64,000 nt of DNA from NCBI RefSeq assembly GCF_018310535.1, contig NZ_CP074102.1:4340001-4404000 (forward strand). Direction: 5' to 3'. This DNA comes from Streptomyces mirabilis. Lineage in GTDB: Bacteria; Actinomycetota; Actinomycetes; Streptomycetales; Streptomycetaceae. The position numbers and the translations under genes are program-made. The notes beneath the pieces were generated by a model that was not told where the DNA came from, did not search any database, and saw only the letters and a list, made by a program, of their open reading frames with translations. Of the stretch, positions 1-64,000 are shown in pieces (the first letter of the stretch is position 1; each line of letters starts with the position of its first letter).

Positions 1-206
1 TGCACCACCCGCCGTTCCCCGCCTTCGACCCTCCGTACGCCGTGGGCCTGATCGAGCTGGCCGAGGGCGTCCGGATCGTCAGCAACGTCATCGGGGTGCC
101 GTACGACAAGGTGCGGATCGGTATGCCCGTGCGGCTCCGGTTCGAGCGGTACGACGAGGAGCTGGTGCTGCCGGTCTTCCGGGCCGGTGCGGAGGGGGGA
201 GGCTGA
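1..206 (+). CDS. OB-fold (DUF35) acyl-CoA-associated protein, C-terminal part, ChsH2-like
   Basis: Only the last 67 codons are present; the gene enters from the left edge. The visible part is the beta-rich OB-fold end of a DUF35 protein: a GLIELAEG strand, a VSNVIG strand, then RIGMPVRLRFE and a final LPVFR strand. DUF35 proteins sit beside thiolases and enoyl-CoA hydratases. In the mycobacterial igr operon the DUF35 module is the C-terminus of ChsH2, which pairs with ChsH1 and docks Ltp2. The next genes are an acyl-CoA dehydrogenase, a ChsH1-like protein and an Ltp2-like protein, so the same role is inferred here. Whether a MaoC domain precedes it cannot be seen. The stop TGA lies one base before the next ATG, so the genes form one operon. 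Confidence 0.8.
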   Translation, partial: HHPPFPAFDPPYAVGLIELAEGVRIVSNVIGVPYDKVRIGMPVRLRFERYDEELVLPVFRAGAEGGG

Positions 207-207
207 C

Positions 208-1239
208 ATGGACTTCACGCCCACCGAGGAACAGACGGCCGCCCGCGACCTGGCCGCGCGGATCTTCGGCGACCTCTCCACCCCGGAGCGGCTCGCCGCG
301 GCCGGCACCGGCAGCGACGCCGAGACGTGGAAGGCGCTCTGCGCGGCCGGGCTGGTGGCGGCCGTCGCGGACACGGGGCTGCTCGGTCTGGTGCTGCTCC
401 TGGAGGAGCAGGGGCGCACCACGGCCCAGGTGCCGTTCGCGGCAAGCTGTGTGTACGGGCTGCTGGCGGTGTCGGCCCACGGTTCACCGGAGCTGCGGGA
501 GCGGCTGCTGCCGGGGATCGGGGACGGGACGGCGGTGGTGTGCGGGGCGGTCTTCGAGCCGGGGGGCGTACGGGCGGACGCGGCGGGGCGGTTGAGCGGA
601 GACGCCCCTGTGGTGCCGTGGCTGCGGGACGCCACCCATGTGCTCGTCGCGGACGACCGGCGCCGGTTGTGGCTCGTACGGGCCGCTGACGCGCGGTGCG
701 CGCCGGTCGAGCTGACGGCACCCTGGGCGGCGGGACGGCTGACGCTCGACGGGACGCCGGGTGAGCCGGTGGGCGGGGCGGACGCGTACGACGACGTGCT
801 CGCCACCGCCCGGACCGCCTTCGCGGGGCTGCAGGCCGGCGTGTGCGCCGGGTCGCTGGCACGAGCCGTGGAGCACACCAAAACACGCGAGCAGTTCGGA
901 CGTCCGCTCGCCGCCAAGCAGGGTGTCCAACTCCGGGCCGCGGACGCGTACATGGACACCGAGGCGATACGGGTGACGGCGTACGAGGCGGCGTGGCGGC
1001 GCGACGAGGGGCTCGCGTACGCGACGCACGCGCTGACCGCGGCCTGGTGGGCGTCCGAGGCTGGGCAGCGGGTCGTGCACACGGGCCAGCATCTGCACGG
1101 AGGGACGGGCGCAGACCTGGAGCACCCGGTGCACCGGCACTTCCTGTGGGGGCGGCAGCTGGACGCGTATCTGGGGTGCGGGAGCCAGGTCCTCCAGGAA
1201 CTGGGGGAGCTGATCGCGAGCGGGGAGGAGGAGACATGA
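208..1239 (+). CDS. Acyl-CoA dehydrogenase, ChsE/FadE28-like
   Basis: A 343-residue FAD-dependent acyl-CoA dehydrogenase. The N-terminus MDFTPTEEQ is the usual opening helix, and the C-terminal half has the family motifs REQFGRPLAAKQGVQ (about residue 230) and QHLHGGTGADLEHPVHR (about 298-314). The ATG at 208 is chosen because a purine-rich ribosome site (GGAGGGGGGAGG) lies just before it; an in-frame upstream start at 187 would overlap the previous gene. It is slightly shorter than classical dehydrogenases and resembles the FadE28/FadE29 type, which work as alpha2beta2 complexes on steroid side-chain CoA esters. Only one such subunit is visible; a partner may lie left of the window. The stop overlaps the next start (ATGA), indicating translational coupling. 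Confidence 0.88.
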   Translation: MDFTPTEEQTAARDLAARIFGDLSTPERLAAAGTGSDAETWKALCAAGLVAAVADTGLLGLVLLLEEQGRTTAQVPFAASCVYGLLAVSAHGSPELRERLLPGIGDGTAVVCGAVFEPGGVRADAAGRLSGDAPVVPWLRDATHVLVADDRRRLWLVRAADARCAPVELTAPWAAGRLTLDGTPGEPVGGADAYDDVLATARTAFAGLQAGVCAGSLARAVEHTKTREQFGRPLAAKQGVQLRAADAYMDTEAIRVTAYEAAWRRDEGLAYATHALTAAWWASEAGQRVVHTGQHLHGGTGADLEHPVHRHFLWGRQLDAYLGCGSQVLQELGELIASGEEET

Positions 1240-1748
1240 GGGCCGGGGAAGGGGAGCGCGTGCGGGGCGAGGGATGGCGCGTTCGGGCCGGAGAGGGCGG
1301 GCGCGTTCGGGGCGGAGAGGGCGGGCGCGTTCGGGGCGGAGAGGGCGAGTGCGTGCGGGTCGGTGACGAGCTGCCGCCGCTGGAGATCGAGATCACGCGC
1401 ACGCTGATCGTGGCCGGGGCGATCGCGTCCCGGGACTACCAGGACGTGCACCACGACGCCGAGCTGGCGCGGCACAGGGGCTCCCCCGACGTCTTCATGA
1501 ACATCCTGACCACCAACGGCCTCGTCGGGCGGTACATCACGGACCACTTCGGGCCGGACGCCGTCCTCCGCAAGGTGGCCATTCGACTGGGGGCGCCCAA
1601 CTACCCCGGCGACACGATGGTGTTGACGGGCAGGGTCGAAGAGGTCGAGGGCGACACCGCGACCGTGCGCGTCGTCGGGGCGAACGGCATCGGCAGACAT
1701 GTGACCGGGACCGTGACGGTCACCCTGCCGCCCGGAGGTGTCTCGTGA
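1236..1748 (+). CDS. MaoC-like hot-dog enoyl-CoA hydratase, ChsH1-like, with a repetitive N-terminus
   Basis: A 170-residue hot-dog fold protein. The segment ASRDYQDVHHDAE (about residues 67-79) followed by SPDVFMNILTTNGLVGRYITD closely resembles ChsH1 (Rv3541c-type) of the mycobacterial igr operon, which hydrates a steroid side-chain enoyl-CoA together with ChsH2. The start ATG overlaps the dehydrogenase stop. Residues 1-40 are a low-complexity run built from GRVRGGEG-like octapeptides encoded by 24-bp DNA repeats, which is not part of the fold. A GTG at 1353, just before VGDELPPL where the family normally begins, is an alternative start that would give 131 residues. The next gene overlaps by GTGA, continuing the operon. 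Confidence 0.85.
   Translation: MRAGEGERVRGEGWRVRAGEGGRVRGGEGGRVRGGEGECVRVGDELPPLEIEITRTLIVAGAIASRDYQDVHHDAELARHRGSPDVFMNILTTNGLVGRYITDHFGPDAVLRKVAIRLGAPNYPGDTMVLTGRVEEVEGDTATVRVVGANGIGRHVTGTVTVTLPPGGVS
1270..1350 (+). repeat. 24-bp direct repeats in the 5' end of the ChsH1-like gene
   Basis: A unit of about 24 bp containing GCGCGTTCGGGGCGGAGAGG occurs about three times with small changes. It is a multiple of three, so it stays in frame and would encode repeated GRVRGGEG octapeptides. Confidence 0.8.
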
Positions 1749-2914
1749 GCGTGCGCACGAGGGACCGGCTCGGCGGCCGGGCGGCGATCGTCGGGATCGG
1801 GGCCACCGAGTTCTCCAAGGACTCCGGGCGCAGCGAGCTGACGCTCGCCGCGGAGGCGGTGCGGGCGGCGCTCGACGACGCGGGGCTGACACCGGCCGAG
1901 GTGGACGGGATGGTCACGTTCACCATGGACACCAGCCCGGAGATCACCGTCGCCCAGGCGGCGGGGATCGGCGAGCTGTCCTTCTTCTCCCGGGTGCACT
2001 ACGGGGGCGGGGCGGCCTGCGCGACCGTCCAGCAGGCGGCGCTCGCGGTGGCGACCGGGGTGGCCGAGGTCGTGGTCTGCTACCGGGCGTTCAACGAGCG
2101 GTCGGGGCGGAGATTCGGGGCGGGGGTGGAGCAGCGGGAGCCGTCCGCCGAGGGGGTCGCGCTGGGCTGGGCGCTGCCGTTCGGGCTGCTCACCCCGGCG
2201 TCCTGGGTGGCGATGGCGGCCCAGCGGTATCTGCACACCTACGGACTGACGCCCGAGGCGTTCGGCCACGTCGCCGTGGTGGACCGCAAGTACGCGGCGA
2301 CGAACCCGGCGGCGTACTTCCACGGCAGACCGATCACCCTCGCCGAACACGCGGCCTCGCGGTGGATCGTGGAGCCGCTGCGGCTGCTGGACTGCTGCCA
2401 GGAGACGGACGGCGGCCAGGCGCTGGTCGTCACCTCCCTGGAGCGCGCCCGGGAGCTGCCGCACCCACCCGCGGTGATCTCCGCGGCCGCCCAGGGTGCG
2501 GGCCGGGCGCAGGAACAGATGACGAGCTTCTACCGGGACGAGCTGACCGGGCTGCCGGAGATGGGGGTGGTGGCGCGCCAGCTGTGGCGGACCTCGGGGC
2601 TGACCCCCAAGGACATCGACGTGGGCATCCTGTATGACCACTTCACGCCGTTCGTGCTGATGCAGCTGGAGGAGTTCGGGTTCTGCAAGCCGGGGGAGGC
2701 CGCGGACTTCGTCGCCGAGGAGCGGCTGCCGCTGAACACCCACGGGGGCCAACTCGGGGAGGCGTATCTGCACGGGATGAACGGGGTGGCGGAGGCCGTA
2801 CGCCAGCTGCGCGGCACGTCCGTGAACCAGATACCGGGCGCCCGCCACACCCTGGTCACCGCGGGCACCGGGGTCCCCACGTCGGGGCTGATCCTGGGGG
2901 CGGACGGGGGATGA
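1745..2914 (+). CDS. ltp2: Thiolase-fold lipid-transfer protein, Ltp2-like aldolase
   Basis: A 389-residue thiolase-superfamily protein starting at a GTG that overlaps the previous stop (GTGA). Characteristic stretches are AAIVGIGATEFSK near the N-terminus, HYGGGAACATVQQAAL (about residues 80-95), YRAFNERSG, LLDCCQETDGGQALV, LYDHFTPF and the C-terminal THGGQLGEAYLHGMNG and AGTGVPTSGLILG. This pattern is very close to mycobacterial Ltp2, a retro-aldolase that removes the last steroid side-chain fragment as propionyl-CoA in complex with the DUF35 domain of ChsH2. The gene order DUF35, dehydrogenase, ChsH1, Ltp2 supports this. A generic acetyl-CoA acetyltransferase label would be less specific. 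The actual substrate in this organism is inferred. Confidence 0.88.
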   Translation: MSVRTRDRLGGRAAIVGIGATEFSKDSGRSELTLAAEAVRAALDDAGLTPAEVDGMVTFTMDTSPEITVAQAAGIGELSFFSRVHYGGGAACATVQQAALAVATGVAEVVVCYRAFNERSGRRFGAGVEQREPSAEGVALGWALPFGLLTPASWVAMAAQRYLHTYGLTPEAFGHVAVVDRKYAATNPAAYFHGRPITLAEHAASRWIVEPLRLLDCCQETDGGQALVVTSLERARELPHPPAVISAAAQGAGRAQEQMTSFYRDELTGLPEMGVVARQLWRTSGLTPKDIDVGILYDHFTPFVLMQLEEFGFCKPGEAADFVAEERLPLNTHGGQLGEAYLHGMNGVAEAVRQLRGTSVNQIPGARHTLVTAGTGVPTSGLILGADGG

Positions 2915-2983
2915 GTACGCTGTCGGGCTCGCTCCGCTCTCCGTGCGTCGCGGAGCCCCCGGGGCCTCTCCGGGACACCCCGG

Positions 2984-3010
2984 GTAGTACGGCAGCCGCC
3001 GCCGTACTAC
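2984..3010. terminator. Hairpin after the steroid-type cassette
   Basis: GTAGTACGGC pairs perfectly with GCCGTACTAC across a 7-base loop, 70 bases past the Ltp2-like stop. There is no T-run, which is usual for Streptomyces terminators. The rest of the 254-base gap up to the sigma factor holds three CCCTCAGG copies and no convincing gene. Confidence 0.55.
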
Positions 3011-3168
3011 TGCCGTATGGGTCCCTCAGGGGTGAACCCTCAGGGTGCAGGGGCCGCTCGTCCACCCTCAGGAGGTGGGGCCAGCCCCCCTCCTACAACC
3101 TGAGGGGGACATCCCTTCGGGACCTGCGGCCGATCCGAAAAGGTAGGGGTCACTCCTAGCGTGGAGCC

Positions 3169-3714
3169 ATGACCACACTCGTCTGCACCAGCGGTTCGAA
3201 CGTCGGGACGCGGACCCTTCCGTACCCGTCGTTCTCGTCGTACATGAAGGCACGCCAGCCGGTGCTGCTGCGTACCGCCCGCTCGCTGACCGCGAACCCG
3301 AGCGACGCCGAGGACCTGCTGCAGACCGCGCTGACAAAGACCTACGTCGCGTGGGAGCGGATCGAGGACCACCGCGCGCTCGACGGCTATGTACGGCGTG
3401 CGCTGCTGAACACCCGGACCTCACAGTGGCGCAAGCGCAAGGTCGACGAGTTCGTGTGCGACGAACTGCCGGAGCCGGAGGGCGTCCCCGCCGGGGACCC
3501 GGCCGAGCAACAGGCGCTGCACGACGCGATGTGGCGCGCCATCATGAAGCTCCCGGCCCGGCAGCGGGCCATGGTCGTCCTGCGGTACTACGAGGACCTC
3601 AGCGAGGCGCAGACCGCGGAGGTACTCGGCGTCTCCGTCGGCACGGTCAAGTCGGCGGTGTCACGGGCGCTGGGCAAGCTGCGCGAGGACCCCGAACTGG
3701 AACCCGTGCGCTGA
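3169..3714 (+). CDS. SigE-family (ECF-like) RNA polymerase sigma factor
   Basis: A 181-residue group 4 sigma factor of the actinobacterial SigE family. Region 2 spans about residues 30-95 (SDAEDLLQTALTKTYVAW is the core RNAP-binding and -10 part), and region 4 spans about 120-175 with the helix-turn-helix LSEAQTAEVLGVSVGTVKS. There is no obvious anti-sigma gene beside it, which is common in this family. The start ATG is preceded by GGAG at short spacing. An ECF-type promoter could lie upstream, but none could be assigned. The gene stands alone between the lipid cassette and the acyl-CoA ligase, so its targets are unknown. Confidence 0.88.
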   Translation: MTTLVCTSGSNVGTRTLPYPSFSSYMKARQPVLLRTARSLTANPSDAEDLLQTALTKTYVAWERIEDHRALDGYVRRALLNTRTSQWRKRKVDEFVCDELPEPEGVPAGDPAEQQALHDAMWRAIMKLPARQRAMVVLRYYEDLSEAQTAEVLGVSVGTVKSAVSRALGKLREDPELEPVR

Positions 3715-3807
3715 CCTTCGGCAGATCCGGGCCCAACGGCCCCCGCGGAAAAGTTCCCGTCCGCGCCGAACGACCCCTGTGACCTGATCGATCGTCCGGA
3801 GCTAGTG

Positions 3808-3825
3808 ACATACCGCGTGGTATGT
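3808..3825. promoter_or_regulatory. TetR-type operator upstream of the acyl-CoA ligase
   Basis: ACATACC and GGTATGT form a perfect 7-bp inverted repeat around GCGT, 59 bases before the chosen ligase start. This size and symmetry are typical of TetR-family operators that control acyl-CoA ligase genes. No TetR gene is adjacent, so the regulator would act from elsewhere. Confidence 0.6.
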
Positions 3826-3883
3826 GCGCAGAATCAGCGCATCCCTTACCACCTCGTAGGCAATGTCGCCCCGGGAGGACGCC

Positions 3884-5539
<1,656 letters not shown>

Positions 5540-5560
5540 GGCCCTCGGCGGCGGAATGAC

Positions 5561-5598
5561 GGTTGGGGTGCTGTTTCACGTGAAACAGCACCCCAACC
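5561..5598. terminator. Perfect 38-bp palindrome between convergent genes
   Basis: Two 19-base arms are perfectly complementary with no loop (GGTTGGGGTGCTGTTTCAC on one side, its exact complement on the other). It sits 22 bases past the ligase stop and 43 bases past the kinase-like gene's stop on the other strand, so it can serve as a bidirectional terminator. Its centre is a parS site. Confidence 0.75.
5572..5587. other. parS: parS centromere site for ParB
   Basis: TGTTTCACGTGAAACA is an exact match to the 16-bp parS consensus (Streptomyces core GTTTCACGTGAAAC). ParB loads here and, with ParA, segregates chromosomes during sporulation septation. Most Streptomyces parS sites cluster within a few hundred kilobases of oriC, which places this window in the core. 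It is the only copy seen in the window. Confidence 0.92.
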
Positions 5599-5640
5599 TT
5601 CGTATGAATGGACCCAGTTCGAGGCCCGGAGCGCAGCGGG

Positions 5641-8600
5641 TCAGTTCGTGCCGATGCGCGCCAGCAGATCCACGATCCGGTCCTGCACCTCGACGCTCGT
5701 CGAGCGCTCGGCCAGGAACAGGACCGTCTCACCCGCGGCGAGGCGCGGCAGTTCGGCCTGGTCGACAGCCGCGGTGTAGACGACGAGCGGGGTGCGGTTC
5801 AACTGCCCGTTCGCCCGCAGCCAGTCCACGATCCCGGCGCGCCGACGCCGTACCTGCATCAGATCCATCACGACCAGGTTCGGCCGCATCTGAGAGGCCA
5901 GCGTGACCGCGTCCGCGTCCGTGGACGCCCGCGCCACCTGCATTCCGCGCCGCTCCAGCGTCAAGGTCAATGCCAGCGCGATCTCCGCGTGCTCCTCGAT
6001 GAGCAGCACGCGCGGCGGGTGCTGCTCGGAATCCCGCGGCGCGAGCGCCTTCAGGAGTACGGCGGGATCGGCGCCGTACGCCGCCTCCCGCGTTGCCTGC
6101 CCCAGTCCCGCTGTCACCAGTACCGGGACCTCGGCGGCGACGGCGGCCTGGCGCAGCGACTGCAGCGCGGTGCGTGTGATCGGACCGGTCAGCGGGTCCA
6201 CGAACAGCGCGGCCGGGAACGCGGCGATCTGCGCGTCCACCTCCTCGCGCGAGTGCACGACGACGGGCCGGTAGCCGCGGTCGCTCAGCGCCTGCTGGGT
6301 CGTCACGTCCGGCGCGGGCCACACGAGGAGGCGGCGCGGGTTGTCCAGCGGCTCCGGGGGCAGCTCGTCGTCCACGGGCCGGGGCTGCGGCTGGTCGGCG
6401 ACCTCGACCGCGCCACCGGGACCGTCCAGCGGCTCAGGACCCTCGTCGGCGTTCTTGTCCGGGGCTCCTATGGCGTACGACCGACCGGCGCCCTCGGTCG
6501 CTCCGGGCAGCCTCGGCCCGGGAGCCGTGGCGGTCTGCCCGGCCTGCGGGTGCGGACGTGCCGTCGTTTCGGGGCGCTCGGCGGCGGGCTCGGGGGGAGT
6601 GCCGAGCTTGCGGCGGCGGCCGGAGCCGTTGGTCTGGTGCGGGGGAGGCGTGGCGGTCTGCTGCGCCTGGGCCGGTACGGCCCCCGGCTGGTTCGGGGCC
6701 GGCTGGCGGCTGAACGGTACGCCCTGCCCGAGCGTCCGCACGCTGAACGCGCGCCCCTGCGTCGAGTTGGGGTCGACCGGCGCGGCGGCCTCGGCGGGCA
6801 GCGGCTGGGCGATCCGCGGCTGAGCCCCCGGCCGGGGCACCTGCTGTGCGGGCTGCTCCGGCGGGAGGGGCGTGCCGGCGGCAGGAGTCTGCGCCTGCGG
6901 CTGGGCCTGGCGCGCGGCCGCCGCCGCGGCGGCGGGTGCGCCGGGCGCTACGGGCGCTCCCGGAGGCACGGGGGTGCCGGGCGGTACGGGAGTGCCGGCG
7001 CCGGAGGTGTCGTCGGCGTTCGGGGCCGGCCAAGGGGCCGGGGCCTGCGCGGGGACGGCCTGTGCCTGGGCTCCGGGTGCCGGAGTGGCCGGTACGGGGA
7101 CGCCCTGGGCCGGAACCGCTGCCGCGGCGGGCCGAGCCGCGGCGGGTGCCGGGGCCTGGCGGGTCCGCAGTCCCGACGGCGCGGGAACCGGGTGCGGCTG
7201 GGGCGGAGTGTGATCGTCGGCCGGGTTGTGCGGCATCCCGTCGTGCCGGCCCTCGTCCCCCTGGTCACGACCGGCGACGCCACCGAGGGCGTCGCCCGCC
7301 TGCTCCAGGAGCTGCTGTTGGGCTCGTTGTGCCTGCTGGGCCTGTTCGGCCTGGACGTACTCGGGTGAGCGGTCCGCTTCAGCCGGCGGAAGCGCGAACA
7401 CGGTCCGGGCGCCCCCGTCCTGCGCGGCGGCGCGCTCGGCCGCCGCGGCCAGCGCCCGCCGACGCCGCCCGGTCGGCTGCGCGCCGGCACCTTCGGCGGG
7501 GACGGCCTCCGGGGCACCCGGAGTACCGGGCGCGCTAGGGGCGCTGGGAGCCGCGGGCAACGCGGGCGGCAGCGCGTGCTGTTCGCCGTCACGCCGTGCC
7601 CGCCGCCCGGACGGCACGGGCACCCCTTGCGGAGAGGCCACGGGAACCCCCTGCGGAGGCACCGTCCCGCCCAGTCCCGTACCCACGGCCGCGGTTCCCG
7701 CCGCGTGCTCGGCCGCCATGACGACCTCGCCCTCCGACACACCCTCGGCCGCGTCGCCGTCCGCGCCCTCGACCGGGCTCGGCCGTCCACGACGGCGCCC
7801 GGTGGCGACGGCGTCGCCGTCACCGGGGCCCTGGGCCTGCGCGGGCACGGAGACCTTGGCGGCGTCCTGCTCCGCGGCCGTACGGCGCCTGCGCCGCCCG
7901 GTGGGAGCGGCCGCATCGCCCTCGGCCGTGACCGGCTCAGCGGGGGCGACCTCGCTCTCCAGGAAGGCGTCCACGGAGGACCGCCGGGCCCGCCGCCTGC
8001 CCCCGCTCTGGTTGCCGCCGTTCTGGTGCGAGGCCTGCTCGGGAAGGGCGATCTCGGCACCGGTCGACACCGGGGCCTCGGGGGCCATCGCTCCGGCCCC
8101 GTCGCCGATCGGCACCTCCAGCACGAACGCGCTGCCGCTCATCCCCGGCACCTCGTGCGTCTGCAGCACGCCGCCGTGCGCCCGCACGATCCCGCGCACG
8201 ATCGGCTCGTGCACCGGGTCTCCCCCGCTGTACGGCCCACGCACCTCGATCCGTACGACCTCGCCACGCTGCGCCGCCGCCACGACGACGGTGTTGTCCA
8301 TGTAGCCGCCCGCGGACACCGGCGCGTTGCCGGTCGCGTCGACGCCGGCCACGTCCGCGATGAGGTGCGCCAGCGCCTGCGCGAGCCGCTGCGGGTCGAC
8401 CTCGGCCTCGATGGGCGGCGCGTGTACGGCGAACTGCACACGCCCGGGCCCGATCAGTTCGACGGCCCCGTCGACACCGGCCGCGACGACCGCGTCCAGC
8501 ATCACGTTCGTACGGACGATCTGCTCGGCCCCCGCGTCCAGCCGCTGATAGCCGAGCACGTTGTCGACGAGGGTCGTGATCCGCGAGTAGCCCGCCGCGA

Positions 8601-9756
8601 GGTGGTGAAGCACCTGGTTGGCTTCGGGCCACAGCTGTCCGGCGTCGTCGGCGGCGAGCTTGGAGAGCTCACCGCGCAGCTGGTCGAGGGGCCCGCGCAG
8701 GGACTGGCCGAGCACCGACAGGAGCTGGTCGTGCCGGGCGGTCAGTGCCTCGTAGCGGTCCTTCTCGCGCTCGCCGAGCGCCGCGTACCGCTCATCACCC
8801 GCGGCGAGTTCCTCCTCGTGGCGCTCGCGCACCTCGGCGAGCTCGGCGGCGTGCCGCTCGCGCAGCGCCTCCAGCTCCGCCGCGTGCTCCTCGCCGATCC
8901 GCTCGATCTCCTCCGCGTGCAGGGTGGCCTCGGCGTCCTTCTCCTCGACGAGGCTGTCGTACGGCCGTCGGTCGGTGAAGGTCATCACGGCGCCGACGAG
9001 CTGGTCCCCGTCGCGCACCGGAGCGGTCGTCAGGTCGACCGGCACCTTGTCCCCGGACTTGGACCACAACACCTGCCCGCGCACCCGGTGCTTGCGCCCG
9101 GAGCGCAGGGTGTCGGCGAGCGGGGACTCCTCGTACGCGAAGGACTCGCCGCCCGCGCGCGAGTGAAGGATGAGGGCGTGCAGGTCCTGCCCGCCGAGAT
9201 CACTGGCCCGGTATCCCAGTATCTGAGCGGCCGCCGGATTGACGAGGACGACCCGCCCCTCCGTGTCCGTGCCCACGACACCCTCGGCCGCCGCGCGCAG
9301 GATCATCTCGGTCTGTCGTTGCGAACGCGCGAGTTCGGCCTCGGTGTCGACGGTGCCCGACAGATCGCGTACGACGAGCATGAGCAGCTCGTCAGGGGCG
9401 GGACCGTAACTGTCGTAGGCCTGCTGGCCGTTCTCCAGGTTCGCGCTGGTGACCTCGACCGGGAACTCGCTGCCGTCGGTCCGCCGCGCGATCATCCTGG
9501 TCGGCTTGGTCCGCCCGCTCTGGTCGATCGTCTCGGGCCGCCGCATGGACCCGGGGATCAGCCGCGAGTCGAACTGCGGGAGCAGATCGAGCAGCCCCCG
9601 ACCCACCAGAGCCGTACCCGGGGCCTCGAAGGCCTCCAGGGCGATGGTGTTGGCGTTGACGACCGTGCCATTGGCGTTGACCAGCACCAACGCATCGGGC
9701 AGCGCGTCCAGTATGGCTGCGAGGCGAGCAGCGCCTCGGGATGGCCTGCTGCTCAC
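5641..9756 (-). CDS. Giant PAS / degenerate histidine kinase / receiver-like hybrid protein
   Basis: A 1371-residue protein with a GTG start. Order: PAS domain (about 8-110), PAS domain (about 150-265), a charged coiled coil (about 270-335), a DHp-like helix pair, an ATPase-like domain (about 425-560), a roughly 550-residue Pro/Ala/Arg-rich linker, and two receiver-like domains (about 1130-1371). In the DHp region the expected HELRTPL reads QSLRGPL, so the phospho-accepting His is replaced by Gln. The N and G boxes are also hard to find. The last receiver-like domain keeps an Asp in VVMDLMQ, but its acidic pair reads EE. It resembles the few hybrid kinases of S. coelicolor (such as SCO4009). 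It is probably a signalling scaffold rather than an active kinase. It stands alone and is convergent with the ligase. Confidence 0.8.
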   Translation of the reverse strand: MSSRPSRGAARLAAILDALPDALVLVNANGTVVNANTIALEAFEAPGTALVGRGLLDLLPQFDSRLIPGSMRRPETIDQSGRTKPTRMIARRTDGSEFPVEVTSANLENGQQAYDSYGPAPDELLMLVVRDLSGTVDTEAELARSQRQTEMILRAAAEGVVGTDTEGRVVLVNPAAAQILGYRASDLGGQDLHALILHSRAGGESFAYEESPLADTLRSGRKHRVRGQVLWSKSGDKVPVDLTTAPVRDGDQLVGAVMTFTDRRPYDSLVEEKDAEATLHAEEIERIGEEHAAELEALRERHAAELAEVRERHEEELAAGDERYAALGEREKDRYEALTARHDQLLSVLGQSLRGPLDQLRGELSKLAADDAGQLWPEANQVLHHLAAGYSRITTLVDNVLGYQRLDAGAEQIVRTNVMLDAVVAAGVDGAVELIGPGRVQFAVHAPPIEAEVDPQRLAQALAHLIADVAGVDATGNAPVSAGGYMDNTVVVAAAQRGEVVRIEVRGPYSGGDPVHEPIVRGIVRAHGGVLQTHEVPGMSGSAFVLEVPIGDGAGAMAPEAPVSTGAEIALPEQASHQNGGNQSGGRRRARRSSVDAFLESEVAPAEPVTAEGDAAAPTGRRRRRTAAEQDAAKVSVPAQAQGPGDGDAVATGRRRGRPSPVEGADGDAAEGVSEGEVVMAAEHAAGTAAVGTGLGGTVPPQGVPVASPQGVPVPSGRRARRDGEQHALPPALPAAPSAPSAPGTPGAPEAVPAEGAGAQPTGRRRRALAAAAERAAAQDGGARTVFALPPAEADRSPEYVQAEQAQQAQRAQQQLLEQAGDALGGVAGRDQGDEGRHDGMPHNPADDHTPPQPHPVPAPSGLRTRQAPAPAAARPAAAAVPAQGVPVPATPAPGAQAQAVPAQAPAPWPAPNADDTSGAGTPVPPGTPVPPGAPVAPGAPAAAAAAARQAQPQAQTPAAGTPLPPEQPAQQVPRPGAQPRIAQPLPAEAAAPVDPNSTQGRAFSVRTLGQGVPFSRQPAPNQPGAVPAQAQQTATPPPHQTNGSGRRRKLGTPPEPAAERPETTARPHPQAGQTATAPGPRLPGATEGAGRSYAIGAPDKNADEGPEPLDGPGGAVEVADQPQPRPVDDELPPEPLDNPRRLLVWPAPDVTTQQALSDRGYRPVVVHSREEVDAQIAAFPAALFVDPLTGPITRTALQSLRQAAVAAEVPVLVTAGLGQATREAAYGADPAVLLKALAPRDSEQHPPRVLLIEEHAEIALALTLTLERRGMQVARASTDADAVTLASQMRPNLVVMDLMQVRRRRAGIVDWLRANGQLNRTPLVVYTAAVDQAELPRLAAGETVLFLAERSTSVEVQDRIVDLLARIGTN

Positions 9757-9958
9757 GAGACGCTTCCTCCCTGTTACCGCACCTTGCCGACCGCGAGGGC
9801 CATCTTGCCAACCTGCCCGCAGCGTGTCACGCGAGGGAGTCTACGGGCAGAGGTTGCGCTCGCGGCGCCGGATGAGAGGGAGGTCGCACGCAGAAGAACG
9901 GAAGAACCTGTGACCGCGCATTTCACCCCTTCCCTCCCTACCTCGCCGAACCACGGCG

Positions 9959-10456
9959 TCACCATGCCCGAGCCGTGCCGCGGCTGTGGGCGGAGCCGGG
10001 GAGCAGGGGGACGAGGGCGTCCCAGCGCGCGATCTGGCAGCCGTCCGCCCGGTCGAACCGCGCGTCGACGGGCCGCCCGGCCCAGGTCCCGGTCACATGG
10101 GCGGTGGCCGGACCGCCGTACATCATCGTGCACATCGTGCCGGGCGCCACGGGGGCGAAGGGGTCCTTGCCCCAGGTGGTCCGCCGGTCCAGCGTCGTGC
10201 ACGCCTTGCCCACGTCGGGGTGACTGCCGCCATCGGGATGACATCGCAGTTCGTACGTCCCGTCGCCGCCTTCCGCGTGCTGGACGGTCACGGTCAGCCG
10301 GTCCCCGAAATCCTCGTCGCGGGCCGGCGGAGGCATCAGGCTCAGGGAGGCCGGCTCCGCGCGGGCGGCTCCGGCGTGGGCGACGGCGGGCAGGGCGGGC
10401 ACGGCGGACAGTGCCGCGACGGACGCGGCGGCGGTGAGGACGAGACGACGCAACAT
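9959..10456 (-). CDS. Subtilisin-inhibitor-like (SSI) secreted protease inhibitor
   Basis: A 165-residue secreted protein. Residues 1-30 are a signal peptide (RR, hydrophobic core, AVAHA cleavage region). The mature part has SSI hallmarks: the LRCHP.GG.HP motif with its cysteine, AC..L, the reactive-site loop CTMMYGGP, VTGTWAGRPV and a final GC near RW, giving the four cysteines of two disulfides. By alignment with SSI (CPMVYDP) the P1 residue would be Met, suggesting inhibition of subtilisin-like proteases. In Streptomyces such inhibitors control secreted proteases and transglutaminase activation around sporulation. No partner protease is adjacent. A GC-rich octamer-like repeat lies in its upstream region. 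Confidence 0.88.
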   Translation of the reverse strand: MLRRLVLTAAASVAALSAVPALPAVAHAGAARAEPASLSLMPPPARDEDFGDRLTVTVQHAEGGDGTYELRCHPDGGSHPDVGKACTTLDRRTTWGKDPFAPVAPGTMCTMMYGGPATAHVTGTWAGRPVDARFDRADGCQIARWDALVPLLPGSAHSRGTARAW

Positions 10457-10528
10457 GACCTGACTAACGCGAGGGGGCGCGAGCGGTTGCGCGCGGCCGA
10501 CGCCTGCGCCCCGCGTCTCTCAGGAGTA

Positions 10529-10573
10529 CCGGCTCTCCGGCTCTCCGACTCCTCGGCTCTCCGACTCCTCGGG
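10529..10573. repeat. Short tandem repeat upstream of the SSI gene
   Basis: Alternating CCGGCTCT and CCGACTCCT units occur five to six times in about 45 bases, between the SSI gene start and the tRNA-Ser gene. It lies in the SSI gene's 5' region on the minus strand. No function can be assigned. Confidence 0.7.
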
Positions 10574-10684
10574 ACTTTGCTCTGTGGCCCGACTGCCTAG
10601 TACCGTGGGAGCCGATTGGTGACACCCCACCCGGCTGTGTCATCATCTGCACGCACCGCTTGCGCTCGCGCGGGCGGTTGTGCG

Positions 10685-10775
10685 GGAGGCGTCGCCTAGT
10701 CCGGTCTATGGCGCCGCACTGCTAATGCGGTTTGGGCCTTAAAGCCCATCGAGGGTTCAAATCCCTCCGCCTCCG
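10685..10775 (+). tRNA. tRNA-Ser (anticodon GCU)
   Basis: A class II tRNA of 91 bases. The acceptor stem GGAGGCG pairs with CGCCTCC plus discriminator G. The anticodon loop CTGCTAA carries GCT, and the long variable arm (GGGCCTTAAAGCCC region) is typical of tRNA-Ser. The T arm GAGGGTTCAAATCCCTC is intact. CCA is not encoded directly after the discriminator. It reads AGC and AGU. Confidence 0.96.
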
Positions 10776-10784
10776 CGCCAAGAT

Positions 10785-10818
10785 CCGAAGCCCCGGTCCA
10801 CCTGGACCGGGGCTTCGG
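10785..10818 (+). terminator. Terminator after tRNA-Ser
   Basis: CCGAAGCCCCGGTCCA pairs perfectly with TGGACCGGGGCTTCGG over a two-base spacer, nine bases after the tRNA gene. It is a strong GC-rich hairpin. Confidence 0.88.
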
Positions 10819-10874
10819 TGTTGAGTACCTGTGGAGCGCGTTTGCCCAGCTCACAAGGGGTGCGGCAAACGGAT

Positions 10875-10903
10875 TTCACATGGCGGCGGCAGTCATGTAA
10901 TGT
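10875..10903 (+). promoter_or_regulatory. Promoter of tRNA-Arg
   Basis: TTCACA and TAATGT are separated by 17 bases, a close match to a housekeeping (HrdB) promoter. Transcription would start near 10910, giving a roughly 60-base leader before the mature tRNA-Arg. Confidence 0.65.
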
Positions 10904-10969
10904 TCTTCCTGTCGCCGCGAGCGGGCCGAAAGCCCGGGAAGCGGGACGAAGCAGGAAACAAGAAAACAA

Positions 10970-11042
10970 GCACTCGTAGCTTAACGGATAGAGCATCTGA
11001 CTACGGATCAGAAGGTTGCAGGTTCGAATCCTGCCGAGTGCA
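10970..11042 (+). tRNA. tRNA-Arg (anticodon ACG)
   Basis: A 73-base tRNA with acceptor GCACTCG pairing to CGAGTGC and discriminator A. The anticodon arm TCTGA-CTACGGA-TCAGA carries ACG, and the T loop GGTTCGAATCC is intact. ACG is converted to ICG by TadA, whose gene lies at 35.4-35.9 kb, and then reads CGU, CGC and CGA. CCA is not encoded. Confidence 0.96.
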
Positions 11043-11049
11043 CATCAGA

Positions 11050-11085
11050 CCAGAGGTCCTGTGGAGTGATCCACAGGGCCTCTGG
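11050..11085 (+). terminator. Terminator after tRNA-Arg
   Basis: CCAGAGGTCCTGTGGA and TCCACAGGGCCTCTGG form a 16-bp stem with a GTGA loop, followed by CTTTT. One mismatch is a G-T pair. Confidence 0.88.
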
Positions 11086-11161
11086 CTTTTGCCTTGACGG
11101 CAGTGTTTGACGGCAACCGCCTTCCTTCTGTCCACGCCCTAAAAGGGGAACACTGTCCGGC

Positions 11162-11533
11162 ATGCCTGTCTCGCTGCATCACATCGTCATCGACGCCCAC
11201 GACCTGCCCGCCCTGTCCCGGTTCTGGGCTGAGGTGCTGGGCTGGCGGATCCTGTCCGAGCGGGAGCGGGAGGTCGTGATCGGGCCGGACGAGACGGCCC
11301 CGGTGGGAATCTGCTTCATGCCGGTGACCGACCGCAAGGTCGTCAAGAACCGCCTGCACCTCGATCTGACCTCGACGGCGGAGGACCGGGAAGCCGAGAT
11401 CGAGCGAATCCTTGCCCTCGGCGCTCGCAGAGCGGACGTCGGGCAGGGCGGCGACGAGTCATGGACCGTGCTGGCCGATCCGGAGGGGAACGAGTTCTGC
11501 GTAGTCCGTCCGAAGGAGACCCTCATCGGATAG
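11162..11533 (+). CDS. VOC family protein (glyoxalase/bleomycin-resistance fold)
   Basis: A 123-residue single-domain vicinal-oxygen-chelate protein. It begins LHHIVIDAHDLPALSRFWAEVLGW, the typical first beta-alpha-beta unit with a metal-ligand-type His. The second half has LHLDLTS (second His), then WTVLADPEGNEFCVV with the usual Glu ligand position. Substrates in this superfamily vary widely (glyoxals, antibiotics, aromatic diols), so no reaction is assigned. An ATG at 11162 with GGGGAA upstream is the start. It stands alone downstream of the tRNA-Arg terminator; the region after it is decayed DNA. Confidence 0.85.
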   Translation: MPVSLHHIVIDAHDLPALSRFWAEVLGWRILSEREREVVIGPDETAPVGICFMPVTDRKVVKNRLHLDLTSTAEDREAEIERILALGARRADVGQGGDESWTVLADPEGNEFCVVRPKETLIG

Positions 11534-11711
11534 CCCTGGAAGTCGATCAGACGGCTACCGGGACACCGGCCCATAGTCACCCGGATCGAGCTGGCGCCTT
11601 CGCGAGTCGAGGCCGGCCGCGTCGCTGTTGTCGTGTGCGATCAGTGCCTCACCACGGGAGGCTCGGCGGCCGGCGGTGGCACTGCGACGCCCCTGTGTGT
11701 GACACCTCGCC

Positions 11712-12268
11712 AGTTGGAACCCCTGACGCGAATGGTCAGGGGACCATTGCCTACACGGTCCAGGACCTGGCCTTCAGCACGGTAAGCCCGCTGCCTGACG
11801 CGACCCAGAACGTCGCCTACTCCACCACTCTGCAGACCACCGGCGGCAGGCATCGGGAACTCCACCTTCGCGGTTACTGACGGCTTCCTGCCCCCCCCGG
11901 CCTGAGCCTCGACCCGGACAGCGGAGAGATCTCCGGCACTCCCACCACAAATGGCACGTTCACGTTCACCGTCACGGCCGCCGACCCCAATCCGAACGTG
12001 CCTGTGGCCTCGCGGCAGTTCACACTCACCGTGCAGTCCCCCGCCCCACTACCTGCGCCACCAGCCCCGCCGACCTGCATGCCCAGGGCTTCAACGTCAT
12101 CACCGGCAACGACCGCCCCAACATCCTGATCGGTACCCAGGCACGGGATGCGATCTTCGGGTTCGGCGGCGGCGACACCATCAACGGGCGCGGCGGCGAC
12201 GACCTGCCGTGCGGCGGCCCAGGCAACGACGTCCTTGCCGGGCCGACGGCAACGACCGAACGTGAAGT
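11712..12268 (+). pseudogene. Remnant of an Ig-like / RTX calcium-binding repeat surface protein
   Basis: Fragments of one protein are read in different frames. First TVQDLAFSTVSPLPDATQNV and TTLQTTGG, then in another frame GIGNSTFAVTDGFLPP. After a run of eight Cs comes GLSLDPDSGEISGTPTTNGT with FTFTVTAADPNPNVPV (a putative Ig, He_PIG domain). Then, in a further frame, NVITGNDRPNILIGTQARDA and FGFGGGDTINGRGGDD with a GGPGNDVLAG repeat (hemolysin-type calcium-binding nonapeptides). A further base loss breaks the final GADGNDR repeat. At least three or four frameshifts are needed, so the gene is dead unless the sequence is wrong at several sites. Intact relatives are secreted or cell-surface proteins. 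No signal peptide region survives upstream. Confidence 0.75.
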
Positions 12269-12584
12269 TCCAGCCCGGCTTGCCGAGAGTATTGCGCAGT
12301 TCGACAGCATTCGGTTTGACCGGTCGGTGTCCGCGCAGGAAGTGCGCAGACGAAGTGTCGGGCGTCGTCGGCGGTATCGCGCTCTCTCCGCCGAGGTTAT
12401 CGATCGACGTCGAATTCGATATCCACACCATGAGGATCTCGGAATGGGCCTGCGCTAACGGAGACCAGGTGTGCAGGCGTCGCGTAGGGAGTCCAGAGGC
12501 CCCGGAGGGATTCGGGGCCTCTGGCATTGGGGGAGTACGGGGCTGTGGGTTTGGTCGTCGTCGGAGTGTTCGGTCCTGTGGGCG
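12269..12584. other. Gene-free stretch
   Basis: About 316 bases between the RTX remnant and the convergent secreted-protein gene. It is less GC-biased than its surroundings and shows no open frame with family resemblance. The only clear structure is the hairpin at 12493-12524. Confidence 0.6.
12493..12524 (-). terminator. Terminator of the 12.6-13.2 kb secreted-protein gene
   Basis: CCAGAGGCCCC and GGGGCCTCTGG form a perfect 11-bp stem with a 10-base loop, 60 bases past the stop of the minus-strand gene. Confidence 0.75.
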
Positions 12585-13247
12585 TCAGTCGGCATGGGTG
12601 GCATGGGCGTCCGGGTTGCGGACGCTAGCGAGGAGCTTCTGGTACGTCTCACTCATGGGCTTCTCCTTCCCCTTCGGGCTGAGAGAGATGATCTCGATGA
12701 AGTGGTCGTCGCCGGCGATGAGGCGGGCGGAGCCCGAAGCGCCGTCAGGGGCGGAGAGACGCGCGTCGAGGGTCGGCTGGCCGTGGACCGTGATCTTGTG
12801 GACGCCGGTGCTGGAGAGCTTGTGCTTGGAGGACTGGACGGCCTCGTTGTAGCCGTCCACCAAGCCCCGAAGACCGTCGTTGAGGTCCCCCTTCGCGCGG
12901 GGCAGGTCGAAGACCGCGAAGACGATGACCCCGTTATCGGTCTTCACCTTGTAAAGGCGACCGCTCATTCCGTCCACGGCCTCGGTGAACTTCGTGACCC
13001 TGGGCTTTTCGGGAAGCCGGAATGTGATGCCGCTCGCGGCGTCGGTGGTCTCCACCCATTGCTTGGCGGAGCCGGGGCTGCCGTGCGGACGGTGAGCGTC
13101 ATGATCGGAGGCGACCGCGGTGACGGCGGCCGTGTGCGGTGCCGCCGTGGCGGCCATCGCGCTGCTGGGCAGCACCGCGCCTCCGGCGATCACGGTGGTC
13201 GAGGCGGCGAGCAGCAGAAGGCGCTGGAAATGGGAACGGCGAGTCAT
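12585..13247 (-). CDS. Secreted protein of unknown function
   Basis: A 220-residue protein with a clear Sec signal peptide: MTRRSHFQR, a hydrophobic core LLLLAASTTVIAGGAV and cleavage near AMAATA (about residue 32). The mature part begins with a His-rich stretch (SDHDAHRPHG), then an alpha/beta-like domain with SGITFRLPEKPRVTKF and VVFAVFDLPR-like strands. This could be a PsbP/LpqN-like fold, but that is only a guess. No catalytic motif is visible, and the C-terminus is again His-containing (DAHATHAD). It is a single gene with its own terminator. I do not recognise its function. Confidence 0.78.
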   Translation of the reverse strand: MTRRSHFQRLLLLAASTTVIAGGAVLPSSAMAATAAPHTAAVTAVASDHDAHRPHGSPGSAKQWVETTDAASGITFRLPEKPRVTKFTEAVDGMSGRLYKVKTDNGVIVFAVFDLPRAKGDLNDGLRGLVDGYNEAVQSSKHKLSSTGVHKITVHGQPTLDARLSAPDGASGSARLIAGDDHFIEIISLSPKGKEKPMSETYQKLLASVRNPDAHATHAD

Positions 13248-13404
13248 GGAAATTCACATCCCGTGGAAGTGGAGGGAGGGGGGCAGTGGGTTGACGAATG
13301 GTCTGCGACTTACGGGTTTCCGGCCGTGCGTCGCATGTGTCCATTAGGCCCGGTCCTTTGAATCGGGTCATGCCCCTGAATCACGTGACGCGAGAAGTCG
13401 GGAC

Positions 13405-13647
13405 TTGACCTATGCCGTCGGGCTGAGCACAATCCCCGGCCCGCACGCCGTCGCCGCGGCGCGCCAGGACGCGATGGCGCGCAGCCAAGAAATGATCTTT
13501 CGGAGTCAGGAGGTGATCGCTCGCGGCCAGGGGGTGATCGCCCGGAGTCAGGACGCGATGGCGGCGGCCCTGGGGCGCATGGCCGAGTCGTCGGACCGGA
13601 TCGCGGGGCGGTCGGGGCGGGCGGCGGGGGCGGGAAGCCGCTGGTGA
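13405..13647 (+). CDS. Small heptad-repeat protein of unknown function
   Basis: An 80-residue ORF with a TTG start and GAGAAG upstream; an ATG at 13474 is an alternative giving 57 residues. Residues 19-74 consist of eight consecutive heptapeptides, such as ARQDAMA, RSQEMIF, RSQEVIA, RGQGVIA and RSQDAMA. They are encoded by 21-bp DNA units, so a short amphipathic or coiled-coil helix is predicted. Its stop overlaps the start of the next small gene (GTGATGA), so the two are probably cotranslated. Codon use is Streptomyces-like. I do not recognise a family. Confidence 0.55.
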   Translation: MTYAVGLSTIPGPHAVAAARQDAMARSQEMIFRSQEVIARGQGVIARSQDAMAAALGRMAESSDRIAGRSGRAAGAGSRW

Positions 13648-13901
13648 TGACTCCGCAGGAACTGCCGACGGGGTGGCAGGCGAGGAATCGTGTCGTCACC
13701 GCGGATGTGCACGCCGTGGCGGCGTATCTCGCGCCCGCCCTCGTGCGGGGGAAGGCGCAGTACCGGCTGGAGGACATCGCGGGGCGAACCGGGCTGACGG
13801 TGGAGCGCGTGCACGACAGGGTGCGGATGTTGCTCAAACGCGGATGCATGAAGCAGAGCGGGTGCGCGGCGGACGGGGCGCCGGTGTACGTGCTGCCTTA
13901 G
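13644..13901 (+). CDS. Small helix-turn-helix protein
   Basis: An 85-residue protein starting at GTG 13644 or the adjacent ATG 13647, overlapping the preceding stop. Residues 35-70 form a winged-helix-like segment: YRLEDIAGRTGLTVERVHDR as helix-turn-helix, then VRMLLKRGCMKQSG. This suggests DNA binding, or a transcription-factor fragment like the MarR/IclR wings. The N-terminal half (WQARNRVVTADVHAVAAYLAP) is helical. Together with the heptad-repeat gene it forms a two-gene unit, terminated by the hairpin at 13996-14034. Targets and role are unknown. Confidence 0.65.
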   Translation: MMTPQELPTGWQARNRVVTADVHAVAAYLAPALVRGKAQYRLEDIAGRTGLTVERVHDRVRMLLKRGCMKQSGCAADGAPVYVLP

Positions 13902-13995
13902 GGGGTTGCCAGAAGGACGCCAAGGGGGCCAGGGAACGCCGAAGGAACACCGAAGGAACGTCGAAGGACGCGGAAGGACGCAGGACGAAGGAGAC

Positions 13996-14034
13996 GGGCC
14001 CGAAGTCGCATCCCATACTTGCGGCTTCGGGCCC
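13996..14034. terminator. Hairpin between convergent genes
   Basis: GGGCCCGAAG pairs with CTTCGGGCCC, extended by an inner TCGC/GCGG partial stem. It lies between the small HTH gene and the convergent MarR gene, and serves both. The 90 bases before it contain repeated CGAAGGA units. Confidence 0.82.
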
Positions 14035-14062
14035 TTCCCACGTTAGGTGAAGGCGCGCAGGC

Positions 14063-14548
14063 TCAGTCGCTCTTCCGCAGCTCCTCCAGGTATTCGCCCA
14101 TCAGCCTTCCCGTACGGGTGAACCAGTCGTACAGGACCGCGATCTCGGCGGGCGAGTAGTCGGAGAAGAGTTCGGTGACGCGGGCGTAGTGCGGCTCGTA
14201 GAGGGACATGACACGGGCGACCGCGTCCGGGTTCGCGGCCACGCGGACACGGCGGCGGTCGTCGGGGTCGGGACGGCGGGTGACGTAGTCGGCGCGTTCG
14301 AGGCGGTTGAGGATCCCCGTGACGGCGCCCGTCGTGACGTGGGCCCGCTCTGCGAGGTCGCCGGCCGTGAGCAGGGTGTCGCCCGCCTCCAGGACGAAGC
14401 CGAAGCAGGTGAGGTCGGTGACGTTCAGGTTCAGCCGCTGGGCCATCTCCTGCTGGCCGATCATGCCCGTCGCGATGAGGTGGTCCATGGCGCTCAGCGC
14501 CTGGGCCGGAGTCGCGGGTGGGCGCGGCGTGCCCTGCTGCATGCGCAT
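14063..14548 (-). CDS. MarR-family transcriptional regulator
   Basis: A 161-residue winged-helix regulator. The recognition region is LTAGDLAERAHVTTGAVTGILNRLERADYV (about residues 60-89), followed by the wing RRPDPDDRRRVRVA, the MarR signature. Helices at both ends provide the dimer interface. It is divergent from the HGxxPAAW gene across about 105 bases, which would hold a shared operator; no perfect palindrome was found there. The ligand is unknown. MarR proteins usually repress a neighbouring gene and themselves. Confidence 0.88.
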   Translation of the reverse strand: MRMQQGTPRPPATPAQALSAMDHLIATGMIGQQEMAQRLNLNVTDLTCFGFVLEAGDTLLTAGDLAERAHVTTGAVTGILNRLERADYVTRRPDPDDRRRVRVAANPDAVARVMSLYEPHYARVTELFSDYSPAEIAVLYDWFTRTGRLMGEYLEELRKSD

Positions 14549-14653
14549 TTCCCTTAGTGCGTGAGATGTTTCTGGAGTAGATTTCTTAGCTTGTGAGGGA
14601 TTCTAGTCCTTCACGTCACGAAACTCCGCTGTTCGGACAGAGGGAGGCAATAC

Positions 14654-15022
14654 GTGAGCAAGCATGACGAGGGGCACACCCTCGCGGGCTGGATCGGATT
14701 CGGGATCGCCACCGTGGGGGTGGCGGGCATCGGGCTGGGGGTCTGCGCCGACAACGCCCTCGGAGAGTGGGGCGGGCTGGCGGTCGTGGCCGTGAGTGTG
14801 CTGGTCACCTGGGCGCTTCATCTCGCCGGGTGGGGCAAGCCGCCCGGGCGGCGGCCGGCCTCGGAGTGGGGACTGCGGGTCAGGGACCTGCGCGCGAGGG
14901 AGGGGCATCTCGGGTGTCTGGGGTGCCGGCTGGCGGGGCGTGGGCGGCCCGCGGTCAGGTCGGACGTGGCTGTCGGCGGTAAGCCTGTGAGTGGTGAACC
15001 CGTGACCGAGTCCGCCACCTGA
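14654..15022 (+). CDS. HGxxPAAW-family small membrane protein
   Basis: A 122-residue protein starting at GTG with GGAGG at good spacing. The N-terminal motif of the family (HGxxPAAW) appears here as EGHTLAGW, a diverged form. Two transmembrane helices follow (about 14-34 and 40-60). The C-terminal cytoplasmic tail holds WGKPPGRRP, then GHLGCLGCRLAGRGR with a CxxC pair that could bind a metal or be redox active. The family is widespread in actinomycetes, and its function is not known. It is divergent from a MarR regulator, which may control it. Confidence 0.75.
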   Translation: MSKHDEGHTLAGWIGFGIATVGVAGIGLGVCADNALGEWGGLAVVAVSVLVTWALHLAGWGKPPGRRPASEWGLRVRDLRAREGHLGCLGCRLAGRGRPAVRSDVAVGGKPVSGEPVTESAT

Positions 15023-15081
15023 ACGGCTGCCCGCTCGCCGCCCGGCTCCGTTGTCGGTGGCAACGCCTACGCTCGTGAGTG

Positions 15082-15951
15082 ATGGCACAGACGTGGAGAT
15101 GTTCGGGTCTGCGGTGGTCGGCCGACGGCCCCGTGCTGATGTGGGGCGGCGGGCGGAGCAGTGCGCTGTCCTGGGGGAAGCGGGTGGCCTTTGGGGTGGT
15201 GGACGAGGGCGTACGGACGTGTGTGGGGGCGCGGGGGAACGCGTGTCCGGTGCGGGCGGTGGTGTCGGGGCGGAGTGCGGGGGCCCGTTGTGAGGAGTGC
15301 GCGCGGCTGGACCGCGCGCACTCCGTGGCCGCCGACACGATGGCCGACGACCCGCGGCCCTACCGCGTGTACCTCGCGTGGTTCGGGCCCGGCATGGTCA
15401 AGGTCGGGATCACCGGAGTCGCGCGCGGGCCGGCTCGGCTGCTGGAGCAGGGGGCTGTCGTCTTCAGCTGGCTGGGGCAGGGGCCGTTGATGGCGGCGCG
15501 GCGGACCGAGGAGCTGCTGCGGGCGGCGCTCCGGGTGCCGGATCGGATCCCGTACGCCGAGAAGAGGGCGGTGCGGGCCGCGTTGCCGGGGGCGGGCGAG
15601 CGGCTGGAGGAGATCCGGGAGCTGCACGCGCGGGTCATGGAGCTCGAAGGCTGGCCCGAGTCCCTGGAGCGGGCGCCCTTCCAGGCCGTCGATCACACCG
15701 AGGTGTTCGGGCTCGAAGGGCTCCCGCCCGCCGTCGGTGTCGTGAGCGAGCTGGTCGCGGGCGGTGTGGTGAGCGGAGAGCTGGTCGCCGCGGCCGGGCC
15801 CGATCTGCACCTTTCGACCGGGCGTGGGGTCGTCGTGGTCGATACGCGGCTCATGACCGGGTGGGAGCTGACCGCGGTCAGGGGTGAGCAACTGACGGTT
15901 CCCGTAAGGGAGTGGGAAGACAGGAGCGTGAAGCAGGACGGACTCTTCTGA
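15082..15951 (+). CDS. DUF2797 protein with a GIY-YIG-like segment
   Basis: A 289-residue protein. Cysteines in CPVRAVVSGRSAGARCEEC (about residues 54-72) suggest a zinc site. They are followed by YRVYLAWFGPGMVKVGITG (about 93-111), which resembles the beta-hairpin core of GIY-YIG nucleases. The rest is helical, with no further motif. The annotated family is DUF2797, function unknown. An ATG at 15082 (GTG one codon earlier) has no ribosome site; a TACGCT hexamer 9 bases upstream suggests a leaderless transcript. It stands alone. Confidence 0.75.
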   Translation: MAQTWRCSGLRWSADGPVLMWGGGRSSALSWGKRVAFGVVDEGVRTCVGARGNACPVRAVVSGRSAGARCEECARLDRAHSVAADTMADDPRPYRVYLAWFGPGMVKVGITGVARGPARLLEQGAVVFSWLGQGPLMAARRTEELLRAALRVPDRIPYAEKRAVRAALPGAGERLEEIRELHARVMELEGWPESLERAPFQAVDHTEVFGLEGLPPAVGVVSELVAGGVVSGELVAAAGPDLHLSTGRGVVVVDTRLMTGWELTAVRGEQLTVPVREWEDRSVKQDGLF

Positions 15952-16071
15952 GTGCCCGAGTGTGAGTGCCCGCGCGGTGCCGTTCTCCGAGGGTCAAGAG
16001 TTGGATCCCTCTTGGATCCCGTTCGGAAAGGGCCTGGACGAGTGGGGAGGCCCGGCCCGACAGTGGTTGCC

Positions 16072-16464
16072 ATGAGCGATCACTCCATTGCGCCTGTCGC
16101 AGCCCACGAACCCCCCTACTACGCCGCTGTGTTCACCTCCGTCAGGACCGAGGGCGACAGAGGGTACGCAGAGACCAACGAGCGTATGGAGGAGCTGGTG
16201 AAGGACATCCCGGGCTACCTCGGCATGGACTACGCGCGCACGCCGGGCGGGCTGGCGATCACCGTCGGGTACTTCCGGGACGCGGACGCGCTCCGGGAGT
16301 GGAGGGGGCACGCCGAGCACCGCGCGGCACAGCAGCGAGGCCGCGCCGAATGGTACGAGCGTTACACGCTGCACATCGCCAAGGTCGAGCGGAGCCATGA
16401 GTTCGAGCGGACTCCGGGGACTGAGCAGGGCATCGAGCCCGAGCAGGACACGGGGACCGAGTAG
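16072..16464 (+). CDS. Antibiotic-biosynthesis-monooxygenase (ABM) fold protein
   Basis: A 130-residue ferredoxin-like dimeric alpha/beta barrel protein. The ABM pattern is seen in YYAAVFTSVRT, YAETNERMEELVKDIPGYLG, GLAITVGYFRDADALREWRG and AEWYERYTLHIAKVERS. The family includes cofactor-free oxygenases and heme-degrading enzymes as well as many members of unknown function; no specific active site can be assigned. The ATG at 16072 is preceded by a weak site; the upstream open frame lacks resemblance. The last residues (TGTEQGIEPEQDTGTE) and the stop lie in an 18-bp tandem repeat that continues downstream. An amidohydrolase follows after 55 bases. Confidence 0.8.
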   Translation: MSDHSIAPVAAHEPPYYAAVFTSVRTEGDRGYAETNERMEELVKDIPGYLGMDYARTPGGLAITVGYFRDADALREWRGHAEHRAAQQRGRAEWYERYTLHIAKVERSHEFERTPGTEQGIEPEQDTGTE

Positions 16465-16493
16465 GACACGGGGACCGAGTAGGACACGGGGAC
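16447..16493 (+). repeat. 18-bp tandem repeat spanning the ABM gene stop
   Basis: GACACGGGGACCGAGTAG occurs twice exactly, then 11 bases of a third copy. The TAG in each unit is in frame, so the gene stop itself has been duplicated. Confidence 0.9.
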
Positions 16494-16519
16494 TGGACGG
16501 AACAAGGAGGCAGGGCGGA

Positions 16520-17458
16520 GTGGCAGGAGCGAGCGTGCGCGCGGCTGACGGGGAGGGCGGAGAGGGCGGGGAGGTCGGGTCTGGCGGGGAGGACGTACGG
16601 CGGTTCTGGGAGCGGCTGGGGCTCCCGGGGCTCGTCGATGTCCACACGCACTTCATGCCCGAGCGTGTCCTGCACAAGGTGTGGGACTACTTCGACGCGC
16701 TCGGGCCGCTGACCGGCGGCGTCGAGTGGCCCATCACCTACCGCGCGGAGGAGAGCGAACGCCTCGCGGTGATCCGGGAGTTCGGGGTACGGGCCTTCAC
16801 CGCGATGGTCTACCCGCACAAGGCCGGCATGGCGCAGTGGCTCAACTCCTGGGCCGTCGACTTCGCCCGCCGGACGCCCGACTGTCTGCACACCGCGACC
16901 CTGTTCCCCGAGCCGGGCGTCGAGGGGTATGTGCGGGAGGCCCTGGAGCAAGGGGCTCGCGTCTTCAAGGCGCACGTCCAGGTGGGGGCGTACGACCCGA
17001 GTGATCGACTCCTCGACTCCACCTGGGGGCTGCTCGCCGAGGCCGGGGTCCCCGGCGTGATCCACTGCGGGTCAGGTCCCGCGCCCGGCAAACACACCGG
17101 GCCCGAGCCGGTCGCCCGTGTCCTCGCCCGGCATCCCCGGCTGCGGCTGATCGTGGCGCACATGGGGATGCCCGAGTACGAGGACTTCCTCGCCCTCGCG
17201 GAGCGCTACGGGGAGGTGCGGCTGGACACGACGATGGCGTTCACGGACTTCAGCGAGCGGTTCGCGCCGTTTCCGCGGGAGGCCAGGACCCGCCTCGCCA
17301 CCCTGGGTGACCGGGTCCTGCTGGGGACCGACTTCCCGAACATCCCCTATCCGTACGTCCACCAGCTGCACGCCCTCGAACGGCTCGGGCTGGGGGACGA
17401 CTGGCTGAGGGCGGTCTGCTACGAGAACGGCGCTCGTCTCTTCGCCATCAGTCCCTGA
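16520..17458 (+). CDS. Amidohydrolase-family metal-dependent hydrolase
   Basis: A 312-residue TIM-barrel hydrolase of the amidohydrolase-2 type (decarboxylase/lactonase-like). The metal motif DVHTHF lies at about residues 39-44; later motifs are VIHCGSGP (about 180), LIVAHMGMPEYEDF (about 211-224) and LLGTDFPNIPYPYVHQ (about 270-285, catalytic Asp). The GTG at 16520 is chosen because AAGGAGG precedes it. A longer in-frame ORF would begin with an Arg/Ser-rich run encoded by the upstream repeat and is unlikely. The first 28 residues are Gly/Glu-rich. Substrate unknown. The C-terminal codons and stop fall in a 24-bp repeat. Confidence 0.85.
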   Translation: MAGASVRAADGEGGEGGEVGSGGEDVRRFWERLGLPGLVDVHTHFMPERVLHKVWDYFDALGPLTGGVEWPITYRAEESERLAVIREFGVRAFTAMVYPHKAGMAQWLNSWAVDFARRTPDCLHTATLFPEPGVEGYVREALEQGARVFKAHVQVGAYDPSDRLLDSTWGLLAEAGVPGVIHCGSGPAPGKHTGPEPVARVLARHPRLRLIVAHMGMPEYEDFLALAERYGEVRLDTTMAFTDFSERFAPFPREARTRLATLGDRVLLGTDFPNIPYPYVHQLHALERLGLGDDWLRAVCYENGARLFAISP

Positions 17459-17514
17459 ACGGGATGTCCCATCAGCCCCTGAGCGGACGCCCGATCAGTC
17501 CTTGAACGGGGCGC
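17446..17514 (+). repeat. 24-bp imperfect tandem repeat over the amidohydrolase stop
   Basis: Three units begin CATCAGTCCCTGAACGGG, CATCAGCCCCTGAGCGGA and ATCAGTCCTTGAACGGGG, at 24-base steps. Each contains TGA in the same frame as the gene stop, suggesting the gene end was copied. Confidence 0.8.
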
Positions 17515-17554
17515 CTCGGAACGCCCCTCGGGGACTTCGTGATCTTCCCAGGAG

Positions 17555-17588
17555 TTCCCTGAGAGGCACCTGTGTGTTTCTCAGGGAA
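17555..17588 (+). promoter_or_regulatory. Inverted repeat in the leader of the response-regulator operon
   Basis: TTCCCTGAGA and TCTCAGGGAA are exact complements, 14 bases apart. The overlapping pair CCTGTG and CACAGG allows an alternative hairpin. It lies 53-86 bases before the response-regulator start, a good place for an operator or an attenuating leader. Confidence 0.5.
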
Positions 17589-17640
17589 ATCACAGGTTCC
17601 CGAAAGCGTGCTCTCAGAGGACCCCGACAAGGTGTCCGCT

Positions 17641-18381
17641 ATGACCACGACCTCGCCCCAGGGGCGCACCGAACTGCTGAGGCCGGACGGGAGCCCCGTC
17701 CGAGTGCTGGTAGTGGATGACGAGCTGTCGATCACCGAGCTGCTCTCCATGGCCCTTCGCTACGAAGGCTGGCAGATCCGCAGCGCGGGTGACGGACAGG
17801 GTGCGGTGCAGACCGCGCGCGAGTTTCGGCCCGACGCCGTTGTCCTCGACATGATGCTGCCGGACATGGACGGCCTCGCGGTCCTGGGGCGCCTGCGCCG
17901 CGATCTGCCCGACGTGCCCGTCCTCTTCCTCACGGCCAAGGACGCCGTCGAGGACCGCATCGCGGGGCTGACGGCCGGCGGCGACGACTACGTCACCAAG
18001 CCCTTCAGCCTCGAGGAGGTCGTGGCCCGGCTGCGCGGACTGATCCGCCGTTCCGGTGCCGCCGACCGGCGTTCCGACTCCGTGCTCGTCGTCGGCGACC
18101 TCACTCTCGACGAGGACAGCCACGAGGTCTCGCGTGCCGGGGAGAACATCCACCTCACCGCGACGGAGTTCGAACTCCTGCGGTTCCTGATGCGTAATCC
18201 CCGACGTGTGCTCAGCAAGGCACAGATACTCGACCGCGTGTGGTCGTACGACTTCGGCGGCCAGGCCAATGTCGTCGAGCTCTACATCTCCTACCTGCGC
18301 CGCAAGATAGACGCCGGACGTGAGCCGATGATCCACACCAGGCGTGGGGCCGGTTACCTGATCAAGCCCGCGGCGTCATGA
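17641..18381 (+). CDS. OmpR-family response regulator
   Basis: A 246-residue two-domain regulator. The receiver has the acidic pair in LVVDDE (about residues 23-28), phospho-acceptor Asp70 in VVLDMMLPD, Thr in FLTAK and Lys in VTKPF. The C-terminal winged-helix domain (about 140-240) has LTATEFELLRFLMRNPRRVL and VVELYISYLRRKI with the TRRGAGYLI wing. The ATG at 17641 is used; a longer frame upstream lacks conserved sequence. Its stop overlaps the sensor kinase start (ATGA). Together with two glycosyltransferase genes it forms a four-gene operon, so it may regulate envelope glycosylation. Confidence 0.92.
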   Translation: MTTTSPQGRTELLRPDGSPVRVLVVDDELSITELLSMALRYEGWQIRSAGDGQGAVQTAREFRPDAVVLDMMLPDMDGLAVLGRLRRDLPDVPVLFLTAKDAVEDRIAGLTAGGDDYVTKPFSLEEVVARLRGLIRRSGAADRRSDSVLVVGDLTLDEDSHEVSRAGENIHLTATEFELLRFLMRNPRRVLSKAQILDRVWSYDFGGQANVVELYISYLRRKIDAGREPMIHTRRGAGYLIKPAAS

Positions 18382-20018
18382 GCGGGCGACGACGGCCGCG
18401 TAAGCAGGGGCGAGGACGACAGCCGCGCACGCTGCGGACGCGGCTCGTCGTCGCGTCCGTGTCGCTGATCGCCGTGGTGTGCGCGGTGATCAGCACCGTG
18501 ACCACCCTGGCCCTGCGCGACCACCTGTATCAGCAGCTGGACGTCAAGGTGACCGACATCGCCATGCGCGCGGTCGGTCACATGCAGCAGGCTCCGGGTG
18601 GCGCGAGCCCCGGTGCGGAGCCGGGGAACCCGAACTCCTCCTCGGCGGCCACTGCCACACCGAGCGAGAAGATCGACAACCTGCTGACCAAGGGCCCTAC
18701 GCAGCCCAAGACCGTCGCCGCGTATGTGCAGAACGGCTCGATCATCTCCGCCGCCGTTGCCAAGCAGCAGAACGACAACGACGGCCTCTTCAAGAGGATG
18801 TTCGCCGGCGGTCTCACCGCGGTACAGAAGAAGGCGCTGGACGCCGTACCGAAGGACAACAAGGCCCACAGCGTGGAGATCCCGGGGCTCGGGAACTACC
18901 TCGTGAAGTACGTGGCGAGCCGGGACAGCAGCGACGCCTACTACGTCGCGCTGCCCACCAAGGACGTCGATGAGAACATCGACACCCTCATCCTCGTCGA
19001 GATCAGCGTCACCGCCGCCGGCCTGGTCGCTGCCGGCATCGCCGGGTACGTGCTCGTCGGCGTGGCCACCCGCCCCCTCCGCAAGGTCGCCAACACCGCC
19101 ACCCGCGTCTCCGAACTCCCCCTGCACACCGGCGAGGTCACCCTCTACGAGCGGGTTCCGGAGTCCGAGGCCGACCCGCACACCGAGGTCGGTCAGGTCG
19201 GCGCCGCGCTCAACCGCATGCTCGACCACATCCACAGCGCCCTGCACGCACGTCAGCAGAGCGAGATGCGCGTACGGCAGTTCGTCGCGGACGCGAGTCA
19301 TGAGCTGCGTACACCGCTGGCGTCGATCCGGGGCTATGCCGAGCTGACCAGACGCGGCCGCGAGGAGACCGGACCCGACACCCGGCACGCCCTCGGCCGG
19401 ATCGAGTCCGAGGCCAGCCGGATGACCGGACTGGTGGAGGACCTGCTGCTGCTCGCGCGGCTGGACGCCGGACGCCCGCTCCAGTACGACCAGACCGATC
19501 TCGTACCGCTCGTCATCGACGCCGTGAGCGACGCCCGGGCGGCCGGACGCGACCACAACTGGCGGCTCGAACTGCCGGAGGAGCCCGCGCTCGTCCTCGC
19601 GGACGCCGCACGGCTGCAACAGGTCATGGTCAATCTCTTCGCGAACGCCAGAACGCACACCCCGCCCGGTACGACCGTCACCGCACGCGTGCACCGGCAC
19701 GGGCCGTGGCTGTGCGTGGACGTCCAGGACGACGGGCCCGGCATCCCGCCCGACCTGCTTCCGCGCGTCTTCGAACGCTTCGCACGCGGTGATTCCTCGC
19801 GTTCCCGGTCCTCTGGCTCGACGGGCCTGGGACTGGCCATCGTGCAGGCCGTCGCCGCCGCGCACGGCGGTGCCGTCACCGTGGACAGCATGCCCGGACG
19901 GACGGTGTTCACCCTTCATTTGCCCGCGATCGCCGTCGATCCGTTCGTGGAAACAAAGGCGCAACTGTTCTCACAGGCACAGCACAGCGCCACCACATGG
20001 GTGCAACAGGGCGTTTGA
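18378..20018 (+). CDS. Membrane sensor histidine kinase (OmpR-pair type)
   Basis: A 546-residue kinase overlapping the regulator gene by four bases. A basic N-terminus precedes TM1 (about 25-48); an extracytoplasmic sensor domain of about 150 residues with a Gly/Pro/Ser-rich patch follows; TM2 is at about 205-228. A HAMP domain leads to the H-box DASHELRTPLASIRGYAEL with His308. The ATPase domain has the N-box VNLFANARTHTPPGT, the D-box DDGPGIP and GSTGLGLAIV. All catalytic motifs are intact. It senses an unknown envelope signal and phosphorylates the upstream regulator. The glycosyltransferase gene begins 14 bases later. Confidence 0.92.
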   Translation: MSGRRRPRKQGRGRQPRTLRTRLVVASVSLIAVVCAVISTVTTLALRDHLYQQLDVKVTDIAMRAVGHMQQAPGGASPGAEPGNPNSSSAATATPSEKIDNLLTKGPTQPKTVAAYVQNGSIISAAVAKQQNDNDGLFKRMFAGGLTAVQKKALDAVPKDNKAHSVEIPGLGNYLVKYVASRDSSDAYYVALPTKDVDENIDTLILVEISVTAAGLVAAGIAGYVLVGVATRPLRKVANTATRVSELPLHTGEVTLYERVPESEADPHTEVGQVGAALNRMLDHIHSALHARQQSEMRVRQFVADASHELRTPLASIRGYAELTRRGREETGPDTRHALGRIESEASRMTGLVEDLLLLARLDAGRPLQYDQTDLVPLVIDAVSDARAAGRDHNWRLELPEEPALVLADAARLQQVMVNLFANARTHTPPGTTVTARVHRHGPWLCVDVQDDGPGIPPDLLPRVFERFARGDSSRSRSSGSTGLGLAIVQAVAAAHGGAVTVDSMPGRTVFTLHLPAIAVDPFVETKAQLFSQAQHSATTWVQQGV

Positions 20019-20032
20019 CGAGAGTCGTTCGC

Positions 20033-21577
20033 ATGCGAACCGACTCTTCTCCCGGCAACCTGCCGGCGCGGGAGCACCTCCCGGCCGGGTCCGCCGGTAC
20101 GCCTGTCCTGGACGTAGTGATCCCCGTTTACAACGAGGAGAAGGATCTCCAGCCGTGTGTGGTGAGACTGCACGAGCATCTCAAGCGCACCTTCCCGTAC
20201 GCGTTCCGCATCACGGTCGCGGACAACGCCTCTACGGACACCACCCCTCAGGTGGCCGCACGGCTGGAGTCGGAGATACCGGAAGTCAGGTCCTTCCGGC
20301 TTGAGCAGAAGGGCCGCGGGCGCGCGCTGCGCACCGTGTGGTCGGCCTCGGACGCTCCGATCCTCGCCTACATGGACGTGGACCTGTCCACCGACCTCAA
20401 CGCCCTCCTCCCGCTGGTGGCCCCGCTGATCTCGGGCCACTCGGACCTCGCGATCGGCTCCCGGCTCGCCCGCAGCTCGCGCGTGGTGCGCGGTGCCAAG
20501 CGGGAGTTCATCAGCCGCACCTACAACCTGATCCTGCGCGGCTCGCTGCAGGCCCGCTTCTCGGACGCGCAGTGCGGCTTCAAGGCGATCCGCCGCGATG
20601 TCGCCCAGGTACTGCTGCCGCTGATCGAGGACACCGGCTGGTTCTTCGACACCGAGATGCTGGTGCTCGCCGAGCGCGCCGGACTGCGCATCCACGAGGT
20701 GCCGGTCGACTGGGTCGACGACCCGAACTCGACCGTGCACATCGCGAAGACCGCGACCGACGACCTGAAGGGCGTGTGGCGCGTGGGGCGCGCCCTCGCC
20801 ACCGGTTCGCTCCCGCTCGACCGGCTCGCGCGCCCCTTCGGGGACGATCCGCGCGACCGCGACCTGACCGACGTACCCAAGGGCTTGGCCCGCCAGCTCG
20901 TCGGCTTCTGCGTGGTGGGCGCCCTGTCCACCCTCTTCTACCTGCTCCTGTACAGCGCCTTCCGTTCGTTCTCGGGCTCACAGATCGCCAACGCGCTCGC
21001 CCTGCTCGTCTCGGCCGTCGCCAACACCGCGGCCAACCGCCGTCTGACCTTCGGCGTCCGCGGCCGCGGCAGCGCGGTCCGGCACCAGGCGCAGGGCCTG
21101 GTCGTCTTCGGCATCGGCCTCGCCCTCACCAGCGGCTCGCTCGCCGCCCTGAACGCGGCGACGAGCAGCCCGGCGCACTCCACCGAACTCGCGGTGCTCA
21201 TCGCTGCCAACCTCGCGGCGACCGTGCTGCGGTTCCTGCTCTTCCGCGCCTGGGTCTTCCCGGACCGGCGTGACGAGACGGCGGCCTCGACAGTCGTCGC
21301 CTCGCACAACCCGGCCTCGCCCACCTACGGCACGACGACGGCGGCGCACCAGCAGCACCCGCACTCGCACTCGCACCAGCAGCACCCGCACACGCCGCTG
21401 CCCCAGCGCCCGAACGCGACGGCGCCCCAAGCTCCGTACATCGACTACGACCACAACCAGACCAACGAGTTCCGCGCCGGTGAAGCCGCGGACCGCACCT
21501 GGGGGGACGCAACCATGCAGCTGCAAGCGGTGCGCCCGCACGATCACGACCCGAGGGACACGAGGGACGCACGATGA
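20033..21577 (+). CDS. GT2 glycosyltransferase fused to a GtrA membrane domain
   Basis: A 514-residue fusion. The N-terminal GT2 domain (about 22-250) resembles polyprenyl-phosphate hexose synthases: VVIPVYNEEKDLQPCV, VADNASTDTT, YMDVDLSTDLNALLP (DxD-like) and the SDAQCGFKAIRRD region. The C-terminal GtrA domain (about 275-400) has four membrane helices and is thought to flip or hold lipid-linked sugar. A hydrophilic tail has a His/Gln cluster (HQQHPHSHSHQQHPHTP) that could bind metal. The ATG at 20033 is favoured over one at 19997, which lies inside the kinase gene. Its stop overlaps the GT39 gene. It would make the undecaprenyl-phosphate sugar used by that enzyme. Confidence 0.9.
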   Translation: MRTDSSPGNLPAREHLPAGSAGTPVLDVVIPVYNEEKDLQPCVVRLHEHLKRTFPYAFRITVADNASTDTTPQVAARLESEIPEVRSFRLEQKGRGRALRTVWSASDAPILAYMDVDLSTDLNALLPLVAPLISGHSDLAIGSRLARSSRVVRGAKREFISRTYNLILRGSLQARFSDAQCGFKAIRRDVAQVLLPLIEDTGWFFDTEMLVLAERAGLRIHEVPVDWVDDPNSTVHIAKTATDDLKGVWRVGRALATGSLPLDRLARPFGDDPRDRDLTDVPKGLARQLVGFCVVGALSTLFYLLLYSAFRSFSGSQIANALALLVSAVANTAANRRLTFGVRGRGSAVRHQAQGLVVFGIGLALTSGSLAALNAATSSPAHSTELAVLIAANLAATVLRFLLFRAWVFPDRRDETAASTVVASHNPASPTYGTTTAAHQQHPHSHSHQQHPHTPLPQRPNATAPQAPYIDYDHNQTNEFRAGEAADRTWGDATMQLQAVRPHDHDPRDTRDAR

Positions 21578-23829
21578 CGACTCAGTCCGACACGAGCCAC
21601 CAGGGGGGCGCGAGCCCCTTCGGAGGCGCCGAGCCCTCCTGGGGACCACCGAGCTCGACGGCTCTGCAGGAGCCCGTGGCGCCGCCCAGCGCGGCCCCCC
21701 GGTCCGGTGACCCCAAGCAGCCGTTCTTCCGACGCGCCTGGCGCGGCCGGCCCGAGGACCCGCGCTGGGTGCGCCCCGCCTTCCTCGCCCTGCTCGTCGC
21801 CACCGGCCTGCTCTACCTCTACAACCTGAGCGCCTCCGGGTACGCCAACTCCTTCTACTCCGCGGCCGTCCAGGCCGGCAGCCAGAGCTGGAAGGCGCTC
21901 TTCTTCGGCTCGCTCGACTCGGCCAACGCCATCACCGTCGACAAGCCCCCGGCCTCGCTGTGGCCGATGGCCCTGTCGGTACGGATCTTCGGTCTCAACT
22001 CGTGGGCGATCCTCGTCCCCGAGGTGCTGATGGGCGTCGCCACGGTCGGCGTCCTGTACGGGGCACTGCGCCGTCGCTTCAGCCCAGCGGCCGGTCTGAT
22101 CGCGGGCGCGGTGCTCGCGCTCACTCCCGTCGCCGCGCTGATGTTCCGGTTCAACAACCCGGACGCGATGCTCGCGCTGCTGATGACCGTCACGATCTAC
22201 TGCGTGGTCCGCGCTCTGGAGGACGGCCGGACGAAGTGGCTGGTCTGGGCGGGTGCCGCGGTCGGCTTCGCGTTCCTGGCGAAGACCCTGCAGGCCTTCC
22301 TGATCCTGCCGCCGCTCGCGGTCGTGTACGCGGTCTGCGCGCCGGTGCGGCTCAAGAAGCGGTTCGCCCAGCTGGGTCTTTCGGCGGTGGCGATGGTCGT
22401 CGCCGGCGGCTGGTGGGTGGCGATCGTGGAGCTGTGGCCCGCGTCCTCCCGCCCGTACATCGGCGGCTCGCAGAACAACTCCTTCCTCGAGCTGACCTTC
22501 GGCTACAACGGCCTCGGCCGCATCAACGGCGACGAGACCGGCAGCGTCGGTGGCGGTGGGGGTGGTGGTGGCACCGGCCAGTGGGGCGAGACCGGCTGGA
22601 ACCGGATGTTCAACTCGGAGATCGGCAGCCAGATCTCGTGGCTGCTGCCCGCCGCGCTGATCCTGTTCGTCGCGGGGATCGTGCTCACCCGCAAGGCCAA
22701 GAGGACCGACCTGACGCGCAGCTCGTTCCTCGCCTGGGGCGGCGCGCTGCTGATGACGGCGATCATCTTCAGCTACATGGCCGGCATCTTCCACCAGTAC
22801 TACACGGTGGCCCTGGCCCCCTACATCGCGGCTGTCGTCGGCATGGGCGCGACGGTGCTGTGGGAGGAGCGGAGCAAGGTCTGGGCCTCGCTCACCCTCG
22901 CCGGCGCGGTCACCGCGAGCGCCGCCTGGGGATACGTCCTCCTCAACCGCACCCCCACCTACCTGCCGTGGCTGAAGTGGCTGGTCCTCATCGGCGGTCT
23001 GGTCGGCGCGCTCGGCCTGATCTTCGCGGCCAGGCTGGGCCGTCAACTGGCCCTCGCGGCGGTCGGGCTGAGCTTCGTGGCCTCGGTCGCGGGCCCGACG
23101 GCGTACACGCTGTCCACGGTGAACACCGGGCACACCGGTTCGATCGTCACGGCCGGTCCGGCGGGCGCCAGCATGATGGGCGGCCGGGGTGGTCCCGGTG
23201 GCGGCGGTGGCATGCGGGGCGGCTTCCCCGGTGGCGGCAACACTCAGGGCCAGAACCAGCAGGGCGGTAACGGCACCACCCAGCAGGGCGGCGGCATGGG
23301 CCAGCCCCCGACGGGCGGTACCGGCGGCTTCCCCGGTCAGAACCAGCAGGGCAACGGCAATACCCAGGGCCAGAACCAGCAGGGCGGCATGCCCGGCGGT
23401 GGTGCGACGGGCGAGGGCGGCATGGGCGGTGGCGGTGTGGGCGGTCTGCTCAACGGCGCGACCGTCAGCTCCGCGGCCAAGAAGCTGCTGGAGACCAACG
23501 CGGGCGACTACACCTGGGCGGCCGCGGCCATCGGTTCCCAGAACTCCGCGAGCTACCAGCTCGCCACCGGCAAGCCGGTGATGGCGATCGGCGGCTTCAA
23601 CGGCACCGACCCGTCCCCGACGCTGGCCCAGTTCAAGAAGTACGTGACGGACGGCAAGATCCACTACTTCATCTCGGGCGGCAGCATGGGCGGTGGGATG
23701 GGCGGCGGCAACTCCTCCTCCACCACTTCCACCTCCTCCCAGATCAGCTCGTGGGTCACGGCCAACTTCAAGAAGGTGACAGTCGGTTCGGCCACCTTCT
23801 ACGACCTGACGCAGCCGACCAGCAGCTGA
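21574..23829 (+). CDS. GT39 (ArnT/PMT-type) membrane glycosyltransferase with Gly/Gln/Asn-rich linker
   Basis: A 751-residue integral membrane enzyme overlapping the previous gene by ATGA. The first external loop has ITVDKPPASLWP, where the Asp is the GT39 catalytic-type residue. About 11-12 membrane helices occupy residues 65-540. A run of nine glycines lies in a loop near residue 325. Residues 530-630 are an extracytoplasmic linker of GGxxQGQNQQGG-like units, followed by a folded C-terminal domain (about 630-751) with YTWAAAAIGSQNSASYQLA and PVMAIGGFNG, found in many actinobacterial GT39 proteins. It would transfer sugar from a polyprenyl-phosphate donor to a surface acceptor. It is the last gene of the operon and is followed by a strong terminator. 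Confidence 0.9.
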   Translation: MTTQSDTSHQGGASPFGGAEPSWGPPSSTALQEPVAPPSAAPRSGDPKQPFFRRAWRGRPEDPRWVRPAFLALLVATGLLYLYNLSASGYANSFYSAAVQAGSQSWKALFFGSLDSANAITVDKPPASLWPMALSVRIFGLNSWAILVPEVLMGVATVGVLYGALRRRFSPAAGLIAGAVLALTPVAALMFRFNNPDAMLALLMTVTIYCVVRALEDGRTKWLVWAGAAVGFAFLAKTLQAFLILPPLAVVYAVCAPVRLKKRFAQLGLSAVAMVVAGGWWVAIVELWPASSRPYIGGSQNNSFLELTFGYNGLGRINGDETGSVGGGGGGGGTGQWGETGWNRMFNSEIGSQISWLLPAALILFVAGIVLTRKAKRTDLTRSSFLAWGGALLMTAIIFSYMAGIFHQYYTVALAPYIAAVVGMGATVLWEERSKVWASLTLAGAVTASAAWGYVLLNRTPTYLPWLKWLVLIGGLVGALGLIFAARLGRQLALAAVGLSFVASVAGPTAYTLSTVNTGHTGSIVTAGPAGASMMGGRGGPGGGGGMRGGFPGGGNTQGQNQQGGNGTTQQGGGMGQPPTGGTGGFPGQNQQGNGNTQGQNQQGGMPGGGATGEGGMGGGGVGGLLNGATVSSAAKKLLETNAGDYTWAAAAIGSQNSASYQLATGKPVMAIGGFNGTDPSPTLAQFKKYVTDGKIHYFISGGSMGGGMGGGNSSSTTSTSSQISSWVTANFKKVTVGSATFYDLTQPTSS

Positions 23830-23847
23830 CGGCAGGTCTTGTACGCG

Positions 23848-23890
23848 GGGCGGTGGCCCGGAGCGATCCAGCTCCGGGTCACCGCCCTTT
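23848..23890 (+). terminator. Terminator after the glycosyltransferase operon
   Basis: A 17-bp stem, GGGCGGTGGCCCGGAGC against GCTCCGGGTCACCGCCC with one G-T pair, has a GATCCA loop and TTTT after it. It is one of the few terminators in the window with a T-run. Confidence 0.9.
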
Positions 23891-23910
23891 TCCTACCCCA
23901 GGAGAATCGC

Positions 23911-23948
23911 GTTGTACGCCGTATGGGACCTGTTCTACGGTGTACAAC
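23911..23948 (+). promoter_or_regulatory. TetR-type operator over the exporter promoter
   Basis: GTTGTACGCCGTA and TACGGTGTACAAC are inverted repeats with one mismatch, 12 bases apart, ending at the base before the exporter ATG. This layout matches exporter genes repressed by a linked TetR protein, whose gene lies downstream at 25574. Confidence 0.7.
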
Positions 23949-25487
23949 ATGTCCACGATTCCCCCAGGGCACCCAGAGGATCAGGCACAAGGCCACCCCC
24001 AACGCTGGCTGATCCTCGGCGTCATCTGCCTCGCCCAACTGACCGTGCTGCTCGACAACACCGTCCTGAACGTCGCGATCCCCTCCCTCACCCGGGAGCT
24101 GGGCGCGGCCACCCCCGACATCCAGTGGATGATCAACGCCTATTCGCTGGTGCAGTCCGGGCTGCTGCTCACGGCGGGCAGCGCGGCCGACCGCTACGGC
24201 CGCAAGAAGATGCTGATCACCGGGCTCGTCTTCTTCGGGATCGGCTCGGTGGTGGCCGGACTCGCCGACTCCACCGGCCAGTTGATCGCCGCACGGGCCG
24301 GAATGGGCGTCGGCGGCGCGCTCCTGCTGACCACCACGCTCGCCGTCGCCATGCAGATCTTCACCCCCGCGGAGCACCCGAAGGCCATCGGCATCTGGAG
24401 CGCCGTCAACGCCCTCGGCTTCGCGGCCGGACCGCTCCTCGGCGGCTTCGTACTGGACCACTTCTGGTGGGGCGCGATCTTCCTGATCAACCTGCCGGTG
24501 GTGGCCCTGGGCCTCGCCGCGGTGATGGCCCTCGTACCGGAGTCGAAGGCCGCGTCTTTCCGGGGGACAACCTCCGGACCCCCGGACCGCGGGGACCGCC
24601 CCGACCTCCTGGGAGCGCTGCTTTCCACGATCGGCATGACCGCACTCGTGTACGCGATCATCTCCGGCCCCGAACACGGCTGGACGTCGGCCCGGGTGCT
24701 GGCCACGGACGCGGTCGCCGTGCTGGTGCTGGCCGCCTTCGCGTACTGGGAGAGCCGGATCCCGTACCCCATGCTCGACCTGCACTTCTTCCGCGACCGG
24801 CGCTTCACCGGAGCCGTCGCGGGAGCCGTCCTCATCGCCTTCGGCATGGGCGGGGCCCTCTTCCTCCTCACCCAACACCTCCAATTCGTCCTGGGATACG
24901 GCCCCCTGGAAGCCGGACTGCGTACGGCGCCGCTCGCGCTCGCGGTCGTGGCGCTGAACTTCTCCGGCCTCTCGGCGAAGTGGACGGCGAGACTCGGCAC
25001 ACCGGTGTCGATCGCGCTCGGCATGACGCTGATGTCGGCCGGGCTGGTGTCGATCGCCACGCTCGCCGCGCACGGGTACGGCGGCACACTGCTCGGGCTG
25101 CTGCTGATCGGCGCGGGCGCCGCCGTGGCCAACCCGGCCATGGCACACGCCATCATGAGCGCGATTCCGCCGGAGAAGGCGGGCGTGGGCGCGGGCGTCA
25201 ACGGCACGCTCGCCGAGTTCGGCAACGGCCTCGGAGTGGCGGTGCTCGGGGCGATCCTCAACTCCCGGTTCGCGGCGCTGATTCCGGTGGCGGCGACCTC
25301 GCTCCCGGCGGCACTGGCCTCGGCGGGCTCGGACGAGGAGCGCGGGCGGATCACGGACGCGTTCTCGTCGGGAGTGGAGACCAGCCAACTGGTGGGCGCG
25401 GCGGCCGTCCTTCTCGGTGGACTGCTGGCCGCGGCGTTGCTACGACGTGCGGAGAGGGCAGACTCCGCGGTGGCGGTATCGGCGTAG
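23949..25487 (+). CDS. DHA2-family MFS multidrug exporter (EmrB/QacA type)
   Basis: A 512-residue proton-driven exporter with about 14 membrane helices. Motif D1/TM1 is LLDNTVLNVAIPSL (about residues 33-46), motif A is GSAADRYGRKK (about 77-87), and motif C-like GFAAGPLLGGFVLD lies in TM5. The ATG at 23949 directly follows the operator; the ORF extends upstream without resemblance. A cytoplasmic loop near residue 205 (FRGTTSGPPDRGDRPDLLGA) splits the halves. It probably exports a toxic compound or antibiotic, and is repressed by the TetR regulator encoded next. Confidence 0.9.
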   Translation: MSTIPPGHPEDQAQGHPQRWLILGVICLAQLTVLLDNTVLNVAIPSLTRELGAATPDIQWMINAYSLVQSGLLLTAGSAADRYGRKKMLITGLVFFGIGSVVAGLADSTGQLIAARAGMGVGGALLLTTTLAVAMQIFTPAEHPKAIGIWSAVNALGFAAGPLLGGFVLDHFWWGAIFLINLPVVALGLAAVMALVPESKAASFRGTTSGPPDRGDRPDLLGALLSTIGMTALVYAIISGPEHGWTSARVLATDAVAVLVLAAFAYWESRIPYPMLDLHFFRDRRFTGAVAGAVLIAFGMGGALFLLTQHLQFVLGYGPLEAGLRTAPLALAVVALNFSGLSAKWTARLGTPVSIALGMTLMSAGLVSIATLAAHGYGGTLLGLLLIGAGAAVANPAMAHAIMSAIPPEKAGVGAGVNGTLAEFGNGLGVAVLGAILNSRFAALIPVAATSLPAALASAGSDEERGRITDAFSSGVETSQLVGAAAVLLGGLLAAALLRRAERADSAVAVSA

Positions 25488-25510
25488 CGCCCGCTTAGCA
25501 TCAGGGTTCC

Positions 25511-25566
25511 GAGTCATGAGTGATGAGTCATGAGTGATGAGTTGCGAGTTTCGAGTTCCGAGGAAG
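25511..25566 (+). repeat. Heptamer tandem array between exporter and TetR genes
   Basis: Eight 7-base units, each beginning GAGT or GAG: GAGTCAT and GAGTGAT alternate twice, then GAGTTGC, GAGTTTC, GAGTTCC and GAGGAAG. The last unit supplies the ribosome-binding purines for the TetR gene. Confidence 0.92.
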
Positions 25567-25573
25567 GTGCGCC

Positions 25574-26347
25574 ATGGTGAGGGCAGCCGACCGTGCCGAG
25601 CGTCCGGCGCGGACCAGTGTCTGGCTGGAGGGCAAGGCTCCCCGGGGCGCTGCGGCGCGCGGGGGCGGGCAGCCGTCGGGGCTCGACCGGGACCGGATCA
25701 CCGAGGTCACCGTACGGTTGTTGGATGCCGAGGGCATGGCGAGGTTCTCCATGCGCAGGCTGGCCGCCGAGCTGAACGTCACCGCGATGTCCGTGTACTG
25801 GTACGTCGACACCAAGGACGACCTGCTCGAACTCGCCCTCGACGCGGTCTTCGGCGAACTGGAGCTGCCCGACGCGGAGTCGGGCGAGGACTGGCGCGAC
25901 CAGCTCCGCTCCCTCGCCACCGGCTACCGCGCGCTGCTGGTCCGCCACCCCTGGGTGTCCCCGCTGATCGGGACCTTCCTGAACATCGGCCCGCACTCCA
26001 TGGCCTTCTCGCTCTGCGTCCAGCAGGTGATCCGCAACACCGGCCTGCCCCGGCACGGCCAGATGGGCGCGCTCTCGGCGGTCTTCCAGTTCGTGTACGG
26101 GTTCGGCACCATCGAGGGCCACTTCGTGCAGCGCTGCGCCTCGGCGGGGATGACCCAGGACGAGTACTTCCGTCAGGCCATGAGCACGATCGGCGAACAG
26201 CCGCAGTTCTCCGCCAATTTCGAGAACGCCGCGGACCTCATGGAGGCCCGCGGCGGTGACACGGTCGAGGAGATGCGGGAGCGGGACTTCACGTTCGCGC
26301 TGGAGACGCTGATCGCGGGGATCGAGACGATGGTCGCCCGGGCCTAG
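25574..26347 (+). CDS. TetR/AcrR-family repressor
   Basis: A 257-residue regulator. An extended N-terminus of about 40 residues precedes the DNA-binding domain (ITEVTVRLLDAEGMARFSMR, then LAAELNVTAMSVYWYVDTKD as the helix-turn-helix). The C-terminal ligand domain (about 110-250) is of the TetR_C type seen in tetracycline- and macrolide-efflux repressors. It lies 86 bases downstream of the MFS exporter gene on the same strand and is expected to repress it through the palindrome at 23911-23948. A heptamer array fills the gap and includes GAGGAAG close to the start. The ligand is unknown. Confidence 0.9.
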   Translation: MVRAADRAERPARTSVWLEGKAPRGAAARGGGQPSGLDRDRITEVTVRLLDAEGMARFSMRRLAAELNVTAMSVYWYVDTKDDLLELALDAVFGELELPDAESGEDWRDQLRSLATGYRALLVRHPWVSPLIGTFLNIGPHSMAFSLCVQQVIRNTGLPRHGQMGALSAVFQFVYGFGTIEGHFVQRCASAGMTQDEYFRQAMSTIGEQPQFSANFENAADLMEARGGDTVEEMRERDFTFALETLIAGIETMVARA

Positions 26348-26388
26348 GGCCTGTCCGCTCCTCCTCGGCTTCCTGGGTCACTCCCGGG

Positions 26389-26859
26389 TCATTCCTGGGG
26401 TGTCAGTCGGGCCGGGAAGCCGCCCGTCGCGACCGGGCCCCACTTCACCGGCGTGACCCGGATGATCGACTTTCCCTGCTTGAGCATGGCCTCCCGGTAC
26501 TCGTCCCAGTCCGGGTGTTCGCCCGCGATGTTCCGGTAGTACTCGACGAGCGGCTCGACGGATTCGGGGGAGTCGATGACTTCGGCCGTGCCGTCGATCT
26601 GGACCCAGGGTCCGTTCCACTCGTCGCTCAGCACGATCAGGCTGACACGCTCGTCCCGCTTGGCGTTACGGGTCTTCGCGCGCTCGGGGTAGGTCGAGAC
26701 GACGATCCGCCCGGCGTCGTCGACCCCGCAGGTCAGGGGGGAGCCCTGGGGGCTGCCGTCGGTACGGCGGGTGAGGAGGATGGCGCGGTGGCGGGGGCGT
26801 ACGAAGTCGAGCAGTTCGTCCAGGGACACGGCGGTGTTCGTAGCGATGTTCGGTGCCAT
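26389..26859 (-). CDS. PPOX-class (split-barrel) F420- or FMN-dependent enzyme
   Basis: A 156-residue split beta-barrel flavin/deazaflavin-binding protein. The family pattern is seen in LLDFVRPRHRAILLTRRTDG, GSPLTCGVDDAGRIVVSTYP, AKTRNAKRDERVSLIVLSDE and VQIDGTAEVIDSPE. PPOX-class F420-dependent reductases are abundant in actinomycetes and reduce varied substrates. The start ATG (MAPNIATN) fits the family; the longer upstream frame runs through the YceI gene and is spurious. It is followed after 41 bases by the YceI gene in the same direction, so the two may share a transcript. Cofactor choice cannot be decided here. Confidence 0.87.
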   Translation of the reverse strand: MAPNIATNTAVSLDELLDFVRPRHRAILLTRRTDGSPQGSPLTCGVDDAGRIVVSTYPERAKTRNAKRDERVSLIVLSDEWNGPWVQIDGTAEVIDSPESVEPLVEYYRNIAGEHPDWDEYREAMLKQGKSIIRVTPVKWGPVATGGFPARLTPQE

Positions 26860-26900
26860 GTGAGTCAGCCTAGGCTGCCCGCCGGGAACGTGCGCTCGAC

Positions 26901-27722
26901 TCACGCCTGTGGGAGGGACTCCCCTTGTACCGCCTGGACGTCCAGCTCCACCTTCAGCGTGGTGCCGATCGCCGAGATGCCTGCCTGGATGACCTGGTTG
27001 TAGTTCATGGCGAAGTCCTCGCGGTGGAGTTCGGCCGTCGCCCGGAAGGCGGCCCGCGTGCCGCCCCAGGGGTCCGCGCCCGTGCCCAGGTAGGCGAGGT
27101 TCAGGTCGACCGGGCGGGCGATGCCGCGCATGGTGAGTTCGCCGTGGACGGTCCAGCGGTCGGAGCCCGCCGGGGTCAGGCCGGTCGAGCGGTAGGTGAT
27201 CTGCGGGTACGTCTCGACGTCGAGGAAGTCGGGGGACTTCAGGTGGCCGTCGCGCATGCCGTTGCCGGTGTCGATCGAGGCGGCGGAGATCACGGCCTCG
27301 ACGCGGGACTTGGACACGTCGTCCGGGGCGATCTCGATCGTCGCCCAGAAGTCCGTGAAACGGCCGTGCACGCTGGAGATGCCCAGGTGCTGGGCGACGG
27401 CGCCGACGGAGGAGTGCGCCGGGTCGACGGTCCAGGGGCCGGGCGGCGGCAGTTCGTTGCCGCCCTGGCGGGCGAGGGTCACGTTGCCGATCTCGGCCCG
27501 GCCGCTCGCCGTGACGATCGCGCTGGAGGCGGCGGGCGCGTACCCGACCGCGGTCACGATCACGGTGTACGCACCGGGCGTGAGGACGGTCGGGTCGTGC
27601 ACGGCTCCTTCGGTGTCCGCCTCGGCGCGCAGCACCTGCGTCCCGGTCATGTCGGTCACCGTGACGACCGCGTGCGACACGGCCCATCCGTCCCGCGTGC
27701 GAATCCGTGCGGTCAGTCCCAT
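26901..27722 (-). CDS. YceI-family protein with an N-terminal carboxypeptidase-regulatory-like module
   Basis: A 273-residue protein. Residues 1-90 are a beta-sandwich module (ARIRTRDGWAVSHAVVTVTD, GAYTVIVTAVGYAPAA) like those at the end of the neighbouring exporter. Residues 100-270 are a YceI lipocalin-like domain: WTVDPAHSSVGAVAQHLGIS, GRFTDFWATIEI, SRVEAVISAASIDTG, SPDFLDVETYPQITYRST and the C-terminal MNYNQ. YceI proteins bind polyisoprenoids. No signal peptide is visible, so it may be cytosolic. The ATG at 27722 has GGGAGAA upstream. A hairpin separates it from the exporter gene, suggesting partial readthrough or its own promoter. Confidence 0.88.
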   Translation of the reverse strand: MGLTARIRTRDGWAVSHAVVTVTDMTGTQVLRAEADTEGAVHDPTVLTPGAYTVIVTAVGYAPAASSAIVTASGRAEIGNVTLARQGGNELPPPGPWTVDPAHSSVGAVAQHLGISSVHGRFTDFWATIEIAPDDVSKSRVEAVISAASIDTGNGMRDGHLKSPDFLDVETYPQITYRSTGLTPAGSDRWTVHGELTMRGIARPVDLNLAYLGTGADPWGGTRAAFRATAELHREDFAMNYNQVIQAGISAIGTTLKVELDVQAVQGESLPQA

Positions 27723-27766
27723 CCCGTTTTCTCCCTGCAAAGCACTAAAAATTGGTCGCAATGAGA

Positions 27767-27819
27767 CCGGCCCGTGGGGGGCGCACCTCCGCTCAGAGTG
27801 CGCGCTCCCCACGGGCCGG
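27767..27819 (-). terminator. Terminator after the exporter gene on the minus strand
   Basis: CCGGCCCGTGGGG pairs with CCCCACGGGCCGG, with inner GCGCA/TGCGC pairing. It lies 9 bases past the exporter stop, with TTTTT about 20 bases further on the minus strand, just before the YceI ribosome site. Confidence 0.82.
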
Positions 27820-27827
27820 GGTATCGA

Positions 27828-30356
27828 CTACTCGCCGGGGTGGGCGAGGGTGATGTCGTGGTCGTCGACGCCGCGGCCGGAGACCGTGAGAGCCGTCGCC
27901 ACCGGGGGGTAACCCGTCGCGATGACGGTGTACTCGCCGCCGTCCAGGTCGGTGAAGGCGTACGCGCCGTCCATGCCGGTCCTGGCGGTGCCGATCACGT
28001 TGCCGGCCGCGTCGACCAGCGTGACCCGGGCATCGCCCAGGGGACCGCCGGGAGCCCGTACGACACCCTGGAGCTGGGCGCCCGCGCTGAGCTCGACCTC
28101 GACCCGGGTGACCCCGGCGCCGCCGACCTCGACGGGGAGGGCCTGCGGGCGGTGGCCGGCCGCGTTCACCGCGATGGTCACCGGACCCGGGACCAGTTCG
28201 GCGAAGGCGAACTGGCCCTGCTCACCGGTGGTCCCGGTGGCCAGCACGTCACCGCGGACGTCGGTCACGATGACCATGGCGTCCTTGACCGGGGTACCGG
28301 TCCCGGCGGCCCGGACGAATCCGCTCAGCCCGCTCGTGCCGCTCAGCAGGATGTCGTACGCCACCGGCTCGTCGTTCACGATGATCGTCGAGGCCTGCGG
28401 CTGGAAACCGTCGGCGGAGGCGATCAGGACATACGAGCCCGTGCCGGGCGCGTCCACCGCGTAGGAGCCGTCGGCCTGCGCGACCGACCGGCCCAGCTGC
28501 CGTCCCGCGAGCGAGATCAGCGTGACCGCGGCCTGCGGGACGGGGGCGCTCTCCGCGCCGCGGACGTGACCCCGGACCGGGATGCCGCCGGAGGCGGGCA
28601 GCGGGGCGCTCTCCCGTGTCGCGGTGGCGACGGCGGCGAGCCGCTGCGTGCCCTCGGGTCCGGCCGCGAGGCTCGTCTCGGCGACGGCCGCCCAGCTCGG
28701 GATCCTCTCCTCGGCGGGTGCCTCGGCGGTGGCCGAAGCCTCCGGCTCGGTGGCCTCCGCCTTCGCCTCCGCGGCCTGGGCCAGCGCGCCCGAGGTCCGC
28801 AGCGGGACCTCCTTGATGAAGAGGACGATGAAGAAGGCGAGCAGCGCCAGGGCGGAGCCGATCATGAAGACGTCGGCTATGCCGTGGCCGTACGCGCTCT
28901 CGAGGACCGTGCGCAGCGGGGCGGGCAGCGAGTCCATGTTCGGGATGGTGCCGGAGCCGGAACCGGACGCGGCGGCCGCGTACTTGGGGTCGATGCCGGC
29001 CAGGCCGTCCTTGACGTAGTCGGTGATCCGGGTGGACATGATCGCGCCGAGCGCGGAAACGCCGATCGCACCGCCGAGGGAGCGGAAGAACGTCACCGTG
29101 GAGCTGGCCGAGCCGAGGTCGGACGGGGCCACCTGGTTCTGCGTGGACAGCACCAGGTTCTGCATCGTCATGCCGACGCCGAGACCGAGCAGCGCCATGA
29201 AGATCGCGACGTGCCAGTAGGTCGTGTCGTAGCGGATGGTGCCCAGCAGGCCCAGGCCCGCGGTGATCAGGACGGTACCGCTGACCAGCCAGTACTTCCA
29301 CCGGCCGGTCTTGGTGATGACCTGGCCGGAGACCGTGGAGGCGATGAACAGGCCGCCGATCATCGGGATGGTCATGACGCCCGACATCGTCGGGGACTTG
29401 TCCCGGGCCAGCTGGAAGTACTGGCTGAAGAAGACGGTGCCGGTGAACATCGCGACGCCCACGAAGAGCGAGGCGAGGGAGGAAAGCGTGATGGTGCGGT
29501 TGCGGAACAGACGCAGCGGGATGATCGGCTCGCTCGCCTTGGACTCGACGAGCACGAACAGCAGGCCGAGGACGATCGCGCCTCCGACCATCGCGTACGT
29601 CTGCCCCGACACCCAGTCGTACTTGTCGCCGGCGAAGGTGACCCAGACCAGCAGCAGCGAGACCGCGGCGGAGATGAAGAACGCGCCACCCCAGTCGACC
29701 TTCACGTCCCGCTTCACGGTGGGCAGGTGCAGGGTCTTCTGCAGCACGATCAGCGCGATGATCGCGAACGGCACGCCGACGTAGAAGCACCAGCGCCAGC
29801 CGAGCCACGAGGTGTCGGTGATGACACCGCCGAGCAGCGGGCCGCCGACCGTGGCGACAGCGAAGGTCGCGCCGAGGTAGCCGGAGTAACGCCCGCGCTC
29901 ACGCGGGGAGATCATCGCCGCCATGACGATCTGGGCGAGGGCGGACAGACCGCCGACGCCGACGCCCTGGACCACACGGCACGCGATGAGCATGCCGGGG
30001 TTCTGGGACAGACCGGCGGCGGCCGATCCCAGCACGTATATGACGAGGGCTATCTGTACGAGCGCCTTCTTGCTGTACAGGTCGGAGAGCTTGCCCCACA
30101 GAGGCGTGGTCGCGGTCATGGCCAGCAGCGAGGCCGTGACGACCCAGGTGTAGGCGGACTGGCCGCCGCCCAGGTCGCCGATGATCTCGGGGAGTGCGTT
30201 GGTGACGATCGTCGACGACAGGATCGCGACGAACATGCCGAGCAGCAGGCCGGAGAGCGCCTCCATGATCTGTCGGTGTGTCATCGGAGTGCCGTCGGAG
30301 GGTCCACCTCCGTGCTTGGCGTGAGCCCGCACACCGGCTGGTGTGGTCGTTGCCAT
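27828..30356 (-). CDS. DHA2 MFS exporter with three C-terminal carboxypeptidase-regulatory-like domains
   Basis: An 842-residue protein, much longer than normal DHA2 exporters (about 500). Residues 28-545 form the 14-helix transporter: LSSTIVTNALPEIIGDL in TM1, motif A GKLSDLYSKK and the GATFAVATVGGPLLGGVI motif. A linker rich in Ala/Glu follows (about 545-590). Then come three beta-sandwich repeats: VRGHVRGAESAPVPQAAVTL (about 595), LSGFVRAAGTGTPVKDAMVI (about 680) and LQGVVRAPGGPLGDARVTLV (about 762). Each has a DGSYAV/GQFAF/DGAYAF turn. The modules may bind ligand or partner proteins on the cytoplasmic side. The gene follows a MarR gene by 18 bases, making a regulator-exporter operon. Confidence 0.92.
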   Translation of the reverse strand: MATTTPAGVRAHAKHGGGPSDGTPMTHRQIMEALSGLLLGMFVAILSSTIVTNALPEIIGDLGGGQSAYTWVVTASLLAMTATTPLWGKLSDLYSKKALVQIALVIYVLGSAAAGLSQNPGMLIACRVVQGVGVGGLSALAQIVMAAMISPRERGRYSGYLGATFAVATVGGPLLGGVITDTSWLGWRWCFYVGVPFAIIALIVLQKTLHLPTVKRDVKVDWGGAFFISAAVSLLLVWVTFAGDKYDWVSGQTYAMVGGAIVLGLLFVLVESKASEPIIPLRLFRNRTITLSSLASLFVGVAMFTGTVFFSQYFQLARDKSPTMSGVMTIPMIGGLFIASTVSGQVITKTGRWKYWLVSGTVLITAGLGLLGTIRYDTTYWHVAIFMALLGLGVGMTMQNLVLSTQNQVAPSDLGSASSTVTFFRSLGGAIGVSALGAIMSTRITDYVKDGLAGIDPKYAAAASGSGSGTIPNMDSLPAPLRTVLESAYGHGIADVFMIGSALALLAFFIVLFIKEVPLRTSGALAQAAEAKAEATEPEASATAEAPAEERIPSWAAVAETSLAAGPEGTQRLAAVATATRESAPLPASGGIPVRGHVRGAESAPVPQAAVTLISLAGRQLGRSVAQADGSYAVDAPGTGSYVLIASADGFQPQASTIIVNDEPVAYDILLSGTSGLSGFVRAAGTGTPVKDAMVIVTDVRGDVLATGTTGEQGQFAFAELVPGPVTIAVNAAGHRPQALPVEVGGAGVTRVEVELSAGAQLQGVVRAPGGPLGDARVTLVDAAGNVIGTARTGMDGAYAFTDLDGGEYTVIATGYPPVATALTVSGRGVDDHDITLAHPGE

Positions 30357-30374
30357 GGGCTTCCTTCTCTTGTC

Positions 30375-30866
30375 TTACGCGGGTGTACGGGTGGTCAGTT
30401 CGGTTGCTTCCGGCATGTAGGGCGGCCGGGGTACGGCACGGCAGTCGCCGAAGCTCTCGCGCAGCCGGCCCATCAGGTGGATGAGCAGGCCGACCTCGTG
30501 GTCGGACCAGTCGCTCAGCCGGTCGGCGAACAGCCGCGAGGAGCGGCGGGAGAGTTCGGTGAGCTGCTCGCGTCCCGCGTCGGTGAGGCGCAGGATGCGG
30601 GAGCGTTTGTCGGCGGGGTCGGGGAGGCGTTCGATCCAGCCCCGGTCGGCGACGTGGGCGACGTGGCGGCTGGTCACGGACATGTCCACGGCGAGCAGCT
30701 CGGCGAGCTTGCTCATCCGCATGTCGCCGTGCCGGCCGAGGAGGGTCAGTACGGCGGCGGAGCCCGTGGGGCAGTCGTGCGGCAGGATCCGCCCGAGCTC
30801 CCGCTTCACAGCGCCGATGGCACTGAGCTGACGAGCCAATTCCTCGTACTGCGCCTGCGCGGCCAT
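30375..30866 (-). CDS. MarR-family regulator of the exporter operon
   Basis: A 163-residue winged-helix regulator starting MAAQAQYEELARQ. The DNA-binding part is MRMSKLAELLAVDMSVTSRH (about residues 59-78) with the wing RLPDPADKRSRILRLTDAG. GGGAGG lies just before the start (a GTG immediately precedes the ATG). A much longer upstream frame has no resemblance. It is the first gene of an operon with the modular exporter 18 bases downstream, and two matching repeats in its promoter region suggest autoregulation. It is probably released by an exported drug or aromatic compound. Confidence 0.9.
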   Translation of the reverse strand: MAAQAQYEELARQLSAIGAVKRELGRILPHDCPTGSAAVLTLLGRHGDMRMSKLAELLAVDMSVTSRHVAHVADRGWIERLPDPADKRSRILRLTDAGREQLTELSRRSSRLFADRLSDWSDHEVGLLIHLMGRLRESFGDCRAVPRPPYMPEATELTTRTPA

Positions 30867-30882
30867 CACACCTCCCGTATTC

Positions 30883-30925
30883 GTTGCTTGGGGCAACCAT
30901 AAATCCAGTTGGTTGCTGCAGGCAA
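30883..30925 (-). promoter_or_regulatory. Two MarR-type operator half-sites upstream of the regulator
   Basis: On the minus strand TTGCCTGCAGCAAC and TTGCCCCAAGCAAC share the pattern TTGCC-N3-AGCAAC, each an imperfect inverted repeat. They are 29 bases apart (about three helical turns) and flank an AT-richer stretch (GGATTTATGG) that may hold the -10 element. Confidence 0.65.
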
Positions 30926-31262
30926 ACGATATCGCTGCCGCTGGGCTAAAAAGATGGCAAAGGCAAGTATTGGCGAACGTAAACCTGCTGGTGGGCGGTG
31001 CGCACGGCTTTGAATCCGCTGTGGACCGGCGGAACTCCCGCACCCGGGCCCATCCCGGCCTCCGTGTGCGCCAACCGTTCATCCGGAGCTTTTCGGCTGA
31101 TCACCGGTGGGGTTGGGCGCGCAGTTCCCCGCGCCCCGGGGGGGCGCGCTGCCTGCCGGGGGCATCCAGCTCGCCGCCCACGCCATCCGGAACCGGGGGA
31201 ACGGGGGGCGAGGGGAACCCGGCGCTTGGGTAGGGGGCGTCTATTCGCTAGGGTCCTGGGCC
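30926..31262. other. Gene-free stretch with a dispersed GC-rich repeat
   Basis: About 337 bases upstream of the MarR operators and before the small membrane protein gene. At about 31110-31140 it contains GGGCGCGCAGTTCCCCGCGC, a sequence type scattered between genes in many Streptomyces. A related copy in the opposite orientation lies at 42485-42535. No gene was recognised. Confidence 0.65.
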
Positions 31263-31460
31263 ATGGCAAACACCCAGGGCCCCGAGGGCAACTACGACCC
31301 CGCGGGTAGCACCCAGATGTTCCGCGCTTTCGTCGACGAGGGCCCCCAGGCCCGGCAGCAGCAGGCGGCCGCCCCGGCGGGCCCCCGCATCGGCCTGATC
31401 ATCGGCATCGTCGTCGCCGTGGCGGTCGTGGCCGCCGTGGCGTGGCTCGCGCTGGCGTAA
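31263..31460 (+). CDS. Small single-pass membrane protein
   Basis: A 65-residue protein. The hydrophilic N-terminus (MANTQGPEGNYDPAGSTQMF, then a Gln-rich segment RQQQAAA) is followed by one membrane helix near the C-terminus (IGLIIGIVVAVAVVAAVAWL, about residues 44-63). It ends LALA, so it is probably tail-anchored with the N-terminus inside. Codon use is strongly Streptomyces-like. The start ATG is at 31263; the upstream open frame runs through a dispersed repeat and is not credible. Function unknown. Confidence 0.7.
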   Translation: MANTQGPEGNYDPAGSTQMFRAFVDEGPQARQQQAAAPAGPRIGLIIGIVVAVAVVAAVAWLALA

Positions 31461-31502
31461 GGGCAACCCGCCCGCCTCGCCGGCAGGACCGGTGGAGGCG
31501 GG

Positions 31503-32234
31503 TCACTTCCACTGGACGGACACGTCCCGCGTCTCGATGTGCATGCCGAGCGGCACGCGCCAGTCGTCGACGCACACCGTCCAGGTCTTCGTGCTGCCCG
31601 CTCCGGCCGCGATCGGCGCCGGCAGATCCCGCGTCGAGTCGATCGTCGCCCAGTCGATGCCGAGCGCCCCGATGATGTGCGTCCCGAGGGTCACCGTGCC
31701 CGAACGCACAGCGGTGCCACCGGTGTTGCGGAAGGAGACGGTCACCTTCTCGCACCAGCGCCTGTCGGTGGCCTCCCGCGTGGGCTCGCCCACGTCGAGA
31801 ACGGCGGGACCGACGGGGCCGGGAGGACTGGGGGTACCAGGGGGACTGGTACTTGCCGTGGAACCCGGGGTCGGCCGAGTGGGGGGCGCGGACGCGGTGC
31901 CCGAACCGGCGCTCGTGCGGGACGAGTTGTCGTCACCGCGGTTCGTTGCCGCACCGGGCGAAGCGGAAAGTGGGGGCTGCGGGGGTGAACTGCCCTGCTG
32001 AGGAGCCCCTTTGGTGGGTGGCGTGGGTGGCGTGGACCCGGGCAGCGGGGTCAGCGAGACGTTTCCGGTCGGGGCCACGACGGGTCCCGAATCGGCCGGC
32101 GCTCCCACCGCCACGTATCCGCCGCCGCTCCCACCGTCCCCGCACGCGGCCAGTACGGCACCCAGGCAGACAACAGCCGTCGAGGCGCCCACCAGGGCGC
32201 CTCGACGGCCACGGAGCCAAGTCGCTCGACGCAT
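31503..32234 (-). CDS. Putative lipoprotein of unknown function
   Basis: A 243-residue exported protein. The N-terminus has MRRATWLRGRR, a hydrophobic core and the lipobox LAAC (about residue 31), so it should be lipid-anchored. A Pro/Ser/Thr-rich linker of about 100 residues (PPTRPTPGSTASTSPPGTPS) follows. The C-terminal domain (about 145-243) has two cysteines (RRWCEKVTVSFRNTGGTAVR and TWTVCVDDW) and looks like a beta-sandwich. The layout suggests a surface-displayed binding domain on a long spacer. It is convergent with the small membrane protein and lies downstream of sigN. Confidence 0.78.
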   Translation of the reverse strand: MRRATWLRGRRGALVGASTAVVCLGAVLAACGDGGSGGGYVAVGAPADSGPVVAPTGNVSLTPLPGSTPPTPPTKGAPQQGSSPPQPPLSASPGAATNRGDDNSSRTSAGSGTASAPPTRPTPGSTASTSPPGTPSPPGPVGPAVLDVGEPTREATDRRWCEKVTVSFRNTGGTAVRSGTVTLGTHIIGALGIDWATIDSTRDLPAPIAAGAGSTKTWTVCVDDWRVPLGMHIETRDVSVQWK

Positions 32235-32286
32235 CGCGCCAGTGTGGCTGACGATCCGTCAATTATGAAGGGTCGAGCAGGGGGTC

Positions 32287-33195
32287 TCAGTCGGAGATCA
32301 GGCCCTCGCGGAGCTGGGCCAGGGTGCGGGTGAGGAGGCGGGAGACGTGCATCTGCGAGATGCCGACCTCCTCGCCGATCTGTGACTGGGTCATGTTGGC
32401 GAAGAAGCGCAGCATGATGATCCGGCGCTCGCGGGGCGGGAGTTTGGCGAGCAGCGGCTTCAGCGACTCGCGGTACTCGACGCCTTCCAGGGCGGTGTCC
32501 TCGTAGCCGAGGCGGTCCGCGAGGGAGCCCTCGCCGCCGTCGTCCTCGGGGGCCGGGGAGTCGAGGGAGGAGGCCGTGTAGGCGTTGCCGACCGCGAGGC
32601 CGTCGACGACGTCCTCCTCCGACACGCCCAGGACCGCGGCGAGTTCGGCGACGGTCGGGGAGCGGTCGAGCTTCTGGGAGAGCTCGTCGCTGGCCTTGGT
32701 GAGGGCCAGGCGCAGCTCCTGGAGGCGCCGCGGGACGCGGACGGACCACGAGGTGTCACGGAAGAACCGCTTGATCTCGCCCACGACCGTCGGCATCGCG
32801 AACGTCGGGAACTCCACGCCGCGTTCGCAGTCGAAGCGGTCGATCGCCTTGATCAGGCCGATGGTGCCGACCTGGACGATGTCCTCCATCGGCTCGTTGC
32901 GGGAGCGGAAGCGGGCCGCCGCGTACCGCACGAGCGGGAGGTTGAGCTCGATGAGGGTGTCCCGGACGTAGGCACGCTCAGGGCTGTTCTCGCCGAGTGC
33001 GGCGAGCCGCAGGAACAGGGAGCGGGACAGGGTGCGGGTGTCGATGGCTCCCGAGGTTTCGGGGGCCGCCGGGACGGCTTCGAGGGCCGGAGCGGCATCG
33101 GGGGCCGGGAGGGCCGGGACATCGTGAAGCGCGTCGGGCGCCGGTTCGCTCTTCGTGAGCGTGAGCACCTTCGAGCTGCCCTGGTCTGCGGACAT
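32287..33195 (-). CDS. sigN: SigB/F/G-family sigma factor, SigN type
   Basis: A 302-residue stress/sporulation-type sigma factor. An Ala/Pro-rich N-terminus (about 1-50) precedes region 2 ([34 protein letters not shown]), the region 2.4 part [20 protein letters not shown], region 3 and region 4 with the helix-turn-helix [20 protein letters not shown]. The close neighbour on the same strand is a SigF-type paralogue, the same order as sigN-sigF (SCO4034-SCO4035) in S. coelicolor, where SigN acts in subapical stem development. No anti-sigma gene is adjacent. GGGGTGG lies upstream of the ATG. Confidence 0.88.
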   Translation of the reverse strand: MSADQGSSKVLTLTKSEPAPDALHDVPALPAPDAAPALEAVPAAPETSGAIDTRTLSRSLFLRLAALGENSPERAYVRDTLIELNLPLVRYAAARFRSRNEPMEDIVQVGTIGLIKAIDRFDCERGVEFPTFAMPTVVGEIKRFFRDTSWSVRVPRRLQELRLALTKASDELSQKLDRSPTVAELAAVLGVSEEDVVDGLAVGNAYTASSLDSPAPEDDGGEGSLADRLGYEDTALEGVEYRESLKPLLAKLPPRERRIIMLRFFANMTQSQIGEEVGISQMHVSRLLTRTLAQLREGLISD

Positions 33196-33305
33196 GCCAC
33201 CCCCTTTGGGTCGCGGACGGTAGCGGCGGACGCTCCCGTCGGAGGAACGCAGCCTCCACCTGAATACCGGCGGCGGGGCCGCGGCAAACGCTCTTCGGGG
33301 AGAAT

Positions 33306-33340
33306 GTCACATGTCGGCAACACGCTGTAGTGACATGTCG
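33306..33340 (-). promoter_or_regulatory. Pair of direct repeats upstream of sigN
   Basis: GTCACATGTCG (33306-33316) and GTGACATGTCG (33330-33340) differ at one base and are spaced by 24 bases, between sigF and sigN. They may be a binding site for a developmental regulator or part of the sigN promoter. No known consensus was matched. Confidence 0.4.
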
Positions 33341-33439
33341 ACATGGAAGGGGTGAATCGGCCCTGGAAAAGAAGGGTCTGACGGTTTTTCGACGCTGAAC
33401 TGTCGGAAAAGGAGCCCTTGAGCGATTCGCTCTTGTCGG

Positions 33440-34363
33440 TTACGCCTCGATCCTATTTGCGGATCGCAGCCGTGCGAAGCTCCGGGCGAGCAGCCTTGAC
33501 ACATGCATCTGGGAGACTCCCAGCTCGGCACTGATCTGTGACTGTGTCAGATTGCTGTAGTAGCGGAGGAGAAGGATCCGCTGCTCGCGCTCGGGCAGTT
33601 GTACGAGGAGGTGGCGGACGAGGTCGCGGTGTTCGACTCCGTCGAGGGCCGGGTCCTCGTAGCCGAGCCGGTCGAGCAGTCCCGGCAGCCCGTCACCCTC
33701 CTGGGCGGCTTCGAGGGAGGTCGCGTGGTACGAGCGTCCGGCCTCGATGCAGGACAGCACCTCCTCCTCGGTGATACGCAGCCGCTCGGCGATCTCGGCG
33801 GTCGAGGGGGAGCGCCCGAAGGCCGTCGTCAGGTCCTCCGTCGCGCTGTTCACCTGCACCCACAGCTCGTGCAGCCGGCGGGGTACGTGGACGGTGCGGA
33901 CGTTGTCGCGGAAGTACCGCTTGATCTCTCCGACGACGGTCGGCATCGCGAAGGTCGGGAACTGTACGCCCCGGTCGGGGTCGAAGCGGTCGATCGCGTT
34001 GATCAGGCCGATGGTGCCGACCTGGACCACATCCTCCATCGGCTCGTTGCGGGAGCGGAAGCGGGCGGCCGCGTACCGCACGAGCGGCAGGTTCGCCTCG
34101 ATGAGTGCCCCGCGTACGCGGTCGTGCTCCGTGGTGCCCGGCTCCAGCGTCTTGAGCTGGCCGAAGAGCAGCTGGGTGAGGGCCCGGGTGTCGGCGCCGC
34201 GGCGTCGCTCCGGGGTGACCTGCTCAGGGGTGACGCGTTCGTGGGCGATGTGCTCAGGGGCGATCTGCTCCGGGGTGACGCGTTCCTGGGCGATGGGTTC
34301 CGTGGTGATGTGTTCCTTGGGGATTTCCTGTGGCGGTGCTTGAGGCGCAGTACTGGCCGGCAC
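33440..34363 (-). CDS. sigF: Sporulation sigma factor SigF
   Basis: A 307-residue SigB/F/G-family factor. The GTG at 34363 (PASTAPQ start, GGTGGAG upstream) is preferred; GTG 34375 is possible. Residues 17-52 are repetitive pentapeptides. Region 2 has [21 protein letters not shown] and [20 protein letters not shown]; region 3 has [20 protein letters not shown]; region 4 has [20 protein letters not shown]. The sequence and its place beside sigN match sigF of S. coelicolor, needed for spore wall maturation and pigment. It is controlled post-translationally in that species by anti-sigma and anti-anti-sigma proteins not seen here. Confidence 0.9.
34211..34315 (-). repeat. 15-bp in-frame repeats in the sigF N-terminus
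   Basis: Seven consecutive pentapeptides of the form E-x-(I/V)-(T/A)-x ([35 protein letters not shown]) are encoded by 15-base units. They lie before the conserved sigma regions. Confidence 0.85.
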
Positions 34364-34513
34364 GGTCAACTCCACCTCTATGATCCGTCAGATCCATCAA
34401 CTCATCCGTCAAAAGCGGTCATAGCATCACAAGACATGTGCACTGTGTGCAAGCACCGGATAACACCGTGTTGAACAGGATTTAGGGAGAGTTGGGGCAT
34501 AAGAAGCGGAAAA

Positions 34514-34540
34514 GCCCCCCACCGGTTTCCGGTGAGGGGC
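34514..34540 (-). terminator. Terminator of the Dabb-domain gene
   Basis: GCCCCCCACCGG and CCGGTGAGGGGC form a 12-bp stem with one mismatch and a TTT loop, 26 bases past the stop on the minus strand. CTTTTCCGCTTCTT follows on that strand. Confidence 0.85.
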
Positions 34541-34565
34541 CCAGAGCGCGTCGGCTCGGATCGGT

Positions 34566-34859
34566 TCAGAACGGATAGTCGGCGATCACCCAGGTCGCGA
34601 ACTCGCGCCACAGCGCGACGCCCGCCTGGTGTGCGGGATGCTCCAAGTACCGCTTCAGGGCGTCGGAGTCGTCGACCGCGGAGTTGATCGCGAAGTCGTA
34701 CGCGACGGGCCGGTCGGTGATGTTCCAGCCGCACTCCCAGAACCGCAGCTCGGGGATCTGGTCGCCGAGCGGGCGGAAGGCGGCCGCGCCCTCGACGACG
34801 CGGGGGTCGTCACGCTCGACGCCTTCGTTGAGCTTGAAGAGGACCAGATGGCGGATCAC
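34566..34859 (-). CDS. Stress-responsive Dabb-domain protein
   Basis: A 97-residue dimeric alpha/beta-barrel (Dabb, Stress_responsive A/B) protein: MIRHLVLFKLNEGV opening, LGDQIPELRFWECGWN, YDFAINSAVDDSDALKRYLE and PAHQAGVALWREF. Such proteins form ferredoxin-like dimers; the function is usually unknown. It lies upstream of sigF on the same strand but is separated by a terminator, so it is not part of the sigma operon. A small membrane-protein gene precedes it with a 40-base gap, so the two could be cotranscribed. Confidence 0.85.
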   Translation of the reverse strand: MIRHLVLFKLNEGVERDDPRVVEGAAAFRPLGDQIPELRFWECGWNITDRPVAYDFAINSAVDDSDALKRYLEHPAHQAGVALWREFATWVIADYPF

Positions 34860-34899
34860 GGGTACTCCCTGGTGGTACGGGCCGTGCGGGGGCGGCCGA

Positions 34900-35079
34900 T
34901 CAGTTCTTGGCCCCGTCGGCGATCCACGTCATGAAGTCGCCGATGGACCGGGCGGCGGTCGAAATGCCCTCGAACCCTATCTGGACGTAGTCGGCCGCCT
35001 TCGCCGGATCCGTGATGATCACGTACAGCGCGAAGACGACGAGTATGTAGACGGCGATCTTCTTCGAATTCACCGCCAT
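34900..35079 (-). CDS. Small membrane-anchored protein
   Basis: A 59-residue protein starting MAVNSKKIAVYILVVFALYV with GGGAGG at good spacing. One membrane helix (about residues 7-22) is followed by an amphipathic tail (ITDPAKAADYVQIGFEGIST, then DFMTWIADGAKN). A longer upstream reading frame has no resemblance. Similar short proteins are conserved beside this tRNA-Ser gene in Streptomyces as far as I recall, but no function is known. It may share a transcript with the Dabb-domain gene. Confidence 0.72.
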   Translation of the reverse strand: MAVNSKKIAVYILVVFALYVIITDPAKAADYVQIGFEGISTAARSIGDFMTWIADGAKN

Positions 35080-35197
35080 CGCGGCCTCCCTGTGACTGCT
35101 GCGCCCACTGGGCCCCCTGTGCCGGCGGCGAGTGTAACCTTCACCCCACTTTTTTGGACCAACGGCCCGCTGGTCGAGGTCCTTTGCCGTACGCACG

Positions 35198-35225
35198 AAG
35201 GGCCCCGTCTTGCGACGGGGCCCTT
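35198..35225 (-). terminator. Terminator after tRNA-Ser(CGA)
   Basis: AAGGGCCCCGTC and GACGGGGCCCTT form a perfect 12-bp stem with a TTGC loop, six bases past the tRNA gene on the minus strand. Confidence 0.9.
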
Positions 35226-35231
35226 CTCAAG

Positions 35232-35316
35232 CGGTAGCGGAGGGATTTGAACCCTCGGTGACTTGCGCCACACTCGCTTTCGAGGCGAGCTCCTTCGGCC
35301 GCTCGGACACGCTACC
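35232..35316 (-). tRNA. tRNA-Ser (anticodon CGA)
   Basis: A class II tRNA of 85 bases. On the minus strand GGTAGCG opens the acceptor and CGCTACC closes it, with discriminator G. The anticodon arm CTCGC-CTCGAAA-GCGAG carries CGA, reading UCG. A long variable arm and the T loop GGTTCAAATCC are present. CCA is not encoded. Confidence 0.96.
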
Positions 35317-35323
35317 GAGGGAG

Positions 35324-35353
35324 ACCCTACCCCAAGGTGGGGCATGGTCTGAA
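35324..35353 (-). promoter_or_regulatory. Promoter of tRNA-Ser(CGA)
   Basis: On the minus strand TTCAGA and TAGGGT are 18 bases apart, ending 8 bases before the mature tRNA 5' end. It is consistent with a housekeeping promoter with a very short leader. Confidence 0.5.
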
Positions 35354-35390
35354 ATCCGTTTCCCGCCGCCGGTCCCGCCGCCCCGCGGAG

Positions 35391-35891
35391 TCAGCGGTCG
35401 CGGAAGAAACGGGTGAGCAGACTCGCGCACTCGTCCTCGAGTACGCCCCCGATCACCTCGGGGCGGTGGTTGAGCCGGCGGTCGCGTACGAGGTCCCAGA
35501 CGGAACCGGCCGCGCCCGCTTTCTCGTCGCGGGCGCCGTAGACGACCCGGTCGACCCGGGACTGGACGAGTGCGCCCGCGCACATCGTGCAGGGCTCCAG
35601 GGTGACGACGAGCGTGCAGCCGGTCAGCCGCCACTCGCCGAGCCGCTGGGCGGCCCCGCGGATCGCGAGCACCTCGGCGTGCGCCGTCGGATCGCCCGTG
35701 GCCTCGCGTTCGTTGTGTCCGGTCGCGAGCACCGTCGTACCGTCCGTGGACAGCACGACGGCGCCGACGGGAACATCCCCGCCCTGGACGGCCCGGTGGG
35801 CCTCGTCCAGGGCGAGCCGCATCGCGGCCCGCCAGCGGTCGCGTACCGGATCTGCCGGATCTGCTGGAAAGGTCTCTTTTGTCGGGCTCAC
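35391..35891 (-). CDS. tadA: tRNA-specific adenosine deaminase TadA
   Basis: A 166-residue zinc deaminase that converts A34 to inosine in tRNA-Arg(ACG), whose gene is at 10970-11042. The active site is HAEVLAIR (His71 zinc ligand, Glu73 proton shuttle) and PCTMCAGA (Cys101, Cys104 zinc ligands). The C-terminal VWDLVRDRRLNHRPEV and FFRDR match bacterial TadA. GTG 35891 gives the full length; ATG at residue 24 (MRLALDEAH) is an alternative that fits shorter homologues. The associated gene upstream and the tRNA-Ser downstream are the usual Streptomyces neighbours. Confidence 0.93.
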   Translation of the reverse strand: MSPTKETFPADPADPVRDRWRAAMRLALDEAHRAVQGGDVPVGAVVLSTDGTTVLATGHNEREATGDPTAHAEVLAIRGAAQRLGEWRLTGCTLVVTLEPCTMCAGALVQSRVDRVVYGARDEKAGAAGSVWDLVRDRRLNHRPEVIGGVLEDECASLLTRFFRDR

Positions 35892-35998
35892 CCGGGAAAT
35901 CTATCGGGCTCGCCCGGAAAACCGCCTCCCCCGGAAACCGCGGGAGCCGGGACCTGCCTTCCGGATCAGGTCCCAGGACCTGTCCGGCGGATCAGGAA

Positions 35999-36541
35999 CT
36001 AGCGGACGGTCTCCAGGACCTCCGCCGCTCCCAGGGCTTCGGCGATCGTGCTGAGCGCGTCGCCTTCGTCCAGGGCGAGCAGTTCCTTCTCGCTCACACC
36101 GAGGTCGGCGAGGATCTCGCGGTCCCCGACGGGGCTGTGCGAGACGATCTCGCCGGAGACGCTCTCCTCCTCGTCGTCCTCGGAGTCGTTTGCGTCGTCG
36201 GGTTCACCGTCCTCGGTGCCGTCCAGGTCGAGGGAGTCCAGGTCGGCGTCGTCGTCGCCGGGCTCCCGTCCTAGTAGTTCGTCCGTGAGCAGGATCTCGC
36301 CGTACGAGCTGCGGGCAGCGGCTGCGGCGTCCGAGACGTAGATGCGAGGGTCCTCCTCACCGTCCACGCGGACGACGCCGAACCACGCGTCCTCCTGCTC
36401 GATGAGTACGAGCACCGTGTCCTCCTCCGAGGCTTCACGGGCCAGATCGGTCAGATCCGACAGGGTCTCCACATCGTCGAGCTCTGTGTCGCTCGCTTCC
36501 CACCCGTCTTCGGTGCGCGCGAGCAGTGCGGCGAAGTACAC
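35999..36541 (-). CDS. tRNA adenosine deaminase-associated protein
   Basis: A 180-residue acidic protein of an actinobacterial family named for its position next to tadA. VYFAALLARTEDGWEASDTE opens the conserved part, followed by VLVLIEQEDAWFGVVRVDGE and RIYVSDAAAAARSSYGEIL. A very acidic middle (EPGDDDADLDSLDLDGTEDG region) precedes a conserved C-terminus (LADLGVSEKELLALDEGDAL). GTG 36541 is preferred because GGGAG lies seven bases upstream; ATG 36562 lacks a site. It precedes tadA on the same strand with a 107-base gap. Biochemical role unknown. Confidence 0.85.
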   Translation of the reverse strand: MYFAALLARTEDGWEASDTELDDVETLSDLTDLAREASEEDTVLVLIEQEDAWFGVVRVDGEEDPRIYVSDAAAAARSSYGEILLTDELLGREPGDDDADLDSLDLDGTEDGEPDDANDSEDDEEESVSGEIVSHSPVGDREILADLGVSEKELLALDEGDALSTIAEALGAAEVLETVR

Positions 36542-36789
36542 CGTGACTCTCCCACTGGTCATAGGCGTGCCGGTTGGGGGTCCCCCCGGCGGAGGTCGAT
36601 TGGGCGGGGAGTGCTGCTCCGAGACCCCACCCACTCGGAATCGTGGCAGAAACAGAGCGTTCAGGGGACGTCTTCGGCCTGCTGTGTCTGCCTCTTTTGA
36701 TCGCTAACAGCGGATCGTACGCGGCCCTCGGCGTCGTGTGTGCATGTCCCCGCCCTCACGGCGTGGGCGGATCACCAAGGAGCTGCAAA

Positions 36790-36815
36790 GGAGCTACCAA
36801 CGGAGCTACCAACGG
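36790..36815 (-). repeat. 12-bp duplication over a stop codon
   Basis: GGAGCTACCAAC is repeated twice in tandem. CTA in the second copy is the stop codon (TAG) of the minus-strand gene at 36806, and the first copy carries the same codon again downstream. Confidence 0.85.
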
Positions 36816-37141
36816 AAGGTGCGCATGCGCATGGCGTGACGGAGGCGGGCGACCTTGGCGCGGCGGGGCTGGACGCGGTCACGCAGCTCGCGCGCCTCGG
36901 TCAGGTCCCGGAGGAACTGGGCCCGGCGCCGCCGGCGCTCGGCGTCCGTCTCCGGCTGCCCGATCCGTTCGGTCCGTTCGGCACGTCCGGACCGATCGGA
37001 TCGTTCGGCCTGCTCGGCACGTCCGGACCGTTCGGATTGTTCGACGCGGCGAAGTCGTACGGGCCGTTGGGCGGGTTCGGCCCCCTCGGCTCCTCCGAGT
37101 CGCTCCAGCTGCTCCGGGGACTCCTTTTCCCGGTCCGGCAT
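36806..37141 (-). CDS. Small basic/acidic protein of unknown function
   Basis: A 111-residue highly charged protein. Residues 1-60 are a repetitive Arg/Glu/Ser stretch (GRAEQAERSDRSGRAERTER). The C-terminal 45 residues are more regular: RRRRRAQFLRDLTEARELRD, then VQPRRAKVARLRHAMRMRTF ending in RW, which looks like a conserved helical basic motif. That C-terminal motif, rather than the repeats, supports this strand; the overlapping plus-strand frames look like shadows. It is divergent from upp. I do not recognise a function; nucleic-acid binding is plausible from the charge. Confidence 0.65.
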   Translation of the reverse strand: MPDREKESPEQLERLGGAEGAEPAQRPVRLRRVEQSERSGRAEQAERSDRSGRAERTERIGQPETDAERRRRRAQFLRDLTEARELRDRVQPRRAKVARLRHAMRMRTFRW

Positions 37142-37231
37142 AGGCCCACCACCCCAGGTCGGTCCCTACCGCATTCCCTCTGACGGGCGGTTTGATGCCA
37201 GCGCGAGGGACACGGGGGCACGGCTACTGTT

Positions 37232-37873
37232 ATGGGCATGCGTCTCCACGTCGTCGACCACCCCCTGGTCGCCCATAAGCTCACCACCCTGCGCGACCGG
37301 CGCACCGACTCCGCGACCTTCCGGCGGCTCGCCGACGAGCTGGTCACCCTGCTCGCCTACGAGGCCACCCGGGACGTGCGCACCGAGCAGGTCGACATCG
37401 TGACCCCGGTCGCCTCCACCACGGGCGTCAAGCTGTCCTACCCGCGCCCGCTGGTCGTGCCGATCCTGCGTGCGGGCCTCGGCATGCTCGACGGCATGGT
37501 GCGGCTGCTGCCGACCGCCGAGGTGGGCTTCCTGGGCATGGTGCGCGACGAGGAGACGCTCCAGGCGTCCACGTACGCGACCCGGATGCCGGACGACCTC
37601 TCCGGGCGCCAGGTGTACGTCCTCGACCCGATGCTGGCCACCGGCGGCACGCTCGTCGCGGCGATCCAGGAGCTGATCAAGCGCGGCGCCGACGACGTCA
37701 CCGCCGTGGTGCTGCTCGCCGCCCCGGAGGGCGTCGAGGTCATGGAGCGCGAGCTCGCGGGCACGCCGGTGACGGTCGTGACCGCGTCGGTCGACGAACG
37801 GCTCAACGAGCACGGTTACATCGTGCCGGGGCTGGGCGACGCGGGGGACCGGATGTACGGGGCGGCCGAGTAG
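37232..37873 (+). CDS. upp: Uracil phosphoribosyltransferase
   Basis: A 213-residue salvage enzyme that makes UMP from uracil and PRPP. The family N-terminus is [20 protein letters not shown], with [14 protein letters not shown] for uracil binding, the PRPP loop [15 protein letters not shown] and the C-terminal [16 protein letters not shown]. Two in-frame ATGs at 37232 and 37238 compete; most homologues start at the second. No ribosome site is visible, and CTACTGTT lies directly upstream, so the transcript may be leaderless. It is monocistronic, with a terminator about 100 bases downstream. Confidence 0.95.
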
Positions 37874-37969
37874 GTTCCCGCACCTCGGCGGGACCCGCGA
37901 CGGGCCTGCGCGGGACCGTCGCGGCCCTACGGGGCACTGAGTCGTCCCTTGGGTCCTCAGCGGTCTCAC

Positions 37970-38008
37970 GAGGGCTGTCGGCGGCCTTATGGGGCGCCGA
38001 CAGCCCTC
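37970..38008. terminator. Bidirectional terminator between upp and the LytR_C gene
   Basis: GAGGGCTGTCGGC and GCCGACAGCCCTC are perfect 13-base complements with a 13-base loop, between two convergent genes. Confidence 0.85.
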
Positions 38009-38023
38009 GCTGTTCTCGGCTGT

Positions 38024-38692
38024 TCAGCAGTTCTTCGGAGAGGCGGACGCGGCCGGCTGGGGCCCGGACAGGGTGGCCAGGGCCTTGTCGGCGTCCTCCT
38101 TCTTCGTGAGGCTCTTGAAGCTGGTGCCGATGATCAGGTCGACCCGGTCGGCCTGGGCGCGGCCGTCCGTCTTCACCTCGGCGCCGGACAGTTGCGTGCC
38201 CAGTACCGGCAGCGCGGCTTGTGCGGCCCCCTTGGCGCCGAGCAGTATCCCGGCGCCGTTGACCTTCTTGTCGTACGTGGCCGTCGCGTTGCCCACGTCA
38301 CCGATGCGGAACCCGCGCTTCTTCAGCTCGTCCGCGGTCTGCTTGGCGAGCCCACTGCGCGGCGTGGCGTTGAGGACGTTGACGGTGATCTGTCCGGGCC
38401 TGGGAAGCGTCCCGGCGGCGGTGGACGTCGTGGACGCCGTGGTCGCTTTGGCCGACGGGCCGGCCTTGGACGTGCAGTCGTCCTTCGCACCGGCCGCCGT
38501 GGCCTTGTCGCCCTTGCCCGTGAAGACATCGATGAGCTGCAGGGTTCCCCACCCGATCAGCCCTAGCGCGGTGACGGAGGCGACGACCAGGAACACGAGC
38601 CTGCGACGCCCCCGGGGTCGGCGCATCCGTGGGTATTTGTCCCCCGTGATCCGGTACTGGCCGCCCATGCCAGGGGGAGTGAGCATGCTCAT
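38024..38692 (-). CDS. LytR C-terminal (LytR_cpsA_psr_C) domain membrane protein
   Basis: A 222-residue protein. A short basic cytoplasmic N-terminus (RMRRPRGRRR) precedes a membrane helix (LVFLVVASVTALGLIGWGTL, about residues 32-51). A Thr/Ser/Ala-rich linker leads to the LytR_C domain (ITVNVLNATPRSGLAKQTAD, then DELKKRGFRIGDVGNA, about 100-205). This domain occurs after LCP cell-wall ligases, but also alone as here, and is probably a cell-wall-associated binding domain. The gene is convergent with upp and ends ASPKNC. Confidence 0.87.
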   Translation of the reverse strand: MSMLTPPGMGGQYRITGDKYPRMRRPRGRRRLVFLVVASVTALGLIGWGTLQLIDVFTGKGDKATAAGAKDDCTSKAGPSAKATTASTTSTAAGTLPRPGQITVNVLNATPRSGLAKQTADELKKRGFRIGDVGNATATYDKKVNGAGILLGAKGAAQAALPVLGTQLSGAEVKTDGRAQADRVDLIIGTSFKSLTKKEDADKALATLSGPQPAASASPKNC

Positions 38693-38820
38693 GGGCGCAG
38701 CGTAGTGTGCCGCGGCGGTGATTCCTACTAAATGATCATCGGTCGAGGCTCAGTCCAACCCAAAAGGGTCAACGAGCGGGGATCCCGGGCCTCGAAGAGG
38801 CCCTCGCGTCCCCGCGCCCG

Positions 38821-38880
38821 GTCTCGGCCGAGTCCGTCTCTGTCGAGACCGTCTCGGCCGACGCCGTCTCAGTCGAGTTC
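38821..38880 (-). repeat. 30-bp direct repeat at the 3' end of the ParB/VapB-like gene
   Basis: Two 30-base copies begin GTCTCGGCCGA and share about 25 bases. The second contains the last codons and stop of the minus-strand gene at 38869, so the gene end has been copied downstream. Inverted GTCTC/GAGAC pairs within the copies could form a hairpin. Confidence 0.8.
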
Positions 38881-39165
38881 GAGCACACGTGCGTGGAGCA
38901 CCTGGCGCTGTTGCAGCGCGGCGCGTACGGCGCGGTGCAGGCCGTCCTCGAGGTACAGGTCGCCCTGCCACTTCACTACGTGCGCGAACAGGTCGCCGTA
39001 GAACGTGGAGTCCTCGGCGAGGAGGGTCTCCAGGTCCAGCTGGCCCTTGGTCGTCACGAGCTGATCGAGGCGGACCGGGCGCGGCGCGACGTCCGCCCAC
39101 TGCCGGGTGCTTTCCCGGCCGTGGTCGGGGTACGGCCGTCCGTTTCCGATGCGCTTGAAGATCAC
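38869..39165 (-). CDS. Small conserved protein with ParB-like signature (annotated elsewhere as VapB-like antitoxin)
   Basis: A 98-residue protein: MIFKRIGNGRPYPDHGREST, RQWADVAPRPVRLDQLVTTK, LLAEDSTFYGDLFAHVVKWQ and GDLYLEDGLHRAVRAALQQR. The last part resembles the (D)G-x-H-R motif of ParB/sulfiredoxin-like nucleotide-binding domains. Similar Streptomyces proteins are often labelled type II VapB antitoxin, but no PIN-domain toxin lies nearby. It is divergent from the HerA-like ATPase gene. Its stop lies in a 30-bp repeat. I treat the antitoxin label as unproven. Confidence 0.72.
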   Translation of the reverse strand: MIFKRIGNGRPYPDHGRESTRQWADVAPRPVRLDQLVTTKGQLDLETLLAEDSTFYGDLFAHVVKWQGDLYLEDGLHRAVRAALQQRQVLHARVLELD

Positions 39166-39270
39166 ACGGAAAGCCTACCGGCCCAGACCTTCCGGGCGCA
39201 GCCATGGCGACGTAGTGCGACGCTGGAAAAGACGCCTTAAATCAGTGCAAACCGGGAACAGGGGCCTGAT

Positions 39271-40875
39271 ATGAGCGACAGCGAAGCACCTCCCGCGGTG
39301 GCACCCGAAGGTGTGAGCGGCGCCCGTGGGCTCCCCCAGGAGGCCCTGGAGATCGCCTCCGGTTACGCGTTCTCCGGACCCGCGCTCGACCTGGGCGCAC
39401 TGCTCTGGGACGGGCGGTGTCTGCCGGACGCCCGGATCCGCATTCCGCTGCTCGTGCTCAACCGGCACGGGCTGGTCGCCGGAGCCACCGGCACCGGTAA
39501 GACCAAGACGCTGCAGCTGATCGCCGAGCAGTTGTCCGCGCAGGGCGTGCCGGTGTTCCTCGCCGACATCAAGGGTGATGTCTCCGGGATCTCGGCGCCG
39601 GGCGTGTCGAACGACAAGGTGCTGGCGCGTGCCCAGGAGGTCCACCAGGAGTGGACGCCGACCGCCTGCCCGGCCGAGTTCTACGCGCTCGGCGGCATGG
39701 GCAAGGGCATCCCCGTACGGGCGACGGTCACCAGCTTCGGCCCGGTCCTGTTGTCCAAGGTGCTCCAGCTCAACCAGACCCAGGAGCAGTCGCTCGGCCT
39801 GATCTTCCACTACGCCGACCAGAAGGGTCTGGAACTGTTCGACCTCAAGGACCTGCGGGCCGTCGTCACCTTCCTGACCTCGGACGAGGGCAAGGCGGAG
39901 CTGAAGGGCATCGGTGGCCTGTCGCCCGCGACGGCGGGCGTGATCCTGCGCTCCCTGACCGCCTTCGAGGCGCAGGGCATGAGCCCGTTCTTCGGGGAGC
40001 CGGAGTTCGACACGAGCGAGCTGCTGCGGACGGCTTCGGACGGGCGCGGGACGGTGTCCGTCCTCGAACTCCCCGAGGTCCAGGACAAACCGCGGCTCTT
40101 CTCGACCTTCCTGATGTGGATGCTCGCCGATCTCTTCCACGACCTCCCGGAGGTCGGCGACATCGACAAGCCGAAACTGGTCTTCTTCTTCGACGAGGCG
40201 CACCTGCTCTTCACCGACGCGTCGAAGGCCTTCCTGGAGTCGATCACCCAGACCGTGCGGCTCATTCGTTCGAAGGGGGTCGGCGTCTTCTTCGTGACGC
40301 AGACCCCGAAGGACGTGCCGTCCGACGTCCTCGCCCAGCTCGGCAACCGTGTCCAGCACGCGTTGCGCGCCTTCACACCGGACGACCAGAAGGCGCTGAA
40401 GGCCACGGTGAAGACCTTCCCCAACTCCGCGTACGACCTGGAGGAGGTCCTCACCGGCATCGGCACCGGGGAGGCCGTGGTGACCGTGCTGAGCGAGAAG
40501 GGCGCGCCGACGCCGGTCGCGGCAACCCGGCTGCGGGCCCCGCAGTCCCTGATGGGCCCCGTCGATCCGGCCGCGCTGGACCGGGCGGTGCAGGCGTCCC
40601 CGCTGTACGGGCGCTACGCGCAGGCGGTCGACCGCGAGTCCGCGTACGAGAAGCTCGCGGCCCGGGACGCGGCAGCCGCGCAGACCGCCGCCCAGGCGGC
40701 TCCGGAGGCCGGGCGGGCGCCCGCGAAGGGCGGTGGCCGGGCGAAGGAGGAACCCTCGGTCGTCGAACAGGTCGTCGGCAGCGGCATTTTCAAGTCCCTG
40801 GCGCGGTCGATGGGCACGCAGATCGGCAGGGAGATCACCCGCTCCCTCTTCGGAACGGCTCGGCGCAGACGGTAG
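39271..40875 (+). CDS. HerA-like helicase/translocase ATPase (DUF853)
   Basis: A 534-residue RecA-fold ATPase. Walker A is GATGTGKT (residues 71-78), and DIKGDVSG follows. Walker B is LVFFFDEAHLLF (about 306-317), with the sensor motif FFVTQTPKDVPSDVLAQLGN (about 347-366) and arginine-rich helices after. DUF853/HerA_C relatives (E. coli YjgR) are soluble hexameric ATPases of uncertain role; true HerA works with NurA in end resection, and no nurA is seen here. The C-terminal 80 residues are an Ala-rich linker and a basic helix (GTQIGREITRSLFGTARRRR). The ATG at 39271 follows GGGG. A heptamer repeat array lies downstream. Confidence 0.9.
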   Translation: MSDSEAPPAVAPEGVSGARGLPQEALEIASGYAFSGPALDLGALLWDGRCLPDARIRIPLLVLNRHGLVAGATGTGKTKTLQLIAEQLSAQGVPVFLADIKGDVSGISAPGVSNDKVLARAQEVHQEWTPTACPAEFYALGGMGKGIPVRATVTSFGPVLLSKVLQLNQTQEQSLGLIFHYADQKGLELFDLKDLRAVVTFLTSDEGKAELKGIGGLSPATAGVILRSLTAFEAQGMSPFFGEPEFDTSELLRTASDGRGTVSVLELPEVQDKPRLFSTFLMWMLADLFHDLPEVGDIDKPKLVFFFDEAHLLFTDASKAFLESITQTVRLIRSKGVGVFFVTQTPKDVPSDVLAQLGNRVQHALRAFTPDDQKALKATVKTFPNSAYDLEEVLTGIGTGEAVVTVLSEKGAPTPVAATRLRAPQSLMGPVDPAALDRAVQASPLYGRYAQAVDRESAYEKLAARDAAAAQTAAQAAPEAGRAPAKGGGRAKEEPSVVEQVVGSGIFKSLARSMGTQIGREITRSLFGTARRRR

Positions 40876-40904
40876 CCGCCAGCCGGTAGTTGGTAGTCGG
40901 TGTT

Positions 40905-40967
40905 TGTCATCTGTCATCTGTCATCTGTGACCTGTGACCTGTGACCTGTGACCTGTGACCTGTCAGC
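40905..40967 (+). repeat. Heptamer tandem array downstream of the HerA-like gene
   Basis: Nine exact 7-base units: TGTCATC three times, TGTGACC five times, TGTCAGC once. It is intergenic, 30 bases past the stop. On the opposite strand the first type reads GATGACA, like GATGAGT in the array at 25511. Confidence 0.95.
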
Positions 40968-41048
40968 TGACAGGAAGTGAGGCGAGCGCCCCGCACGCGG
41001 TCGGGGCGCCCGCCTCGGTGTTCCCTCGGTTGTGCCAGGCCGTTGTGC

Positions 41049-41195
41049 CTAGCTGTTTCCGTGCTCCTTGGGCGAGGGCGTCCGCACCTGCCGGGCGTCA
41101 GGAGCGGTCCTGGACTCGGGCTGCGGCTTGGGCGTGTTGCGGACGGCTTCCGCGCGCAGGAGGGCGCGCAGGACCGCGTACGGGTCGGTGGGCAT
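41049..41195 (-). CDS. Small protein of unknown function
   Basis: A 48-residue protein beginning MPTDPYAVLRALLRAEAVRN with AAGGA seven bases upstream. The first 20 residues form a plausible amphipathic helix, and the rest is polar and Pro-rich (TPKPQPESRTAPDARQV). I recall similar short Streptomyces proteins at this position, which supports it, but no function is known. It lies 70 bases downstream of another small gene on the same strand. Confidence 0.6.
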   Translation of the reverse strand: MPTDPYAVLRALLRAEAVRNTPKPQPESRTAPDARQVRTPSPKEHGNS

Positions 41196-41265
41196 GACTG
41201 TGTCCTTGCGTTCGCTGGTGCACTGACTGGCTGGTGGGGACGGTCCGGAGGCCGGGCCGGGCCTG

Positions 41266-41607
41266 TCAGCAGCGCAGGACCACTGAGCGCAGGGCGTGCA
41301 GTGTGCGGGAGTGCGACGGCGGTACGCGACGGGGGCGGGACGCCGGCTCCGGGCCGTCGGGAGCGGTCGGTGCGGGGCGCAGCGGGTTGAGGGGGTGGTG
41401 GTCCTGCCGGGTGGGCGGGCGAAGGGCCGTGTCGAGTACGTCGTGTTCGGCGCCACAGTCCGTTTCGGCGGAGGCCGCGACGGGGGTCGGGGCGAGGGCG
41501 TCGACGTGGGTGCCCGCCGCGAGGATCGTGACGACGAGGAGCGTCAGAACCCGCATCCACACGTGCCGGTGCGGCGGGCGCGGCCGGCGGTGCGGAGAGG
41601 GGCTCAT
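41266..41607 (-). CDS. Small secreted or membrane-anchored protein
   Basis: About 113 residues starting MSPSPHRRPRPPHRHVWMRV; longer in-frame starts exist up to 41670, and no ribosome site settles the choice. One hydrophobic segment (VLTLLVVTILAAGTHVDALA, about residues 20-39) could be a signal anchor. The mature part is Pro/Arg-rich and has a Cys in AETDCGAEHDVLD; it ends with HALRSVVLRC, which looks conserved. Function unknown. It is cotranscribed with, or close to, the 48-residue gene downstream. Confidence 0.55.
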   Translation of the reverse strand: MSPSPHRRPRPPHRHVWMRVLTLLVVTILAAGTHVDALAPTPVAASAETDCGAEHDVLDTALRPPTRQDHHPLNPLRPAPTAPDGPEPASRPRRVPPSHSRTLHALRSVVLRC

Positions 41608-41721
41608 AGGAGGTCGTGTCCCCATCCGGAGTGGGTGGTTCATCGGGTCGGCGGCGAGATCCGCCCTCATGGGCTACCGGTGAGGCGCGGAGTTGACGTA
41701 CGGCGTGGACGCGTCGTTCGG

Positions 41722-42381
41722 TCAGACGACGGCCGGGATGTGCTTGGCGCGGCCGCGGATCACGAACGCCGTGATGATTTCCGTGACGCCGACCGCGATG
41801 AGCCAGCAGCCGCCGACGAGGGTGAGGACGGCGACCGAGGTGAACGGGGACACGATCAGGACGATCCCCGCGAGGAAGCTGACGATTCCGAGGAAGATCT
41901 GCCAGCCGCGGGCCGGCACGGTCGGGTCGGACGCGGCGGCCAGGGTCTGGGTGATGCCGCGGAACAGCCAGCCGATGCCGATCCACAGGGCGAGCAGGAG
42001 GGTCGACTGCATCGGGCCCCGGAAGCAGAACAGGCCGAGCAGGATCGAGAGGGCACCGCTGATGAAGGCCATGACGCGCAGCGAGGTCGCGACGTGGGTG
42101 CCGAACGCGGCGACGAGCTGGAGTACGCCGCTGAAGAGCAGGTAGAGGCCGAAGAGCACGCCCGCGGCGAGCAGGGAGGCGCCCGGCCAGACCAGCACCA
42201 GCACGCCCAGGACGAAGGCCGCGATGCCGGCGAGCAGGACGGCTTGCCAGGCGCTGCGGGCGATGAGGTGCAGGGGGCCTTCGGGGGCGACGTGCGGCTC
42301 GCGGTCGTGGATGTGGCGGTCGTGGATGTGGCGGTCGTCGTACTGCGGGCCGTGGCGGGGAGCGTTCGGTACCTCACTCAT
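41722..42381 (-). CDS. HdeD-family multi-pass membrane protein
   Basis: A 219-residue protein with about six membrane helices in three hairpins, such as AVLLAGIAAFVLGVLVLVWP, ASLLAAGVLFGLYLLFSGVL, and WQIFLGIVSFLAGIVLIVSP. It matches the DUF308/HdeD family, linked in E. coli to acid resistance at high cell density. The N-terminus has a repeated DRHIHDRHIHDRE element encoded by an 18-bp duplication (GGTCGTGGATGTGGC). ATG 42381 starts MSEVPNAP; the longer frame upstream crosses a dispersed repeat. Function here is unproven. Confidence 0.82.
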   Translation of the reverse strand: MSEVPNAPRHGPQYDDRHIHDRHIHDREPHVAPEGPLHLIARSAWQAVLLAGIAAFVLGVLVLVWPGASLLAAGVLFGLYLLFSGVLQLVAAFGTHVATSLRVMAFISGALSILLGLFCFRGPMQSTLLLALWIGIGWLFRGITQTLAAASDPTVPARGWQIFLGIVSFLAGIVLIVSPFTSVAVLTLVGGCWLIAVGVTEIITAFVIRGRAKHIPAVV

Positions 42382-42479
42382 GCTCCATGCTCTGGCCGGG
42401 CGGGGCCGCCCTGCCACCGCGGTGACCCATCCGACGGACCCACGGGCGGCCTCGTCCGCGAACGCCGGACGGGCTGAAG

Positions 42480-42540
42480 ACGCGGGGCGAAGCCCCCGCC
42501 CGAGGGGTGCGGGGAACTGCGCGACCAGCCCCCACCATCC
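42480..42540 (-). repeat. Dispersed Streptomyces intergenic repeat
   Basis: On the minus strand it reads GGGCTGGTCGCGCAGTTCCC, then CGCACCCCTCGGGCGGGGGC. Such sequences recur between genes in many Streptomyces genomes; a related copy lies near 31110. The CCCCGCCC parts can fold. Function unknown. Confidence 0.6.
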
Positions 42541-42580
42541 CGCAGCCGACAAACTCGCCCCGGGGTCGGAAAGTGGCGGG

Positions 42581-43165
42581 TTACTTGCCGGAGGCCTTCG
42601 CCTGGGCCTTCATTTCCTGTTTGTGGGCGCGGACCTTCGCCAGGGACTCCGGGTCGGTGATGTCGGCGACGGAGCGGAAGGAGTCGAGCTCGCCGTACGC
42701 CCCCGCCGCCTCGCGCCAGCCCTTGGGCCGCACACCGAACTGCTTGCCGAGGAGGGCCAGGAAGATCTGGGCCTTCTGGGCGCCGAAGCCGGGCAGTTCC
42801 TTGAGCCGCCGCAGCAACTCCTCGCCGGTCGTGACGCCCTCCCAGACCTTGGCCGCGTTCCCGTCGTAGTGCTCCACGAGGTACTGGCACAGCTGCTGGA
42901 TCCGCTTGGCCATGGACCCGGGATAGCGATGCACGGCCGGCTTCGCGGTGAGCAGCGCGGCGAACTTCTCCGGGTCGTACGCGGCGATCTCGTGCGCGTC
43001 CAACTCGTCCGCACCCATGCGCGAGGCGATCGTGCGCGGTCCCTTGAACGCCCACTCCATCGGCACCTGCTGGTCCAGCAGCATCCCGGTCAGGGCGGCG
43101 AGGGGACTGCGGCTGAGCAGCGCGTCCGCTTCGGGATCCTGGGCGATGTGAAGGCTGACGTCCAT
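42581..43165 (-). CDS. HhH-GPD-type base-excision DNA repair protein
   Basis: A 194-residue protein of the HhH-GPD glycosylase superfamily. LLSRSPLAALTGMLLDQQVP (about residues 16-35) is the opening helix pair, and LLRRLKELPGFGAQKAQIFL (about 118-137) is the helix-hairpin-helix with the LPGxG pattern. The catalytic Lys or Asp usual at the end of the motif cannot be confirmed; the following segment reads FLALLGKQFGVRPKGW. Actinobacterial members of this short class are labelled DNA repair proteins but have not been tested. It is a single gene near the siderophore-interacting protein gene. Confidence 0.85.
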   Translation of the reverse strand: MDVSLHIAQDPEADALLSRSPLAALTGMLLDQQVPMEWAFKGPRTIASRMGADELDAHEIAAYDPEKFAALLTAKPAVHRYPGSMAKRIQQLCQYLVEHYDGNAAKVWEGVTTGEELLRRLKELPGFGAQKAQIFLALLGKQFGVRPKGWREAAGAYGELDSFRSVADITDPESLAKVRAHKQEMKAQAKASGK

Positions 43166-43201
43166 GCCTCGATGATCCCGCGTGAGGGTGCGGAACGCCT
43201 C

Positions 43202-43927
43202 TCAGGCCCCCGTGCGCCAGTGGCCCATGGCATTCACCCGTTGTCTCGGGACGGAGAGTTCCTTGCGGACGTACGTCGTGAGGGCCCGGGTCGTGGTGGT
43301 GTCGCAGGTGATCCTGACGTACGGGGCGGACTGGTCCTTGAGGAGGTCGGGGAGGGACTCCTTGACCCGGGTGACGAGAGGGGCACCCCGGCGCGGGACG
43401 GCGCGCAGGTCGTGGAGTGCCGGGCGGGTGCGGAGCGGGAGCCCGTCCGTGCCGTGGTCCGTCTCGAACCAGATCGTCGCCGGGACCGTACCGACCGCCT
43501 CCAGGAGGGAGTTGAGGGCGGGGAGGGAGGCCGAGTCGGCGACGGCGAAGACGTGGGACGGGGCCGGGTCCGGCTCCGTGAACGCGGTGCCGTGGACCGT
43601 GGCCTCGATGGTGTCCCCGGGCTTCGCCGCCCGCGCCCAGTCGCTCGCGCGCCCCTCGTGCAGTGCGAACTCCAGTCCGAAGGTGCCGTTCGCCGGGTCG
43701 GGGTCGACCAGGGTGTACGCCCGCTGGTGCGGCTTGCCCGCGTTGTCGAACCACAGCCGGACCCACATGGTCGGGTGCACTCCGGTCGCCGCGAGCATGC
43801 CGCCGTCGGTGAGGCGCAGGCGCCGGTGGCGCGGGGTGATGTCATCGGCTCCGGTCACCGTGAACTCGAAGTCCTTGCCGCGCAGCAGCTTGAGTACCGC
43901 GCCTTCCCAGCCATGCCCCTGGCCCAT
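43202..43927 (-). CDS. Siderophore-interacting protein (ferric-siderophore reductase, ViuB family)
   Basis: A 241-residue FAD/NAD(P)H-dependent reductase that releases iron from ferric siderophores. The FAD part holds HPTMWVRLWFDNAGKPHQRAY and TLVDPDPANGTFGLEFALHE; the RAY(T/S) pattern binds FAD. The SIP C-terminal NAD(P)-like part includes HVFAVADSASLPALNSLLEA and WFETDHGTDG. It is divergent from the penicillin acylase gene, with a perfect-type iron box between them, so it should be repressed by DmdR when iron is plentiful. It is monocistronic. Confidence 0.92.
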   Translation of the reverse strand: MGQGHGWEGAVLKLLRGKDFEFTVTGADDITPRHRRLRLTDGGMLAATGVHPTMWVRLWFDNAGKPHQRAYTLVDPDPANGTFGLEFALHEGRASDWARAAKPGDTIEATVHGTAFTEPDPAPSHVFAVADSASLPALNSLLEAVGTVPATIWFETDHGTDGLPLRTRPALHDLRAVPRRGAPLVTRVKESLPDLLKDQSAPYVRITCDTTTTRALTTYVRKELSVPRQRVNAMGHWRTGA

Positions 43928-43968
43928 CGGCTCTCCACCCCTCGCGTACGATTTCGCCCCAATGGAAG

Positions 43969-43987
43969 TTAGGTTAGCCTAACCTCA
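43969..43987. promoter_or_regulatory. Iron box (DmdR/DtxR operator)
   Basis: TTAGGTTAGCCTAACCTCA matches the 19-bp actinobacterial iron box, with a 16-base perfect core palindrome AGGTTAGCCTAACCT (15 of the central bases). It lies between the divergent reductase and acylase genes, 19 bases from the acylase start and 41 from the reductase start, so it can control both. Confidence 0.92.
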
Positions 43988-44005
43988 TAAAAGTGGGGAT
44001 GGATT

Positions 44006-46117
44006 GTGACCGCCGAGCTCTACCGTGACCCTTGGGGGATCCCCCACCTGCGCGCCACCGGCGCCCGCGCCCTCGCCCGTGCCCAGGGGCGTGTCACCGC
44101 CCTCGACCGTGCCTGGCAACTGGAGGTCGAACGGCACCGTTCGCAGGGCACGTCCGCCGCGTTCCTCGGCGCCGAGGCCGTCGGCTGGGACCGGTTCGCA
44201 CGCCGGGCCCGGCTCGACGACACCGCGAGACGTTGCTTCACGGCGCTGGAGAGACGGGATCCGGAGACCGCCGACTGGGTCGTCGCGTACGTCGACGGGG
44301 TCAACGAGGGACTGGCCGAAGGCGCCGGGCGCGCACCGGAGTTCGCGGAGACCGGGCTCGCCCCGGGGCGCTGGGAGCCCTGGACCCCGCTCGGCGTCTG
44401 GCTCGGCGCGCACATCCTCTTCGCCGGTTTCCCCGCCAAGCTGTGGAGGGAGGAGGTCGTCCGCCGGATCGGACCGGAGGCCGTGGACCTCTTCGCCGCC
44501 GACGGTCCCGGCACCTCCGGCAGCAACGGTTGGCTCGTCACGGGCGAGCGGACCGGCGCCGGGCAGCCCGTCATCGCGGGCGACCCCCACCGCTTCATCG
44601 AGGACCCCGGCGTCTACCAGCAGATCCACCTCTCCTGCCCGGAGTTCGACGTCGTCGGCCTCGCCGTCCCCGGCGTCCCGGGAATCGCCCACTTCGCCCA
44701 CACGGGCACGGTCGCCTGGGCCATCACCAACGCGATGGCCGACTACCAGGACCTGTACCGGGAACGACTGCGACGCGTCGGACCCCAGGGACCGGAGGGA
44801 ACGGGCAGCTGGGAGGCGCTCGACCCGGACGGGGAGTGGCGGGCCGTCGCCCGGCACATGGAGACGGTCGAGGTGGCGGGCGGTGAACCCGTCGAGGTCG
44901 AGGTTGTCGAGACCCCGCGCGGACCGGTCGTCATCGGGGGAGCGGAGATGACCGAGGGCGTCGAACCCATCAGCCTCCGCTACCCGGCCCGCGTCACCGA
45001 AGACCTCGGCTTCAGCGCGCTCCTCCCCCTCCTCAGGGCCCGCGAAGTCGCCGACGTCGACCGGGCGTTCGACCACTGGGCCGAGCCCGTGAACGTCGTC
45101 CAGGCCGCCGACACGGAGGGCGGCGTACTGCACCGGGTCGCCGGCCGGGTCCCGCTGCGCGGCGCGGACAACCGCACCCGGATCGTCGCCGCCTGGGAGC
45201 CCGGGCACGAATGGCTGGGCTGGCACGAAATGCCGTACGGGACGGTCGAGGACGGCGTCGCCGTGATGGCGAACCAGCGCGGCCCCGCCGGTCCGCTCGG
45301 CGTCGAGTTCGCCCCGTTCCACCGTGCCGCCCGGATCCGGCAACTCCTCGACGAGCGGCCGAAGTGGTCGGCCCAGGACATGGCGGACATCCATATGGAC
45401 ACCCATCTGGCCTCCGCCGCACCCCTGATGGGCCACCTCGCCGCCCTCGACGGACTCGGCATCGAGGCGACCGCCCTGCGCGACTGGCTGCTCGGCTGGG
45501 ACCGCCGGATGGCGGCCGACAGCATGGCGGCGGCCGCCTACTCCGCGGTGCGCGGCGCGGTCGTACGGCGGCTCGCCGCGCACCCCGCCTTCGCCGCGCT
45601 GGCCGACCCGCCCGCGTACCCCGAGGTCTTCCGCCCCTGGCTCGCCCTCCTCCCCCGCGTCGGCCTCGCCCTCGAACACCTGCTGAAGGCCGAGGAGTTG
45701 TACGGCATCGACCGCGCCGCCCTCGTCCGCGAGGCCGTCGAGGAGGCGGCCGCACAACCGCTCGGCGTCTGGGGCGACACCCACCGCCTCGCGCCCTGGC
45801 GCGCGCTCACGACCACCTCGTACGACGAACCGGGGCTCTCCGGAGACCACGACTGCGTGCTGTGCACCTCGACGGTCCCCGGCCTGACCGACCTGAGCGC
45901 GCGCGGCCCGGCGGCCCGTTACGTCTGGGACCTCGCCGACCGCCGCCAGAGCCTCTGGGTGGTCCCCTTCGGCGCCTCGGGGGTCCCGGGCTCGGCCCAC
46001 CACCGCGACCAACTCCCCTTGTGGCTCAAGGGAGAACTGGCCCCGGTCGTCACCGACTGGAGCCGGCTGACACAGGAGCAGGAGACAGAGAAGGTTGAGG
46101 ACAACCATGAGCAGTGA
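44006..46117 (+). CDS. Penicillin-acylase-family N-terminal-nucleophile hydrolase, cytosolic
   Basis: A 703-residue Ntn hydrolase. After an alpha part of 172 residues comes GTSGSNGWLVTGERT; autocleavage before Ser173 would expose the catalytic N-terminal Ser of the beta part. Other family features are AGDPHRFIEDPG, GLAVPGVPGIAHFAHTGTVA and AWAITNAMADYQDLYRER. No signal peptide exists: the protein begins MTAELYRDPWGIPHLRA directly in the catalytic domain, unlike penicillin G acylase or PvdQ. GTG 44006 is the start. It sits behind an iron box and overlaps a siderophore-type acyltransferase gene, so a role in siderophore acyl trimming is inferred. Confidence 0.9.
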   Translation: MTAELYRDPWGIPHLRATGARALARAQGRVTALDRAWQLEVERHRSQGTSAAFLGAEAVGWDRFARRARLDDTARRCFTALERRDPETADWVVAYVDGVNEGLAEGAGRAPEFAETGLAPGRWEPWTPLGVWLGAHILFAGFPAKLWREEVVRRIGPEAVDLFAADGPGTSGSNGWLVTGERTGAGQPVIAGDPHRFIEDPGVYQQIHLSCPEFDVVGLAVPGVPGIAHFAHTGTVAWAITNAMADYQDLYRERLRRVGPQGPEGTGSWEALDPDGEWRAVARHMETVEVAGGEPVEVEVVETPRGPVVIGGAEMTEGVEPISLRYPARVTEDLGFSALLPLLRAREVADVDRAFDHWAEPVNVVQAADTEGGVLHRVAGRVPLRGADNRTRIVAAWEPGHEWLGWHEMPYGTVEDGVAVMANQRGPAGPLGVEFAPFHRAARIRQLLDERPKWSAQDMADIHMDTHLASAAPLMGHLAALDGLGIEATALRDWLLGWDRRMAADSMAAAAYSAVRGAVVRRLAAHPAFAALADPPAYPEVFRPWLALLPRVGLALEHLLKAEELYGIDRAALVREAVEEAAAQPLGVWGDTHRLAPWRALTTTSYDEPGLSGDHDCVLCTSTVPGLTDLSARGPAARYVWDLADRRQSLWVVPFGASGVPGSAHHRDQLPLWLKGELAPVVTDWSRLTQEQETEKVEDNHEQ

Positions 46118-46775
46118 GCCGTACGCCGCCGACCGCGAGGCCGTGCACGAGCAGAAGATCGACGGCTTCGGGACCGTGCGCGTCCTGCCCGTCGAGCCGC
46201 ACGCCGACCTGGACGTCATCCACCGCTGGGTGAGCGAGGAGCGTGCCGTGTTCTGGGGCATGAACGGGCTCACGAAGCAGCAGGTGCTGGAGACGTACGT
46301 CCACCTGGACTCGCTCGACACCCACCACGCCTTCCTCGCGCTCAAGGACGGCGAGCCCGCCGCGCTCTTCCAGACGTACGAGCCCGAGGCCGACCGGGTC
46401 AGCGAGTGCTACGCCGTCGAGCCCGGCGACATCGGCGTCCACCTGCTGATCGGCCCCGCGGGGTCCGGCGGTGGCCGGGCGGGCTGGTCGTCCGCGCTGC
46501 TGACCGCGTTCACCGTGTACGTGCTGATCGGCCTCGACCGGCAGCGGGTCGTGGTCGAACCCGACGCGCGCAACGAGAAGGCGATCACGCGCCTGATCCG
46601 GCAGGGCTTCGTACCCGGCCGGGAGATCGTGCTTCCCGAAATCGACCTTCCCGAGGTCTACTTGCCCGAGAAGCGGGCCCGGCTGGCCTTCCTGACGCGG
46701 GAGGCGGCCCTCGCAGGGGTTTCCCCGCTGGGCTCGTCGGCGGGTTCCCCGGTGGGCTCCTCGCCGGGAGAGTGA
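46107..46775 (+). CDS. Siderophore-type GNAT acyltransferase (AlcB/IucB/MbtK family)
   Basis: A 222-residue acyl-CoA N-acyltransferase. The family features are VLPVEPHADLDVIHRWVSEE, AVFWGMNGLTKQQVLETYVH, ALFQTYEPEADRVSECYAVE, DIGVHLLIGP and VVVEPDARNEKAITRLIRQG. Such enzymes acylate hydroxylamine or lysine side chains in hydroxamate siderophores. ATG 46107 (GAGG eight bases upstream) overlaps the acylase stop by 11 bases, so the two are translationally coupled and iron-regulated. The last 30 residues are low complexity (GSSAGSPVGSSPGE). No siderophore synthetase gene is nearby, so it may act on a product made elsewhere. Confidence 0.9.
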   Translation: MSSEPYAADREAVHEQKIDGFGTVRVLPVEPHADLDVIHRWVSEERAVFWGMNGLTKQQVLETYVHLDSLDTHHAFLALKDGEPAALFQTYEPEADRVSECYAVEPGDIGVHLLIGPAGSGGGRAGWSSALLTAFTVYVLIGLDRQRVVVEPDARNEKAITRLIRQGFVPGREIVLPEIDLPEVYLPEKRARLAFLTREAALAGVSPLGSSAGSPVGSSPGE

Positions 46776-46805
46776 GCACGGCGCCGGATTCGTCCGTACG
46801 TATCC

Positions 46806-48845
46806 GTGACTCTGGAAATGCGGAGCCCGCGCAGGCCTGTGCGGACGCCGCGGAGACGACGGAGACGGCGTGTGGGCGTACGCGGAGGCGGACAGCGGGA
46901 CCGACGGCGGATCGCCCAAGGGCTCGCGCTGCTGGGCACGGTGCTGGTCCTGCTGCTCTTCGGCGGTGTCGGCGGCGCGTCCGCCCACGCCGCGCTGACC
47001 GGCACCGATCCGCAGGACGGCAGCGTGCTGAAGACGGCGCCCACCGAGGTGACGCTGTCCTTCAGCGAGTCCATCGGGCTCCTCGACGACTCCTTCCGCG
47101 TGCTCGACCCGGACAACCGGCGCGTGCACACCGGGGATCCGGGGCATGCGGGCGACCGCTCCGACACCGCCCGTGTGACCCTGCCGAAGGGCCTGGGCAC
47201 GGGCACCTTCACGGTGGCCTGGCGGGTCGTCTCGGCCGACAGCCACCCGGTCTCCGGCGCCTTCACCTTCTCCATCGGCAAACCCTCCGCGACCGCCCCG
47301 CCCGTTCCCGTGGACCCCTCCGGGAACACCGTCGCGGGCACGCTCTACGACGCCGCCCGCTACTTGGCGTACGGCGGTCTGGCCCTCCTCATCGGCGCGG
47401 CCACCTTCGTCCTGGTCTGCGGGTTCCCGGGCCCGGTGCGGCGACTGCTCCTCACCGGCTGGTGGATCCTGGCCGGGTCCACCGTCGCGCTGCTGCTCCT
47501 GCGCGGACCCTACGAGCGCGGCAGCGGCCCGGCGGACGCCTTCGACCCGTCCGTCCTCAGCGAGACCCTGACCAGCAGGCCGGGACTGGCCCTGCTGGCG
47601 CGGCTGGTGCTGCTCGGGGCGGCGGTGTTCTATCCGGTGCGCGAGCAGGCGCGGGGGCGGCTCGTCCTCGCGCTCGGCGGGCTGCTCACCGTCTCCCTCG
47701 CCGTCACCTGGGCCGTCGCCGAGCACGCGTCCGCCGGGATCCAGGTCCCCGTGGCGATGGTCTCCTCCGTACTGCACCTGCTGTCCATGGCGGTCTGGCT
47801 GGGCGGCCTCGCGGCCCTGCTCACCGCGCTGTACCGGTCGGCCGAGCCGCTCCCCGCGGCCGTCGTCAACCGCTTCTCCCGCCTCGCCCTCGCCTCGGTC
47901 ACCGTCCTGGTCGTCACCGGCGTCTACCAGTCCTGGCGCGGCCTCGGCTCCTGGGACGCGCTGACCTCCACCTCGTACGGCCGGCTCCTGCTCGCCAAGC
48001 TGGTGGCGGTGCTGGTGCTGCTGGCGGGGGCGGGGGCCTCGCGGCGCTGGACCGGGCGGCTGATGCTCGCGGCGGAGGAGGCACGGACAGCGGCGGCGGT
48101 GCTGGTGGAGGAACGGGTGCCGCAGACGGTGGGGGCCTCGGCCGTCCCCGCCGACGTACGGGTCGGGAGGGCGGACGGCCCCTCGGACGGTGGCCCCTCG
48201 GACGGCAGTGCATCGGGCGACGGTGCATCGGGCGACGGTGCATCGGACGACGGCGCACCGGATCCGGATCACGAGCCCTCGGACGAGGCCTGCGAAAAGA
48301 GCTCGGGCAAGATCTCCGACAAGGTCTCGGGCACGGCCTCCGACGAGGCCGACCCGTACCGGCGGGCGTTGCGCCGTTCGGTGCTGGTCGAGGTCCTCGT
48401 CGGCATCGTCGTGCTGGTGATCACCACCCTGCTCACCGGTACCCAGCCGGGCCGCGCGGCCACCGAGGCCGCGGCGGCCTCCGCCACCGCGGCCGCCGGG
48501 GAGACCACGGCCTCGACGACGACGATCCCGTTCGACGTCGGCACGAAGGGCGGACACGGCAAGGTGCAGATCGAACTGACACCGAGCCGGGTGGGCGAGA
48601 ACTCCGTGCAGGCCGTGATCTACGGCCCCGACGGCGGCTTCGCCACCGTGCCCGAACTGCGCCTCACCTTCACTCTGGAATCCCAGCAGATCGGCCCGAT
48701 CGACGCCGAGCTGACGGACAAGGGCGGCTACTGGGCCGCGGACGGCGTCACCCTCCCGGTGGGCGGCACCTGGACCATGAAGGTCACCGTCCGCACCACC
48801 GACATCGACCAGGTCACGGTGTCGAAGACCGTGAAGATCAGCTGA
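46806..48845 (+). CDS. CopC-CopD-YtkA-like copper/redox membrane protein
   Basis: A 679-residue fusion. An Arg-rich N-terminus and signal segment end near SAHAALTGTDP; that His and the one in ADSHPVSGAFTF are the CopC copper ligands. CopC spans about 60-155. A CopD domain with eight membrane helices follows (about 175-440, including VLHLLSMAVWLGGLAALLTA). A polar linker of Gly/Asp/Ser repeats (DGASGDGASDDGA) precedes another membrane helix (VLVEVLVGIVVLVITTLLTG) and an external YtkA/FixH-like domain at the C-terminus (GKVQIELTPSRVGENSVQAV). It probably handles copper import or cytochrome oxidase supply. The GTG at 46806 lies 31 bases after the GNAT gene. Confidence 0.88.
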   Translation: MTLEMRSPRRPVRTPRRRRRRRVGVRGGGQRDRRRIAQGLALLGTVLVLLLFGGVGGASAHAALTGTDPQDGSVLKTAPTEVTLSFSESIGLLDDSFRVLDPDNRRVHTGDPGHAGDRSDTARVTLPKGLGTGTFTVAWRVVSADSHPVSGAFTFSIGKPSATAPPVPVDPSGNTVAGTLYDAARYLAYGGLALLIGAATFVLVCGFPGPVRRLLLTGWWILAGSTVALLLLRGPYERGSGPADAFDPSVLSETLTSRPGLALLARLVLLGAAVFYPVREQARGRLVLALGGLLTVSLAVTWAVAEHASAGIQVPVAMVSSVLHLLSMAVWLGGLAALLTALYRSAEPLPAAVVNRFSRLALASVTVLVVTGVYQSWRGLGSWDALTSTSYGRLLLAKLVAVLVLLAGAGASRRWTGRLMLAAEEARTAAAVLVEERVPQTVGASAVPADVRVGRADGPSDGGPSDGSASGDGASGDGASDDGAPDPDHEPSDEACEKSSGKISDKVSGTASDEADPYRRALRRSVLVEVLVGIVVLVITTLLTGTQPGRAATEAAAASATAAAGETTASTTTIPFDVGTKGGHGKVQIELTPSRVGENSVQAVIYGPDGGFATVPELRLTFTLESQQIGPIDAELTDKGGYWAADGVTLPVGGTWTMKVTVRTTDIDQVTVSKTVKIS

Positions 48846-48863
48846 CGGGACCACCGCGTCGGC

Positions 48864-49967
48864 TCACGGGGTCTGCTTCATGCCGTCGACGACGGCCCGG
48901 GTGATGATGGCGTTGGTGAAGGTCACCGTGCCGGGCATGATCAGAGCGTCCTCGCCGGTGCTCGCAGTCACCTTGACCGAGCGGTCGCCCAGGAAGACAT
49001 GGGTCTTCTTGTCGAAGATCCACTCTTCGCGTTCGCCGCTGGTCTCGTCCAGCCGGGCCACCGCTATCCCGTGCCGGCCCACCGCGTCCACCGCGTCGTT
49101 CACCACGACGACTCCGGGGATCTTTGCGGCGGCCTTGAACAGGGCCGAGTACAGCTCCACCGGCGGGTAGCTCTCGACGAGCAGGTCGCCGATGGTGGTG
49201 AACGCCTCCTGGTCGGGTGAGTTGCCGTGGCCCTTGGTCTCCTTGTAGATCTTGGCCAGGATCTTGTCGGGGTCGGTGGTCAGCTTGGCCAGGTAGTCGT
49301 ACGTGGGGTGGTTCAGGCCGCCGACCGGGGTGTTGCCCTGTTCGTCGGGCAGGCTCAGGGTCTCGCCCTCGGAGCTGTCGTTGACGGCCGGGTCGATCAG
49401 CCAGCCCTTGGTGCCGTCGGAGGACATCCAGACCTGGCGGCGGTGCAGCGCGTGACTGGCGAGGCTGCTCTTGTCGTCGACGGTCTTCACGAACGAGTCG
49501 GCCGATTTGGACTCTATGTAGACGTACTGGCCGGGCTTGACGGCCGGGTGGCTTCCCCCGGTCTCGGCCGCCGCCAGTGAGATCTGGCCCAGCAACTGGG
49601 GGACGCCCTTGGAGGTCGCGACACCGATGTGGGTGGTGAGGGCGGGTCCGGTGGCGACACCGCCGTCCCTGACCCCGCCGGCGTCGTTCATCGCCACTCC
49701 GGCGACGACCGTACCGGCCAGGGCGGCGGCCAGAGCGGGCAGCGTGATCGCCGGGCGCGGCAGCCGCAACCGTCGGGTCCGCGCCGGGGCCACCGCCTCG
49801 GCGGCCGCCGTGCGCTCTTCCTGCTGGATCTGGTGAATCTGGGCCATCAGGCGCTCCTTGTGGAACTGGTGACGGCCCGCCGGGAGATCGCGCGCCGTGC
49901 GTGACAGGAGCTGCTGGGCGCTCTCGTCCCGCTCGGCCGGACTCTGCCGGGGCGTGTTCTCGTTCAT
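48864..49967 (-). CDS. CU044_5270-family membrane protein, partner of the ECF sigma factor
   Basis: A 367-residue protein. Residues 1-75 are cytoplasmic (QQLLSRTARDLPAGRHQFHK, LMAQIHQIQQEERTAAAEA), one membrane helix follows (ITLPALAAALAGTVVAGVAM, about 83-102), and the large external domain (about 130-367) has VKPGQYVYIESKSADSFVKT, RRQVWMSSDGTKGWLIDP and REEWIFDKKTHVFLGDRSV. The family is always found after an ECF sigma factor and probably acts as, or with, an anti-sigma sensor. ATG 49967 overlaps the sigma stop; GGAAGG lies upstream. It is convergent with the CopC-CopD gene. Confidence 0.87.
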   Translation of the reverse strand: MNENTPRQSPAERDESAQQLLSRTARDLPAGRHQFHKERLMAQIHQIQQEERTAAAEAVAPARTRRLRLPRPAITLPALAAALAGTVVAGVAMNDAGGVRDGGVATGPALTTHIGVATSKGVPQLLGQISLAAAETGGSHPAVKPGQYVYIESKSADSFVKTVDDKSSLASHALHRRQVWMSSDGTKGWLIDPAVNDSSEGETLSLPDEQGNTPVGGLNHPTYDYLAKLTTDPDKILAKIYKETKGHGNSPDQEAFTTIGDLLVESYPPVELYSALFKAAAKIPGVVVVNDAVDAVGRHGIAVARLDETSGEREEWIFDKKTHVFLGDRSVKVTASTGEDALIMPGTVTFTNAIITRAVVDGMKQTP

Positions 49968-50632
49968 CGGTTTCCTTCCTGTGCGGGCCGGATCACTTGG
50001 GTGCGATCGCCTGTTATCTGTCGGTCGAGGCGGCTGCCTTCCCGTCTTCCGCGAACTTTTTTCAGCGGCGGTCCGGGTTCTTGGCGCGCCGGTCCGGGGT
50101 CGGTGAGGGTGCGCAGCTTCTTGCGGGCGCGGGAGAGCCGGGAGGCGACCGTGCCGACCGGAATCCCCAGCGCCTCCGCCGCGGCCTCGTAGTCCAGGCC
50201 CTCCCCCAGGCAGAGCGCGATGACCTCGCGCTCCGGGGGCCGCAGCTTCGCGAGGGCGGCGAGGGCGGTCGCGAGACGGCGCCGGTCGTCGACCTGCCCG
50301 GCCACGTCCTCGGCGTGGTCGGGCACCGACAGCTCGGCCGCGGCGGCGGCCTGGGCCGCCTGCCGGTAACGCCGGTTGCTCCGGTACTGGTTGCGCGCGG
50401 TGTTGGTGGCGATGCCCAGCAGCCAGGGGCGCAGCGAGCCGCCCTCGGGGTCGACCCGGTCGCGCAGCCGCCATGCCTCCAGGAAGGTCGCGGCCATCAC
50501 GTCCTCGGCCGTCGACCAGTCGGCGGTCAGCCGGAAGGCATGGTTGTAGACCGCGCGCGCATAACTGTCGAAGAGCTCCGCGAAGGCGCTCGATTCCCCG
50601 GCCCGTACCCGGGTACGCATATCAATGCTCAC
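49964..50632 (-). CDS. ECF RNA polymerase sigma factor
   Basis: A 222-residue ECF factor. Region 2 is AFAELFDSYARAVYNHAFRL, TADWSTAEDVMAATFLEAWR and SLRPWLLGIATNTARNQYRS; region 4 (about 125-180) has LRPPEREVIALCLGEGLDYE and AAAEALGIPVGTVASRLSRA. The C-terminal 40 residues are Pro/Arg-rich. GTG 50632 (VSIDMRTRVRAG) is used; ATG 50620 is a close alternative. It overlaps the CU044_5270 gene by four bases, the usual sigma/partner pair. The stress sensed is unknown. Confidence 0.9.
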   Translation of the reverse strand: MSIDMRTRVRAGESSAFAELFDSYARAVYNHAFRLTADWSTAEDVMAATFLEAWRLRDRVDPEGGSLRPWLLGIATNTARNQYRSNRRYRQAAQAAAAAELSVPDHAEDVAGQVDDRRRLATALAALAKLRPPEREVIALCLGEGLDYEAAAEALGIPVGTVASRLSRARKKLRTLTDPGPARQEPGPPLKKVRGRREGSRLDRQITGDRTQVIRPAQEGNR

Positions 50633-50699
50633 CCCTATGAGCTGTCCGGCACCCCACACCGACTTCCCGTGACCTGCGTCACACCCCGTCGTGTGCGGT

Positions 50700-51608
50700 T
50701 CAGGCCGGCGCGGCAAGGCGCGGAGCTCCGTGGAACACCTGTCGGGTGTGCCAGGTCCGGTGGCGCGCCGCGACGGGCGCGGTGCCCGGCTGGGGGCCGG
50801 TCAGCGGACGGCCCGCCAGCGCGATGACATGGTCGCGGGCCGCCGGGCTCCGCCCGACGAAGCGCTGCGACACCAGGATGCGGTGCCCGTCCCCGATGCC
50901 GAGGACGCCTTTGTCGAACAGCTTGTGGTGCAGCGAGCACAGGCACAGGCCGTTGTCGATGTCGTCCGGCCCGTCGAACGCCCACCAGCGCACATGCGCG
51001 GCCTCCAGCCCGACCGGCACCGCCCCGATCCGGCCGTCGTACCCACAGAACGCGCATTGGTACTCGTACGCCGTCAGGACCAGCTCCCGCATCCGCGGGT
51101 CACGCCGGCGCCGGTCCCGAGGCCCCGCGCCCGGCAGGGGCGCCGACCCCTCCGGCTCCCACTCCAGGCCCACGGCCTCGCACAGTTCGTCGTGGAGCGA
51201 GGGCGGGAAGTGCAGGTCGAGCAGGATCCGGGCCATCCGGCCGAGGAGCGCGGGCTCGCGGCGCAACGCCGCCCGCAGCTCCGGCGCCAGCCGTCCCGCC
51301 GCGCCCGTCGACCGCAGTTCCCGCACCCCGCTGCCGGGGCTGCCGGGCCCGCGATCGGTCCGCACCTCCCACACCCCGTCGCCGACCAGGTGGTGGAAGG
51401 GGTACGCCGGTGTCGTCCGGTTGGCGGGACCGTACTCGGCCAGCAGCCGCTTCAGGTCGTCCTCGACCGCGCTGTAGCGCAACTCGCCGTCGGCGTCCCG
51501 CTGGAACCGGCCGAGGGCGTAGAGGAGGAGCAGGGGCTTGTGCGGGGCGCGGACCCCGTTGCCGGCCCACTGCCTCAGCTTCGCCGCGCGCTCCAGCCAG
51601 TCCTCCAT
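50700..51608 (-). CDS. HNH endonuclease with sulfur-binding-type domain (phosphorothioated-DNA-dependent restriction enzyme)
   Basis: A 302-residue nuclease. The N-terminal half (about 1-150) has NGVRAPHKPLLLLYALGRFQ, TTPAYPFHHLVGDGVWEVRT and a RELRSTGAAGRLAPEL region, resembling the sulfur-binding domain of ScoMcrA/SprMcrA. The C-terminal HNH domain has YEYQCAFCGYDG (CxxC zinc), VGLEAAHVRWWAFDGPDDID and NGLCLCSLHHKLFDKGVLG (catalytic His). Proteins of this architecture cut DNA carrying phosphorothioate marks, acting as type IV restriction. No dnd genes are visible. ATG 51608 (MEDWLERAAK) fits homologues. Activity is inferred. Confidence 0.85.
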   Translation of the reverse strand: MEDWLERAAKLRQWAGNGVRAPHKPLLLLYALGRFQRDADGELRYSAVEDDLKRLLAEYGPANRTTPAYPFHHLVGDGVWEVRTDRGPGSPGSGVRELRSTGAAGRLAPELRAALRREPALLGRMARILLDLHFPPSLHDELCEAVGLEWEPEGSAPLPGAGPRDRRRRDPRMRELVLTAYEYQCAFCGYDGRIGAVPVGLEAAHVRWWAFDGPDDIDNGLCLCSLHHKLFDKGVLGIGDGHRILVSQRFVGRSPAARDHVIALAGRPLTGPQPGTAPVAARHRTWHTRQVFHGAPRLAAPA

Positions 51609-51676
51609 GACGGGTGATCGTACGGGTGCGGCCAACGCGGTCGCGGTCACCCTCCGACTCTCCGGGCCGGCGGGGC

Positions 51677-52303
51677 CTAGGCCCAGGCCAGGGCCCGGTG
51701 CGGCCGGCGTGCCGGGCTGTTCATCCGTACCGGTTCCGTGGCCCTGGTCCGTCCGCCGGCGAAGACGTAGAGGCGCAGGAGGAGGAAGCGTCCGATGCCG
51801 GCGAGGCCGGAAGCGCTGAGGTAGACGATCTGTTCGGTGAGCATGCTCGGAGAGGTCTGGAGGGTGTGCAGGACGAGGATGGCGACGGAGGTGACGGCGT
51901 AGGCGGCCGCGGCTGATCCTGCGGACTGGCAGTGCTGGCGCCATCCGGCGTGCTTCCCGCTTCCGAAGGTGAAGCGTGCGTGCAGCTCGGTGCAGAGGAC
52001 GGTCGACGCGACGGTGACGACCGCGTTGGCCACCGCCCAGGTCATCAGTCCGGCGACGAGGGGGACGGCGAAGCTGGAGAGGACGCCGATGCCGCCGCCG
52101 CAGAGGACGAACCGGGCGAAGGAGGCGAGCGGACCGGGGGCTGCCGGGGCCGCCGGTATCAGGCGGGCGTCGTAGACGACGGTCCCGGTCGGCTCCGCAC
52201 CCCGCACCGTGGACGCCGTGTTCGCCCCCGTCTCCGCCCCCATGTCCGTGCCCGTCTCCGTGCCCGTCTCCGTCTCCGGCTTCGACGAGAGCAGCGCGTT
52301 CAT
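51677..52303 (-). CDS. GtrA-family membrane protein
   Basis: A 208-residue protein. The first 50 residues are a repetitive hydrophilic tail (ETETGTETGTDMGAETGANT). Four membrane helices follow, starting FARFVLCGGGIGVLSSFAVP (about 78-97) and including NAVVTVASTVLCTELHARFT (the NR/LHARFTF-like GtrA motif) and SLSA-type SGLAGIGRFLLLRLYVFAGG. GtrA proteins flip or position lipid-linked sugars. A second GtrA domain is in the 20-kb operon. GGAAGG lies upstream of ATG 52303. No glycosyltransferase is adjacent, so its role is uncertain. Confidence 0.82.
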   Translation of the reverse strand: MNALLSSKPETETGTETGTDMGAETGANTASTVRGAEPTGTVVYDARLIPAAPAAPGPLASFARFVLCGGGIGVLSSFAVPLVAGLMTWAVANAVVTVASTVLCTELHARFTFGSGKHAGWRQHCQSAGSAAAAYAVTSVAILVLHTLQTSPSMLTEQIVYLSASGLAGIGRFLLLRLYVFAGGRTRATEPVRMNSPARRPHRALAWA

Positions 52304-52614
52304 GGGGGCTTTCCTTCCGGACGGGGGGAGCTGTGAACCTCTGGGACCAGCTGGGTTCAACGATGCCGTCGTCCGCGCGCCGAAACGATGAGGTGTACTC
52401 CCGAACCGGGGGTGTAGCCAGCTGTACCCCGCCCCGGGGGAGAGCTACCGGCGACCCGTCCGGACGCGGCAGTCAACCCGCCCGGTGCGCAACCTGAGTT
52501 CCCAGGCTGAACACTGTGAGTCACGGCTGAGCTCTTTGCCGCCTCCCGGGACCGGGCACAGAGTGGGCGAGAACCCTCTGTTCCTCCATCCCCCACCCCC
52601 ACTCGGGAGCTCCC
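52304..52614. other. Divergent promoter region without a gene
   Basis: A 311-base gap between the GtrA gene and the Tat-lipoprotein gene, which diverge. It holds related pieces (TGTACTCCCGAACCGGGGGT and CTGTACCCCGCCCCGGGGG) that could form a hairpin or operator around 52396-52440. No gene or known consensus was recognised. Confidence 0.55.
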
Positions 52615-53283
52615 GTGTCCTTACGCGACGTCCATCCCTGCGACCCGGCCCCCACGGCCCTCGCCCGTCGCGGCTTCCTCGGCCGTACGGCCGGTGCCGC
52701 CGTCGGGTTCTTCCTGGTCGGCTCCTGCGGGGACCAGTCACCGGCGTTCAGGTCGAAGCGGTACACCATCGACAAGGACAAGAAGTGGTCCCAGGTCGAT
52801 GCCCAGGACGCCGGCTGGCTGCTTCTCACGGTGCAGGGCGAGCGGCTGGGCGCCGAGGTCGTCCGGGTCAGCGAGACCATCAAGACCTCCGACGGCGGTT
52901 CGGGCTCGACGGTGCGCCTGCTCACCGACACCGTCACGGTCAACACGATGGCGATGGGACACCCGACGGGACCGACGAAGACGTACGACTTCACCCCGAA
53001 CGGCACGGCCGACGTGCCGGTCTGGATCCTCCAGGTCGGGAACGGCGTGTTCGTGGGGGTGGAACCGGAGCTGTCCACCGACACCGCGCTGGCCGTCAAG
53101 AAGCACTCGCCGTTCCCGCACACCGCCGTCATGTCGATGCTCGAAGGCGGCTCGAAGAACATGGCCGAGGCACAGAGCTACGCGCGGATCACGTACGAGG
53201 CGATGGACTCGTCGTACGCCCAGGGCTCGGCCGAGACGGTCGCGGCGAGGATCGGCACCATGCTGCACTCCCTGCGCGACTGA
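52615..53283 (+). CDS. Tat-exported lipoprotein of unknown function
   Basis: A 222-residue protein starting at GTG. The signal has the twin-arginine motif ARRGFLGRTAG (about residues 17-27), a hydrophobic core and a lipobox LVGSC (Cys about 39), so it should be exported folded and lipid-anchored. The mature part (about 50-215) is probably beta-rich with WSQVDAQDAGWLLLTVQGER, TVRLLTDTVTVNTMAMGHPT and VWILQVGNGVFVGVEPELST. I do not recognise a family. It lies upstream of the tRNA-Ser/SRP RNA/dnaX block and is convergent with the tRNA gene, sharing the hairpin at 53341. Confidence 0.78.
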   Translation: MSLRDVHPCDPAPTALARRGFLGRTAGAAVGFFLVGSCGDQSPAFRSKRYTIDKDKKWSQVDAQDAGWLLLTVQGERLGAEVVRVSETIKTSDGGSGSTVRLLTDTVTVNTMAMGHPTGPTKTYDFTPNGTADVPVWILQVGNGVFVGVEPELSTDTALAVKKHSPFPHTAVMSMLEGGSKNMAEAQSYARITYEAMDSSYAQGSAETVAARIGTMLHSLRD

Positions 53284-53340
53284 CCCCGCCTGCCGTCTGC
53301 CCCGTCGGACAGTGCCGACCAGAACCGGGACGGACAACGT

Positions 53341-53374
53341 CGAAGGGCCCCACCGCGAACGGTGGGGCCCTTCG
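53341..53374. terminator. Terminator between the lipoprotein and tRNA-Ser genes
   Basis: CGAAGGGCCCCACC and GGTGGGGCCCTTCG form a perfect 14-bp stem with a GCGAAC loop. It can end both convergent transcripts. Confidence 0.92.
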
Positions 53375-53398
53375 ACATCGTGCCCGGTGAGGCACTGG

Positions 53399-53483
53399 CG
53401 GAGGATACGAGATTCGAACTCGTGAGGGGTTGCCCCCAACACGCTTTCCAAGCGTGCGCCCTAGGCCTCTAGGCGAATCCTCC
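53399..53483 (-). tRNA. tRNA-Ser (anticodon GGA)
   Basis: A class II tRNA of 85 bases. On the minus strand GGAGGAT opens and ATCCTCC closes the acceptor, with discriminator G. The anticodon arm CACGC-TTGGAAA-GCGTG carries GGA, reading UCC and UCU. Variable arm and T loop (GAGTTCGAATCTC) are intact. Upstream on the minus strand TATTGT is a possible -10 hexamer. Confidence 0.96.
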
Positions 53484-53555
53484 GCGGCAAACAATACAAG
53501 ACGTTGAGGAGTGCTCGCGAACTCGTTCCCCCCTCCCGGATCAGGTACTCTGTGC

Positions 53556-53645
53556 GGAGCCCCTCACGTGGCGCTATCTGACTGAACTCCCCCAGGGCCG
53601 GAAGGCAGCAAGGGTAGGTTGGCTCTGGCGGGTGCGTGGGGGGCG
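53556..53645 (+). ncRNA. ffs: SRP RNA (4.5S type)
   Basis: The small bacterial signal recognition particle RNA, which binds Ffh and directs ribosomes to the membrane. The conserved apical loop is CAGGGCCGGAAGGCAGCAAG, with the GGAA tetraloop and the asymmetric AGCA side. The ends pair as GCCCCTCACG with CGTGGGGGGC. TACTCT at 53546-53551 is a fitting -10 hexamer. Position directly before dnaX is the usual actinobacterial order. Exact ends are estimates. Confidence 0.93.
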
Positions 53646-53747
53646 CTTGCGTTCGCGGGGCGGGATGCGGCACGGGGGTCCGGCCGCCGGGGCCCGGGGC
53701 TCGGTGAGCGGTCCTTGTTGTCAGTGGGCGCCTATAACCTCGTATGT

Positions 53748-56066
53748 GTGTCGTCTCTCGCGCTGTACCGCCGTTATCGCCCGGAGTCGTTCGCCGAGGT
53801 CATCGGGCAGGAGCATGTCACCGACCCGTTGCAGCAGGCGCTGCGGAACAACCGGGTCAATCACGCGTACCTGTTCAGCGGTCCGCGCGGGTGCGGGAAG
53901 ACGACCAGTGCGCGGATTCTGGCCCGGTGTCTGAACTGTGAGCAGGGGCCGACGCCGACTCCTTGCGGGGAGTGCCAGTCCTGCAGGGACCTCGCGCGCA
54001 ACGGGCCGGGGTCGATCGACGTCATCGAGATCGACGCCGCCTCGCACGGTGGTGTCGACGACGCTCGTGACCTGCGGGAAAAGGCCTTCTTCGGGCCTGC
54101 GAGCAGTCGATACAAGATCTACATCATCGACGAGGCCCACATGGTCACCCCGGCGGGCTTCAACGCCCTGCTGAAGGTGGTCGAGGAGCCGCCCGAGCAC
54201 CTCAAGTTCATCTTCGCCACGACCGAGCCCGAGAAGGTCATCGGGACGATTCGGTCGCGGACCCATCACTATCCGTTCCGGCTCGTGCCGCCGGGGACCC
54301 TGCGGGGATACCTGGGCGAGGTCTGCGGGCGTGAGGGCATTCCCGTCGAGGACGGCGTGCTGCCGCTGGTCGTGCGGGCCGGCGCCGGTTCCGTGCGTGA
54401 CTCCATGTCCGTCATGGATCAGCTCCTCGCGGGGGCGAGCACCGACGGTGTGACGTACGCCATGGCCACCTCGCTGCTGGGGTACACGGACGGGTCGTTG
54501 CTGGACTCCGTGGTCGAGGCGTTCGCCGCGGGCGACGGCGCCGCGGCCTTCGAGATCGTGGACCGCGTCATCGAGGGGGGCAACGATCCCCGGAGGTTCG
54601 TCGCGGACCTGCTGGAGCGGCTGCGCGATCTGGTGATCCTGGCCGCCGTTCCCGACGCCGCCGAGAAGGGGCTCATCGACGCCCCGTCGGATGTCGTCGA
54701 GCGCATGCAGGCCCAGGCCGGGGTCTTCGGCGCCGCCGAGCTGAGCCGCGCCGCCGATCTCGTCAACGAGGGGCTGACGGAGATGCGCGGCGCCACCTCG
54801 CCGCGACTCCAGCTAGAGCTCATCTGCGCGCGCGTGCTCCTGCCCGCGGCGTACGGGGACGAGCGATCCGTCATGGCCCGTCTGGACCGTATCGAGCGCG
54901 GGGTGAACTTCTCCGGTGCCGGCGCGGGCGCCCCCACCATGGGGTACGTACCCGGCCCCGAAGTGCATGGAGGGGCTCCGGCGGGCGCTCCGATGGTTTC
55001 GCCGGGCGGCGGGGTCGCCGCGGCCCGGGCCGCCGTGCGGGCGACGGGGCCCGGCGGGCAGGGAGCGGCGAACGAGGGGTACGGGGCCGGTGGTGCGGGG
55101 GGTGCCGGCGGGGTTGCCGCGGCACCGGGTGCTGGGGCTGCTCCTGCCTCGGCCCCGGCACCCGCTCCGGGTCCCGCGGCTGCCGGGGCCTCGCCCGCGG
55201 CTGCTCCGGCTGCCGCTACGGCTCCGCCCGCGTCCCCGTCCGGAGCCGCGCCCGGCGCCTGGCCCACTGCGACGGCCGTGGGCAGCGGTCGGCGTCCGGG
55301 CGGCTGGCCGACCGCGACACCCGCGGGCGGGGGACAGGCCCCCGCCGCCCCCAGCGCACCCGCACCCGCTGCCGCGCCGACGGTGTCCACCCCCGGCCCG
55401 GGCCCCGGCCCCGCCTCCGCGCCGGCCTCCGCCGCCGGAGGCGTCGACCCCCGCATGCTCTGGCCGAACATCCTGGAGGCCGTGAAGAACCGCCGCCGCT
55501 TCACCTGGATCCTGCTCAGCCAGAACGCGCAGGTCACCGGTTATGACGGCACGACCCTGCAGATCGGCTTCGTCAACGCGGGTGCGCGCGACAACTTCGC
55601 GAGCAGCGGCAGCGAGGAAGTCCTGAAGCAGGCGCTGTCCGAACAGTTCAACGTGCAGTGGAAGATCGAGGCGATCGTCGACACCTCCGGTGGCTCGGCA
55701 CCGCCACCGATGTCGGCCTCCGGCCCTGGTCCCGGGTTCGGCGGCGGCAGCAGCGGCGGCTACGGCGCTGGTGGTGGCAGCGGTTACGGCGGAGCTCCGG
55801 CCGGCTCACGCCCCGCCCCCCAGCAGCCCCCGGCCCCGGCTCCGCGCCCCGCCGCGCCGCAGGGCCCGCCCGCGGGCCAGGCCTCGGCCGCGCCCGCCTC
55901 GACGCCCGCCCCACCTCCCGCCGCCTACGAGCCGCCTCCGGTGGCCCCCGAGGACGACATCCCCGAGGACGACGACCCCGACCTCGACGAGTCCGCCCTC
56001 TCGGGCCACGACCTGATCGTCCGCGAACTGGGCGCGACGGTGGTGGAGGAGTTCTCCAACGAGTGA
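53748..56066 (+). CDS. dnaX: DNA polymerase III gamma/tau subunit
   Basis: A 772-residue clamp-loader ATPase. Walker A GPRGCGKT is at residues 45-52; the zinc module has cysteines in CLNCEQGPTPTPCGECQSC (about 60-78); Walker B is IYIIDEAHM; the sensor region has EPEKVIGTIRSRTHHYPF. The AAA+ and collar domains end near 390. A long Gly/Ala/Pro-rich linker follows (about 390-560), then a short conserved domain (MLWPNILEAVKNRRRFTWIL, about 565-640) and an acidic C-terminus. GTG 53748 has no ribosome site and lies 10 bases after TATAAC, so the mRNA may be leaderless. No programmed frameshift slippery site for a short gamma form was looked for in detail. Confidence 0.95.
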   Translation: MSSLALYRRYRPESFAEVIGQEHVTDPLQQALRNNRVNHAYLFSGPRGCGKTTSARILARCLNCEQGPTPTPCGECQSCRDLARNGPGSIDVIEIDAASHGGVDDARDLREKAFFGPASSRYKIYIIDEAHMVTPAGFNALLKVVEEPPEHLKFIFATTEPEKVIGTIRSRTHHYPFRLVPPGTLRGYLGEVCGREGIPVEDGVLPLVVRAGAGSVRDSMSVMDQLLAGASTDGVTYAMATSLLGYTDGSLLDSVVEAFAAGDGAAAFEIVDRVIEGGNDPRRFVADLLERLRDLVILAAVPDAAEKGLIDAPSDVVERMQAQAGVFGAAELSRAADLVNEGLTEMRGATSPRLQLELICARVLLPAAYGDERSVMARLDRIERGVNFSGAGAGAPTMGYVPGPEVHGGAPAGAPMVSPGGGVAAARAAVRATGPGGQGAANEGYGAGGAGGAGGVAAAPGAGAAPASAPAPAPGPAAAGASPAAAPAAATAPPASPSGAAPGAWPTATAVGSGRRPGGWPTATPAGGGQAPAAPSAPAPAAAPTVSTPGPGPGPASAPASAAGGVDPRMLWPNILEAVKNRRRFTWILLSQNAQVTGYDGTTLQIGFVNAGARDNFASSGSEEVLKQALSEQFNVQWKIEAIVDTSGGSAPPPMSASGPGPGFGGGSSGGYGAGGGSGYGGAPAGSRPAPQQPPAPAPRPAAPQGPPAGQASAAPASTPAPPPAAYEPPPVAPEDDIPEDDDPDLDESALSGHDLIVRELGATVVEEFSNE

Positions 56067-56164
56067 ACACCCGAGCCTCTCTCGGAGGATCGCACCAACT
56101 CTCCCCACCCCCCGCTTCGGAAGCCCCCACAAAGGCACCCGGCCCCGACGGATAGGCTGACCCC

Positions 56165-57442
56165 GTGAAGGTCCTCGTCATCGGTAGTGGCGCCCGCGAA
56201 CACGCCCTGTGCCGTTCCCTGTCCCTCGACCCCGACGTCACCGCCCTGCACTGCGCCCCCGGGAACGCAGGCATCGCGGAGACGGCCGAGCTGCACCCGG
56301 TCGACGCCCTCGACGGCGCCGCCGTGGCCGCGCTGGCCACGGAGCTCGGCGCCGAGCTGGTGATCGTGGGCCCGGAGGCGCCGCTCGTCGCCGGGGTCGC
56401 CGACGCCGTGCGCGCGGCGGGCATCCCCTGCTTCGGCCCCTCCGAGGAGGCCGCGCAGCTGGAAGGCTCCAAGGCCTTCGCCAAGGATGTGATGGCGGGG
56501 GCGGGCGTCCCCACGGCACGTTCGTATGTCTGCACGACGCCCGAGGAGGTCGACGAGGCGCTCGACGCCTTCGGCGCCCCGTACGTCGTGAAGGACGACG
56601 GACTCGCGGCCGGCAAGGGTGTCGTCGTGACCGACGACCTGGAGAAGGCCCGCGCGCACGCCATCGCCTGCGACCGCGTCGTCATCGAGGAGTTCCTCGA
56701 CGGCCCCGAGGTCTCCCTCTTCGCGATCACCGACGGCGAGACGGTCGTCCCGCTCCAGCCCGCCCAGGACTTCAAGCGCGCGCTGGACGGCGACGAGGGA
56801 CCGAACACCGGCGGCATGGGTGCGTACTCGCCCCTCCCGTGGGCGGACCCGAAGCTGGTCGAGGAGGTCATGGAGACCGTCCTCCAGCCGACCGTCGACG
56901 AGCTGCGCCGCCGCGGCACCCCGTTCTCCGGCCTTCTCTACGCGGGTCTGGCGATCACGAGCCGCGGTGTACGGGTGATCGAGTTCAACGCCCGTTTCGG
57001 CGACCCGGAGACCCAGGTGGTCCTGGCCCGGCTGAAGACCCCGCTCGCGGGCGTCCTGTTCGCCGCCGCCGAGGGCACCCTCGCCGATCTGGCGCCGCTG
57101 CGCTGGAGCGACGACGCGGCGGTCACCGTGGTCGTGGCCTCCCACAACTACCCCGACACCCCGCGCACGGGCGACCCGATCACCGGGCTCGACGAGGTGG
57201 CGGCGCTGGACGCCCCGCACGCGTACGTCCTGCACGCAGGGACGAAGCACGACGGCGGCGCGGTCGTCAGCGCGGGCGGCCGGGTGCTCTCCGTCACGGC
57301 GACCGGCACCGACCTCACCGAGGCCCGCGCCCGCGCGTACGCGGCGGTCGCCCGCATCGGTCTCGACGGTTCGCAGCACCGTACGGACATCGCGGCAAAG
57401 GCGGCGGCGGACGCCACGACCGACGCCACGACCGAGGCGTAG
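56165..57442 (+). CDS. purD: Phosphoribosylamine-glycine ligase (GAR synthetase)
   Basis: A 425-residue ATP-grasp enzyme for the second step of purine synthesis. The N-terminus [20 protein letters not shown] is the PurD fold; [57 protein letters not shown] (ATP loop), [13 protein letters not shown] and [16 protein letters not shown] (metal ligands) are all intact. GTG 56165 is the start. It lies 98 bases downstream of dnaX in the same direction. The C-terminus has a short Ala/Thr/Asp repeat (ATTDATTEA). It is terminated by a strong hairpin; purC lies 4 kb further on. Confidence 0.95.
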
Positions 57443-57485
57443 AGCCCCTGACGGAGGCGTAGCCCCCACCCCCGCACGCGCCACC

Positions 57486-57517
57486 AGGCCCCGGATTCTG
57501 TACGGAATCCGGGGCCT
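57486..57517 (+). terminator. Terminator after purD
   Basis: AGGCCCCGGATTC and GAATCCGGGGCCT are perfect 13-base complements with a TGTACG loop, 43 bases past the stop. Confidence 0.92.
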
Positions 57518-57682
57518 GATCCTTGCCCACGGTCATCCACCTTTCCCCAAAGCCATTCCATCGAGTGAGCGATGCCCCATCCGGCTGACGGGGGCCGAGG
57601 CCCCAACTAGGGTGCGGCGAAAGCGTTCCGGCACTTGGCCCACCGGCATTGCGATGTCGGTGGTGGGTGCCACAGTGGGGGA

Positions 57683-57766
57683 GTGAGCAACACCAGGGCA
57701 TCCTTCGGCGCGGGCTGCGAGACAGCCCGGGCCGGGCCGACAGCAGGGGGTGACATCCGGTCGTGA
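57683..57766 (+). CDS. 27-residue leader ORF coupled to the next gene
   Basis: A short ORF starting at GTG with GGGGGAG just upstream: MSNTRASFGAGCETARAGPT, then AGGDIRS. Its TGA overlaps the GTG start of the large membrane-protein gene (GTGA), the arrangement of a translationally coupled leader peptide. The downstream gene has no ribosome site of its own better than a purine run inside this ORF (CAGGGGGTGA). Existence is inferred from its signals, not from homology. A weaker alternative is that it is just untranslated leader. Confidence 0.5.
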   Translation: MSNTRASFGAGCETARAGPTAGGDIRS

Positions 57767-59604
57767 CCGGTATGGGTGTGGAGGTGGGCGCGCAGGCCGC
57801 GCGCTCCCGGGCGCTCGCCGTGCTGCGTATCCGCAGCAGGGCGCTGGCCGTCGCCCTGCTGCCCGCGGCCGTCGCCGTCGTGCTGCTCGTCGGCGGCTCG
57901 ACCGGGCACATCACCGGCGGAAGCTGGCCCGTCACTCGCTGGATCGTGACGGTCCTCGCCGCCCTCGTGCTGCTCGCCGCCGCGGGCATCGCGCTCGTCG
58001 TCGCCCGCGCGCGGCCCGCCGTGAGTCCCACGGTCCCGATCGCGGAGGCGTCCGCTCCCGACCTCTACCGCCTGGTCCGGGACCTAGCCGACCGCCTCGA
58101 CGTCCCGCCGCCCTCGGCGATAGCGCTGACCCCGGACTGCGACAGCTGGCTGGAGGACCGCACCCACCCCGCGCACGGGCCGCCGCCACCCGAGCACCGC
58201 GACGAAATAGCGGGGGCACGAGGGGTAGGAGGCGGAGCCGGGCGTTCCCGTCGGGCCCCCGCGGCTCCGGTCCTCGTCATCGGCTCGCCCTTCCTGTGGT
58301 GGATGCGGGTCGGGGAGCTGCGTGCGGTCCTCGCCCCGGTCGTCGCCGGTACGGGCCCTTCGGCGCACCCCGACATAGCCGCGGCCCGCCGTTTCGTAAG
58401 GGGTCTGGACGCGGCCGTGGCCGTGACCTCCGAGCCGGCCCGCGGCCCCCTGGTCCGCACGGTCCTCGCCGGTGTCGGCTGGGTGACCCGCCTGCTGCTG
58501 CGCAGCTGTCGGGGTCATGCGGCCGAGATGGAACGGGGAGTGGCCGCTGCGGCGGCCGAGCGTGCACAGGCTGTGGACTACGGTCTGCGGATCGTCGCCC
58601 AGGAACAGGTCGGCCTGGCGTACGCGGGCTGGGACCGGCTGCTGACCAGGGTCGCGCTGCCCGCCTGGCGGATGGGCCGCTGGCCGTCCCGGCTGGACGC
58701 GGGTGTCGTCGCGGCCCTCACCGAGCTGTCGCGCCGTGACCGGCTGGCCGAGGGCTTCGCCTCCCGCCTCGGCGAACGTCCCGCCTGCGACCTGCTCGAA
58801 GAGCCCGGCTCCGTGGACGAGGCGGCCTCGCTCCTCGCCGCGCGCCTCTTCCACGGCGGGCCCGCGGAGCCCGGGCCCGACTGGGCGCCGGTGGACTGGC
58901 AGGAGTATCCGGACGAGGTGGTCGACCGCACCTGGCGCACCGAAGCGGCCCGGCTGCACCGGGTGCTGGACGCACTGGGCGTCCGCCACCCCACGGATCC
59001 GACCCAGCCCGACCAGGGCGGTCCGACACTGGCACGCGTGCTCGACCATCTGACCGCGCCGGCCACGCCGGCCACGGACGACGCCGGCCTCTCCATCGAT
59101 CGGCGCGAGGCGTACGAGGAGAGGGGCACGGGCGTGAACGAGGTCGAGGTCGAGGAGGAGGTCGGGGAGGACGGCGAGCCCGTGCTCGGGAGCGAGCGGA
59201 CGGCGGCGCTCGCGGCCGGGCTCAGCGCGGAGCTGGCCCGTGAGGAGGCGGCGGCGCCGGCCGTCGCGTCCGGGCCGAGCGGGGGCGCGGAGCAGCCGGG
59301 CCCCGACTGGTCGTTCTGGGACGACGGGATGCTGCCGCTCTTTCCGCTCCAGCCGCCGCGCAGTGGGCGTGAGCTGTTGGCCGACCATGTCACCGCGATG
59401 GTCTGTTGTGCGGCGATGGACACCGCCGGGGCGGCGCCGGGACTCGACTGGCTCGACGGACCCGCCCTTCTCGTCGACGGGGTGCGGGCCGCGGATCTGG
59501 GGCCGCGGATCCTGACCCTCGTCGAGGACGGTGACCCGGAGCCTCTCCGCGACTGGCTCCGCCACCTGGGCGTCCGCCCCGAGAAACCGGTCCGCCTGGT
59601 CTGA
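57763..59604 (+). CDS. Membrane protein resembling a degenerate M48 peptidase
   Basis: A 613-residue protein starting at GTG. Two membrane helices lie near 27-48 and 62-82. The next part aligns in pattern with HtpX-like M48 proteases: LYRLVRDLADRLDVPPPSAI, ALTPDCDSW and VLVIGSPFLWWMRVGELRAV. But where HExxH should follow the sequence reads LAPVVAG, so zinc binding is lost. A helical segment with RLDAGVVAALTELSRRDRL follows. An acidic low-complexity stretch lies at about 460-475 (NEVEVEEEVGEDGE). The C-terminal 150 residues are unassigned. It may be a pseudoprotease scaffold or sensor. It is coupled to the leader ORF, between purD and purC. Confidence 0.7.
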   Translation: MTGMGVEVGAQAARSRALAVLRIRSRALAVALLPAAVAVVLLVGGSTGHITGGSWPVTRWIVTVLAALVLLAAAGIALVVARARPAVSPTVPIAEASAPDLYRLVRDLADRLDVPPPSAIALTPDCDSWLEDRTHPAHGPPPPEHRDEIAGARGVGGGAGRSRRAPAAPVLVIGSPFLWWMRVGELRAVLAPVVAGTGPSAHPDIAAARRFVRGLDAAVAVTSEPARGPLVRTVLAGVGWVTRLLLRSCRGHAAEMERGVAAAAAERAQAVDYGLRIVAQEQVGLAYAGWDRLLTRVALPAWRMGRWPSRLDAGVVAALTELSRRDRLAEGFASRLGERPACDLLEEPGSVDEAASLLAARLFHGGPAEPGPDWAPVDWQEYPDEVVDRTWRTEAARLHRVLDALGVRHPTDPTQPDQGGPTLARVLDHLTAPATPATDDAGLSIDRREAYEERGTGVNEVEVEEEVGEDGEPVLGSERTAALAAGLSAELAREEAAAPAVASGPSGGAEQPGPDWSFWDDGMLPLFPLQPPRSGRELLADHVTAMVCCAAMDTAGAAPGLDWLDGPALLVDGVRAADLGPRILTLVEDGDPEPLRDWLRHLGVRPEKPVRLV

Positions 59605-59790
59605 CGCCGCCACCACCGTCCCTGCTCCCAGCCGCCCGTATCCGCCTCCAGGATCGGAGGACCGCGTTCCGTTCACGTCAATTCGCGACGAACGGTGACG
59701 GAGTGCGTGCGTAATGTGATGTGCTGGGACCGATCGCGCGCAGGGCAGAGGCTTACAGAACCGACGGGGGCACGAGGGAGGGGAGCAGGC

Positions 59791-61344
59791 ATGGGGTCGG
59801 AGCAGATCCGCCGCTGGGAGTCGGGCGCACTCGCGCACGCCGTGACGGACCCCTTCGGCCAGGGCCCCGTTCCCTGGCTCAGGGGCGACGAGCAGTACTT
59901 CGACGACACCGGTCATGTCGTCCCGTGGTACATCGATCACATTGATCATGTCGATCAGACAGGTCGGGCCGGTCAGGCCGGTCAGTCCGGGGGCCCCGGC
60001 GGCTCCGCCACCCTCCAGGGCTCCCGCAGGCCCCCCATCCCCCACCCCCGCGCCGGCGGTCCCCGCTCGGCCGACGACGTGCACCGCCAGATCAAGGGCT
60101 TCGCCTCCAACGGAGCGGCCGCGCCGGGCGAGGCCATCGATTTCCACGTCACCGTCGACCCGCCCCAGGAATTCAGCGTCGACATCTACCGCATCGGGCA
60201 CTACGGAGGCGACGGGGCCAGCAAGATCACCACCAGCCCCCGCCTGTCGGGCATCGTCCAGCCGCCACCCCTCACCGCCGACAGAACCGTCTCCTGTCAT
60301 CACTGGTGGCTCTCCTGGCGGTTGCAGATCCCGAGCTACTGGAACATCGGCGCGTACGTGGCCGTACTCACCACCGCCGACGGCTACCGCTCCCACATCC
60401 CCTTCACCGTCCGCGACAACCACCCCGCGGACCTTCTCCTCCTGCTCCCGGACATCACCTGGCAGGCGTACAACCTCTATCCGGAGGACGGGCACACCGG
60501 TGCCAGCCTCTACCACGCCTGGGACGAGAACGGCCGTCTGCTGGGCGAGTCCGAGGCCGCGACGACGGTCTCCTTCGACCGCCCGTACGCCGGTGCGGGC
60601 CTCCCCCTCCACGTCGGCCACGCCTACGACTTCATCCGCTGGGCCGAGCGCTACGGCTACGACATCGCCTACGCCGACGCCCGCGACCTGCACGCCGGCC
60701 GCGTCGACCCCACCCGTTACCGCGGCCTGGTCTTCCCGGGGCACGACGAGTACTGGTCGTCGGCCATGCGCCGCACCGTGGAACTCGCCCGCGAAAGCGG
60801 CACCTCCCTGGTCTTCCTCTCCGCCAACACCATGTACTGGCAGGTGGAGTTGGCCCCGTCCCCGTCCGGCGTCGCCGACCGTCTGCTGACCTGCCGCAAA
60901 CGCAGAGGCCCGGGAAGGCCGGCGCTGTGGCGCGAGATCGACCGTCCTGAGCAGCAGCTCATCGGCATCCAGTACGCGGGCAGGGTCCCGGAACCCCACC
61001 CCCTGGTCGTGCGCAACGCCGACCACTGGCTGTGGGAGGCGACCGGCGCACAGGACGGCGACGAACTCGACTGCATGGTCGCGGGCGAGGCCGACCGCTA
61101 CTTCCCGCGCACCCCGCTGCCCGAACACCAGGGCCGCATCCTCCTCGCCCACTCCCCGTACCAGGACAGCGAGGGCGTCACCCGCCACCAGGAGACCTCC
61201 CTCTACCGAGCCCCCTCCGGCGCCCTGGTCTTCGCGGCCGGGACGTTCGCCTGGTCCCCGGCCCTGGACCGGCCCGGCCACGTCGACGCCCGTATCCAGC
61301 GAGCCACCGCGAACCTCCTGGACCGCATCTGCAAACGCGACTGA
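59791..61344 (+). CDS. N,N-dimethylformamidase beta-subunit-like protein
   Basis: A 517-residue protein matching the DMFase large-subunit family. Features: VDPPQEFSVDIYRIGHYGGD, SYWNIGAYVAVLTTADGYRS, LLLLLPDITWQAYNLYPEDG, YRGLVFPGHDEYWSSAMRRT and SLVFLSANTMYWQVELAP. The last two form the glutamine-amidotransferase-like fold seen in the enzyme. Most actinobacterial members have unknown substrates and no small subunit; none is seen here. Residues 47-95 are a low-complexity insert (DHIDHVDQTGRAGQAGQSGG). ATG 59791 has GGGAGGGGAG upstream. It lies 110 bases before purC. Confidence 0.82.
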   Translation: MGSEQIRRWESGALAHAVTDPFGQGPVPWLRGDEQYFDDTGHVVPWYIDHIDHVDQTGRAGQAGQSGGPGGSATLQGSRRPPIPHPRAGGPRSADDVHRQIKGFASNGAAAPGEAIDFHVTVDPPQEFSVDIYRIGHYGGDGASKITTSPRLSGIVQPPPLTADRTVSCHHWWLSWRLQIPSYWNIGAYVAVLTTADGYRSHIPFTVRDNHPADLLLLLPDITWQAYNLYPEDGHTGASLYHAWDENGRLLGESEAATTVSFDRPYAGAGLPLHVGHAYDFIRWAERYGYDIAYADARDLHAGRVDPTRYRGLVFPGHDEYWSSAMRRTVELARESGTSLVFLSANTMYWQVELAPSPSGVADRLLTCRKRRGPGRPALWREIDRPEQQLIGIQYAGRVPEPHPLVVRNADHWLWEATGAQDGDELDCMVAGEADRYFPRTPLPEHQGRILLAHSPYQDSEGVTRHQETSLYRAPSGALVFAAGTFAWSPALDRPGHVDARIQRATANLLDRICKRD

Positions 61345-61454
61345 GAACGCGCACCCCGCACGACCACCACGGGCCCCCGCCCACCCCCCTGGCCAAAGCC
61401 GCTCCCCGAATACGGGAGAATCGAGCCACTTGGACAGAACCACGGGGAGGAACC

Positions 61455-62354
61455 GTGTCCGGATTCGTCGAAAAGCCCGAGCCCCTCCAGGTCCCGGGTC
61501 TGGTGCATCTGCACACCGGCAAGGTGCGCGACCTGTACCAGAACGAGGCGGGCGACCTCGTGATGATCGCCAGTGACCGCATGTCCGCCTACGACTGGGT
61601 GCTGCCCACCGAGATCCCCGACAAGGGCCGGGTCCTCACCCAGCTCTCGCTGTGGTGGTTCGACAAGCTGGCCGACCTGGTCCCCAACCATGTGCTGAGC
61701 ACCGAGCTCCCGCCGGGCGCCCCCGCAGACTGGGAGGGCCGCACCCTCATCTGCAAGTCCCTGCGGATGACGCCGGTCGAGTGTGTCGCGCGCGGCTATC
61801 TCACCGGCTCGGGCCTCGTCGAGTACGTCGAGTCCCGCACGGTCTGCGGCCTCGCCCTCCCCGAGGGCCTCGTCGACGGCTCGGAACTCCCCGCGCCGAT
61901 CTTCACCCCCGCCACCAAGGCCGCGGTCGGCGAGCACGACGAGAACGTGTCGTACGAGGAGGTCGCCCGCCAGGTCGGCGCCGAGACGGCGGCCCAGCTG
62001 CGTCAGACGACCCTCGCCGTCTACGGCCGCGCCCGTGACATCGCGCGCGAGCGCGGGATCATCCTCGCGGACACCAAGTTCGAGTTCGGCTACGAGGGCG
62101 AGACGCTCGTCCTCGCCGACGAGGTGCTGACCCCGGACTCCTCCCGCTTCTGGCCCGCCGACGAGTGGGAGCCGGGCCACGCCCAGCCGTCCTTCGACAA
62201 GCAGTTCGTCCGCGACTGGCTGACGTCTCCCGAGTCGGGCTGGGACCGCAAGAGCGAGCAGCCCCCGCCGCCGCTGCCGCAGCACATCGTGGACGCGACC
62301 AGCGCCAAGTACATCGAGGCGTACGAGCGCCTGACCGGCATCGGCTGGAGCTGA
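61455..62354 (+). CDS. purC: Phosphoribosylaminoimidazole-succinocarboxamide synthase (SAICAR synthetase)
   Basis: A 299-residue purine enzyme that adds aspartate to CAIR using ATP. The motifs are HTGKVRDLY (about 21-29), IASDRMSAYDWVLPTEIPDK, VECVARGYLTGSGLVEY, ILADTKFEFGYE and LADEVLTPDSSRFWP, all intact. GTG 61455 has GGGAGG four bases upstream. It has the long form typical of actinobacteria and yeast-like PurC. It is the third gene in the purD-to-purC stretch and ends in a terminator shared with the convergent tRNA-Gly. Confidence 0.95.
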   Translation: MSGFVEKPEPLQVPGLVHLHTGKVRDLYQNEAGDLVMIASDRMSAYDWVLPTEIPDKGRVLTQLSLWWFDKLADLVPNHVLSTELPPGAPADWEGRTLICKSLRMTPVECVARGYLTGSGLVEYVESRTVCGLALPEGLVDGSELPAPIFTPATKAAVGEHDENVSYEEVARQVGAETAAQLRQTTLAVYGRARDIARERGIILADTKFEFGYEGETLVLADEVLTPDSSRFWPADEWEPGHAQPSFDKQFVRDWLTSPESGWDRKSEQPPPPLPQHIVDATSAKYIEAYERLTGIGWS

Positions 62355-62375
62355 GGACGCGAAGGAGCACACGAA

Positions 62376-62410
62376 GAAGCCCCCGACCCTGAAGGGCCGG
62401 GGGCTTCTTT
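62376..62410. terminator. Terminator between purC and tRNA-Gly
   Basis: GAAGCCCCCG pairs with CGGGGGCTTC; an inner CCCT/AGGG pairs too. TTT follows on the plus strand. It serves both convergent genes. Confidence 0.9.
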
Positions 62411-62415
62411 CTCCG

Positions 62416-62488
62416 AGCGGACGACCAGGTTCGAACTGGCGACCTCAACCTTGGCAAGGTTGCGCTCTACCAACTGAGCTACGTCCGC
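62416..62488 (-). tRNA. tRNA-Gly (anticodon GCC)
   Basis: A 73-base tRNA on the minus strand: acceptor GCGGACG with CGTCCGC and discriminator T, D arm GCTCAGTTGGTAGAGC, anticodon arm CAACC-TTGCCAA-GGTTG with GCC, T loop GTTCGAAC. It reads GGC and GGU, the main glycine codons here. TATAGT at 62510-62515 (minus strand) is a likely -10 hexamer. CCA is not encoded. Confidence 0.96.
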
Positions 62489-62510
62489 ATGCGCTGTGGT
62501 GCGAGACCAA

Positions 62511-63167
62511 CTATACCCAACCTCGCTCCCGTGCGAGACGCACCGCCGCGTGACGGTTCTCCGCCCCCAGCTTCGAGACGGCCGACGAAAGATAGTTGCG
62601 TACCGTCCCCTGGGACAGCGCCGCCCGCTCCGCGATCTCCGCGACGGGCGCCCCGTCGGCGGCGAACTCGAGCACCTCGGCCTCGCGCGCGGTCAGCGGC
62701 GAGTCCCCGGCGGAGATCGCGTCCGCGGCCAATTCCGGGTCCACATAACGGTTTCCCGCATGCACGGTACGAATGATCTCCGCGAGCCGCTGTGCGCTGA
62801 CCGTCTTCGGGACGAACCCGCGCACACCTGCCGCAAGCGCTCGCTTCAGATGCCCCGGCCGCCCATGACTCGTCACGATCAGCACCTGGCAGCCGGGCAG
62901 TTCGGCCCGTAGTGATGTGGCGACCCTCACACCGTCCGCCCCCGGCATCTGCAGATCCAGGACGGCGACATCGGGTTCGTGCGCCAGCGCCATCGCCAGC
63001 GCCTCGGGCCCGGTCGCGGCCTCGGCGACCACCACGATGTCGTCCTCCAGTCCCAGCAGCGCGGCGAGCGCACCCCTGATCAGGTGCTCGTCGTCAGCGA
63101 GCAACAGCCGCACGGGCGGTGCGGACGGGACGGATGAGGTGGATGAGGCGGGTGGGGTGGGCGTCAT
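62511..63167 (-). CDS. NarL/LuxR-family response regulator
   Basis: A 218-residue regulator. The receiver has LLLADDE (about residues 21-27), phospho-acceptor Asp71 in VAVLDLQMPG, Thr in IVTSH and Lys in FVPKTV. The C-terminal LuxR helix-turn-helix is SPLTAREAEVLEFAADGAPV followed by EIAERAALSQGTVRNYLSSA. The N-terminal 18 residues are Pro/Ser-rich. It overlaps the sensor kinase gene by four bases. The stop lies in the tRNA-Gly promoter region. Target genes are unknown; DesR-like regulators of lipid or antibiotic stress have this form. Confidence 0.92.
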   Translation of the reverse strand: MTPTPPASSTSSVPSAPPVRLLLADDEHLIRGALAALLGLEDDIVVVAEAATGPEALAMALAHEPDVAVLDLQMPGADGVRVATSLRAELPGCQVLIVTSHGRPGHLKRALAAGVRGFVPKTVSAQRLAEIIRTVHAGNRYVDPELAADAISAGDSPLTAREAEVLEFAADGAPVAEIAERAALSQGTVRNYLSSAVSKLGAENRHAAVRLARERGWV

Positions 63168-64000
63168 GGGGTGACCTCACTCACGGGGTGGGGGACGGGC
63201 GGGGGCGAGCCACCCGGTGCCGGTGCCGGCACCGGCGCCGAGGCAGGGGGCAGCGGCACCTCGGCGGTCAGGCGGAACAGGTCACTCCCGGCAGGCCCGG
63301 CCCGCAGCACCCCGTCCACCTCCCTGAGCCGCTCCCGCAGCCCGGCGAGCCCGGACCCCCTTCCCGGCTCGGCGGCAGCGGGTCCGGTACCGGACCCGCT
63401 GCCGGTACCGGGCGCCCCGTCGTTCTCGACGGTGAGAGTCACCCGGCCCTCCGCCACGCGCAGGGACACCGCGCACCTTCCGGCGTCCCCGTGCCGCAGC
63501 ACGTTCGTCGTCGCCTCCCGTACGACCCAGCCGAGCGCGGACTGGATCTCCGCGGGCAGACCGGTCACCGGGCCGCTGACCTCGCAGTCGATGCCGGCGG
63601 CCGTCAACACGCCCTGGGCGCCCGCGAGTTCGGTCCGGAGGTCGGCCTCGCGGTAGCCGCGTACGACCTCGCGGACCTCCCGTTGCGTCTCCCGCGCTAT
63701 CCGCTGGACCTCGATCATCTGCTCCACGGCCTCAGGCCGCCCGCGCCGCGCCAGTTGCACGGCGAGCTCGCTCTTCAGCGCGACCACCGCCAGGTTGCGG
63801 CCCATCACGTCGTGCAGATCGCGCCCGAAGCGCAGCCGTTCCTCGGCGACCGCGAGCCTGGCCCGGGTCTCGCGGGCCTCGTCGAGTTCGTAGACGGCGT
63901 TCAGCATCCAGACGGAGAAGGCGGAGGTGAAGGTGAAGAAACCGGCGGCGAGGACGACCGCACCGGCGGCGACGGCGGCGCCGGGTGCCGGGACACCCGC
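63164..64000 (-). CDS. NarL-type sensor histidine kinase, partial
   Basis: The C-terminal 278 residues are present; the N-terminus lies beyond the right edge. A membrane helix (AAGFFTFTSAFSVWMLNAVY region) is followed by the HisKA_3 domain with FGRDLHDVMGRNLAVVALKS, where the His is the phospho-acceptor. The ATPase domain has WVVREATTNVLRHGDAGRCA (N-box), LTVENDGAP and GSGLAGLRERL (G-box). It ends in a Pro-rich tail (PPASAPVPAPAPGGSPPPVP). The stop overlaps the response-regulator start. Signal unknown. Confidence 0.9.
   Translation of the reverse strand, partial: AGVPAPGAAVAAGAVVLAAGFFTFTSAFSVWMLNAVYELDEARETRARLAVAEERLRFGRDLHDVMGRNLAVVALKSELAVQLARRGRPEAVEQMIEVQRIARETQREVREVVRGYREADLRTELAGAQGVLTAAGIDCEVSGPVTGLPAEIQSALGWVVREATTNVLRHGDAGRCAVSLRVAEGRVTLTVENDGAPGTGSGSGTGPAAAEPGRGSGLAGLRERLREVDGVLRAGPAGSDLFRLTAEVPLPPASAPVPAPAPGGSPPPVPHPVSEVTP

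Follow-up and report, generated by a model that had tools for sequence, protein, structure and literature searches.

A parS site nested in a gene-end palindrome between convergent Streptomyces genes: a probable double-duty element

Why should a chromosome-partition site be flanked by further bases that pair perfectly with one another, and why should it lie at the point where two genes converge? The question arises in a 64,000-nucleotide stretch of the Streptomyces mirabilis chromosome (hereafter, the window), in which positions 5561..5598 form a perfect 38-bp palindrome, identical to its own reverse complement and pairing over 19 positions from the centre. The core, at 5572..5587, is the exact 16-bp parS consensus (TGTTTCACGTGAAACA), which has no strand, and the window contains no other match to it at up to three mismatches. 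On either side lie a left outer arm (5561..5571) and a right outer arm (5588..5598) of 11 bases each, and all 11 outer pairs are perfect. The palindrome sits inside the 101-bp gap separating the stop codons of two convergent genes: an AMP-binding acyl-CoA ligase gene on the + strand (3863..5539), which ends 21 bases before it, and a large PAS / response-regulator-like gene on the - strand (5641..9756), whose stop codon is 42 bases past it. Both the sequence and the gene calls bear out an earlier, sequence-only reading that had placed an exact parS inside a perfect 38-bp palindrome between convergent genes. The gene labels given there hold in part: the acyl-CoA ligase agrees with the AMP-binding assignment, whereas "kinase-like" is too loose for the second gene, because Pfam finds PAS domains, a response-regulator match slightly under the curated cut-off and no kinase domain in its protein, and the NCBIfam sensor-kinase matches are partial and below cut-off.

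As a chromosomal parS, the site has both the 16-bp consensus and a place in a cluster near parAB. The genome holds 23 parS-like sites (up to two mismatches), all of them between 4.08 and 4.35 Mb of the 9.1-Mb contig. This ~265-kb cluster includes parA and parB (4.215-4.217 Mb, ~129 kb from the window's site), and the window's parS is its outermost member on that side. Counted from the centre, perfect arms extend over 20 pairs at contig position 4229518, 19 at the window's site, 13 at 4243437 and 4248239, 12 at 4274770 and 10 at 4229464, and the remaining 17 of the 23 sites have arms of at most 8 pairs. By a simple gene finder of our own, five of the six longest-armed sites have convergent neighbours and the sixth has codirectional ones. 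In other bacteria generally, ParB loads SMC at parS. For Streptomyces, the accessible parts of the literature give 11 to 65 parS sites per chromosome (PMC8743542), and they describe, in S. venezuelae, ParB ChIP-seq peaks that fall nearly all at parS sites (PMC4852455) and an SMC that promotes ParB spreading away from them (PMC12511625).

The outer arms can be judged by their behaviour in relatives. We took 220 orthologous loci, of which 211 could be anchored on both genes with tblastn and 9 could not; 187 were distinct, and we analysed the 165 with a gap of up to 200 bp, leaving out 22 longer ones. In 15 of the 187 distinct loci the gap measures 1.9-2.5 kb rather than ~100 bp, which suggests that genes were inserted inside the convergent pair. 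A parS with up to two mismatches occurs in 56 of the 165 gaps; by class, 40 gaps are nested, 12 are of a "shoulder" type described below, 4 are of other kinds and 109 have no parS, and these counts are not genus-wide frequencies, because the query used to choose relatives by similarity itself included the site. Perfect arms reach 29 pairs from the centre in one of them (L235).

In these gaps the arms change together. Across the 47 exact parS sites (46 distinct), taken with no selection on arms, complementarity holds in 506 of 644 cells for positions 1-14 beyond the core, versus 330 (sd 11; maximum 368 in 2000 trials) when right halves are permuted among sequences, a procedure that does not preserve relatedness. 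When the partners are slid by 1 to 3 columns, 170-216 of 506 cells are complementary, versus 382 in register. For the 40 nested rows, a tree based on the flanking genes gives, summed over positions 1-14, 72 double changes from one pair to another versus 44 losses of Watson-Crick pairing, and at the inner nine positions 42 versus 10, with G-T counted as unpaired; the permutation test is the cleaner of the two, because the tree rows were picked as nested. On the same tree, a minimum of 11 changes is required to account for where parS is present and 10 for the nested state, counts from which gain and loss are indistinguishable. The sequence-only reading had said beforehand that free variation of the outer arms between relatives would tell against it; by both the permutation test and the double changes, the arms do not vary freely but co-vary.

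The arrangement recurs at a second convergent gap, behind the PolyA_pol gene (C1:4229464-4229533 in this genome), which we followed in the best 30 loci of 150 genomes. All 30 contain a parS with up to one mismatch, and 29 contain two copies, 41-76 bp apart. The exact sites in these best loci, 58 in number and all distinct, have arms of at least 14 pairs in 45 cases, and 533 of their 696 cells at positions 1-12 are complementary, versus 350 ± 12 (maximum 396) on permutation.

Long arms also depend on gene ends. We surveyed the surroundings of parS sites with up to one mismatch in nine genomes, over a continuous 280 kb in this genome and over tiles around exact sites in eight others, and obtained 111 sites, of which 46 each are convergent and codirectional, 11 are divergent and 8 lie within called genes. 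Among the exact ones (n = 72), arms of at least 17 pairs surround 14 of the 30 convergent sites and 2 of the 30 codirectional ones, and none of the 6 divergent or the 6 intragenic ones. The comparison of 14/30 with 2/42 elsewhere (Fisher p = 3e-5, with the same result at thresholds of 14 and 15) is to be read with a simple gene finder and the non-independence of orthologous sites across genomes in mind. Both long-armed sites outside convergent gaps lie between codirectional genes. No parS with arms of at least 17 pairs is present among the 8 exact sites of G031, G047 and G065 together, and 16 of the 30 exact convergent sites of the nine genomes have no long arms; nesting is therefore no rule.

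Hairpins are present at this position even where parS is missing. Among orthologous gaps of 45-200 bp we counted stems of at least 10 pairs, tolerating one mismatch: 53 of 56 gaps with parS have one, parS itself giving up to 6 of the pairs, as do 81 of 106 without it; only 0.4% and 3.6% of the respective shuffles have such stems. With strong hairpins in 81 of 106 parS-free gaps, the hairpin is a property of the gene end, with parS at its apex. Whole-gap folding is, in the median, weaker for nested-parS gaps than for parS-free ones (-55.3 vs -64.1 kcal/mol, lengths uncontrolled). The parS-free gaps of 40-300 bp in this genome, taken over the 280-kb stretch and the window from 10001 on, have such stems in 12 cases out of 23 when convergent, 20 out of 103 when codirectional and 1 out of 15 when divergent. 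From the comparison of relatives, the compensatory arm changes show a gene-end hairpin that is maintained by selection.

Other arrangements of parS and hairpin are found in the orthologous gaps as well. At the 12 "shoulder" loci (L027, L033, L043, L060, L062, L063, L071, L075, L148, L270, L274 and L276), parS either overlaps a separate hairpin at its foot or adjoins it there, and at four of them (L027, L043, L063 and L274) its AACA end pairs with a TGTT on the opposite foot. One gap (L042) carries two exact parS sites, one in each arm of a single hairpin; another (L053) also has two, each in a separate nested palindrome. A half parS (TGTTTCACGTG) is left at the hairpin foot in L040 and looks like a decayed site.

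Paired arms need not imply selection on a hairpin. Palindromes may become symmetrical through template switching, and the parS palindrome could seed such switching during replication, one arm being copied onto the other; the frequent perfection and length of the arms (up to the 29 pairs of L235) and the many double changes falling on single branches of the tree fit this account. We nevertheless consider it unlikely. Our negative control was the gap upstream of parA, in the best 30 loci of 61 genomes. Two sites with up to one mismatch are present there in 30/30 of these best loci, and they are bare in every one, 11 pairs being the longest run at any of 54 distinct sites. The 23 distinct exact sites have 142 of 276 cells complementary versus 141.4 ± 1.0 permuted, hence no excess, in a control that is little able to show co-variation because its flanks are strongly conserved. 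Its telling point is that these flanks are conserved yet imperfect as palindromes. The lack of long arms at divergent and intragenic exact sites also counts against template switching, with six sites of each kind and coding limits on the intragenic ones, as do the separate hairpins maintained in parS-free orthologous gaps.

Because the parA-side sites are bare, we reject the idea that ParB needs the arms in general. A narrower version, in which the arms serve ParB or DNA structure at certain sites only, as an extended ParB operator or as a cruciform that tunes the loading of ParB and SMC, would explain why the arms are centred exactly on parS and why the flanks nearest the core show a mild preference, with GA...TC frequent outside convergent gaps too. 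Yet the letters of the arms vary freely among species provided that pairing holds, which is unlike a sequence read by a protein; the sites upstream of parA manage without arms, and the hairpins remain where parS is missing. We judge this version improbable. Chance, or a general richness of convergent gaps in hairpins with parS centred by accident, can be rejected as extremely improbable: stems do occur in 16 of 27 convergent gaps in the sampled stretches of this genome, but eleven extra pairs at a single site have a probability of ~2e-6 (arithmetic from the average proportions of A and T in such gaps), and the exact centring is seen repeatedly, across several sites and many species.

If the arms are kept for a hairpin, does that hairpin end transcripts? 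RNA from either strand of 5561..5598 forms a hairpin in computed folds: the 80-nt RNA around the palindrome folds at -41.2 kcal/mol on the + strand (shuffled mean -24.1) and at -40.0 kcal/mol on the - strand (shuffled mean -23.1), with z ~ -5.4 and 0 of 200 shuffles equally good on either strand. Of the features of a canonical intrinsic terminator, the GC-rich hairpin is there, 21 bases after the ligase stop, and the U-tract is not. A canonical T-rich tail is missing from both strands at 5561-5598, which is why the site does not appear in a consensus terminator scan. The top entry of that scan for window positions 1-20000 is a hairpin of 16 pairs with a T-rich tail behind it, at 11050-11085 (+ strand). 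Among the 40 nested hairpins of the orthologous loci, the 8 nt after the stem contain at least 4 T in 4 cases on the + strand and in none on the - strand. With no U-tract, the hairpin would at best be a U-less terminator. A strong hairpin at a gene end without a U-tract is the mark of the U-less structured ("I-shaped") 3' end; U-less structured transcript ends are described for S. clavuligerus in the available part of PMC8269248, where such Streptomyces ends may be either U-less intrinsic terminators or trimmed Rho-dependent ends. Judged by sequence and position, the palindrome may function as a terminator of this kind.

The parS, the palindrome, the co-variation of its arms, their dependence on gene ends and the recurrence of the arrangement are, in our view, best explained by one short element that probably serves both chromosome partition and transcript ends; it is likely that the parS centre is there for ParB, that the whole palindrome forms a hairpin at RNA 3' ends and that the arms are kept for the hairpin. 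We favour double duty because relatives keep the hairpin while its letters change. The claim of the sequence-only reading that one sequence is both partition site and terminator is supported in part: it gains from the co-varying arms, from the place of the parS in the parAB cluster, from the agreement of the second gap and from the contrast with the sites upstream of parA, and it loses its canonical form with the missing U-tract.

Under the double-duty reading, the centre of the palindrome would act in double-stranded DNA as an ordinary chromosomal parS and should load ParB, while in RNA from either strand the whole palindrome would form a strong hairpin at the end of each convergent gene's transcript, where it would either terminate transcription in both directions without a U-tract or stabilise the 3' ends. 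The outer arms would be maintained for this hairpin rather than for ParB. Convergent gaps tend to have hairpins anyway, and in several Streptomyces lineages parS takes the apex. Since the RNA hairpin and the ParB apex would work on different molecules, they need not exclude each other. If ParB does bind this copy and transcripts do end here, a site where transcription stops from both sides would be a sensible loading point for ParB (and SMC), and ParB might in turn affect termination.

Within a small sample, mostly of one site per genome, the long nested arrangement seems to have its centre in Streptomyces. Loci from other genera of the class (30 loci of 59 matching genomes, the 59 including some Streptomyces) contain 38 exact parS sites, none with a run above 15 pairs and 2 with a run of exactly 15. 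Of 24 distinct sites in L320-L340, 3 belong to Streptomyces itself (L321, L322 and L323) and 21 to other genera of the family, in which the longest run is 14 pairs (L320). A pattern GGGGNN-parS-NNCCCC, found in 4 of 101 family genomes, was set aside, because our locus has three bases rather than two between the G run and parS.

The components of the element are already known: parS itself, U-less gene-end hairpins and, in the accessible part of PMC2397512, terminators built from recognition words in Neisseria. Like chromosomal Streptomyces parS sites of the ParABS system, the present one has an exact consensus core and clusters around parAB; unlike the ordinary ones, it forms the apex of a longer perfect palindrome with co-varying arms. 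It shares with the U-less (HS-U-lack) ends in the available text of PMC8269248 a strong GC-rich hairpin soon after the stop and the absence of a U-tract, and differs in that parS, a protein-binding DNA word, replaces the loop and upper stem of what would be the terminator. The Neisseria DNA uptake sequence pairs resemble it in that a repeated recognition word supplies part of a terminator stem (same part of PMC2397512), but there the stem consists of two uptake words in inverted orientation and the function is DNA uptake, whereas here the apex is a single parS, palindromic in itself, on a stem of unrelated arms, and the function is partition. We found no report of a nested parS hairpin tied to convergent genes in searches of an open-licence library, which leave absence in print unproven; the accessible portions of PMC8269248, PMC7022226, PMC5157956, PMC12511625, PMC12207404, PMC8410768, PMC2397512, PMC8743542 and PMC4852455 contain no parS in a terminator.

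The element would join two processes that are usually studied separately. As a tentative wider reading, Streptomyces may have recurrent, transcription-insulated centromere sites, at which bidirectional 3'-end hairpins between convergent genes would carry parS at the apex, or at the foot in other lineages; ParB and SMC would load exactly where transcription from both sides stops, and ParB occupancy might adjust termination and be adjusted by it. This raises the questions of whether a ParB clamp at parS helps or hinders the release of RNA polymerase, and whether halted transcription protects the loading of ParB and SMC. If hairpin and parS do share sequence, many Streptomyces partition sites may follow the placement rules of transcript ends, which would bear on why streptomycetes have many parS sites and on where these lie.
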